Source: an uncultured Lachnospiraceae bacterium (GTDB taxonomy: Bacteria; Bacillota; Clostridia; Lachnospirales; Lachnospiraceae). From it: a stretch of 33,186 bases of DNA. Location of the stretch: positions 1-33,186 of the forward strand of contig CANQBN010000006.1 in the NCBI GenBank assembly GCA_947588855.1, given 5' to 3'. Made by a program: the position numbers and the translations under genes. Positions 1 through 33,186 of the stretch are shown here, piece by piece (the first letter of the stretch is position 1; every line of letters starts with the position of its first letter). Below the pieces are notes generated by a model. It did not search any database, was not told the origin of the DNA, and was given only the letters and a program-made list of their open reading frames with translations.

Positions 1-870
1 ATCCGGCTTTGCTCCCTCGCCCCTGGCACCAAACCTGCCGGATGCAAAAGGTGTGCTGCTGCTTACGCCGAAACCGTAAGGCCAGGCGTAACCGTCAAAA
101 ATTCCAATCCGGGCGGTCACCTGAAATGTATCGTCCTCCCAGACTTTTGCTGCAAGAATTCCATTTTTCAGAAGACGGGTCCGGTTCTCGTAGCTCCCAC
201 CGTAAAGTCCCGGCCGATTATACGCAGACGACAATTCCGCCAGGAGATATCCATGGCAGGACTTAATATCAATGGCATCAAACCCTGCCTCCCTGGCCAG
301 ACGGGCCGCCTGACCAAACTTTTCTTCCAGCGACTTCAGATAATCATCGCTGACAATGCAGGAATCATCCGCCGGACGCAGCTTCTCATATTCCGGATGG
401 CGGTACGCTATCATAGGGGCAGGCCTTCCGCCTGGATTGGAATACCTTCCGCTGTGGTTAGCCTGCATAATCAGGTATGGCTCAAAGCCGTTGGCCTTTC
501 GGCCTGCTTCCTTGATGGCTGCCGTAAATACCTTATAGGCTTCCAGGTTCTCCTCTGTCAGCATCAGCTGATGGGCGCTGGACCGTCCTTCCGGAACGAT
601 GGCAATGGCCTCAAACCAGATGACCGCGCTTTCCCCTACGGCCTCTCTTACATACCGCCGGGTGGTCAACTCCGATGGGGAACCATCCGGAAGGGAATCC
701 GCTCCCTCCATAGGCGCAATACCCATCCGGTTAGCCAGGGTTACGCTTCCCGCCTTCAGCGGCTGTGCCAGCACAGCCGTATCCTTTCCAAAAGGAATAT
801 GTACTCCCAACTCCGCAGCTTTCGCCTGAATTTCCTCTACACTCTTGTAATGAAATTTCTCGTGTACCAT
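1..870 (-). CDS. Old-yellow-enzyme family FMN oxidoreductase (3' end outside the window)
   Basis: The first 290 residues of a flavin-dependent NAD(P)H oxidoreductase of the OYE/NADH:flavin oxidoreductase family; the C-terminus lies beyond position 1. The TIM-barrel opening is recognisable near residues 35-60 (LAQPLKAGSVTLANRMGIAP). The family's central signature is near residues 206-232: HGYLL followed by NRPGLYGGSYENRTR, where OYE enzymes bind FMN and phosphate. It cannot be seen whether the 4Fe-4S and second flavin domains of the long 2,4-dienoyl-CoA reductase type follow. The ATG at 868-870 has an AAGGAAGG-type ribosome binding site. It is divergent from an AraC-type regulator, its likely controller. 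Substrate unknown; family assignment is firm. Confidence 0.85.
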   Translation of the reverse strand, partial: MVHEKFHYKSVEEIQAKAAELGVHIPFGKDTAVLAQPLKAGSVTLANRMGIAPMEGADSLPDGSPSELTTRRYVREAVGESAVIWFEAIAIVPEGRSSAHQLMLTEENLEAYKVFTAAIKEAGRKANGFEPYLIMQANHSGRYSNPGGRPAPMIAYRHPEYEKLRPADDSCIVSDDYLKSLEEKFGQAARLAREAGFDAIDIKSCHGYLLAELSSAYNRPGLYGGSYENRTRLLKNGILAAKVWEDDTFQVTARIGIFDGYAWPYGFGVSSSTPFASGRFGARGEGAKPD

Positions 871-894
871 AGTGTCCCCGCCTTCCTTTATGAT

Positions 895-923
895 TTGACT
901 CTGGTATTTATTTTGTATATAAT
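895..923 (+). promoter_or_regulatory. Sigma-A type promoter for the AraC-type regulator
   Basis: TTGACT at 895-900 and TATAAT at 918-923 are separated by exactly 17 bp. The predicted start is near 930, giving a leader of about 75 nt before the regulator gene. The -10 element lies inside an inverted repeat. Confidence 0.65.
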
Positions 924-928
924 ACAAA
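912..928. promoter_or_regulatory. Inverted repeat over the -10 box, candidate operator
   Basis: TTTGTAT - ATA - ATACAAA is a perfect 7-bp-arm inverted repeat centred in the divergent region and overlapping the plus-strand -10 box. GGTA and TACC flank it loosely. Its position suits autoregulation by the AraC-type protein, but its AT richness makes chance possible. Confidence 0.35.
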
Positions 929-1005
929 TACCTAATCATTGATTTTACGTTCGCATGAGGAAAATGGCGGTAATTTTTTCACCCGTCTCTTAGAAAGGAG
1001 AAGCC

Positions 1006-1851
1006 ATGCTCTGCACTCATATTCCTGCTGTCAGCTGTTTTTTCTCCAGCACTACGGAATCCGCTCATGTCGCCCCTACCGCTCACTTCGAATATCAGAT
1101 GATTCTCGTCACCGGCGGCAGAGCCAGACTAATCATCAATCAAAAAACCTATGCCTTGAAGACCAAATCCCTGATCTTCATCAGCCGCCTGGAGGCTCAC
1201 CGCTTCATCATTGACGAAATGCCCTACACCAGGTATGTCACTTCCATATCCAGCGAACTGATCATGTCCACAATAAAGGAGCCTGAGTTGATTTCCATCT
1301 TTATCCAGCATCCCCGGGATTTCTGCCACGTAATCACCCTGGAGGATTCCGTTTACGAGACTCTGCTTCCCCATTTTGCTGCACTGGAGCAGGAATATCA
1401 GGCGCAGAAGCAGTTCTTTACCGCCCGCAGTGCCGGACTGGTCACAGCAATTCTAATCGACCTGTACCGGACCTGCCCGGAATATTTTCCTATCCGGACG
1501 CCTGGCGGAATCGCTTCATCCGTGCTGAACGCCCAACACTATATCAGCGAACATTTTAACCGGAAACTCACGATTCAGGAAGCGGCCAGAGCTGCTTTCA
1601 TCAGCAGCCATGCTCTGTCTCTGGCCTTCAAAGATGTTACCGGCATTACATTCAAAGAATACCTGCTTCTCTTTCGCATCACGGAATCCAAAAAACTGCT
1701 TATCACCACCGACCTGCCGATTGATGAAATCGCCAGCCGCGTAGGCTATATCAATGTCAACAATTTCATCAAAATTTTCAAGGACCGGGAACATCTTACG
1801 CCTCTTCAGTACCGCAAACAGTTTTCCTCTCCGAACCTGCATTTATCTTAA
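1006..1851 (+). CDS. AraC/XylS-family transcriptional regulator
   Basis: A 281-residue regulator. Residues about 25-110 look like the N-terminal cupin-like sensor domain of the AraC family. Residues about 180-275 form the double helix-turn-helix: the first HTH lies around KLTIQEAARAAFISSHALSL and the second around DLPIDEIASRVGYINVNNF, ending with the typical HLTPLQYRK. The ATG follows AGAAAGGAG. It is divergent from the OYE-family oxidoreductase gene and probably controls it in response to a small molecule. The effector is unknown. No clear terminator was seen in the 65 bp after the stop. Confidence 0.9.
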   Translation: MLCTHIPAVSCFFSSTTESAHVAPTAHFEYQMILVTGGRARLIINQKTYALKTKSLIFISRLEAHRFIIDEMPYTRYVTSISSELIMSTIKEPELISIFIQHPRDFCHVITLEDSVYETLLPHFAALEQEYQAQKQFFTARSAGLVTAILIDLYRTCPEYFPIRTPGGIASSVLNAQHYISEHFNRKLTIQEAARAAFISSHALSLAFKDVTGITFKEYLLLFRITESKKLLITTDLPIDEIASRVGYINVNNFIKIFKDREHLTPLQYRKQFSSPNLHLS

Positions 1852-1916
1852 CACAGAAACGCAGGCGAAAACACTACTTTATCTTACTAAAAATATGCTT
1901 TTTATTACAATCCCTA

Positions 1917-2159
1917 TCACAGAAGCTCCGTACTTTCTTCAATTTCCACGGGAATCCGCAGATTGCGGACAATCTGATCATAGCAGTCCTCACACAGATC
2001 CATATGATGAACTTCTCCATCCTTCTCCGAGAAAAAATCCCAGGCATGATCAAGGCGAAGGGCTCCCTCCCGAAGGATTCCGTCCTTCACGATCAGCTTC
2101 TTGCCGCAGCCGTTACAAATTACAGTCTCTAATTCCCCATTACATGTGTACTTCCTCAT
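1917..2159 (-). CDS. Small Cys-rich (zinc-ribbon-like) protein of unknown function
   Basis: An 80-residue protein with two Cys pairs: CNGC at residues 15-18 and CEDC near residues 56-59. This arrangement could bind one zinc ion, as in rubredoxin-like or zinc-ribbon folds. The stretch between the pairs is mixed and charged, and no signal peptide or membrane segment is present. The ATG at 2157-2159 follows AGAAAGGTGAG. It is the last gene downstream of rimI on this strand but is separated by 218 bp carrying its own promoter and a structured leader, so it may be regulated separately. I do not recognise a named family. Confidence 0.7.
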   Translation of the reverse strand: MRKYTCNGELETVICNGCGKKLIVKDGILREGALRLDHAWDFFSEKDGEVHHMDLCEDCYDQIVRNLRIPVEIEESTELL

Positions 2160-2332
2160 CTTATTCTCACCTTTCTTTTATCCTTGTTCCCCGTGGACAG
2201 ATTTCCTCTTTTCCTTTAATATGCCGCGACACGGCCGACAAAGCCGCCGCGCGGCGGCCGGTCTTGGCTGCTCAAACCTCAAGATCCCGCCTGCGTCATA
2301 AAGAAAAGGATATCTGCCCCTCACAGATACCC
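2160..2332 (-). ncRNA. Candidate structured 5' leader or small RNA upstream of the Cys-rich protein
   Basis: Downstream of a promoter ending at 2337, the minus-strand RNA would start near 2330-2332 with a 9-bp hairpin (GGGTATCTG / CAGATATCC, 2308-2332, one G-U pair). Next comes a second helix around GGATCTTG / CAAGACC (one bulge). A GC-rich block follows: GCCGCCGCGCGGCGGC at 2243-2258 can fold on itself, or its GCCGCG part can pair with CGCGGC at 2223-2228. These pairings exclude each other. No U-run terminator precedes the gene. I could not match this to a known RNA class, so it is only a candidate. Confidence 0.4.
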
Positions 2333-2336
2333 TTAC

Positions 2337-2365
2337 ATTATAAATCGTTTCCTGTCGAATTTTAA
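2337..2365 (-). promoter_or_regulatory. Promoter for the structured leader and Cys-rich protein
   Basis: On the minus strand TTAAAA (2360-2365) and TATAAT (2337-2342) are 17 bp apart. The -10 is perfect and the -35 is weak. The site lies just past the rimI stop codon. Confidence 0.45.
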
Positions 2366-2377
2366 GTGGTAAATGTT

Positions 2378-2857
2378 TCATGCCCTCCGCAGCCACATGA
2401 TGACCGCGTCCTCCAAAGGATTGTGATAATATCCTTTTCTCCGGCCTTCCTCCGCAAATCCAAAGGATTCATACAGTTTCCGGGCCGCCATGTTGCTCTC
2501 GCGCACCTCCAGAGTCATATCCGTCACCCCTTCCGCAGCGGCAGATTTTTCCATCTTATCCATCAGTTTCCTGCCGATTCCCTGTCTCCGGAACCGGCTG
2601 TCCACGGCAATCCTTTCGATTTCACCTTCCCCGGCAATGATTCTCAAATTCGCATAACCGCAGATCTGACCGCCCATCTCCGCCACCCAAAATCGGTCAT
2701 ACCGTCCCTTTAATCCGTCTGCCAGCAGCTTCATGGACCAGGAATCGGAAAAACACTGGTTCTCCAACTGCCATACGGCTTCCAGATCGGCAGACGCCAT
2801 AGGGCGGACAGACACGGTCTCCAGCTCCGAATTCCTTCGGTCTGAATCCTTCATCAT
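2378..2857 (-). CDS. rimI: Ribosomal protein S18 alanine N-acetyltransferase RimI
   Basis: A 159-residue GNAT acetyltransferase, the usual RimI length plus a short N-terminal extension. The acetyl-CoA pyrophosphate-binding motif is RRQGIG at residues 90-95, followed by the conserved ESN.AARKLYE.FGF and YY near residue 143. RimI acetylates the N-terminal alanine of ribosomal protein S18. The gene follows tsaE and tsaB, the classical Firmicutes arrangement, which supports the assignment over other GNATs. Its ATG overlaps the tsaB stop (ATGA), so translation is probably coupled. A second ATG follows at once, so the exact start is uncertain by one codon. Confidence 0.92.
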   Translation of the reverse strand: MMKDSDRRNSELETVSVRPMASADLEAVWQLENQCFSDSWSMKLLADGLKGRYDRFWVAEMGGQICGYANLRIIAGEGEIERIAVDSRFRRQGIGRKLMDKMEKSAAAEGVTDMTLEVRESNMAARKLYESFGFAEEGRRKGYYHNPLEDAVIMWLRRA

Positions 2858-3720
2858 TCTGTCATTGTACCCCCATTCTGTTCATCGGTCGCAGCTGCCT
2901 TCATTTGCTCTTCTCTCTCACGTTCAGCCTGGGATTTTCTCAAATAATTCACGTTAAATTCCGCCGCCGTCACGGTTTTGCCCTGCTTCACATATTCCAG
3001 CCCCAGGGCCGCTACCGACGCCGCACGCTGACAATTGTTCTGGGCCGGCGCAAAGGAAAACGGCACTTCCATATACTCCCCAATCTGCTTTTCATACACT
3101 GGCACGCCGTCGCCGAGAAATGTAACCGGCTGCCCCAATTCGTTCAGTTTCTCGATCAGCTCCAGAATATCCATGGCGCACTGATTCATAATAATCTCCG
3201 GCACACAGAATCCCGCTGTCTGCTCCGAAAGCTTCCGATCGATCCCGGCTGAGGCGTTTCGATCTGTTCCGACTGGAGTTCTTCGGTCCATTCCGGCTGA
3301 AAAATTTCGGTCTACACCGACATCCTTCCTGCCGCTTACCCGATATGCCCCCGTATACACCTGATTGCGCCGGGCATCCATGATGGGGCACACCAAATCC
3401 GCGCTGCCCCACAGATTACAGGCCAGAGCCTCCAGGGTAGGCACTTCCGCCAGCGGCTTGCCGAGGGCCAGTCCCAACCCTTTGGCCGTAGCCGCCCCGA
3501 TACGGAGACCGGTAAAGGAGCCGGGACCTGCAGCTGCAGCAATGGCATCCACCTCTCCCAAATCCATGCCCAGAACATTCATCATCTGTTCCAGCATGGG
3601 CAGAAGCGTCTGGGAATGGGTCTTTTTATAATTTACCGTAAACTCCGCCGTCAGCACATGGTCTGACACAACCGCCACAGATGCCACCAGCGATGAACTG
3701 TCGATTCCTAATACTTTCAT
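2854..3720 (-). CDS. tsaB: TsaB, t6A tRNA modification protein, with an octapeptide-repeat insertion
   Basis: A 288-residue ASKHA-fold protein that partners TsaD and TsaE in making N6-threonylcarbamoyladenosine at position 37 of ANN-decoding tRNAs. The N-terminus MKVLGIDSSS, the motif AAAAGPGSFTGLRIGAATAKG (residues about 61-81) and MDARRNQVYTG are diagnostic. It is longer than the usual 220-240 residues. Part of the excess is four tandem 8-residue repeats of the form G-x-D-R-x4 at residues 135-166. It lies 10 bp after tsaE and overlaps rimI by 4 bp. tsaD is not in the window. The family call is firm; the role of the insertion is unknown. Confidence 0.93.
   Translation of the reverse strand: MKVLGIDSSSLVASVAVVSDHVLTAEFTVNYKKTHSQTLLPMLEQMMNVLGMDLGEVDAIAAAAGPGSFTGLRIGAATAKGLGLALGKPLAEVPTLEALACNLWGSADLVCPIMDARRNQVYTGAYRVSGRKDVGVDRNFSAGMDRRTPVGTDRNASAGIDRKLSEQTAGFCVPEIIMNQCAMDILELIEKLNELGQPVTFLGDGVPVYEKQIGEYMEVPFSFAPAQNNCQRAASVAALGLEYVKQGKTVTAAEFNVNYLRKSQAEREREEQMKAAATDEQNGGTMTE
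3223..3318 (-). repeat. Four tandem 24-bp repeats inside tsaB
   Basis: Four units of exactly 24 bp (3295-3318, 3271-3294, 3247-3270, 3223-3246) encode GVDRNFSA, GMDRRTPV, GTDRNASA and GIDRKLSE. The common core is GG...GA(C/T)CG(A/G)A. The units have diverged at the DNA level but keep length and frame. Confidence 0.85.
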
Positions 3721-3730
3721 GAATCCTCCG

Positions 3731-4198
3731 CTACATCTCTATTGAAATTTTCCGATAATCAAATCCCTTATCCAGGTTCTTCTCAATCTTCACCCGGACC
3801 GCTTCCTCCGGCAAAATCTCCCGGATCAGTTCCGACCACTCGATCAGGCATACGCCGTCTCCGTAAAAATAGTCCTCATAACCAATCTCGTCCATCTCCT
3901 CCACGTCCCCGATTCGGTACACGTCAAAATGATAGAAGGGCAGGCGGCCCTCCTCATACTGCTGGATGATCGTAAATGTAGGGCTGTTCACCGGTTCCGC
4001 AATTCCCAGTCCTGCCGCAAATCCCTGGGCGAAGACCGTCTTTCCCACACCCAGATCTCCATCCAGACAGTAGACCTGACCGGCCGCGGCTTTTTCTCCT
4101 ATGGAACGGCCCAGCTCGTAGGTCTCCTGAGGAGACCGGGTCTCCAGAATCCGGCTTCCAAGATTGTCTTCCAAATAGTCCGTCACAGCCTTTTGCAC
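3731..4198 (-). CDS. tsaE: TsaE, t6A complex ATPase
   Basis: A 155-residue P-loop protein that drives the TsaB-TsaD-TsaE complex for t6A synthesis. The Walker A motif GDLGVGKT is at residues 47-54; F.QG (56-59) and NSPTFTI...YEEG...YHFDVYRI follow as in the family. The first codon is GTG at 4196-4198, overlapping the end of the YcxB-like gene by 16 bp. A second GTG four codons on is also possible. It is directly upstream of tsaB, so the two are co-transcribed. Confidence 0.94.
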   Translation of the reverse strand: MQKAVTDYLEDNLGSRILETRSPQETYELGRSIGEKAAAGQVYCLDGDLGVGKTVFAQGFAAGLGIAEPVNSPTFTIIQQYEEGRLPFYHFDVYRIGDVEEMDEIGYEDYFYGDGVCLIEWSELIREILPEEAVRVKIEKNLDKGFDYRKISIEM

Positions 4199-4689
4199 CT
4201 CTCTTCAGGCAGATGTCCCTTCAGGTAATCCCGCAGTTCCTGTCTTCGGTCTCCCACTACCCGGTCCGGCAGAAGGTATGCGTGAATCCGGTCCGTGTAG
4301 ACAATCAGTTCTCCCGGAATATGCTTTGCCTGACTGACCCGGTCCCACTCCAGTTCCAGCTCCTCTTCCGCCTGCTCGATCAGCAGTCCTTCCTCGCGGA
4401 ATGTAATCGTAAGGGGTTCCCGTACCGCCCGGCTCATAGACTGCCGCCTGGCTTTCAGCAGAAGAAGAGACGGCTGAATCACGGAAAACATACAGGCGCA
4501 CACCACCAGCAGAAACCGCTGAGGCAGCAGAAGATCCTCTCCCTGGAAAAACAGCAGATAAATCGGTACCACTGTGAACAGCAGATTGAACACACCCATA
4601 TAGCTTTTGTTGGCATGATACATGGAAAACCTCCACAAATCTCCTGTCTCCATGCGGACATGGAATTTCAGTTCTTTCTTCTCACTCAT
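4183..4689 (-). CDS. YcxB-like two-helix membrane protein
   Basis: A 168-residue protein with two hydrophobic helices near residues 31-49 and 58-78. A soluble C-terminal half contains an I.FREEGLLIEQAEEELELEWDRV segment typical of YcxB-like (PH-like) proteins. The length fits that family. Its function is not established. The ATG has a GGAGGAG ribosome binding site, and the gene overlaps tsaE by 16 bp, so it belongs to the tsaE-tsaB-rimI transcript. The family assignment rests on overall architecture and is moderate. Confidence 0.7.
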   Translation of the reverse strand: MSEKKELKFHVRMETGDLWRFSMYHANKSYMGVFNLLFTVVPIYLLFFQGEDLLLPQRFLLVVCACMFSVIQPSLLLLKARRQSMSRAVREPLTITFREEGLLIEQAEEELELEWDRVSQAKHIPGELIVYTDRIHAYLLPDRVVGDRRQELRDYLKGHLPEERCKRL

Positions 4690-4796
4690 GTGCTATTCTC
4701 CTCCATTGTACCGGCAGCTTTCTTCCGAAAGCCATACTGCATTTTCCTGTCCCGCCGGAAGCCTCGCTGCACTTTTCTCTGCGCGCCGGAAATCAT
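4686..4796 (-). CDS. Possible 36-residue basic small ORF between tex and the YcxB-like gene
   Basis: An ATG at 4794-4796 opens 36 codons ending in TGA that overlaps the next gene's ATG (ATGA). The peptide is rich in Arg and Lys (QRKVQRGFRRDRK, FRKK). Only a weak GAGAAG lies upstream and no homology is recognised. The coupling geometry is suggestive, but a 111-bp open frame is easily due to chance. Confidence 0.2.
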   Translation of the reverse strand: MISGAQRKVQRGFRRDRKMQYGFRKKAAGTMEENST

Positions 4797-4808
4797 GCGG
4801 TTATCTTC

Positions 4809-6950
4809 TCACAATTTCATGGTCAGGGCAATCCTCTTCTTCGCCAGATCTACGCTCAGCACCTTTACTTCCACGATGTCACCGACGCTGACCACTTCCA
4901 TCGGATGTTTGATATATTTGTCCGACATCTGGGATATGTGGACAAGGCCATCCTGATGGACGCCGATATCCACAAACGCTCCGAAATCGATGACATTGCG
5001 GACTGTTCCCTTAAGAACCATGCCCGGCGTCAGATCCTTCATCTCCAGAATATCGCTTCTGAGAATGGGCTTGGGCATCTCATCTCTGGGATCCCTGGCC
5101 GGTTTCTCCAGTTCCTTCACAATATCCCGCAGAGTCATCTCGCCAATATCCAGTTCCTGGGCCAGCTTTTTGTAATCCAATACTTTCCGGCTGATGCCGG
5201 GAAGGCCGCCCTTCACAATATCTTCCGGCTGATAGCCCAGTCGTTTCAAAAGCTGCTCAGCCGCTCCATAGCTTTCCGGGTGAACTGAGGTAGCATCCAG
5301 CGGATTTTTTCCTCCCTGAATCCGCATGAATCCGGCGCACTGCTCATAGGCCTTGGGGCCAAGCTTGGCCACCTTAAGAAGCTGGGCACGACTTCGGAAC
5401 GCGCCGTTTTCCTCCCGGTAGGCCACAATGTTCTTCGCCAGAGCCTTGCTGATGCCGGACACATACTCCAGAAGCGGGGCAGACGCTGTGTTCAAATCCA
5501 CGCCCACTTTATTCACACAATCCTCCACCACAGCCTGAAGAGCCGTGCTCAGCTTTTTCTGGTTCATGTCATGCTGATACTGACCCACGCCGATGGATCT
5601 GGGATCGATCTTCACCAGTTCCGCCAGCGGGTCCTGAAGCCTTCTGGCAATGGAAGCGGCGCTTCGCTGTCCCACATCAAACTGAGGGAATTCCTCTGTC
5701 GCCAGCTTGCTGGCAGAATACACGGAAGCTCCGGCCTCATTGACAATCACATACTGAACCTTCTCCGGAATTTCTTTTAAAAATTCTACAATCACCTGTT
5801 CCGACTCCCTGGAGGCTGTGCCGTTGCCCACGGAAATCAACGTGATATGATATTTTTTAATCAGTTTCTTCAAGGTCTCCTTCGCCTCACGGACTTTAAA
5901 CTGAGGAGCCGTCGGATAAATCACCACTGTATCCAACACCTTGCCGGTGGCATCCACCACCGCCAGCTTACAGCCGGTTCGAAAGGCCGGATCCCAGCCC
6001 AGAACCACATTGCCCACAATAGGCGGCTGCATCAGAAGCTGTTCCAGATTCCTGCCAAAGACCTTGATCGCCCCGTCCTCCGCCTTCTCCGTCAGATCAT
6101 TGCGAATCTCCCGCTCGATGGATGGCGCAATCAGACGGCTGTAACTGTCCGCCGCCACTTCCTTCAATACCGGTGTGGTATAGGGGTTGTCGCGGATGAT
6201 CACCTGCTTCTCCAGATACCGGAGAATCTGCTCCTCCGGAGCCGCAATCTTCACTGTCAGGAATTTCTCTTCCTCGCCCCGGTTCAGAGCCAGAATCCTG
6301 TGACCGGCCGCTTTACGGATCGTCTCCTCATACTGATAGTACATCTCATAGACCGACTCTGCCTTGGGATCTTTAGCCTCCGACTGAATGGTACCCTGAT
6401 TCATGGTAATATTACGGATATAGGTCCGGTAATCCGCTTCATCTGAGATCCGCTCCGCCAGAATATCCTTTGCCCCGGCAATCGCCTCTTCCGCAGACGC
6501 CACACCTTTCTCCTCCGATATGTAAGCTGCCGCCAGTACTTCCAGCGGTTCCTTCGTCATCTGGAGAGAAATCGCATCCGCCAACGGCCCCAGTCCCTTT
6601 TCCTGAGCGATGGTAGCCCGGGTTCTTCTCTTGGGCCGGTAAGGGCGATACAGATCATCCACAGCCACCAGAGTCATCGCTTCTTTGATCTGCTGTTCCA
6701 GTTCCGGAGTCAGCTTTCCCTGCTCTCCAATACTGGCCAGAACCTGCTCTTTCTTCTCCTCCAGATTTCGGAGATACCGAAGACGCTCATCCAGATTCCG
6801 CAGTACCTGATCATCCAGAGACCCGGTCACATCCTTCCGGTAGCGGGCAATAAAGGGAATGGTATTTCCCTCATCAATCAGTTTTACCGCCGCCTCCGCC
6901 TGTCCACGGCCGATTTTAAGCTCTTCCTGCAATACTTTGATAATATCCAT
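4809..6950 (-). CDS. tex: Tex-family S1 RNA-binding protein
   Basis: A 713-residue Tex protein, a conserved nucleic-acid-binding factor linked to transcription and tolerance of toxin expression. The N-terminal helical Tex domain begins MDIIKVLQEELKI and includes TIPFIARYRKDVTG. A YqgF-like RNase-H fold lies in the middle (GWDPAFRTGCKLAVVD). Helix-hairpin-helix motifs follow (NTASAPLLEYVSGI), and a C-terminal S1 domain occupies about residues 634-713. I chose the ATG at 6948-6950, preceded by GGGAG, because the family starts here; a frame open a further 27 codons upstream lacks family character. It ends 119 bp before the YcxB-like gene. Confidence 0.93.
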   Translation of the reverse strand: MDIIKVLQEELKIGRGQAEAAVKLIDEGNTIPFIARYRKDVTGSLDDQVLRNLDERLRYLRNLEEKKEQVLASIGEQGKLTPELEQQIKEAMTLVAVDDLYRPYRPKRRTRATIAQEKGLGPLADAISLQMTKEPLEVLAAAYISEEKGVASAEEAIAGAKDILAERISDEADYRTYIRNITMNQGTIQSEAKDPKAESVYEMYYQYEETIRKAAGHRILALNRGEEEKFLTVKIAAPEEQILRYLEKQVIIRDNPYTTPVLKEVAADSYSRLIAPSIEREIRNDLTEKAEDGAIKVFGRNLEQLLMQPPIVGNVVLGWDPAFRTGCKLAVVDATGKVLDTVVIYPTAPQFKVREAKETLKKLIKKYHITLISVGNGTASRESEQVIVEFLKEIPEKVQYVIVNEAGASVYSASKLATEEFPQFDVGQRSAASIARRLQDPLAELVKIDPRSIGVGQYQHDMNQKKLSTALQAVVEDCVNKVGVDLNTASAPLLEYVSGISKALAKNIVAYREENGAFRSRAQLLKVAKLGPKAYEQCAGFMRIQGGKNPLDATSVHPESYGAAEQLLKRLGYQPEDIVKGGLPGISRKVLDYKKLAQELDIGEMTLRDIVKELEKPARDPRDEMPKPILRSDILEMKDLTPGMVLKGTVRNVIDFGAFVDIGVHQDGLVHISQMSDKYIKHPMEVVSVGDIVEVKVLSVDLAKKRIALTMKL

Positions 6951-7101
6951 AAATTCTCCCGTCAGTGACACGCTGCCGTCGTCACCGCTGATTACAAATA
7001 AACTGTAACAATCATTATATAGCGAATCCACCTTTGCGTCTAGACAGTAAAAAAAATTTGTGATAGGATTATAACAATATAATAATACGGAGGATAACGG
7101 T

Positions 7102-7821
7102 ATGGACGATTACAGAGAATCGGGACAAACCCCGGATAACCAGAATAGAGATAACCATCAAAACAACGGACTTCAGCCACCGCAGGACAATTCCGGCTGG
7201 CAGAACCCGCAGCAGCCCCAGGATAATTCCGGTTGGCAGAATCCTCAGCCCCAGGACAACTCCGGATGGCAGAATCCTCAGCCCCAGAACAACATCGGCT
7301 GGCAAAATTCCGGTCCCCAAAACGGGCAGCAGAACTGGCAGAACAGCCAGAATAACGGCTGGCAGCCGCCTCAACAGCAGAACGGCTGGCAACAGCAGAA
7401 TAACTGGCAGCAGAGCAATCCCCAGAACAACTGGCAGTCTCAGCAGAACTGGCAGCAGAATCAATACCAGCAGTACAATCAGCCATATAATCAGCCAAAA
7501 GAGTCCAATGGCCTGGCCCTGGCTTCCATGATCGTCGGCATTTTGGCATTAGTAAGCTGCTGCTGCAGCCCTCTGGTCCAATTCCCTCTGGCAGTGACGG
7601 CCATTGTTCTGATGATCCTGTCAAAGAAGGGTAAACCATTAAACGGTTTTGCCATCGCCGGATTGATCATGGCCATTTTCGCCATTCTCATGAGCATAGC
7701 CATGACCCTGCTGATTGGTCTTTTCAACAGTCCGGAATACAGGAAGATTATTAACAGCCCGGAGTATCAGCAGTTTTACGAGGATATTTACGAATCTATC
7801 TATGACTCGCAAAATCAGTAA
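7102..7821 (+). CDS. Gln/Asn/Trp-repeat membrane protein with DUF4190 domain
   Basis: A 239-residue protein. Residues 1-130 are low-complexity Gln/Asn with regularly spaced Trp: three near-identical PQDNSGWQNPQ units (residues about 27-60), a fourth variant, then looser NNGWQ and NNWQ units. Residues about 136-210 form the DUF4190 core: SNGLALASMIVGILALVSCCC, a hydrophobic helix, KKGKPLNGFAIAGLIMAIFAI and a second helix. The tail repeats NSPEY twice (209-223). The repeat half is probably cytosolic and disordered, anchored by the helices. The ATG follows GGAGG by 8 bp. Function unknown. The stop region overlaps the convergent DUF2752 gene by 7 bp. Confidence 0.85.
   Translation: MDDYRESGQTPDNQNRDNHQNNGLQPPQDNSGWQNPQQPQDNSGWQNPQPQDNSGWQNPQPQNNIGWQNSGPQNGQQNWQNSQNNGWQPPQQQNGWQQQNNWQQSNPQNNWQSQQNWQQNQYQQYNQPYNQPKESNGLALASMIVGILALVSCCCSPLVQFPLAVTAIVLMILSKKGKPLNGFAIAGLIMAIFAILMSIAMTLLIGLFNSPEYRKIINSPEYQQFYEDIYESIYDSQNQ
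7170..7312 (+). repeat. Tandem repeats encoding NSGWQNPQ units
   Basis: Units of about 33-36 bp centred on codons for DNSGWQNPQ occur three times, followed by a diverged NIGWQNSG copy. The near-identity of the first three suggests recent expansion. Confidence 0.75.
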
Positions 7822-8231
7822 AAGGCTGACAGCTGCTCTGATAAAAGATCTACGCCGCGAAACACCAGCATATAATTTTTAAAAATCCAGTTAATCAGGA
7901 CGATACCTGCCCCTATCAGCACTTCTATCTGATATCGGCGCATAGGCAGCTCGGAATGCATCGCCGGGCGGTCAGTTTTTCCGGCTGACCGTCCGGTTAT
8001 TTTAGTGAAGCAGCGGCTTCCAAATTCTATCGCAACCACTAAAACCGCATAAACCACCAACGGATGGTACTGAATGCTTTTCAGAATCTGTCCGTGGAGA
8101 AGATACCAGACAGCTCTGGTGCCGCCGCAGCCGGGACAATATAATCCGGTAAGAAGATGAAACAGGCAGGGAACTCCCTGCCTGATTACATTCCAAAAAT
8201 ACTGAAGTCTGTTCATCTCCGCGCCCTTCAT
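7815..8231 (-). CDS. DUF2752 membrane protein
   Basis: A 138-residue protein with the DUF2752 hallmark CPGCGGTRA (Cys32 and Cys35) after a first hydrophobic stretch, then a helix around HPLVVYAVLVVAIEF and a C-terminal helix around IEVLIGAGIVLINWIF. The family's biochemical role is unknown. The first ATG overlaps the stop of homoserine dehydrogenase (ATGA), suggesting coupled translation. An internal ATG five codons later, after AAGGG, is an alternative start. Its 3' end overlaps the convergent DUF4190 gene. A plus-strand terminator hairpin lies within its coding region. Confidence 0.85.
   Translation of the reverse strand: MKGAEMNRLQYFWNVIRQGVPCLFHLLTGLYCPGCGGTRAVWYLLHGQILKSIQYHPLVVYAVLVVAIEFGSRCFTKITGRSAGKTDRPAMHSELPMRRYQIEVLIGAGIVLINWIFKNYMLVFRGVDLLSEQLSAFY
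7964..7996 (+). terminator. Plus-strand intrinsic terminator inside the DUF2752 coding region
   Basis: CCGGGCGGTCAG and CTGACCGTCCGG pair over 12 bp with one G-U wobble around a 9-nt loop, followed by TTATTTTAG. On the opposite strand the wobble becomes an A-C mismatch, so the signal is oriented for the DUF4190 transcript that ends about 140 bp upstream. Confidence 0.55.
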
Positions 8232-9466
8232 ACCTCTGCATGGATAATCTGAATTACCTTATCGCCAGACTGAGACAAAACATCAGAAAGCCGGCCCCTG
8301 GCCTGTTCAAACGCGCTCTTCTCCATGGGCTTTGTCAGAACCGCGAACTCATTAAGTCCTTCCAGCAGGGCGATCCTGCACTCTCCCAGATAGTGTTCCA
8401 CAATGTGATGCAGTTCTTCAAATTTGCCGGATATACGGAGGAAGTAGCAGTAAACTGAATTATCGGCCGACTGAACGGTAAGCTTCTCATCGCTCCAGCC
8501 CATGGATACGTGACAATTCAGATTCTGGGCTTCCTCAATCATATCAGCCACTACCGCGCTGGCTGTAGGAAGCTTGCCCGCGCCGCTGCCATAGTACATA
8601 CTGGTTCCAAGCATATCGCCCTTCACCAGAATCGCATTATACACATCATTCACAGTATACAGAGGATTCTCTTTGCCTACCATAAGGGGCGCCACCCATA
8701 CCGTCGCGTCCTTCCCCTGAAGCCTGCTGGAACCCACAAGCTTTACCGACAGCCCCAGAGTATCCGCATACCGCAGATCTTCTGCGCAGATTTCCGTGAT
8801 TCCCTTTGTAGGAATCTCCTGATAATCCACTTCCCTGCCTGTAGCCAGGGCCGTCAAAATAGCAATCTTCCGGCAGGTATCGTGTCCCTCCACATCTGCC
8901 TCCGGGTTCTGCTCCGCATACCCCAGCATCTGAGCCTCCTTAAGAGCCCTCTCAAAAGACCAGTTCTCTCTGTCCATCTTCGTCAGTATATAGTTGGTCG
9001 TCCCGTTCAGGATTCCGGTAATCTCCCGAATCTCATCCCCTGCCATAGCGCGATACAACGTACGTATAATGGGAATCCCTCCGCCTACACTGGCCTCAAA
9101 CTGGAAATTCACGCCTCTCTCCCTGGCAATAGCCAGAAGCTCCGTTCCATACGCCGCCACCAGGGCCTTATTGGAAGTAGCAACATGCTTTCCCGCAAGA
9201 AGGCAGGCCTTCACAAAAGGATACGAGGGATTCAGACCCCCCATGGTTTCTACCACCAGCTTAACCTCAGGATCCTTCTCAATGACAGAAAAATCATGAA
9301 TTACTTTATCTTCCACCGGCGTCCCGGGAAACTCCCGGAGATCCAGCACATATTTCACTTCAATGGGCTGCCCTGCCGCAGCCGCTATCTTATCTTTATT
9401 CTTCTCAAGAACTTCAAAGACACCGGAACCGATAGTTCCGTATCCCATAATTGCTGCATAAATCAT
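8228..9466 (-). CDS. hom: Homoserine dehydrogenase
   Basis: A 412-residue enzyme that reduces aspartate semialdehyde to homoserine with NAD(P)H, the branch point to threonine and methionine. The nucleotide-binding loop GYGTIGSG is at residues 8-15. SNKALVA (Lys100), the ILNGTTNYI block (152-160) and DVEGHDTCRK (191-200) are the conserved core. Residues about 340-412 look like the C-terminal ACT regulatory domain. It lies 5 bp after an ACT-domain protein and overlaps the DUF2752 gene by 4 bp. No aspartokinase, thrB or thrC is present nearby, and no T-box precedes the operon. Confidence 0.96.
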   Translation of the reverse strand: MIYAAIMGYGTIGSGVFEVLEKNKDKIAAAAGQPIEVKYVLDLREFPGTPVEDKVIHDFSVIEKDPEVKLVVETMGGLNPSYPFVKACLLAGKHVATSNKALVAAYGTELLAIARERGVNFQFEASVGGGIPIIRTLYRAMAGDEIREITGILNGTTNYILTKMDRENWSFERALKEAQMLGYAEQNPEADVEGHDTCRKIAILTALATGREVDYQEIPTKGITEICAEDLRYADTLGLSVKLVGSSRLQGKDATVWVAPLMVGKENPLYTVNDVYNAILVKGDMLGTSMYYGSGAGKLPTASAVVADMIEEAQNLNCHVSMGWSDEKLTVQSADNSVYCYFLRISGKFEELHHIVEHYLGECRIALLEGLNEFAVLTKPMEKSAFEQARGRLSDVLSQSGDKVIQIIHAEV

Positions 9467-9471
9467 ACTCT

Positions 9472-9915
9472 CTACTCCCTGGCTAATATTTTCACGGAAT
9501 GTATGCCTTCCATCCCTTCAATCTCCTCCACCATGCGGGACACATCCTCTGTATCCGCCCGCACCTCCACGCTCAGCGTAAGCGTAGCCACACCGTTGAC
9601 AGGAATACTCTGATGGATGGTCAGGATATTGGCCTTATAGTCGGCTACAATGTGCAAAAGGTCAGACAATAACCCCTGCACGTCATCCATGATGGTGACA
9701 AAGGTTACTGTCTTACCTTTCGAGTTGTCATAAAACGGAAAAATATCATCTTTGTACTTATAAAAGGAACTGCGGCTGATGCCCACAGCCGCTGTAGCCT
9801 CCTGCACCGTCATCACTTTCTCCGATTCCAGAAGACGCTTGGCCTCCACTACCTTCAAAAGTACCTCCGGCACCGCTTTTTTCGTCACTACAAAATATTT
9901 ATTCTTCTCTGCCAT
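9472..9915 (-). CDS. ACT domain-containing protein, UPF0735/PheB-like
   Basis: A 147-residue protein. Residues about 1-55 contain a short HTH-like segment (TVQEATAAVGISRSSFYKYKD). Residues about 70-147 form an ACT domain (VTFVTIMDDVQGLLSDLLHIVAD). This is the layout of the UPF0735 family, sometimes named PheB. It probably senses an amino acid; its genetic link to hom suggests threonine, methionine or a related ligand, which is inference. I chose the ATG at 9913-9915 because AGAGGGG lies 6 bp upstream; a frame open 14 codons further has no such site. Confidence 0.88.
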   Translation of the reverse strand: MAEKNKYFVVTKKAVPEVLLKVVEAKRLLESEKVMTVQEATAAVGISRSSFYKYKDDIFPFYDNSKGKTVTFVTIMDDVQGLLSDLLHIVADYKANILTIHQSIPVNGVATLTLSVEVRADTEDVSRMVEEIEGMEGIHSVKILARE

Positions 9916-9964
9916 GAACATCCCCTCTGTATGCATATCAAATACATCTGTGCTCACGGGAAAG

Positions 9965-9993
9965 ATATTACCATATTCATTCCATCAATGCAA
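9965..9993 (-). promoter_or_regulatory. Promoter of the ACT-hom-DUF2752 operon
   Basis: TTGCAT (9988-9993) and TAATAT (9965-9970) are 17 bp apart on the minus strand, immediately after the prfB stop. The leader would be only about 45 nt, leaving no room for a T-box or large riboswitch. Confidence 0.5.
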
Positions 9994-11110
9994 CTACTTT
10001 TTTCCATTCAATCGGATCCACTTCAGATACGCGCTGATAAACGGATCGATGCCGCCGTCCAACACCGCGTTCACATTGCCGCTTTCCTCATTAGTCCGAT
10101 GATCCTTCACCATCGTATAAGGCTGCAGCACATAGGAACGAATCTGGCTGCCCCAGGCAATATCCGCCACATCGCCGCGGATATCCGACAGATTCGCCGC
10201 GTTCTCCTGCTGCTTTAAGATAAACAGCTTGGCCTTCAGCATCTGCATGGCCTTATCCTTATTTTGGAACTGGGACCGCTCATTCTGACACTGGACCACC
10301 ACTCCTGTGGGAATATGAGTGATACGCACCGCGGATGACGTCTTGTTAATGTGCTGACCGCCGGCGCCGCTGGAACGATAGGTATCGATCCTCAGATCAT
10401 CCGGATTGATCTCCACGTCCAGGTCTTCCTCAATATCCGGCATCACATCGCAGGATACAAAAGATGTCTGCCGCTTGCCGGCCGCATTGAAAGGAGAAAT
10501 TCTTACCAACCTGTGAACGCCATGTTCCGATTTCAGATAACCATAAGCGTTCTCACCATTAATCTGAATGGTCACGGACTTGATTCCCGCCTCTTCACCA
10601 TTTAGAAAATCCAGCACTTCTACAGAATAGCCCTTCTTGTCCGCCCACCGGCAGTACATCCGGTACAACATACTGCACCAGTCGCAGGACTCCGTTCCTC
10701 CGGCTCCCGCGTTCAGACGCAGGATAGCGTTGTTGTTGTCATACTGGCCGGAAAGCAGCGTCCCGATCCGCAATTCTTCAAGCTTTGACTGGAACTCATC
10801 CATCATGGACTGAATCTCAGGAATCACCTCAGGATCATTCTCCTCGTAGCCCATCTCAATCAAAACTTCAATATCCTCATACTGCCGCTCAAGGCTGCGA
10901 TAGCCATCCACCGTGTCTTTAAGATTCTTGGCCTCTTTCATCAGTTTCGTGGATCTGTCCGGATCATCCCAGAATCCCGGTTCCTCCATGGACCGGTCCA
11001 GCTCCGCGATTCGCTTTACCTTATTATCCAGGTCAAAGTGAATCCCTCACTTCCACTAATGGTTTCTGAAACGTCGATAATGTATACTTAAACTGATCAA
11101 GCTCAACCAC
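9994..11110 (-). CDS. prfB: Peptide chain release factor 2, with programmed +1 frameshift
   Basis: RF2 recognises UAA and UGA stop codons and releases the peptide. The gene is in two frames. A GTG start at 11108-11110, behind GAGGG, opens 25 codons ending CTT, then an in-frame TGA at 11033-11035. A +1 shift at CTT-TGA-C continues through DLDNKVKRIAEL for 346 more codons, giving about 371 residues, the normal RF2 length. The SPF codon-recognition motif (ISPFNAAG) and the catalytic GGQ (GAGGQHINKTSSAVR) are present. The SD-like AGGG sits upstream of the shift site as in other prfB genes. It is downstream of secA, a common Firmicutes order. Confidence 0.95.
11032..11050 (-). promoter_or_regulatory. 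RF2 autoregulatory frameshift site
   Basis: GTGAGGGATTCACTTTGAC on the minus strand holds the slippery CTT, the in-frame TGA followed by C, and an internal SD-like AGGG. When RF2 is scarce the ribosome pauses at TGA and shifts +1 to make more RF2. Confidence 0.93.
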
Positions 11111-11221
11111 TGTGTCACCCTCTTTCTTTGTTATACATAAATGTGATATGGAAACTGTTATATAAGCGTGTCTTACGGTCCCGTAAAACGCCTGCAGTCA
11201 CAGAACCTGTCCCGCGCCGTC

Positions 11222-13798
11222 TCAGGCCGGCTTTCGTCCATGACACTGTTTGTATTTCTTTCCGCTTCCGCAGGGGCACGGATCGTTGGGATAAATCTTC
11301 CTGACTTCCTTGCGGATAGGAGCCCTGGCCACACTGTCGTCACGGTTTGTTCCGGTCACCTTCGCAGCCGGCTCCCGCTCTACCTTCTGCTCCACGCGGA
11401 TATGGAACAGAATGCGGACAGTATCCTCTTTCACCGCCGCTGTCATACCGTCGAACATCTCGTAGGCGCTCATCTTATACTCAACCAACGGATCCTTCTG
11501 ACCGTAAGCCTGCAGTCCGATTCCCTGACGCAGCTGATCCATATCATCAATATGAGACATCCACTTATTGTCAATAACCTTCAGAAGAATCACACGCTCA
11601 ATCTCACGGATCTGCTCCGCGTCCGGGAATTCGGCTTCCTTAGCCTCATAAAGCTTGATAGCCGCCTCTTTAAGCATGTGGGTCAGCTCTTTCTTCTTCA
11701 TCCCCTGCATCTGATTCTCGTCCAGCTTTACAGGCACCATGGGAATGATCGGAAGGAGAAGAGAATTCAGCTCCTTCAGATCCCAGTTCTCTGGGCTGGC
11801 ATCCTCAGAAATGGCCATATCCACCGCATGCTCCACAATATCGGTAATCATCTTCAGGATCACATCGCGCATGTTGTCGCCATCCAGAACCCGGCGGCGT
11901 TCGGCGTAAATGACTTCACGCTGTTCATTCATGACCTCATCATATTTTAACAGGTTTTCGCGGATTCCGTAGTTATTATTCTCTATCTTCTTCTGGGCCT
12001 TCTCAATAGCACTGGACAGCATCTTATGCTCAATCTGTTCACCTTCCGGCACTCCCAGAGCATTGAACATATCCATGAGACGCTCAGAACCGAACAGCCT
12101 CATCAAATCATCTTCCAGAGAAATGTAAAATCTGGACTCACCCGGGTCTCCCTGACGCCCGGAACGGCCCCGCAGCTGATTGTCAATACGGCGGGCCTCA
12201 TGACGCTCTGTGCCTATAACGCGCAGGCCGCCTGCCGCTCTGGACTCATCGTCCAGTTTGATATCCGTACCACGGCCGGCCATGTTGGTGGCAATGGTAA
12301 CCGCGCCGTGAAGTCCGGCGTCCGCCACGATCTCAGCCTCCAGCTCATGGAACTTGGCGTTCAGCACCTTATGCGGAATTCCCCTGCGGTTCAGCATCTT
12401 GCTGAGCATCTCAGACGTCTCAATCGTGATAGTACCTACCAGGACAGGCTGTCCCTTGGCATGGGCCATCTCCACTTCATCCACTACGGCCTTGAACTTC
12501 TCTTTCTTGGTCTTATAAACCGCATCGTTGTGATCCACCCTGGCTATCGGCTTATTCGTGGGAATCTCGATAGCGTCCATACTGTAGGTGTTCCGGAACT
12601 CCTTCTCTTCCGTCAGCGCCGTACCGGTCATGCCCGCCTTCTTCCTGAATTTATTAAAGAAATTCTGGAAGGTAATGGTCGCCAGGGTCTTGCTCTCACG
12701 GCGGACATTTACATGTTCCTTAGCTTCAATCGCCTGATGCAGGCCGTCAGAATAACGGCGACCCGGCATGATACGTCCTGTAAACTCATCCACGATCAGA
12801 ACTTCATCATCCTTGACTACATAATCCTTGTCCCGGTGCATCAGATTATTGGCCCGGAGAGCCAGAATGATATTATGCTGAATCTCCAGATTCTCAGGAT
12901 CCGCCAGATTGTCAATGTGGAAAAATTCCTCTACCTTCCGGACACCGTCTTCCGTCAGGTTCACCACCTTATCTTTTTCATTAACAACGAAATCTCCGGT
13001 TTCAGTAATATCCTCTCCCATGATGGCATTCATCTTGGTAAATTCACCGGAGGCCTCGCCTCTCTGCAGCTGCCTGGCAAGAACATCACACACCTCATAC
13101 AGTTTGGTGGATTTGCCGCTCTGACCGGAAATGATCAGGGGAGTTCTGGCCTCATCGATCAGCACCGAGTCCACTTCATCTATAATAGCGTAATCAAGTT
13201 CCCTCAGAACCATCTGCTCCTTATAGATAGCCATGTTATCTCTCAGATAATCAAAACCCAGTTCATTATTGGTCACATAGGTAATGTCGCAGTTATATGC
13301 TTTCTTTCTCTCCTCAGCGGTCATGGAGTTCAGCACCACGCCCACAGTCAGCCCCAGAAACTCATGAATTCTCCCCATCCACTCAGCATCACGCTTTGCC
13401 AGGTAATCGTTGACCGTCACGATATGAACTCCCTTACCAGCCAGCGCATTCAGATAAGCCGGGCAGGTAGATACCAGGGTCTTGCCTTCGCCGGTTTTCA
13501 TCTCGGCGATACGGCCCTGGTGAAGAACGATACCGCCTATCAGCTGTACCGGAAAATGCTCCATATTCAAAGTTCTTCTGGCTGCCTCGCGGACCACGGC
13601 AAAAGCCTCCGGCAGAATATCATCCAACGTCTGTCCCGCTGCCAGCCTCTCCTTGAAAATCCGCGTCTTTCCCCGCAGCTCTTCATCAGTCAAATTCACC
13701 ATCTCCGGCCGCAGGGCTTCGATTTTATCTACTATGGGATATATCATCTTCAGCTCCCGCTCACTGTGGGTGCCGAATACTTTTTCGATGAAATTCAT
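11222..13798 (-). CDS. secA: Preprotein translocase ATPase SecA
   Basis: An 858-residue motor ATPase that pushes unfolded preproteins through SecYEG. The Walker A loop MKTGEGKT is near residues 100-107. The DEVDS helicase motif II, the TMAGRGTDI and [10 protein letters not shown] motifs of the second RecA fold, and the helical scaffold follow in order. The C-terminus carries the zinc-binding SEC-C motif [13 protein letters not shown], used for SecB or ribosome contacts. I chose the ATG at 13796-13798 with TAGGAG 8 bp upstream; the open frame extends 29 codons further but those residues are not SecA-like. It is followed 111 bp later by prfB. Confidence 0.98.
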
Positions 13799-14003
13799 CT
13801 CGTCCACTCCTATTAATAATGCTTGTTTTTCAGATATAATCTTTTTTATTGTACCACCAACCCGACCTTTATTCAACCAAATCAACCCGTATTCACAAAA
13901 AATTAACTTTTCAAGATGACATAACTTTCCCCATTATTGTAAACCCGACAATTTGCACAAAAATTATGTTCGATTCCCCGGTTCTTCACTCTCATGCAAA
14001 CAG

Positions 14004-14074
14004 TTATCCACCGAAAAGGTTGTCCATTTTCTAAGAAAAATCAGTTATACACCAAGTTATCCACATTATCCACA
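14004..14074 (+). promoter_or_regulatory. Cluster of DnaA boxes
   Basis: Two perfect TTATCCACA boxes abut at 14057-14065 and 14066-14074. TTATACACC lies at 14045-14053 and TTATCCACC at 14004-14012, all in the same orientation. The perfect 9-mer is the consensus for the replication initiator DnaA. Two exact copies in tandem plus two one-to-two-mismatch copies within 71 bp is unlikely by chance. An AT-rich stretch follows. Confidence 0.7.
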
Positions 14075-14216
14075 GAACTATACACGCTCCCCCACGCAGA
14101 AAATATTTTTGTTAAGAACTCATAAACTTTTCTTTTTCGCCAAAAATTATCGCAGAAAAAATCGCGGAATTCTCCAATCTTTCCGCAAAGTTGTCAAAAT
14201 ATTTTGGCGATTGTAA

Positions 14217-14245
14217 TTGAATATTTTGAACATATGTGGTATACT
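14217..14245 (+). promoter_or_regulatory. Promoter of hpf
   Basis: TTGAAT (14217-14222) and TATACT (14240-14245) are 17 bp apart, with the start predicted about 25 nt before the AAAGGAG ribosome binding site. Confidence 0.6.
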
Positions 14246-14275
14246 ATAACCATCTCAAACAAAGGAGTTGATTAT

Positions 14276-14806
14276 ATGCGTTTTACCATTACCGGAAGAA
14301 ACATGGAAGTATCCACAGGGCTGAGAGAAGCCATTGAAGAGAAGCTGGGAAAACTGGAACATTATTTTACCCCTACCACGGAGGTGATCGTTACCTTAAG
14401 TATCCAGCGCGGCGAACAGAAGATAGAAGTAACCATACCCATCAAAGGAGGGATTATCCGGGCCGAGGAGGCCAGCAGCGATATGTACACATCCATCGAT
14501 CTGGTGGAGGAAGTTATTGAACGGCAGGTGCGCAGATATAAGAAGAAAATCATAGACCGCAAACAGTCGGCCCAGTCCTTCTCCCAGATGTTTCTGGAAT
14601 CCGATGAGCCTGTAGAAGATGAGGAAATTAACATCGTCAAAACTAAACGTTTCGGCATGAAACCCATGTTCCCGGAGGATGCCTGCATCGAGATGGAGCT
14701 TCTGGGGCACAATTTCTACATGTTCCTCAACGCCGAGACTGACCAGGTGAACGTAGTATATAAGAGAAAAGGCAACAACTACGGACTGATTGAACCGGAA
14801 TTCTGA
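14276..14806 (+). CDS. hpf: Long-form ribosome hibernation-promoting factor
   Basis: A 176-residue protein that binds the 30S subunit and joins two 70S ribosomes into inactive 100S dimers in slow growth. The N-terminal beta-alpha-beta domain runs about residues 1-100 (MRFTITGRNMEVSTGLREAI). The C-terminal dimerisation domain is about residues 115-175 (IVKTKRFGMKPMFPEDACIEMELLGHNFYMF), so this is the long form typical of Firmicutes. I chose the ATG at 14276 because AAAGGAG sits just upstream and the family starts there. It is transcribed alone from its own promoter and ends at a hairpin shared with trxB. Confidence 0.96.
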   Translation: MRFTITGRNMEVSTGLREAIEEKLGKLEHYFTPTTEVIVTLSIQRGEQKIEVTIPIKGGIIRAEEASSDMYTSIDLVEEVIERQVRRYKKKIIDRKQSAQSFSQMFLESDEPVEDEEINIVKTKRFGMKPMFPEDACIEMELLGHNFYMFLNAETDQVNVVYKRKGNNYGLIEPEF

Positions 14807-14832
14807 CGTAATAAAACACATAGATCGATAAC

Positions 14833-14863
14833 AGCTCCCCGGCAGGAAAACTGCCGGGGAGCT
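14833..14863. terminator. Terminator hairpin between convergent hpf and trxB
   Basis: AGCTCCCCGGCAG and CTGCCGGGGAGCT form a perfect 13-bp stem around GAAAA. The T-runs on either side are short, so it may act from both directions with moderate efficiency. Confidence 0.7.
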
Positions 14864-14927
14864 TATTGCGCCGATGTCCGATCGTTCCGCCAAATGCATG
14901 CCCGATTGCGGCAGCGCGGATTCTGCA

Positions 14928-15860
14928 TTATGCAAATTCCGTCAGATACTTCTCTGCCGAAGCCACCGCATTGGCCCCGTCAGACACGGCCGTTACGATC
15001 TGTCTCAGGGCCTTCGTCCGCACGTCTCCCGCCGCGAAAATGCCCGGCACGGAGGTGGTTCCTGTTTCATCGGCTTTGATATATCCGTGGTCCATTTCCA
15101 CCAGACCCTCAAATATCTGACTGTTTGGAGTGATGCCTACGGCGATAAACACGCCCTGAAGTTCCAGCTCGCTGATCCGACCGGTCTTCTTATTCTGCAG
15201 AGCCACAGCGTTAACCTGGCCCTGACCTTTAATCTCTGTCACTACCGTATCCCAGAGAATCTCCACATTCTCCAGACTCATAAGCTTCTCCTGCAGGCTT
15301 TTGGCTCCGCGCAGTTCGTCCCGGCGGTGAATCAGATATACCATCCGGCAGGCCCTCGCCAGAAATATGGCATCCTCCAGCGCCACATCGCCTCCGCCGA
15401 CCACAGCCACATCCTTATTCCGGAAAAAGGCTCCGTCGCATGTAGCGCAGTAGGAAACGCCCATACCGGCCAGCTCCTCTTCCCCCGGCACGCCCAACTT
15501 CCGATGAACGGCGCCCGTAGCAATGATCACAGCCTTCGCCGCATAAGTTTCATTTTCACAGACAACACGGTTCACTGTCTGAGCGCCCTCTTCCAACCGC
15601 TCCATACATTCCACTTTGTCTGTAACAAAATTCACTCCCAGTTTATCCGCATGTTCCCGAAACTTCATGCCCATATCAAACCCGTTGATTCCCGGCAGTC
15701 CGGGGTAATTATCCACCTCGTAAGTGTTCACCACCTGACCGCCGCTGACGTACTCTTTTTCTATAACAAGAGCATCCAATCTGGCTCTTTCCGCGTAGAT
15801 TCCTGCCGCCAGTCCAGCCGGACCGGAACCAATGATGATCAGATCATACAGCTTATCCAT
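14928..15860 (-). CDS. trxB: Thioredoxin reductase
   Basis: A 310-residue FAD- and NADPH-dependent enzyme that keeps thioredoxin reduced in the cytosol. The FAD-binding GSGPAG is at residues 11-16, the redox-active CATC at 138-141 followed by DG, and the NADPH-binding GGGDVA near 155-160. The C-terminal GIFAAGD motif is also present. I chose the ATG at 15858-15860, with GGAGG 10 bp upstream; the open frame starts 26 codons earlier but those codons cover the promoter-leader region. No thioredoxin gene is adjacent. It has its own promoter, divergent from the SDR gene. Confidence 0.95.
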   Translation of the reverse strand: MDKLYDLIIIGSGPAGLAAGIYAERARLDALVIEKEYVSGGQVVNTYEVDNYPGLPGINGFDMGMKFREHADKLGVNFVTDKVECMERLEEGAQTVNRVVCENETYAAKAVIIATGAVHRKLGVPGEEELAGMGVSYCATCDGAFFRNKDVAVVGGGDVALEDAIFLARACRMVYLIHRRDELRGAKSLQEKLMSLENVEILWDTVVTEIKGQGQVNAVALQNKKTGRISELELQGVFIAVGITPNSQIFEGLVEMDHGYIKADETGTTSVPGIFAAGDVRTKALRQIVTAVSDGANAVASAEKYLTEFA

Positions 15861-15877
15861 ATGTAACTTTCCTCCGC

Positions 15878-15899
15878 CTGTCAGATTTACTGCTGACAG
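15878..15899. promoter_or_regulatory. Inverted repeat over the trxB transcription start, candidate operator
   Basis: CTGTCAG - 8 bp - CTGACAG is a perfect 7-bp-arm inverted repeat. It overlaps the edge of the trxB -10 box and the predicted start point. It could be an operator or an RNA hairpin at the transcript 5' end. Confidence 0.4.
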
Positions 15900-15927
15900 T
15901 ATAACACAAAACATATGAAATATACAA
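15898..15927 (-). promoter_or_regulatory. Promoter of trxB
   Basis: TTGTAT (15922-15927) and TATACT (15898-15903) are 18 bp apart on the minus strand. Confidence 0.55.
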
Positions 15928-15948
15928 ACGAATTCCAATTATGTGTTC

Positions 15949-15977
15949 TTGCTATTTTATGCCCGCAGTGGTATCAT
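15949..15977 (+). promoter_or_regulatory. Promoter of the SDR reductase - phospholipase-like operon
   Basis: TTGCTA (15949-15954) and TATCAT (15972-15977) are 17 bp apart, about 70 bp before the SDR start codon. Confidence 0.45.
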
Positions 15978-16048
15978 AGGTTCGTCGGAACCATTGCGCT
16001 CTGACGGCAGACAACAATCTGTAAAGCTGCATGTTAAGGAGAATATCC

Positions 16049-16840
16049 ATGTCCGAAAAGACAGTTCTGGTGACTGGCGCCTCCCGGGGAATCGGGAAGG
16101 CCATCGCTCTGAAATTCGCAAAAAATGATTATAATGTGATACTTAACTGTATCCGCAGCGAAACCCTGCTTGCGGAAACGGAAGCCGAGATCAAAGCGAT
16201 ACAGGTCGCCCGTCAGGCTGCCGGAATCGGGCCATCGGACGCTTTATATGGTCCGTCTGATGGCAACCGCTGTCTTTCTTTCGTTGGGGACATGGGGGAT
16301 ATGGCAGCCTGTGAAAAACTGTATGCCCAGATCAAAGAGACGTTCGGGCATCTGGACGTTCTTGTCAACAACGCCGGGATCTCCTATGTAGGACTTCTTC
16401 AGGATATGTCATCTGAGGATTGGGAACGAATCATCCGCACCAATCTGACATCTGTCTTTAATCTGAGCAGACTGGCAATTCCGGACATGGTCTCCCGCAA
16501 ATCCGGCAAAATCATCAACATTTCTTCCGTGTGGGGACAGAAAGGCGCTTCCTGCGAAGTCGCTTACTCCGCTTCCAAAGGCGCTGTCAACGCGTTTACC
16601 AGGGCTCTGGCCAAAGAACTGGCCCCCAGCCATATCCAGGTAAATGCCATAGCATGCGGCGCTATCGACACGGAAATGAATCATTTTTTAAATACCGATG
16701 AACTGCATGCCCTCGCCGATGAGATTCCCGCCGGCCGCCTGGGTACGCCTGAGGAGGCGGCCGACCTGGTCCTTTATCTGGCCCGGGGAAACCAATATCT
16801 GACCGGGCAGGTCATCGGCCTTGACGGAGGATGGATTTAA
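16049..16840 (+). CDS. Short-chain dehydrogenase/reductase (FabG-like)
   Basis: A 263-residue NAD(P)-dependent oxidoreductase. The cofactor motif TGASRGIG is at residues 9-16, NNAG at 107-110, and the catalytic Ser160, Tyr173 and Lys177 (YSASK) are in place. The C-terminus VIGLDGGW is typical of FabG-like enzymes. An insertion of about 25 residues around 51-75, with GPSD occurring twice, is absent from ordinary FabG of about 246 residues. The ATG at 16049 follows AAGGAG. It lies outside any fatty-acid cluster, so I leave it as a general SDR. Its stop touches the next gene's ATG directly. Confidence 0.85.
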   Translation: MSEKTVLVTGASRGIGKAIALKFAKNDYNVILNCIRSETLLAETEAEIKAIQVARQAAGIGPSDALYGPSDGNRCLSFVGDMGDMAACEKLYAQIKETFGHLDVLVNNAGISYVGLLQDMSSEDWERIIRTNLTSVFNLSRLAIPDMVSRKSGKIINISSVWGQKGASCEVAYSASKGAVNAFTRALAKELAPSHIQVNAIACGAIDTEMNHFLNTDELHALADEIPAGRLGTPEEAADLVLYLARGNQYLTGQVIGLDGGWI

Positions 16841-17692
16841 ATGCCCACTACTTACACACATTATCGGTTCGGAACCGACGTATACAAAAAATTACCCCGG
16901 CAGGTACGGCAGGATATCCGGCCGTATCTGGATCTGTTCTGTATCGGCCTCCACGGCCCGGATCTTCTGTTCTATTACAGGGCGCTGTACCGGAACCCGG
17001 TAAACCGCCTTGGCTTTGCCATGCATAAAAAGCCCGGCATGGATTTCTTCTCCACTGCTGCAGATGCGCTGGCTCGACAGGATGTCATTGTCGACGCGGA
17101 CAAACTTTATGAGGAGGATCCGGTTGTCCCACCGGAAGACGCCGCCCCTTCCAGGGCTTACCTGTACGGTTTTTTATGCCATTTTGCCCTGGACAGCAAC
17201 TGCCATCCTTATGTGGAACAGTCTGTGCGGCGCACCGGTATATCACACAGCGAGATTGAAGCGGAGCTGGACCGCCGGTACATGATGATGGACGGCATCG
17301 ACCCCATGTATTATCACCCTACCCGCCATTTCCGGGCGACCCAGAGAAACGCAAGGGTCATTTCCCGTTTCTTCCCCGGCGTCGGCCTCAAAGAGGCGCT
17401 GACCGCCATCCGTTCCGCCCGTTTTTACATAAACCTTCTGACCATCCATTCCCCGGCAGGCCATCGCGTCCTGCGAAAAGGCATGATGCTGATCCACTGT
17501 CCCCGGTCCCTTTACGATATGGTCATGCAGCCCCGCGTTAATCCGGCCTGTGTCCCCATCTGCGACCGGCTGATGAAACACTACGGCGACGCCGTCAAAG
17601 ACGCAGAAGAGCTGATTCTGAACTTTAAAAACCACATAGAAAAAGGCGAGCCTTTGGACGCCCGCCTTGATCATACATTCGGAGAATTCTAA
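16841..17692 (+). CDS. Zinc-dependent phospholipase C family protein
   Basis: A 283-residue protein resembling the alpha-helical zinc-dependent phospholipase C/S1-P1 nuclease-like fold. Candidate metal ligands are His7, HGPD (38-41), His62, the HxxxD pair His114-Asp118 (CHFALDSN), His122, and the HxxxE pair His136-Glu140 (HSEIE). The HxxxD and HxxxE spacings match the ligand pairs of Bacillus cereus PLC. No signal peptide is visible, so unlike the secreted toxins it is probably cytosolic and its substrate is unknown. Its ATG immediately follows the SDR stop, with GGAGG inside the end of that gene. Its stop overlaps the convergent ridA gene by 4 bp. Confidence 0.8.
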   Translation: MPTTYTHYRFGTDVYKKLPRQVRQDIRPYLDLFCIGLHGPDLLFYYRALYRNPVNRLGFAMHKKPGMDFFSTAADALARQDVIVDADKLYEEDPVVPPEDAAPSRAYLYGFLCHFALDSNCHPYVEQSVRRTGISHSEIEAELDRRYMMMDGIDPMYYHPTRHFRATQRNARVISRFFPGVGLKEALTAIRSARFYINLLTIHSPAGHRVLRKGMMLIHCPRSLYDMVMQPRVNPACVPICDRLMKHYGDAVKDAEELILNFKNHIEKGEPLDARLDHTFGEF

Positions 17693-18159
17693 TCTTGTTC
17701 CTCAAGCTCTACCAGAGCTTCCACCTCAACCGGTATATGGTTTGGGAGGGAGCTTACGCCAATTGCGCTTCTGGCAGGGCGACCACAGGGATCACCAAAA
17801 AGCTCCAACAGCAAATCCGTAGCACCGTTAGCCACTTGAGACTGTTGTCCGTAATCTGCAGGCCCGGCTACAAAGACCAACAGCTTTACAAAAGAACGTA
17901 TTTTCCCCAAATCCCCAATTTCTGCCTGAATCGCAGCCAGCATATTGCGGATACAGTTGGCTGCTGCCCTGTAGCCTTCGTCTGTCGTATATTCTTCCGA
18001 CAGCCGTCCCTTCCATGTCTGATCGTCAAGAATCGGCCCGCAACCGGACGCATAGAGAAATTTCCCACCGAACAGCTTCACTACAGCATAACTTCCTCCG
18101 GCTTTCGGAACCTGGGGAAGCTCCACGCAAATCTCCTTTTTTGTTCTATCCTCTGACAT
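17689..18159 (-). CDS. RidA/YjgF-family enamine-imine deaminase
   Basis: A 156-residue member of the RidA superfamily, in the longer subgroup (about 150 residues). GDLGKI, NGATDLLLELFG and RPARSAIGVSSLP...VEVEALVEL are diagnostic. Arg130 in PARSAIG corresponds to the arginine that anchors the carboxylate in active RidA. Such proteins hydrolyse reactive enamine/imine intermediates released by PLP lyases, protecting other PLP enzymes. It is divergent from an operon encoding a PLP ammonia-lyase-like enzyme, which makes that enzyme's product a plausible substrate (inference). It ends 4 bp inside the convergent phospholipase-like gene. Confidence 0.88.
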   Translation of the reverse strand: MSEDRTKKEICVELPQVPKAGGSYAVVKLFGGKFLYASGCGPILDDQTWKGRLSEEYTTDEGYRAAANCIRNMLAAIQAEIGDLGKIRSFVKLLVFVAGPADYGQQSQVANGATDLLLELFGDPCGRPARSAIGVSSLPNHIPVEVEALVELEEQD

Positions 18160-18210
18160 AACAACAAATCCCCTTCCTTTAATACCTTCTTCAACTTGTT
18201 TCCATCTTTT

Positions 18211-18239
18211 ATTCTAGCATATTTCAAATAAATTTTCAA
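18211..18239 (-). promoter_or_regulatory. Promoter of the RidA-family gene
   Basis: TTGAAA (18234-18239) and TAGAAT (18211-18216) are 17 bp apart on the minus strand. Confidence 0.5.
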
Positions 18240-18298
18240 TATTTCCCCATGTATTATAACTTTTTATTGAATTTATTTTATAAATTCAAATTTTTTGT

Positions 18299-18327
18299 TT
18301 GACCATATTAATATATAGTGTTACAAT
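18299..18327 (+). promoter_or_regulatory. Promoter of the YheO-like regulator operon
   Basis: TTGACC (18299-18304) and TACAAT (18322-18327) are 17 bp apart, with the start about 40 nt before the regulator. Confidence 0.6.
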
Positions 18328-18373
18328 ATCCTTATAAATCAATAAAATTGAAATTCATACACTGGAGATTTTG

Positions 18374-19051
18374 ATGAAAACAATTTATGATCAATGGGAT
18401 TTCTGGCAAAAACTTATGGACATGCTGGAATATCAATTCGGTAGCCGATGCGAAATCATTCTCCACGATTTGACAAAGGATTATGAGCACACTATCGTGG
18501 ATATTCGCAATGGTCATATTACGGGCCGCAAGGTTGGAGACTGTGGCAGCAATCTTGGATTGGAAGTTCTGAGAGGCAGCGTAAAGGATGGGGATCGATA
18601 TAACTATGTGGTACACACACCAGATGGCAAAATTCTTCGTTCTTCTACTATGTTCCTTCACAATGATGAAGGAACTGTGATAGGTTCCCTGTGTATCAAT
18701 CTTGATATTACTCAAACGGTTGCGATGGAAGGTTTCCTCCATTCTTACAATGGATATATCCCCGGAGCATCTCCCAGAACAGAACCGGAAATATTTGCCG
18801 GCAACATTAACGACGTCCTGGATTTTTTAATTCATCAGGCTGACAATATGGCCGGTAAAGCACCAAAAGCAATGAACCGAGCCGAAAAAATACGCTTTGT
18901 AGAATATCTTGATCAAAAAGGAGCATTTCTGATCACACGGGCCAGTGACCGCGTATGCGAACACCTTGGCATTTCGCGGTTTACTTTATATAACTATTTG
19001 GATATTTCCAGGCATGAACCCGAAGGAGAATCAACAGATGAACATTTATGA
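18374..19051 (+). CDS. YheO-like PAS/helix-turn-helix transcriptional regulator
   Basis: A 225-residue regulator. Residues about 10-120 match the YheO-like PAS domain (FGSRCEIILHDL near the start, then GSLCINLDIT). Residues about 165-218 are a C-terminal helix-turn-helix of the YheO type (FLITRASDRVCEHLGISRFTLYNYLD). I chose the ATG at 18374 with GGAG 6 bp upstream. The gene overlaps the PLP lyase gene by 14 bp, so it is translated from the same message and probably senses that pathway's substrate. Confidence 0.88.
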   Translation: MKTIYDQWDFWQKLMDMLEYQFGSRCEIILHDLTKDYEHTIVDIRNGHITGRKVGDCGSNLGLEVLRGSVKDGDRYNYVVHTPDGKILRSSTMFLHNDEGTVIGSLCINLDITQTVAMEGFLHSYNGYIPGASPRTEPEIFAGNINDVLDFLIHQADNMAGKAPKAMNRAEKIRFVEYLDQKGAFLITRASDRVCEHLGISRFTLYNYLDISRHEPEGESTDEHL

Positions 19052-20183
19052 AGAATTAAAACTGGATACCATTATCAATGCCAGCGACACCTATACCAGA
19101 CTGGGAGGTTCCCGCATGAGTCATCGTACACTGGATGCCATGCAGGAAGCAGGAGAATCTTTTGTAGACATTACCGAAATGTCCAATGCCATCTGTCGTA
19201 TCATTGCCCGCCGTACAGGCAACGAAACTGCTTTTATCTCATCTGGCGCCGGTGCCTGCGTAGTACTGGCTGCCAGTTCCTGTATTACAGAAGGTAAAAA
19301 AGAACTGGCTGATATGCTGCCGGATGCCGGCAGCTGCAAACGCAATGAAATTATCATCTTTTCTTCTCAGAAAGAATGTGTCATATTACCCTATTGGCGT
19401 TTGATTTCCCTGTCAGGCGCAACTCTGATTCCGGTTGCCGATGATCTTGAAACCCTCAAGGCCGCTATCACTCCGCGAACAGCCGCCATCTTTTTCTTCG
19501 CGGGAACTGTTTATGAATGGACTACACCGGCTCTTTCCCAAATGATCCCAATTGCCCATGAAAAACAAATCCCGGTGATTGTTGATGCCGCGGCACAACT
19601 GCCTTCCAAAAAACTCATGTCCTACTATACAGTGTCCCTAGGCGCGGATGCTGTTATTTTCAGCGGAGGTAAATTCATAAACGGCCCCCAAACCACCGGC
19701 ATCATCCTGGGCAATCATAAAGTTATAGACCCTTGCAGTTATTTGGCCAGTCCAAATGTCCATATTGGCCGGCCCTATAAGGTGGGAAAAGAAGAATACG
19801 CCGGTCTCTATAGAGCCTGCATGGATTTTCTGGACTCCGATGAAACAGCATGCTTCCAGCGCCTGAGAACAATTCTGGAAGAAATCCGCTCTTCTCTCAT
19901 TCCAACCAGCGGCTATCAAAGTCATATCGAAGACTGCGGACGCTTAGGGCAGCAGATTCCAATGCTGTATCTCGATTTTACCGATGGCCGCACGGGGCAG
20001 GAATGTTATGATTTTATGTACGCTTCTCCCGACCGCGTAGATGTGGGTACTTTTGTTGATGGGGATCCTACCGGCGATTGCCACAGAATCTTTATAAATG
20101 CCATCAATTTAAGAGAACCTGATATACCGGTTCTTATCAGAAAATTAAATTCATGGCTCCAAAGGGGAGGGCAAATATCATGA
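19038..20183 (+). CDS. SelA/DgaE-like PLP-dependent ammonia-lyase
   Basis: A 381-residue fold-type I PLP enzyme of the SelA-like group that includes D-glucosaminate-6-phosphate ammonia-lyase DgaE. The opening INASDTYTRLGGSRMS, the PLP-phosphate site SSGAGA (69-74), Asp183 in VDAAAQLPS and Lys212 in FSGGKFINGPQTTG (the Schiff-base lysine) all fit. Known relatives eliminate ammonia from 2-amino-2-deoxy sugar acids to give 2-keto-3-deoxy acids. The ATG has AAGGAG 10 bp upstream, inside the preceding gene. It overlaps the next gene by 4 bp (ATGA). The substrate is inferred; L-seryl-tRNA selenium transferase activity is unlikely because the length and neighbours do not fit. Confidence 0.85.
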   Translation: MNIYEELKLDTIINASDTYTRLGGSRMSHRTLDAMQEAGESFVDITEMSNAICRIIARRTGNETAFISSGAGACVVLAASSCITEGKKELADMLPDAGSCKRNEIIIFSSQKECVILPYWRLISLSGATLIPVADDLETLKAAITPRTAAIFFFAGTVYEWTTPALSQMIPIAHEKQIPVIVDAAAQLPSKKLMSYYTVSLGADAVIFSGGKFINGPQTTGIILGNHKVIDPCSYLASPNVHIGRPYKVGKEEYAGLYRACMDFLDSDETACFQRLRTILEEIRSSLIPTSGYQSHIEDCGRLGQQIPMLYLDFTDGRTGQECYDFMYASPDRVDVGTFVDGDPTGDCHRIFINAINLREPDIPVLIRKLNSWLQRGGQIS

Positions 20184-21271
20184 ACATGCCGGTAAAAGTA
20201 CGCTATTATGACTCAAAAACCAATTCATTCCGCAACGGTATTCTGACCAATGAGGATAGTCATTTCAGAGTCATTTTTACTAATGATGGACCGGCAGAAA
20301 CGGATCTTTTCCTGAGCCCCGGGTGGATCGATATGCACACGCATATCCTGGATGGATTCGGCCTGTTTGGAACAGAAGCCGACCGTATCGGCTGGAAAAC
20401 CGGAGTCTGCCTGGTAGCAGACGCGGGAACTGTAGGAGAATACACATTAGCCGGATATATGAAATATGTCGCTCCAACCATTGAAACAAATGTAAAACTG
20501 TTTTTATGCATCAGCCCTATCGGGGTAATATTTCATCACGATTATAATGCAATGCAATATCTGGATGCTGACCGGTGCGCTGCCTGTATCCTGAAGCACC
20601 CTGATCTGATCGCCGGAGTGAAAGTCCGCATGGGCAGCGAAACCATACGTCACGAAGGCCTCAAACCCCTGCAGCTGGCCAGTCAGGCTGCACGAAAAGC
20701 GGGAGTCCCGATGATGGTGCACATTGGAGGCAATCCTCCCGCCTTAAAGGATATGGAACCCTTTTTTGAGAAAGGAGACATTATTACTCATGTTTTTAAC
20801 GGAAGAGGACATGATGCCTGGAATCCTGACGGCACTCCATCCGCTCCCCTGCAAAAACTTATCGACCGCGGCGTCTGGCTGGATATCGGACACGGAAGCA
20901 GCAGCTTTGACTTCGAAGTTTTTGAGCGCGCTATTCGCCATCCCCTGCCCCGGTATCTGATGGGTACCGACCTCCACCAGAGTTCTGTCAAAAAGCTGGT
21001 CCGCAATATGAATGTCATGCTTACCAAAATATACGGCTGCGGCGTTCCTCTTGAAAATATAATCTATGGAGTCACAGCCGGCCCGGCAGATGCCCTCGGC
21101 CTTACAGAATGGTGTAATATGGATCCTATTGTTCAGGCAACATTATTCCGCATAATAGATCATACAGAAGAATACGAAGACTGCCAGGGAAACCGCCGCA
21201 CTTTCACCAAGTCAATTCAGGCAGAAGCCGTGATTCTTAACGGAGTCTTACGCCGTCTGGCCAACAGCTAA
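20180..21271 (+). CDS. Amidohydrolase/deacetylase-family metallohydrolase (cog3964-like)
   Basis: A 363-residue member of the amidohydrolase superfamily with a full binuclear metal site: His53 and His55 (DMHTH), Lys148 (bridging, normally carboxylated), His181, His204 and Asp264 (MGTDLH). The sequence resembles Atu3266/EF0837-type proteins, often misnamed dihydroorotase or adenine deaminase. In Enterococcus the EF0837 type is encoded next to a SelA-like protein, as here. Relatives hydrolyse N-acyl or O-acyl substituents of small hydroxy acids. The ATG overlaps the PLP-lyase stop (ATGA) behind AAGGGGAGGG. I infer it deacylates the substrate of the lyase. Its end overlaps the convergent IclR gene by 4 bp. 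Confidence 0.87.
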   Translation: MNMPVKVRYYDSKTNSFRNGILTNEDSHFRVIFTNDGPAETDLFLSPGWIDMHTHILDGFGLFGTEADRIGWKTGVCLVADAGTVGEYTLAGYMKYVAPTIETNVKLFLCISPIGVIFHHDYNAMQYLDADRCAACILKHPDLIAGVKVRMGSETIRHEGLKPLQLASQAARKAGVPMMVHIGGNPPALKDMEPFFEKGDIITHVFNGRGHDAWNPDGTPSAPLQKLIDRGVWLDIGHGSSSFDFEVFERAIRHPLPRYLMGTDLHQSSVKKLVRNMNVMLTKIYGCGVPLENIIYGVTAGPADALGLTEWCNMDPIVQATLFRIIDHTEEYEDCQGNRRTFTKSIQAEAVILNGVLRRLANS

Positions 21272-22050
21272 AAACTGAATTCCGCGTTCTCCAAGAGTCT
21301 TTCCAACCGAATTTGCGATTCTCGGAGAATGCGGATCACGGTTGATTCTTTTTCGGGACTGTATCGGAATGTAGGAAGCGCAACACTCATAGCTGCAATT
21401 ACACTTCCATTCCGACGGATAGGAACCGCGATACAACGAACAAACTGTGTTGACTCCTCGCATTCAAACGCTAACCCATTCCGTCGTATCTCTTCCAGTT
21501 GGAAACAAAGCTGATCGATATTGGTAATCGTATACGGCGTCAACGGACGAAGCCCTTTCGGATAAAGATTTATGACCTCTTCCTTGGTTTTCCCAGACAA
21601 AAGCGCTTTCCCCAGTCCGGTAGCATAAGCCGGCAGCCTCTCACCGGGAGACACAACCGACCGAACCGTTTCGTTAGAATCGACACGGTACAGATAAAAT
21701 ACATCTCCGCCTACCAGCTGAGCAAAATAACAGGTTTCACCACAGGCATCCACATTAGCTCGCATCTGACTCTGTATATCGATAGTCAATCCTCCGCGGC
21801 GAATATAAACATTTCCGATTTCATACGCTTTATAACCAATAGAATATCGTCCGGTATCTTCATTGACAGAAAGCATATGGCATCTGCACAGAGTATGTAC
21901 AATAGGAAGCAAACTGCTCTTAGGTGCCTGCAACGCCTGAGCCAATTCTGTGAGCGTCATTCCATTCGGCTGACCCTCGCCAAGATGCTCCAGTATCTCA
22001 ATCACACGGCGAGTAGCACGGTGATTATCTTCTTTAGGCGCTACTTTCAT
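21268..22050 (-). CDS. IclR-family transcriptional regulator
   Basis: A 260-residue regulator with an N-terminal winged HTH (residues about 12-70, MTLTELAQALQAPKSSLLPIVHTL). A C-terminal effector domain follows (about 80-255), with GERLPAYATGLGKALLSG and CIAVPIRRNGSVIAAMSVALP typical of IclR/KdgR proteins. It sits just downstream of the kinase end of the sugar-acid operon and has its own promoter. IclR proteins of the KdgR type respond to 2-keto-3-deoxygluconate, so it probably controls the dgoD operon and the aldolase gene (inference). The ATG follows AAAGGGG. Confidence 0.92.
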   Translation of the reverse strand: MKVAPKEDNHRATRRVIEILEHLGEGQPNGMTLTELAQALQAPKSSLLPIVHTLCRCHMLSVNEDTGRYSIGYKAYEIGNVYIRRGGLTIDIQSQMRANVDACGETCYFAQLVGGDVFYLYRVDSNETVRSVVSPGERLPAYATGLGKALLSGKTKEEVINLYPKGLRPLTPYTITNIDQLCFQLEEIRRNGLAFECEESTQFVRCIAVPIRRNGSVIAAMSVALPTFRYSPEKESTVIRILRESQIRLERLLENAEFSF

Positions 22051-22074
22051 AATATTTCCCCTTTCTGCGTCTAT

Positions 22075-22103
22075 ATTCTATACGTTTTTTTCAAATTACG
22101 CAA
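22075..22103 (-). promoter_or_regulatory. Promoter of the IclR regulator
   Basis: TTGCGT (22098-22103) and TAGAAT (22075-22080) are 17 bp apart on the minus strand, directly after the terminator of the upstream operon. Confidence 0.5.
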
Positions 22104-22111
22104 GCGAAATC

Positions 22112-22156
22112 AGAAGAAAACGCTGCCTGATTCACAAATCAGACAGCGTTTCTTCT
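22112..22156 (-). terminator. Terminator of the dgoD-ABC-kinase operon
   Basis: On the minus strand AGAAGAAACGCTGTCTGATT pairs with AATCAGGCAGCGTTTTCTTCT over about 20 bp around TGTG, followed by T-rich sequence. The one imperfect position is a G-U wobble only on this strand, giving its orientation. It lies 18 bp after the kinase stop. Confidence 0.8.
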
Positions 22157-22173
22157 AAAAAATTCTACAAATT

Positions 22174-23196
22174 CTATCTCTGAACCCGTCCTGAACCGTT
22201 TCCTTCAGCTAAAGCTTTCACTTCCGCTGCAGAAACCAAGTTAAAATCATGTTCAATACTATGCTTCAGACAAGAAGCTGCCGTTGCAAAATCAATAACC
22301 TTTTGATCATCATAACCATTCAAAAGTCCATAAATCAATCCGCCGCCAAAACTGTCTCCGCCGCCAACACGGTCCACAATATGTACCCGATATACTGGTG
22401 AAAAATACGCTGTCCCTTCACTATACAGCATACCGGCCCAATCATTGTCCGAAGCGGATATACTTCCTCTCAGAGTGATTGCCACTTTTCTAAAACCAAA
22501 CCTGTCTGTCAGCTGTCGCGCCACCTGAATATAGCCTTCCCGGTTAATCTGTCCCGCATCCAAATCTGTATCTGCTGCCTCGATTCCAAACACGTCTTTC
22601 GCATCTTCTTCATTGGCGATACACACATCTACATAAGGGGCCAGCTCCGCCATAATTTTTCCGGCCTTTTCTCTGCTCCACAGTTTTTTTCTATAATTTA
22701 AATCACAGCTGACAGTTACTCCCAATTTTCTGGCCGTCTTACACGCATCCAAACATATCTGCGGCAAGTTACCTCCGAGTGCCGGGGTAATTCCTGTCCA
22801 ATGAAACCAATCGGCGCTTTCCAAAATCCGTTCCCAATCAAAATCCGACGGTTCTGCCAGAGCAATTGCCGAACCCGCCCGATCATAAATCACTTTTGAA
22901 GCCCTCTGGGACGCTCCCTTTTCAACATAATACAGTCCCAATCGGTTTCCTCCGCGAACAATATAACTGGTATCCACACCATAGCGGCGCAGTTCATTAA
23001 CTGCACACTGACCAATCTCATGGGATGGCAGTTTTGTAACAAACACAGTATTCATTCCATAATTAGCCAATGACACCGCTACATTAGCTTCTCCTCCGGC
23101 ATAAGTTACCTCTAAACGCTCGGCCTGAACAAGACGCAGATAATTTTCCGGATTCAAGCGCATCATAATCTCTCCAAACGTAACAATTTTCCCCAT
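22174..23196 (-). CDS. kdgK: 2-dehydro-3-deoxygluconokinase (PfkB family)
   Basis: A 340-residue ribokinase-fold sugar kinase that would phosphorylate 2-keto-3-deoxygluconate or -galactonate with ATP. It begins GKIVTFGEIMMRLNPEN, has the substrate loop YAGGEANVAVSLANYG (residues 32-47), and the anion-hole/catalytic motif DRVGGGDSFGGGLIYG with Asp281. Genetic linkage to a galactonate-type dehydratase upstream and a KDPG-type aldolase nearby supports this substrate over fructose or ribose. It is the last gene of the operon, followed by a strong terminator. Confidence 0.9.
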   Translation of the reverse strand: MGKIVTFGEIMMRLNPENYLRLVQAERLEVTYAGGEANVAVSLANYGMNTVFVTKLPSHEIGQCAVNELRRYGVDTSYIVRGGNRLGLYYVEKGASQRASKVIYDRAGSAIALAEPSDFDWERILESADWFHWTGITPALGGNLPQICLDACKTARKLGVTVSCDLNYRKKLWSREKAGKIMAELAPYVDVCIANEEDAKDVFGIEAADTDLDAGQINREGYIQVARQLTDRFGFRKVAITLRGSISASDNDWAGMLYSEGTAYFSPVYRVHIVDRVGGGDSFGGGLIYGLLNGYDDQKVIDFATAASCLKHSIEHDFNLVSAAEVKALAEGNGSGRVQR

Positions 23197-23209
23197 ACCT
23201 TTCCCTCCT

Positions 23210-24046
23210 TTATCCTTTCACTGCACCCTGAGTCATACTGCTGATAAAATACCGCTGCAGGAATATAAACAGGAGCACCACCGGAAGACTGGAGAGCAGG
23301 GAAGCCGCCATTAAATCGTTCCACATGATTTTGTCAAAACTAGCCATCTGTCCGATTGCTACCGGCAGTGTTTTCATCTTATCAGAGGTAATACACAGCA
23401 TACTAAACATATACTCATTCCAGCTTTGAATAAACGCATAAATCGTTGTTGAAACCAAGCCGGGAAGTGTAAGCGGTGCTACGATCATATAGAATGTTTT
23501 TATGTGCCCGCAGCCGTCAATACGCGCAGAATCATCCAATTCTCTGGAAATGCTGTTAAAAAATCCATACATCATCCAGGAGCAGAACGGAATCACACTG
23601 GCGATATGAACCAAAATGATTCCGCGGCGTGAATTGGCCATGCCATAGATAGTTAATAACTTATAATATGGAACAAACAGCATAACTGCCGGAAACATTT
23701 GGGTCACAAGAATAAACATCATGATCATCCCGCGGCCTCTGAACTGAAATCTGGAAAACCCGTATCCAGCCAACGTTGAAAACAGAACTGCTATCAATGT
23801 TGAAGAGCCTGATATCAAAATACTGTTCTTCAAATAGGTAAAGAACGGATAATCCGTAATGACATTTTCATATCCTTCAAATGAAATCTGACGGGGAAAC
23901 AGCGTAACCACCGGACTCATCATAATCTCGCTAATCGATTTCAATGAAGTGGAGGCCATGTAAATAATGGGAATAAGTACCATAAGACTTCCAAATATCA
24001 ATCCCACATAACACAGAATATCGATTCGTCGTTCTGATTTATTCAT
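23210..24046 (-). CDS. Sugar ABC transporter permease (MalG type)
   Basis: A 278-residue inner-membrane subunit of a CUT1 carbohydrate importer, with about six hydrophobic helices. The EAA loop that contacts the ATPase is DDSARIDGCGHIKTFYMIVAPLTLPG, with the conserved G of ARIDG. It overlaps the partner permease by 8 bp and precedes the kinase by 13 bp. No ATP-binding subunit is encoded nearby, as is usual for CUT1 systems that share an MsmK-type ATPase. Confidence 0.93.
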   Translation of the reverse strand: MNKSERRIDILCYVGLIFGSLMVLIPIIYMASTSLKSISEIMMSPVVTLFPRQISFEGYENVITDYPFFTYLKNSILISGSSTLIAVLFSTLAGYGFSRFQFRGRGMIMMFILVTQMFPAVMLFVPYYKLLTIYGMANSRRGIILVHIASVIPFCSWMMYGFFNSISRELDDSARIDGCGHIKTFYMIVAPLTLPGLVSTTIYAFIQSWNEYMFSMLCITSDKMKTLPVAIGQMASFDKIMWNDLMAASLLSSLPVVLLFIFLQRYFISSMTQGAVKG

Positions 24047-24938
24047 CTCTTAGCATCCTCCTCTGAAAAATACTGATCACCACACAGATCAGGAATACAA
24101 CAACGGCCAACGCCGCAGAAGGTCCAAAATCAAAGAAGGAAAATGCCCTCTTATAAATATCCATGGCAATGGTATTGGTAGCCCCGTTTGGTCCTCCCTG
24201 AGTCAACAGCCAGATCATGGTTACATGTTTAAACCACCAGACCACATCCAAAATCAACGTAACCACAAAAGTCGATCTCATGCTTGGTATCGTCACATAC
24301 CAGAAAGACTGTGCTCTGGAAGCGCCATCAATTCTGGCAGCCTCTACGATATCATGCGGTACTGTCTGAAGGCCTGCCAAAAGCTGAATCATCACTAACG
24401 GATACCCCTTCCACACACAGATAAAAATCAGCGTGGGAAGCGCAAGCTTCGGTGAACCCAGCCAGGATATCGGTTTATCTAAAAGTCCTGAGGATACCAT
24501 CATACTGTTTAGAAAACCCATCGTTGGATTAAATATCCATCTCCATAAATTCGCTACCACTACTTCCGGAAACAGCCAGGGAAGAAGCAATACTGCTCTG
24601 AAAAACGTTCTTCCCTTTATATTACGATTCAGCATGACAGCAAACAGAAGGCCGAATAAAAAATGTCCTCCTACGACTCCTAAAGTAAACTGTACTGTTG
24701 TCACCATGCTGTTAAAGAAATCCTCATCCGTCAAAACAGTCACATAATTCTTCAGTCCTACAAAGCTCCATTTATTTACCAGATTCGTTTTAAAAAAGCT
24801 GATATAAATTCCATAACAAAACGGATATAAAAGCAGCAGGGCCAGTACCAGAACTGCCGGCGTCACGAAGCCATAGGGCGTTATCCCCTTTTTCATACGA
24901 TGATATACTACACCCGCTTGTTTTTTCAAATTATCCAC
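24039..24938 (-). CDS. Sugar ABC transporter permease (MalF/UgpA type)
   Basis: A 299-residue membrane subunit with six predicted helices and the EAA loop EAARIDGASRAQSFWYVTIPSM. It pairs with the MalG-type subunit, which starts 8 bp before it ends. A stable hairpin separates it from the upstream binding-protein gene, a common way to make more binding protein than permease. The expected substrate is a sugar acid or glycoside, judged from the operon. Confidence 0.93.
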   Translation of the reverse strand: MDNLKKQAGVVYHRMKKGITPYGFVTPAVLVLALLLLYPFCYGIYISFFKTNLVNKWSFVGLKNYVTVLTDEDFFNSMVTTVQFTLGVVGGHFLFGLLFAVMLNRNIKGRTFFRAVLLLPWLFPEVVVANLWRWIFNPTMGFLNSMMVSSGLLDKPISWLGSPKLALPTLIFICVWKGYPLVMIQLLAGLQTVPHDIVEAARIDGASRAQSFWYVTIPSMRSTFVVTLILDVVWWFKHVTMIWLLTQGGPNGATNTIAMDIYKRAFSFFDFGPSAALAVVVFLICVVISIFQRRMLRDE

Positions 24939-24962
24939 CCCTTCTATGATTCCCTATGACCA

Positions 24963-25001
24963 GACAGGACCCGGCTGTTTTCAAGCAGACCGGGTCCTGC
25001 C
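24963..25001 (-). terminator. Intercistronic hairpin after the binding-protein gene
   Basis: CAGGACCCGG and CCGGGTCCTG pair over 10 bp, with a further CTG/CAG after a one-base bulge, on the minus strand. No T-run follows, so it is more likely an mRNA stabiliser or partial attenuator than a full terminator. Confidence 0.6.
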
Positions 25002-25016
25002 ATTTATTCGCGAACT

Positions 25017-26387
25017 TTATCCCTCATTCGCCTTGTCACAAATCTCCTGCGCTCTCTCCTGTGCCTTCGCAGCAGCCTCTTCTACGGTAGCCTCGCCTGT
25101 AAATACAGACTGATATGCCTGTCCATGAACGTCCTGAATCTCCGTATATCCTGGAATATTCGGTGTCTGGATAATCGTCTGCCTGGCCTGAAGGAATCCA
25201 GCCAGTTCTGGCATTTCCATCACAGAAGGATCTTCCAGGGCTTCATTTCTGGTTGGCAAACGTCCGGTCAAAACTGAAAATTCAATTTCTCTGTCTTTCT
25301 CCAGCATAAAGCGAATAAACTCAGCAGATTCAGCCTCATGTTTTCCCGGGCTGATGAAGAAGCCAAAACCACCCGGAGTACTTACGGAACGCTCCACCTT
25401 GGGAATCGGGAAGGATCCAAGCTTTCCTTTCAGTTCCGGAACCTGAGAAGTAATTGCGCCAATTGCATTGGAACCTGTAATCAGCATAGCCGCTTTACCT
25501 GACGAAAATAAATTAACGGCTGTTGCATAATCGGTTTCAATAACACCAGGCGGGCAAGTATGATACGTCACATCCAAATCCGTATAGGCTCTGAGTGCGT
25601 CAATATATTTCTGAGAACCTACATCTGTGGTCCACTTTCCATCATCACCCAGGATGAATTCATCCACACCAAAGTTTCTAAGAACATATTGGAAACGTCC
25701 TGCTCCAGAACCGTTATTCGCGCCAACCAGGGTCATTCCATATCGATCTCCTTCCGTCAACGCTTTGGAAACCTCAATCAGTTCATCCCATGTGGTTGGA
25801 GTGGAAAGTCCCTTCTCGTCAAAGAAATCCTTGCGGTAAACAATACCATTAGCTCCGCCAAACCACGGAATCGCGTAAGGTACGCCATCTACACTGGCAA
25901 AGGATAAACTGGCTTCCTCAAAACCGTTCACATATTCCTCACCATAAATAGGAATCACTTCTGCAGCAAGACCCATATCCACAATTGTAGGCGTGTCCAA
26001 AAGGTCCGCCATGAAGAAATCCGGCATACTATTAGAAGTGGCCAGCGTAATATACCTCTTCATCAGGTCATTCGCGCTCAATCCTTCTACTTCTACATGG
26101 ATTCCATTGTCAAGAGCGTTAAACTCATCAATACATTTCTGTTCAAAATCTCCTTCCGGTGATTCCAGAATTGTGGATGAAATGTAAGTAATCGTTACTT
26201 CTTCGCCAGAAGCGGCAGCCTCTGTTTCAGCAGCCTCTGTCTCTGCCTCCGCCTCTGCTGCAGCAGCCGTTTCAGACGCGGCAGTTCCAGCAGCGGGTTC
26301 CTGATTCGATTGTCCGCCACCACAGCCAGCCAAAGTCACAACCGCCATAGCAATAGTCAAACCTATCGCCAATTCTCTTCTTAACAT
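25017..26387 (-). CDS. Sugar ABC transporter substrate-binding lipoprotein
   Basis: A 456-residue extracellular solute-binding protein. The signal peptide ends in the lipobox LAGC with Cys22 as the lipidated residue. A flexible Ala/Glu/Thr-rich linker follows (residues about 33-63), typical of Lachnospiraceae lipoproteins. The mature domain has the type 1 binding fold signatures: DFFMADLLDTPTIVDMGL, VPYAIPWFGGANGIVYRKDFFDEKG and TPTTWDELIE. The ATG follows GGAGGAG. It is the second gene of the operon, 38 bp after dgoD. The ligand cannot be read from sequence. Confidence 0.93.
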   Translation of the reverse strand: MLRRELAIGLTIAMAVVTLAGCGGGQSNQEPAAGTAASETAAAAEAEAETEAAETEAAASGEEVTITYISSTILESPEGDFEQKCIDEFNALDNGIHVEVEGLSANDLMKRYITLATSNSMPDFFMADLLDTPTIVDMGLAAEVIPIYGEEYVNGFEEASLSFASVDGVPYAIPWFGGANGIVYRKDFFDEKGLSTPTTWDELIEVSKALTEGDRYGMTLVGANNGSGAGRFQYVLRNFGVDEFILGDDGKWTTDVGSQKYIDALRAYTDLDVTYHTCPPGVIETDYATAVNLFSSGKAAMLITGSNAIGAITSQVPELKGKLGSFPIPKVERSVSTPGGFGFFISPGKHEAESAEFIRFMLEKDREIEFSVLTGRLPTRNEALEDPSVMEMPELAGFLQARQTIIQTPNIPGYTEIQDVHGQAYQSVFTGEATVEEAAAKAQERAQEICDKANEG

Positions 26388-26425
26388 TTGCTTTCTCCTC
26401 CTTTTATATACTTACTTGCTACTGC

Positions 26426-27577
26426 CTACCACTCAATAGGTGTCCCGTCATAGGTTGTCCAAATTGGATTCTTCCAGTTATGACGGTTCTTATCCTGTTC
26501 TTTTACAAGCTCCTCATCAACCTCAATCCCTAATCCCGGACCGGATGGAATTTGAACAAAACCCTGTAAAAATTGAAATACCTCTTTATTTTTAATAAAA
26601 TTCATACACGGATTCGACGCTGAAGCATCATGAACATTTATACTCTGTTCCTGCATAATTACGTTAGGCGTAACCGAGTCCAGCTGAATACAGGATGAAA
26701 ACGCTATGGCATCCAAAGGACAATGAGGCGCCACAGCCATATCATAAGCTTCGGCCATAGCTGCAATCTTTCTGACCTCGCTGATTCCCCCCGCATGAGA
26801 CAAATCCGGCTGGATAATGTCTGCATACCCCTGTTCAAACAATGTTTTGTAATCCCAGCGGTTATACATCCTCTCCCCGATTGCGATTGGAGATGACGTA
26901 TATCGGGCTACTTCTCGCAGTGCTTCCATGTTCGTAGGCAATACCGGTTCTTCCACAAACAGCGGATGATATCGATCCAGTTCTTTTACCAGAACTTTTG
27001 CCATTGGCTTATGAATACGCCCATGGAAATCGATGGCCCAATCCGCTCTTCCTTTAACTGCGCTATAGATAGCATCGATTTTTTCCAGCAGCTTATCAAC
27101 TCCGCTCCAGGAATCTACATAGTGCGTAGGATCTGTAGGCGATGTCTTAATAACTGTGTATCCATCCTCAATCGCTTTCTTTGCATCCGCCGCCAGTTCT
27201 TCCGGCGTATCTCCATGAATACTGCGATAGACCTTCACACGATCCTTCACTCTGCCTCCCAGCATCTCATAAACCGGCATATTATAATAATGTCCCTTCA
27301 GATCCCACAATGCTTCGTCAATACCGGCGATAGTACTCATCATGACGGGACCTCCCCGATAAAAGGCACATCGATACATGGTCTGCCAGTGTTTCTCAAT
27401 TGTTAACGGATTCTCACCGATAAAGTAGTCTTTCCACTCCTCTACCGCAGCCTTTAACGTGGCTGCACGTCCTTCTACCAGAGGCTCTCCCCATCCACTG
27501 ATGCCTTCATCCGTTTCAATTTTCAAAAACAGGAATCTATGCGGCATAAAATACAGTTTCATATCCGTGATTTTCAC
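26426..27577 (-). CDS. dgoD: D-galactonate dehydratase-type enolase superfamily enzyme
   Basis: A 383-residue enolase-superfamily acid-sugar dehydratase, closely resembling Escherichia coli DgoD over its whole length. The family residues fall at the same positions: metal ligands Asp183, Glu209 and Glu235 and catalytic His185 and His285 (DFHGR, VEEPV, GERM, APHCPL). It would dehydrate D-galactonate, or a related aldonate, to 2-keto-3-deoxygalactonate. It is the first gene of the operon with the transporter and kinase, under a strong promoter. Related dehydratases act on gluconate or mannonate, so the exact stereoisomer should be treated as likely, not proven. Confidence 0.92.
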   Translation of the reverse strand: MKITDMKLYFMPHRFLFLKIETDEGISGWGEPLVEGRAATLKAAVEEWKDYFIGENPLTIEKHWQTMYRCAFYRGGPVMMSTIAGIDEALWDLKGHYYNMPVYEMLGGRVKDRVKVYRSIHGDTPEELAADAKKAIEDGYTVIKTSPTDPTHYVDSWSGVDKLLEKIDAIYSAVKGRADWAIDFHGRIHKPMAKVLVKELDRYHPLFVEEPVLPTNMEALREVARYTSSPIAIGERMYNRWDYKTLFEQGYADIIQPDLSHAGGISEVRKIAAMAEAYDMAVAPHCPLDAIAFSSCIQLDSVTPNVIMQEQSINVHDASASNPCMNFIKNKEVFQFLQGFVQIPSGPGLGIEVDEELVKEQDKNRHNWKNPIWTTYDGTPIEW

Positions 27578-27612
27578 TTTTCAACACCTCCCTTCTGTAT
27601 TGTTCTTAATAC

Positions 27613-27624
27613 GGAACTGCTTCC
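27613..27624. promoter_or_regulatory. GGAA-CTGC-TTCC palindrome downstream of the dgoD promoter, candidate operator
   Basis: GGAACTGCTTCC lies between the predicted dgoD transcription start and its ribosome binding site, flanked by AATA and TATT in approximate dyad symmetry. This is a suitable site for IclR-type repression. It occurs once, so it is only a candidate. Confidence 0.35.
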
Positions 27625-27644
27625 TTTATTTCGGTCACATTTCC

Positions 27645-27673
27645 ATCATATATCATATAACAAGAATTGTCAA
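27645..27673 (-). promoter_or_regulatory. Promoter of the dgoD operon
   Basis: Consensus TTGACA (27668-27673) and TATGAT (27645-27650) are exactly 17 bp apart on the minus strand, about 70 bp before dgoD. Confidence 0.75.
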
Positions 27674-27778
27674 CAAAAAATTTTATTTTTCACCGTAATC
27701 ATTTAATATATTACACAAAATATTTGAAATTTTCGCTAGATTTCAGTTTAAATTCTTTTTATTTTTTTCAATATCCCA

Positions 27779-27808
27779 TTGACATTTCTCCTCATATATG
27801 ATTATAAT
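27779..27808 (+). promoter_or_regulatory. Promoter of the aldolase gene
   Basis: Consensus TTGACA (27779-27784) and consensus TATAAT (27803-27808) are 18 bp apart. The start is near 27815, giving a leader of about 50 nt. Confidence 0.75.
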
Positions 27809-27867
27809 GTAGAAAAATAAAACATTGTCCTTATATACGAACCAAATATAGGAAAGGCAGGTTATGT

Positions 27868-28518
27868 ATGGATACACTATCTGAGATCAAAAAAAAGAAA
27901 ATCATTACCATTGTAAGGGGATTGTCGCTTGAAGATACTCTGAATGCTGTCGCCGCTGTAATAGCAGGCGGACTGAACGCCATTGAGGTTACCTATTGTC
28001 AGAATCAGGAAGATATAAAGACTATAGATATCATACACGCTTTAAATGAGACCTTCGGTTCCGATATCCTGTTGGGGGCCGGAACTGTTATGACCATGAA
28101 TCAACTCCAGTCTGCATATCAAGCCGGAGCAAAATATATCATTTCACCACATACTGACATTACACTGATCCATGAGACAAAACAAATGGGACTGATTTCC
28201 ATTCCAGGGGCTTATACCGCCAGCGAAATCGTTTCCTGCTATGCCGCAGGCGCAGATATTATCAAAGTATTTCCAGCTGAAACCGGAGGCCCCGAATACA
28301 TAAAAGCGCTCCGTTCCCCCTTGGCACATATTCCATTGGCTGCTGTCGGCGGTGTGAATCTGAACAATATTAACGATTTCTTCAAAGCAGGTGTCTGTTG
28401 TGTCGGAATCGGTTCCAATATTATAGACAAGCAGGCGGTTTCCAAAAGGAACTTTCAAAAGATTCGGGAACTCAGCGCTGCCTATGCAGTCACGGTAGCT
28501 GCGAATAATCCTGCTTAA
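27868..28518 (+). CDS. 2-dehydro-3-deoxy-6-phosphogluconate/galactonate aldolase
   Basis: A 216-residue class I aldolase that cleaves KDPG or KDPGal to pyruvate and glyceraldehyde-3-phosphate. IVRG (Arg17), AIEVTY with Glu40, LLGAGTV and the Schiff-base Lys133 in ADIIKVFPAE are conserved. GGV and GIGS near 161-183 form the phosphate site. It is divergent from the dgoD operon across 290 bp and completes that pathway. An upstream out-of-frame ATG (27864) precedes the true start at 27868. Sequence does not separate Eda from DgoA specificity. Confidence 0.93.
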   Translation: MDTLSEIKKKKIITIVRGLSLEDTLNAVAAVIAGGLNAIEVTYCQNQEDIKTIDIIHALNETFGSDILLGAGTVMTMNQLQSAYQAGAKYIISPHTDITLIHETKQMGLISIPGAYTASEIVSCYAAGADIIKVFPAETGGPEYIKALRSPLAHIPLAAVGGVNLNNINDFFKAGVCCVGIGSNIIDKQAVSKRNFQKIRELSAAYAVTVAANNPA

Positions 28519-28570
28519 ATATATCTCATTGCCAATATCTGTTAATCAAAGCTTCATACAGCAAAAATAA

Positions 28571-28602
28571 TCGGGGTTGTTCGCAAAAGCTTACAGCCCC
28601 GA
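28571..28602. terminator. Bidirectional terminator between the aldolase gene and glmS
   Basis: TCGGGGTTGT and ACAGCCCCGA pair over 10 bp, with a wobble on the plus strand, around a 12-nt loop. On the minus strand the hairpin is followed by TTATTTTTG, and on the plus strand T-rich sequence follows at a distance. It lies between the two convergent stops. Confidence 0.7.
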
Positions 28603-28631
28603 CACTTATTCTCTATCCGATTTTATTTTCT

Positions 28632-30473
28632 CTATTCCACCGTCACCGACTTAGCCAGGTTCCTGGGCTTATCCACATCCAGGCCCTTGCCGAGCGCTAC
28701 ATAGTAGGCCAGAAGCTGAAGCGGTATGACTACCAGGCTGGCGGCAAAACACTCCAGGGTTTTAGGCACATAGATAGTGTAGTTGGCGACATCTTCCATG
28801 TTGTAATTGCCGTAACTGGTAATGCCCAGCACATAGGCGCCCCGGCTTTTCACCTCTACCATGTTGCTGATCAGCTTCTCAAACAGTTCACTCTGGGTGG
28901 CGACTCCAACAACGAGGATCCCATCCTCAATCAGGGAGATGGTCCCGTGCTTCAGTTCCCCGGCAGCATATGCCTCCGAATGAATGTAGGAAATCTCCTT
29001 CAGCTTCAGGGAACCTTCCAGAGAAGAAGCATAATCCAATCCCCTCCCGATAAAGAAAATATCCTTGCTGTGGGAGAATTTGTTGGCAAACCATTGGATC
29101 CGCTCCTTCTCCTCCAAAATCCGTTCAATCTTCTCCGGAAGCCTCTGGAGTTCTTCCACCATTTCCGTTTCCATCGGTTCATCCACAGTACCTCTGGCTT
29201 TTCCCAAAGCTATAGCCAACAGATAGACTGCCGCCAGCTGAGTGCTGTATGCCTTGGTGGTAGCTACGGAAATCTCCGGCCCCGCCCAGGTATAGAATAC
29301 ACTGTCCGCCTCTCTGGCTATGGAACTCCCCACCACATTGACGATTGCCAGAACCTTATGGCCCAGTTTCTTTGCTTCCCGGAGAGCCGCCAGCGAATCT
29401 GCTGTCTCTCCGGACTGACTGATAACGATTACCAGCGTATTCTCCTCCATAATCGGTTTCCGGTAGCGGAATTCGCTGGCTAAATCCACATCCACAGGAA
29501 TCCGCGTCAGGCCCTCTACCATATAGCGTGCCGTCATACACACATGATAAGCAGAGCCGCAGGCAATCATCTGAATCCGGCGGACAGCGGCCAGTTCCTC
29601 CCTGCTCAGATTTAATTCTTCCAGATTTACCTTTCCGTCCTTAACGCGGGGACTGACGGTGTCCCGAACCGCCTTGGGCTGTTCGTAAATTTCCTTCAGC
29701 ATAAAATGCTTGAAGCCGCCTTTTTCTGCCGCCTCCGTATCCCACTGAATCTGAGTGAACTCTTTTTTCAGCTCAATCTTATCCACATCGAAGAACTGAA
29801 TCTCCTTGCCGGTCAGACGGACAATCTCCTGATTCTCAATAAAACACACGTCACGAGTGTATTTTAAGATGGCCGGCACGTCGGACGCGATAAAATTGCC
29901 GTTGGAAGACCGTCCCACAATCAGTGGACTGTCCTTGCGAACCGCGTAAATCTCACCGGGACGGTCACGGAACAAAATTCCCAGAGCATAAGACCCTCTT
30001 ATATGATACATCAGTTTACTGATCGCATCTATCGGGTCATTGTCATAATACCGGTCCAACAAATGGGCTACAACCTCCGTATCCGTAGCAGACACGAACT
30101 CACAGCCATCCCTCATCAGCCGCTCCTTCAGTTCCTGATAATTCTCTATGATACCGTTGTGAACCACCACAACTCTCTTGTCTTTAGCATACTGCGGGTG
30201 AGAATTGACCACAGAAGGCTCTCCATGAGTGGCCCAGCGGGTATGGCCGATACCGCAGGTGCCTTTCACGGACTTACCGCTGTCAGTCATCTCAAAAAGC
30301 ACCTTCAGCCGTCCCTTGGCCTTAATCACTTCAATGGTCTGCTCCGCCTTCTTCTTTTTGCTGAACACGGCGATGCCGGCCGAGTCGTAGCCGCGGTATT
30401 CCAGCTTCTCCAGACCGTCGAGCAATATAGGGGCGGCCTGACTGCTGCCGGTATATCCTACGATTCCACACAT
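28632..30473 (-). CDS. glmS: Glucosamine-fructose-6-phosphate aminotransferase
   Basis: A 613-residue enzyme that makes glucosamine-6-phosphate from fructose-6-phosphate and glutamine for cell wall precursors. Cys2 of MCGIVGYTG is the N-terminal nucleophile of the glutaminase domain. GHTRWATHG and LEYRGYDSAG are conserved, followed by two SIS sugar-isomerase domains (ISQSGETADSLAALREAK; SLEGSLKLKE), and the C-terminus LAKSVTVE is typical. It starts 3 bp after glmM, with GAGGAGG inside the end of glmM. That leaves no room for a glmS ribozyme leader. Confidence 0.98.
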   Translation of the reverse strand: MCGIVGYTGSSQAAPILLDGLEKLEYRGYDSAGIAVFSKKKKAEQTIEVIKAKGRLKVLFEMTDSGKSVKGTCGIGHTRWATHGEPSVVNSHPQYAKDKRVVVVHNGIIENYQELKERLMRDGCEFVSATDTEVVAHLLDRYYDNDPIDAISKLMYHIRGSYALGILFRDRPGEIYAVRKDSPLIVGRSSNGNFIASDVPAILKYTRDVCFIENQEIVRLTGKEIQFFDVDKIELKKEFTQIQWDTEAAEKGGFKHFMLKEIYEQPKAVRDTVSPRVKDGKVNLEELNLSREELAAVRRIQMIACGSAYHVCMTARYMVEGLTRIPVDVDLASEFRYRKPIMEENTLVIVISQSGETADSLAALREAKKLGHKVLAIVNVVGSSIAREADSVFYTWAGPEISVATTKAYSTQLAAVYLLAIALGKARGTVDEPMETEMVEELQRLPEKIERILEEKERIQWFANKFSHSKDIFFIGRGLDYASSLEGSLKLKEISYIHSEAYAAGELKHGTISLIEDGILVVGVATQSELFEKLISNMVEVKSRGAYVLGITSYGNYNMEDVANYTIYVPKTLECFAASLVVIPLQLLAYYVALGKGLDVDKPRNLAKSVTVE

Positions 30474-30476
30474 TGC

Positions 30477-31832
30477 CTAAGCCTCCTCGTGCCCTTTTTC
30501 TTTGATTTTACAGATCACGCGGTCCACATATTCCTGGCACTTTTCTTTGCTGTCGGCTTCCACCATCACCCGAATAACCGGTTCCGTACCGCTCTCTCTT
30601 ACCAGGATACGGCCCTCATCGCCCAGTTCTTCCGCCACCTGGTTCACCACTGCCTGCACATCGCTGTCCTCCCGTGCTCTGGCTTTGTCCCTCACGCGGA
30701 TATTCTGAAGCACCTGCGGATAGGTAACTACCGGCTCTGCCAGTTTGCTGAGAGGCAGTTTCTTCTCCAGCATAACTTCCATCATCTTGATGGCAGTCAG
30801 AATACCATCGCCGGTAGTAGCGTATTTCCGGAAAATAATGTGGCCGGACTGCTCGCCGCCGATACGGTAATTGTTGGACACCATATTCTCATAAACATAC
30901 TTGTCGCCTACAGCCGTCTTCTCATAACCGATTCCAGCCTCATCCAGGGCTTTATATAAGCCAAAATTGGACATAACGGTGGTAACGATCTTGTTGCCCA
31001 CCAACTTGCCTCTCTCTTTCATGTAACAGCCGTATATGTAAAGAATCTTGTCTCCATCCACCACGCTGCCGTTCTCGTCCACACACAGACAGCGGTCCGC
31101 GTCCCCGTCAAAAGCAAACCCTACATCCAGCTGATTTTCTTTCACAAACTTCTGCAGATTCTCAATATGAGTAGAACCGCAGCCTGCATTGATATTCAGA
31201 CCGTCAGGTTCGTTGCCGATCACATAAGTTCTGGCGCCCAGGGCGTCAAACACGCTCTTGGCAATCATCCAGGAACTGCCGTTGGCGCAGTCCAGTCCCA
31301 CTCGCTTTCCTTTATAGGAACGGGTCGCAAGAGAAATCAGATAACCGATATAGCGGTTCCTGCCTATGGCGTAATCCACGGTACAGCCGATCTTCTCTTT
31401 CGTCGCAAACGGAATCTCACCGGAATAACCGTCCAGATAAGCCTCCACCTTCATAATGGTATCTTCATCCATCTTCTCGCCATAATAGTTGATCAACTTG
31501 ATTCCGTTATCATAATAAGGATTATGGCTGGCAGAGATCATGATGCCGCCGTCAAAATCCTCCGTGCGCACCACATAAGATACGCTGGGCGTCGTTGTAA
31601 CATGCAGAAGATACGCGTCCGCGCCGGAAGCCGTAAGTCCCGCGGCAAGAGCGTACTCAAACATATAGGAGGAACGACGAGTATCCTTGCCTATAACTAC
31701 CTTTGCCGGACCGCTCGCCCGCTTCTGTCCATAATACCATCCCAAAAAACGCCCGATTTTAAACGCGTGCTCCACATTCAATCCCACATTGGCTTCTCCC
31801 CGGAAACCGTCTGTTCCAAAATACTTCGCCAT
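30477..31832 (-). CDS. glmM: Phosphoglucosamine mutase
   Basis: A 451-residue enzyme that converts glucosamine-6-phosphate to glucosamine-1-phosphate, the step after GlmS. It starts MAKYFGTDGFRG, has the phosphoserine loop ISASHNPYYDNG with Ser102, the metal site DGDADR, the sugar loop GGEQSGHI, and the C-terminal RESGTEPVIRVMVE. I chose the ATG at 31830-31832 behind GGAGGG; an upstream in-frame start lies inside lspA and lacks family character. It starts 1 bp after the lspA-like gene ends. Confidence 0.97.
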   Translation of the reverse strand: MAKYFGTDGFRGEANVGLNVEHAFKIGRFLGWYYGQKRASGPAKVVIGKDTRRSSYMFEYALAAGLTASGADAYLLHVTTTPSVSYVVRTEDFDGGIMISASHNPYYDNGIKLINYYGEKMDEDTIMKVEAYLDGYSGEIPFATKEKIGCTVDYAIGRNRYIGYLISLATRSYKGKRVGLDCANGSSWMIAKSVFDALGARTYVIGNEPDGLNINAGCGSTHIENLQKFVKENQLDVGFAFDGDADRCLCVDENGSVVDGDKILYIYGCYMKERGKLVGNKIVTTVMSNFGLYKALDEAGIGYEKTAVGDKYVYENMVSNNYRIGGEQSGHIIFRKYATTGDGILTAIKMMEVMLEKKLPLSKLAEPVVTYPQVLQNIRVRDKARAREDSDVQAVVNQVAEELGDEGRILVRESGTEPVIRVMVEADSKEKCQEYVDRVICKIKEKGHEEA

Positions 31833-31833
31833 T

Positions 31834-32316
31834 TTATTTCCCTCCAAGTCTTTTTTCACGTACACCTGTCAGCAGTTCTCCGGCCATATACAGCACTGCC
31901 CCGGCAAGAATGCAGACGTCCGACAAATTAAAGATGATTTTCTGAAGCCCCTTCCAGCGAATGCTTAAATAATCCACAACATAGCCCCGGACAAAGCGGT
32001 CATAAAGATTGCTGAGGCTTCCGCCCAGAATCATAGCCAATCCAAGCTTCTGCGGGCGGCACCCCTTCTGAGGCAGAAAACAAACCAGGATTCCTGCTGC
32101 CGCCGAAGTCACTATCACAGGAATCTGCAGAACCAGCTGCGGATGATTAGCCAGAAATCCCATAGGCAGCCCGGGATTATGACATTTCCGCAATACGAGA
32201 AAACCGCCCGTCCCCTCAACGTCTTTAGGAAAAGCCGAATCCTCCTCATTCTCTATAACGCCTTTGATTCCCAAATCGAAAAGTATGATGACAGCAATTA
32301 CCAACAATACTATCAT
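31834..32316 (-). CDS. Signal peptidase II (LspA)-like protein
   Basis: A 160-residue membrane protein with about four hydrophobic helices. The LspA catalytic region is intact: GGSLSNLYDRFVRGYVVDYLSI...FNLSD with candidate catalytic Asp115 and Asp133, plus Asn103, Asp106 and Arg107. N-terminal D..IK and an NPG.PMG loop recall the LspA D..K and N.GAAF motifs but are divergent. LspA removes signal peptides from prolipoproteins. The sequence is diverged enough that it could be a second, specialised copy. It leads the glmM-glmS operon; the ATG follows GGAGGG. Confidence 0.8.
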   Translation of the reverse strand: MIVLLVIAVIILFDLGIKGVIENEEDSAFPKDVEGTGGFLVLRKCHNPGLPMGFLANHPQLVLQIPVIVTSAAAGILVCFLPQKGCRPQKLGLAMILGGSLSNLYDRFVRGYVVDYLSIRWKGLQKIIFNLSDVCILAGAVLYMAGELLTGVREKRLGGK

Positions 32317-32341
32317 AGTCAGTCCCTCCTCATTAAATTAC

Positions 32342-32370
32342 ATCATACACCAATTATCTTTTTCCGTCCA
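32342..32370 (-). promoter_or_regulatory. Promoter of the lspA-glmM-glmS operon
   Basis: TGGACG (32365-32370, weak) and TATGAT (32342-32347) are 17 bp apart on the minus strand, about 25 bp before the LspA-like gene. Confidence 0.4.
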
Positions 32371-32431
32371 GACAGTTATCATTCATTTTTGCATATATTT
32401 GTTTTATAAGATATTTGGGGAGGAAGACCGC

Positions 32432-33186
32432 ATGATTACCTGCAGCGCCAACGTGGCAGGAGAAGATTACGCTGACTTCATATACCAGCACGGAAACAGC
32501 AATCTGGATACGCTGAGAGATATTCTGGGAAGCGACTGCGTCTCTTATGTCAATGAAGAATTCGCAGTCTTCCATATTCCTCTGGCGGACATACCGCCTG
32601 TTACTGTAGAAAACTATCCATATCATTCCATTCCTACGCTGTACGGCCTGCTGGACGATACCAACATGGAAGCCTCCGGAATTCTGCCTGCGGCGCGAAG
32701 GCCGTTTTTGGGTGCGAAAGGCGCTGGAACCATTATCGGCCTCATCGACACCGGAATCGATTATCAAAATCCGCTGTTCCGCAACAGCGACGGCAGCACG
32801 CGAATTCTCGGCATCTGGGATCAGACCGCTGCAGGAGAGCCCTTTATGATTAACGGCGCCCACGATATTCCATATTGGTTTTTATACGGAAAAGAATATC
32901 TGGAAGAAGATATCAATCTGGCGTTTAAATCCGAAAATCCCCTGGACGTTGTTCCTGTGACAGACACAGACGGACACGGAACCTTCCTGGCAGGAATCGC
33001 CGCCGGCTCGGAAATGGAAAGTCAGAATTTTACAGGCGCAGCCCCGGATTCCTATATCGGCGTGGTCAAGCTCAAACCAGCCAAGCAATATCTGCGGGAA
33101 TATTACCAAATCCGCGAAGGAACTCCCGCTTACCAGAGCAATGATATTATGATGGGAATCACCTATCTGCTTCAACTGGCCTACCG
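32432..33186 (+). CDS. S8 subtilisin-like serine protease, CspB/CspC-like (3' end outside the window)
   Basis: The first 251 residues of a subtilisin-family protease; the Ser of the triad lies beyond the end. Catalytic Asp106 is in IIGLIDTGIDY and His182 in DTDGHGTFLAGIAAG. Between them is a long insert characteristic of the clostridial Csp-like group (ILGIWDQT...), members of which act in spore germination or are cytosolic proteases. Residues 1-90 resemble a short prodomain and there is no obvious signal peptide. The ATG follows GGGGAGG. Other paralogues are common, so the physiological role is open. Confidence 0.88.
   Translation, partial: MITCSANVAGEDYADFIYQHGNSNLDTLRDILGSDCVSYVNEEFAVFHIPLADIPPVTVENYPYHSIPTLYGLLDDTNMEASGILPAARRPFLGAKGAGTIIGLIDTGIDYQNPLFRNSDGSTRILGIWDQTAAGEPFMINGAHDIPYWFLYGKEYLEEDINLAFKSENPLDVVPVTDTDGHGTFLAGIAAGSEMESQNFTGAAPDSYIGVVKLKPAKQYLREYYQIREGTPAYQSNDIMMGITYLLQLAY

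Follow-up and report, generated by a model that had tools for sequence, protein, structure and literature searches.

A putative sugar-acid island with a DgaE-like lyase and a D-galactonate dehydratase in an uncultured Lachnospiraceae bacterium

Described sugar-acid pathways and the island

D-Galactonate is degraded in the De Ley-Doudoroff pathway by the products of dgoD, dgoK and dgoA. The ong cluster of Pseudoalteromonas prydzensis serves the catabolism of N-acetylglucosaminate; its deacetylase, PLP deaminase, RidA and KdgK are all essential, and some ong clusters add kdgA (PMC9537276). The product of the known DgaE enzyme is a 2-keto-3-deoxy acid (PMC9529869). According to a figure legend, chitinase clusters of Natrarchaeobius hold a DgaE-like lyase, a galactonate dehydratase, an IclR regulator and a RutC-family protein (PMC12343721).

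We analysed a 33,186-nt stretch of DNA from an uncultured Lachnospiraceae bacterium (the window), which carries an island of 11 genes. As judged from its protein families, the island would resemble the ong pathway in its working but does not belong to it, because both core enzymes come from other families: a cog3964 amidohydrolase takes the place of the D-aminoacylase-type OngB, and a fold-type I DgaE-like lyase that of the fold-type III PLP deaminase OngC. The likeness lies in a predicted deacylation and PLP-dependent deamination to 2-keto-3-deoxyhexonate without prior phosphorylation, followed by a kinase, in the island a candidate KDG kinase, and in a RidA gene within the cluster, whereas the importer (ABC, not SSS) and the regulators (YheO and IclR, not MurR/RpiR) differ, no hexosaminidase gene is in the island, and DgoD is added. 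With the DgaE system (PMC9529869) the island has in common a homologous PLP lyase of the same fold and with the same Schiff-base lysine, but it lacks Arg301, Arg332 and Arg346, His162 and His163, and a PTS; its kinase would act after the lyase, not as the PTS does before it, and its aldolase is Eda-type, not DgaF-type. The Natrarchaeobius clusters differ in being archaeal and in having chitinases and a CE14 deacetylase, and a phosphorylated glucosaminate intermediate is proposed for them (PMC12343721). DgoD (above its curated cut-off), the KDPG-type aldolase and, in a Hungatella version, DgoK resemble the De Ley-Doudoroff pathway, from which the island is set apart by a PfkB-type kinase in the window, the joined deacylase-lyase module, the ABC importer and the IclR-type regulator.

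Extent and insertion of the island

The original prediction had placed a cluster of ten genes at 17689..28518. Profile searches found all of the gene families it named there, and the cluster is a real unit with nearly those limits (17694-28628), but it holds 11 genes: those for a RidA-like protein, a YheO-type regulator, a DgaE-like PLP enzyme, a cog3964-type amidohydrolase, an IclR regulator, a PfkB-type kinase (predicted KDG kinase), two ABC permeases, a binding protein, DgoD and a KDPG-type aldolase (Table 1). None of the 11 encodes an ABC ATPase, and neither a PTS nor a DgaF-type (PF07071) aldolase is encoded in the island.

The match to the relatives L196 and L197 ends at 17693-17694 and starts again at 28629-28633. 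GC3 is 0.38-0.50 in all 11 island genes against 0.56-0.65 in the eight other window genes measured. We fetched the glmM region from ten same-genus genomes; in all ten, ZnPLC is the nearest window gene to GlmS on the island side, and no island gene was found between the two. The flanking genes are separated by 15 and 21 bp in the two genomes nearest to the window among those fetched (GlmM 95% identical), by 46-564 bp in seven further genomes, and by 2.5 kb, unannotated, in L200. Because GC3 is low inside and the site is empty in relatives, the region is one inserted unit, beyond chance adjacency of genes. When 25 further genomes of the genus were searched for DgoD at E <= 1e-80, 24 gave no match, and the sole match was a 40% identical homologue. 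No integrase was found among the island genes and no junction-spanning repeat pair among the repeats listed. An SDR gene at 16031-16840 was rejected as a pathway member, being present in island-free relatives and having flank-like GC3; the neighbour counts for the window given below still include it.

Table 1 Features of the island (positions in the window)
Feature	Position	Strand	Evidence or remark
Whole acquired island	17694..28628	.	end positions uncertain by a few bases
RidA/YjgF-family protein, predicted enamine/imine deaminase	17689..18159	-	PF01042 51 bits, PF14588 45 bits
YheO-like PAS + HTH regulator	18371..19051	+	PF08348 120 bits, PF13309 74 bits
DgaE-like fold-type I PLP lyase without modelled phosphate-binding arginines	19038..20183	+	TIGR01437, alignment, AF2 model
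cog3964-type amidohydrolase, predicted N-acyl-D-hexosaminate deacylase	20180..21271	+	PRK09237, EF_0837, PDB relatives
IclR-family regulator	21268..22050	-	PF01614 124 bits; BhcR/KdgR models below cut-off
PfkB-type kinase, predicted 2-keto-3-deoxyhexonate kinase	22174..23196	-	PF00294 139 bits
ABC sugar permease 2	23210..24046	-	PF00528 62 bits
ABC sugar permease 1	24039..24938	-	PF00528 87 bits
ABC solute-binding protein	25017..26387	-	PF01547 120 bits
D-galactonate dehydratase DgoD	26426..27577	-	PRK14017 564 bits, above cut-off 311
Imperfect operator-like palindrome GTTCTTAATACGGAAC, before dgoD	27602..27617	.	by eye in alignment
Operator-like palindrome GTCCTTATATACGAAC, before aldolase gene	27827..27842	.	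1 mismatch to GTTCNTATATANGAAC
KDPG/KDPGal-type class I aldolase	27868..28518	+	PF01081 127 bits

The genes fall into a module of YheO, lyase and amidohydrolase and a module of IclR, ABC, DgoD and aldolase, each with its own regulator. The YheO regulator is 74% identical to its Hungatella counterpart and 59-60% identical to those next to the lyases of two genomes of the same genus (G013 and G002). The palindrome GTTCNTATATANGAAC occurs in two exact copies per Hungatella intergenic region; GTTCTTAATACGGAAC is absent from the matches allowing up to two mismatches. No operator shared by both modules was found; the dgoD/aldolase palindrome was not seen before the YheO gene. The two AT-rich intergenic regions have a common 18-nt inverted repeat, which may be chance.

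Enzymes encoded in the island

The PLP enzyme had been called SelA/DgaE-like. DgaE is its best-matching named family in profile searches, but it lies below the cut-offs of both the SelA and the DgaE models; TIGR01437 gave 147 bits (cut-off 385.3) and NF047797 137.6 (cut-off 600). The fold is aminotransferase class V/SelA-like, fold-type I (AF2 model, pLDDT 85.9; nearest PDB entries 7lc0 and 8t7j), and the PLP lysine, Lys212, is kept in all 94 aligned lyases of the relatives listed. In the alignment, R301, R332 and R346, the modelled 6-phosphate binders, are replaced by Met, Gly and Ile, and the His162/His163 columns by Thr-Val. Six relatives with His162, His163 and Arg346 were taken as canonical DgaE; they make up one tree clade and all have Arg at the three modelled phosphate positions, against 0 of the 88 others among the relatives listed. 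Both annotated canonical loci have a KDGP aldolase, a PRD-type regulator and DUF4310-4312 proteins; RidA is near none of the six canonical lyases, and one locus (L044) has a KDGK match. By its sequence, the window lyase is thus to be classed as a DgaE relative, not DgaE itself. Because all three modelled arginines are absent, its substrate is likely a free sugar acid, in agreement with the ABC importer, the in-cluster kinase and RidA.

In DGL, the proton donor His163 would keep the enamine from being released. This residue is missing from the window lyase; the six canonical lyases, which were chosen for having it, have no RidA nearby. Loss of His163 was rejected as a general rule explaining the need for RidA: 16 of the 88 other lyases have an aligned His, and these include the RidA-linked actinobacterial lyases L063, L069, L075, L077, L089 and L111 as well as L135. 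Within single clades, the loss may explain this need.

The start codon of the amidohydrolase gene overlaps the lyase stop codon (ATGA). The protein scores below the cut-offs of PRK09237 (267 bits, cut-off 371) and of the EF_0837 model TIGR03583 (243 bits, cut-off 432), and its PDB relatives are 8wzy, 2ogj and 2ics. Amidohydrolases of the cog3964/EF_0837 type have an HxH, Lys, His, His, Asp pattern of metal ligands and catalytic residue, and their cog3964 relatives are R-selective on N-acyl/O-acyl alpha-carboxylates; the corresponding H53, H55, K148, H181, H204 and D264 are invariant in four homologues. At its 3′ end, the RidA gene shares 4 bp with the neighbouring ZnPLC gene outside the island. 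RidA scores 27.5 bits with TIGR00004 (cut-off 106.25) and has the active-site arginine, Arg130, in the ARS motif of GRPARSAIG; a conserved active-site Arg is described as needed for imine hydrolysis by RidA (PMC4433059).

The KDG-kinase models nearest to the PfkB kinase all stay below cut-off (NF041633, 590 bits against 700; NF041332, 250 against 440), as amidohydrolase, lyase, RidA and binding protein do with the NCBIfam models of their named functions. DgoD matches PDB 3rr1 with 421 bits and has the D183, H185, E209, E235 and H285 motifs. The aldolase passes the general eda model TIGR01182 (167 bits, cut-off 156) but not the DgoA (KDPGal aldolase) model PRK09140 (154, cut-off 207). Reading the pathway substrate from the ABC binding protein was rejected, since its PDB relatives bind many diverse sugars.

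Co-occurrence, proposed pathway and alternatives

In Hungatella hathewayi (L057) and H. effluvii (L058), nine island genes are arranged in the order and orientation of the window and are flanked by different neighbours. In both, a DgoK-family 2-keto-3-deoxy-galactonokinase (PF05035, 120 and 123 bits, cut-off 25) follows the aldolase and replaces the PfkB kinase, of which 53% and 35% identical homologues lie outside the cluster. The Hungatella clusters contain no RidA gene; H. hathewayi has a 46% identical copy elsewhere. Identity to Hungatella is 70-83% for the island proteins, 58% for the aldolase and 78% for GlmM; as the island proteins are about as similar as GlmM, conservation alone is no proof of selection for linkage.

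For wider comparison we sampled the best 80 of 496 confirmed lyase relatives, so that prevalences are lower bounds. Duplicates (L032, L037 and L036, of L057, L082 and L078) and second copies (L118, L130) were dropped before counting, and 91 loci were reduced at 75% identity to 64 representatives (58 other, six canonical), with L057 standing for both Hungatella loci; some loci are short, and absence of a neighbour is weak there. Counts used stop-to-stop ORFs and profiles because the gene calls were greedy and weak in high-GC genomes. Among the 58 non-canonical representatives of the relatives listed, RidA is near 17, a deacylase near 26, and KDGK plus Eda near six. Kinase plus aldolase occurred in 6/17 loci with RidA and 0/41 without (Fisher p 3e-4; 5/16 against 0/41, p 1e-3, with the window left out), in tests that ignore phylogeny and with family profiles built from the same loci counted. 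All six of the listed loci with kinase plus aldolase also have RidA, a protein left unnamed in the original prediction. The six lyases are spread over three tree clades of the listed relatives, and five of their loci have a deacylase, of a family other than the window's in the others; over the 58 representatives, the association of deacylase with kinase plus aldolase reached p 0.06 only. The cog3964 family is not enriched with RidA among these relatives (5/17 against 11/41, p 0.54) and is also near 4/6 canonical, phosphate-type lyases, so its presence is no marker of a free-acid route. In L133 the gene row is deacylase-lyase-SDR-lactonase-RidA-Eda-KDGK, and the bit scores of the deacylase against D-aminoacylase and PpOngB are 208 and 193. 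The lyase also has homologues on plasmids, in 218 records that are all below 60% identity; of six such loci examined, among the 25 listed, two have a Rid-family neighbour and none an annotated KDG kinase or KDPG aldolase.

Deacylase-lyase pairs co-occur elsewhere with a KDG kinase, KDPG aldolase or MR-subgroup dehydratase, and the predicted joint logic survives this test of it. Among the loci examined, the window is the sole one in which the cog3964 amidohydrolase accompanies kinase as well as aldolase; in Hungatella, where nine of the genes stay together, DgoK stands in for the PfkB kinase, and in the distant kinase-plus-aldolase loci the deacylase, where present, is D-aminoacylase-type. In its chemistry, the predicted convergence of deacylase, lyase and DgoD on kinase and aldolase equals the route by which the marine ong pathway degrades N-acetylglucosaminate (PMC9537276), but the two halves have separate regulators. 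Nothing in the analysis points to the host or plant glycans that had been suggested as a source.

We consider it probable that the island is a single acquired unit for the breakdown of oxidised sugar acids of galactose or glucose type, in which an amino-sugar-acid branch and a galactonate branch are merged. The ABC system would import the acidic sugar. The amidohydrolase would take the N-acyl group off an N-acyl-D-hexosaminate (a 2-acylamino-aldonate, that is, an R-configured N-acyl amino acid), and the lyase would eliminate the C3 hydroxyl of the D-hexosaminate and release ammonia, giving an enamine/imine whose hydrolysis to free 2-keto-3-deoxyhexonate RidA would aid. DgoD would convert D-galactonate to 2-keto-3-deoxygalactonate, the same product class; the PfkB kinase (DgoK in Hungatella) would phosphorylate the 2-keto-3-deoxyhexonate, and the aldolase would cleave the result to pyruvate and glyceraldehyde-3-phosphate. 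We infer all of these reactions and substrates, and the use of one kinase and aldolase by both branches, from what was observed: the genes present, the block kept in Hungatella, the insertion, the catalytic residues, the absence from the lyase of the modelled phosphate site, and the comparative co-occurrence.

That two unrelated modules, a D-galactonate operon (IclR, kinase, ABC, DgoD, aldolase) and an N-acyl-D-amino-acid-type operon (RidA, YheO, lyase, amidohydrolase), were moved as one piece is unlikely. The separate regulators without a shared operator found fit it, as does a YheO-RidA-deacylase-lyase cluster in G013 and G002, around which no match to DgoD, kinase or aldolase was found in the 20 kb fetched. 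However, lyase, kinase and aldolase recur in three lyase clades of the relatives listed, a galactonate dehydratase above cut-off adjoins a lyase in Defluviitaleaceae (L078), and both modules stay together in Hungatella between other neighbours. RidA and YheO-type regulators are linked to D-amino acids, and with the R-selectivity of cog3964 relatives this would suit a degradation of N-acyl small D-amino acids (D-serine, D-threonine) to 2-keto acids by lyase, amidohydrolase and RidA, with no sugar involved; OngC is also active on D-serine and D-threonine (PMC9537276). We regard this as quite improbable, given that sugar-acid genes neighbour the RidA-linked lyases (KDG kinase, KDPG aldolase, SDRs, lactonases, GlcNAc-epimerase-like proteins and sugar ABC genes).

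Two further readings concern the lyase itself. Lachnospiraceae, to which the window and Hungatella hosts belong, are anaerobes. That the PLP enzyme is oxygen-dependent like Cap15, whose structure is just as close to it as that of the lyase, is accordingly very improbable; in addition, no nucleoside-antibiotic gene is among the 11 island genes, and the neighbouring kinase and aldolase would act on keto-deoxy acids. Least probable of all is the classical Dga route, with 6-phosphorylated D-glucosaminate as lyase substrate: the match to DgaE and the cog3964 family near canonical lyases speak for it, but the missing modelled phosphate-binding arginines, the lack of a PTS and of a DgaF-type aldolase, and an ABC importer beside a kinase that would be redundant speak against it.

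To return to the merged sugar-acid unit, the pairing of the module with DgoD/DgoK suggests galacto-configured amino-sugar acids as a nutrient. Tentatively, the island might be a pathway for N-acetyl-D-galactosaminate (oxidised GalNAc), in which a phosphate-independent DgaE-family branch with RidA leads from the deacylated acid directly to 2-keto-3-deoxy-D-galactonate, so that oxidised galactose and oxidised GalNAc share one intermediate; no description of bacterial N-acetyl-D-galactosaminate catabolism was found in the literature searched. If our reading is true, the ong-type strategy, in which an oxidised amino sugar is handled as a D-amino acid, would have been put together two or more times out of different enzyme families, and would not be confined to the Gammaproteobacteria from which it was described but occur also in Lachnospiraceae, Actinobacteria and other groups. 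This reading would make it testable why the ong RidA is essential although PLP-dependent deamination already yields the keto acid, and would predict a function for a large branch of DgaE-like lyases and for a cog3964 amidohydrolase.

Insertion of an eleven-gene island

The window is one entire contig (C6) of a 3.1-Mb assembly in 294 contigs, whose source genome belongs, like Hungatella hathewayi, to the family Lachnospiraceae. The block of 11 genes that separates the zinc-dependent phospholipase C gene (ZnPLC) from glmS is one island. Its GC3 ranges from 0.38 to 0.50 in all 11 genes, versus 0.56–0.65 for the eight genes measured elsewhere in the window. Comparison of the glmM region in ten genomes of the same genus revealed that ZnPLC was the window gene nearest to GlmS on the island side in 10/10, with no island gene between the two in any of them. 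ZnPLC and GlmS are separated by 15 and 21 bp in the two closest relatives (GlmM 95% identical), 46–564 bp in seven further genomes and 2.5 kb, an unannotated stretch, in the other (L200). The window sequence is homologous to that of these two relatives up to 17693–17694 and again from 28629–28633. At E <= 1e-80 the DgoD gene had a single match, 40% identical, among 25 other genomes of the genus, and of 299 family genomes examined only two, the window's own and that of Hungatella, contained the amidohydrolase at E <= 1e-100. A check of the island genes and of repeats at the junctions showed no integrase or terminal repeat.

Coordinates and content of the features discussed
Feature	Location	Strand	Content
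Left flank	window		secA, prfB, thioredoxin-reductase-like genes, ZnPLC
Island	window 17689-28518		11 genes
Island genes 1-4	window	-, +, +, +	RidA, YheO-type regulator, DgaE-like PLP enzyme, amidohydrolase
Island genes 5-9	window	-	IclR regulator, PfkB KDG-type kinase, two ABC permeases, binding protein
Island genes 10-11	window	-, +	DgoD, KDPG-type aldolase
ABC importer	window 23210-26387	-	binding protein, two permeases
Right flank	window		glmS/glmM
Long ORF	window 14874-15866	+	no Pfam match
Overlapping ORF	window 14928-15938	-	pyridine-nucleotide-disulphide oxidoreductase match
Second cog3964-type amidohydrolase	G000:C207:3344-4009 (L055)		28% identical
Same-genus sister cluster	L033 4564-13773 (G013); L034 (G002)		lyase ~40% identical to window's
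Paraburkholderia plasmid	L212 6506-11927		RidA-IclR-lyase-porin-GntP permease
Haladaptatus plasmid	L210 3416-6778		lyase homologue near PIG-L deacetylase, mannonate dehydratase
Canonical DgaE-type loci	L039 8824-12090; L041 7992-11636		DUF4310/4311/4312 proteins beside lyase and KDGP aldolase
Two divergent lyase copies	L118 8675-11107		adjacent
Two divergent lyase copies	L130 1686-6978		~5 kb apart

The YheO and lyase genes overlap and the amidohydrolase start overlaps the lyase stop, so these three genes look like a single operon; the minus-strand genes from DgoD to IclR look like a second. Enzymes of the cog3964 family, that of the island amidohydrolase, are R-selective deacylases, and YheO-type regulators go with D-amino acids. 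A second, divergent amidohydrolase of this type is encoded in the window's own genome. The ABC importer has no ATPase gene and is therefore presumably served by a shared genomic ATPase. In the left flank, two long ORFs overlap on opposite strands, and the real gene is probably that on the minus strand.

Related clusters in Hungatella and beyond

Nine of the genes occur in the same order, among different neighbours, in H. hathewayi (L057) and H. effluvii (L058): YheO–lyase–amidohydrolase, IclR–permease–permease–binding protein–DgoD, and aldolase. The proteins are 70–83% identical to those of the island (aldolase 58%); since GlmM is 78% identical between the window's genome and Hungatella, similarity level alone cannot separate transfer from shared ancestry. 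The PfkB kinase and RidA differ. The Hungatella clusters lack the former and carry a PF05035 2-keto-3-deoxy-galactonokinase (DgoK; 120 and 123 bits) after the aldolase, with PfkB homologues elsewhere in H. hathewayi (53% and 35% identical); RidA is absent from the cluster, and a 46% identical copy lies elsewhere in the H. hathewayi genome. A swap of kinase type within the same cluster is what a shared function would predict, and DgoK points to a putative galacto-configured intermediate.

The nearest lyase clade after Hungatella comprises G013 and G002, two genomes of the window's own genus, with the arrangement YheO–RidA–D-aminoacylase-type deacylase–lyase–Gfo/Idh–ABC and an adjoining SMP-30 type lactonase gene. 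Of the six members of the next clade, four (L059, L066, L134 and L106, all from Lachnospiraceae/Bacillota hosts) each show two RidA hits together with ABC genes and genes for an SDR, a 7-bladed lactonase and a GlcNAc-2-epimerase-like protein; no RidA was found at the remaining two, L065 and L035. The four clusters with RidA are candidates for an oxidative route for N-acetylhexosamine that includes a dehydrogenase step of its own. The deacylase is of the D-aminoacylase type at L059 and of the cog3964 type at L066 and L106. Deacylase family thus varies across sister clusters while the lyase and RidA mostly stay. The gene content of these clusters adds weight to an amino-sugar reading of the island.

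Several further loci were also observed. GntP is a gluconate-type permease family, and its presence in the Paraburkholderia lyase cluster points to a sugar acid again. The PIG-L protein on the Haladaptatus plasmid may represent a third type of deacylase that partners lyases of this family, and the DUF4310/4311/4312 proteins of canonical loci may form part of a so far unrecognised PTS-like importer. Two loci (L118, L130) each hold two lyase copies.

Co-occurrence of genes around the lyases

The best 80 of 496 confirmed lyase relatives from named genomes, together with loci from other genomes, gave 91 loci, reduced to 64 representatives at 75% identity, and neighbours were counted within 9 kb of the 58 non-canonical lyases. 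RidA was near 17, a cog3964 amidohydrolase near 16, a D-aminoacylase-type deacylase near 11 (either type, 26), an SDR near 18 (one being the window's flanking SDR), an MR-subgroup dehydratase near 10, and KDG kinase with Eda (the KDPG-type aldolase) near 6. With phylogeny ignored and family profiles trained on the same loci, kinase plus Eda accompanied 6/17 RidA-positive and 0/41 RidA-negative loci (p 3e-4; 5/16 and p 1e-3 with the window left out), a deacylase 14/17 and 12/41 (p 3e-4), and MR dehydratase 6/17 and 4/41 (p 0.03). The deacylase association was driven by the D-aminoacylase type (9/17 versus 2/41); cog3964 was not associated with RidA (5/17 versus 11/41, p 0.54).

The six kinase-plus-aldolase loci (the window, L063, L069, L075, L089 and L133) are spread over three distinct clades of the lyase tree. 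Three matches to the island kinase, the island copy included, occur in the 3.1 Mb of the window's source genome; as a rough estimate from this, ~2% of 18-kb stretches would include a match by chance. At L133, from a Clostridia MAG, deacylase, lyase, SDR, lactonase, RidA, aldolase and kinase are consecutive; their products would provide for oxidation of the sugar, opening of the lactone, deacylation, elimination, hydrolysis of the enamine, phosphorylation and cleavage.

Joint route, precedents and substrate

The original prediction joined a deacylase–lyase branch and a DgoD branch in one route finished by a common kinase and aldolase. In each of the three genomes the dgoD–aldolase intergenic region contains two GTTCNTATATANGAAC-like palindromes. 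Both Hungatella species have exact copies; in the window one has 1 mismatch, and the other, read by eye, is weaker. No such palindrome was found in the region before the YheO gene, so the YheO–lyase–amidohydrolase and IclR–ABC–DgoD–aldolase halves are probably regulated separately. Chiefly for this reason, we regard the joint route as no more than moderately probable.

The amidohydrolase retains H53, H55, K148, H181, H204 and D264. DgoD scores above the equivalog cut-off and contains the motifs that we take to serve acid/base and metal roles. The island RidA retains the arginine described as essential for imine hydrolysis (PMC4433059).

In the ong cluster as described, N-acetylglucosaminate is deacetylated by OngB, deaminated to KDG by OngC and phosphorylated by KdgK, with no phosphorylation before deacetylation and deamination; OngD, a RidA protein, is essential, its role being stated as unknown (PMC9537276). 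The structure of OngB is that of a D-aminoacylase-like enzyme (PMC12017989). On paper, the island would carry out the same chemistry, its core enzymes being non-orthologous. Genes listed for archaeal chitinase clusters include a DgaE-like lyase, a RutC-family protein, an IclR regulator and a galactonate dehydratase (PMC12343721). Such Natrarchaeobius clusters share the lyase–DgoD pairing with the island, as does L078 (Defluviitaleaceae), where a DgoD above the cut-off divergently adjoins the lyase and RidA lies on the opposite side; the pairing therefore extends outside the window lineage. Among the open-access papers listed, no title or abstract opening pointed to amino-sugar-acid use in Firmicutes by a DgaE-like lyase with RidA, a deacylase and a KDG kinase, or to bacterial N-acetylgalactosaminate catabolism, which is weak evidence of absence. 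As to the substrate, a gluco-series N-acyl-hexosaminate would be argued for by analogy with ong, and a galacto-series one by the predicted functions of DgoD and DgoK.
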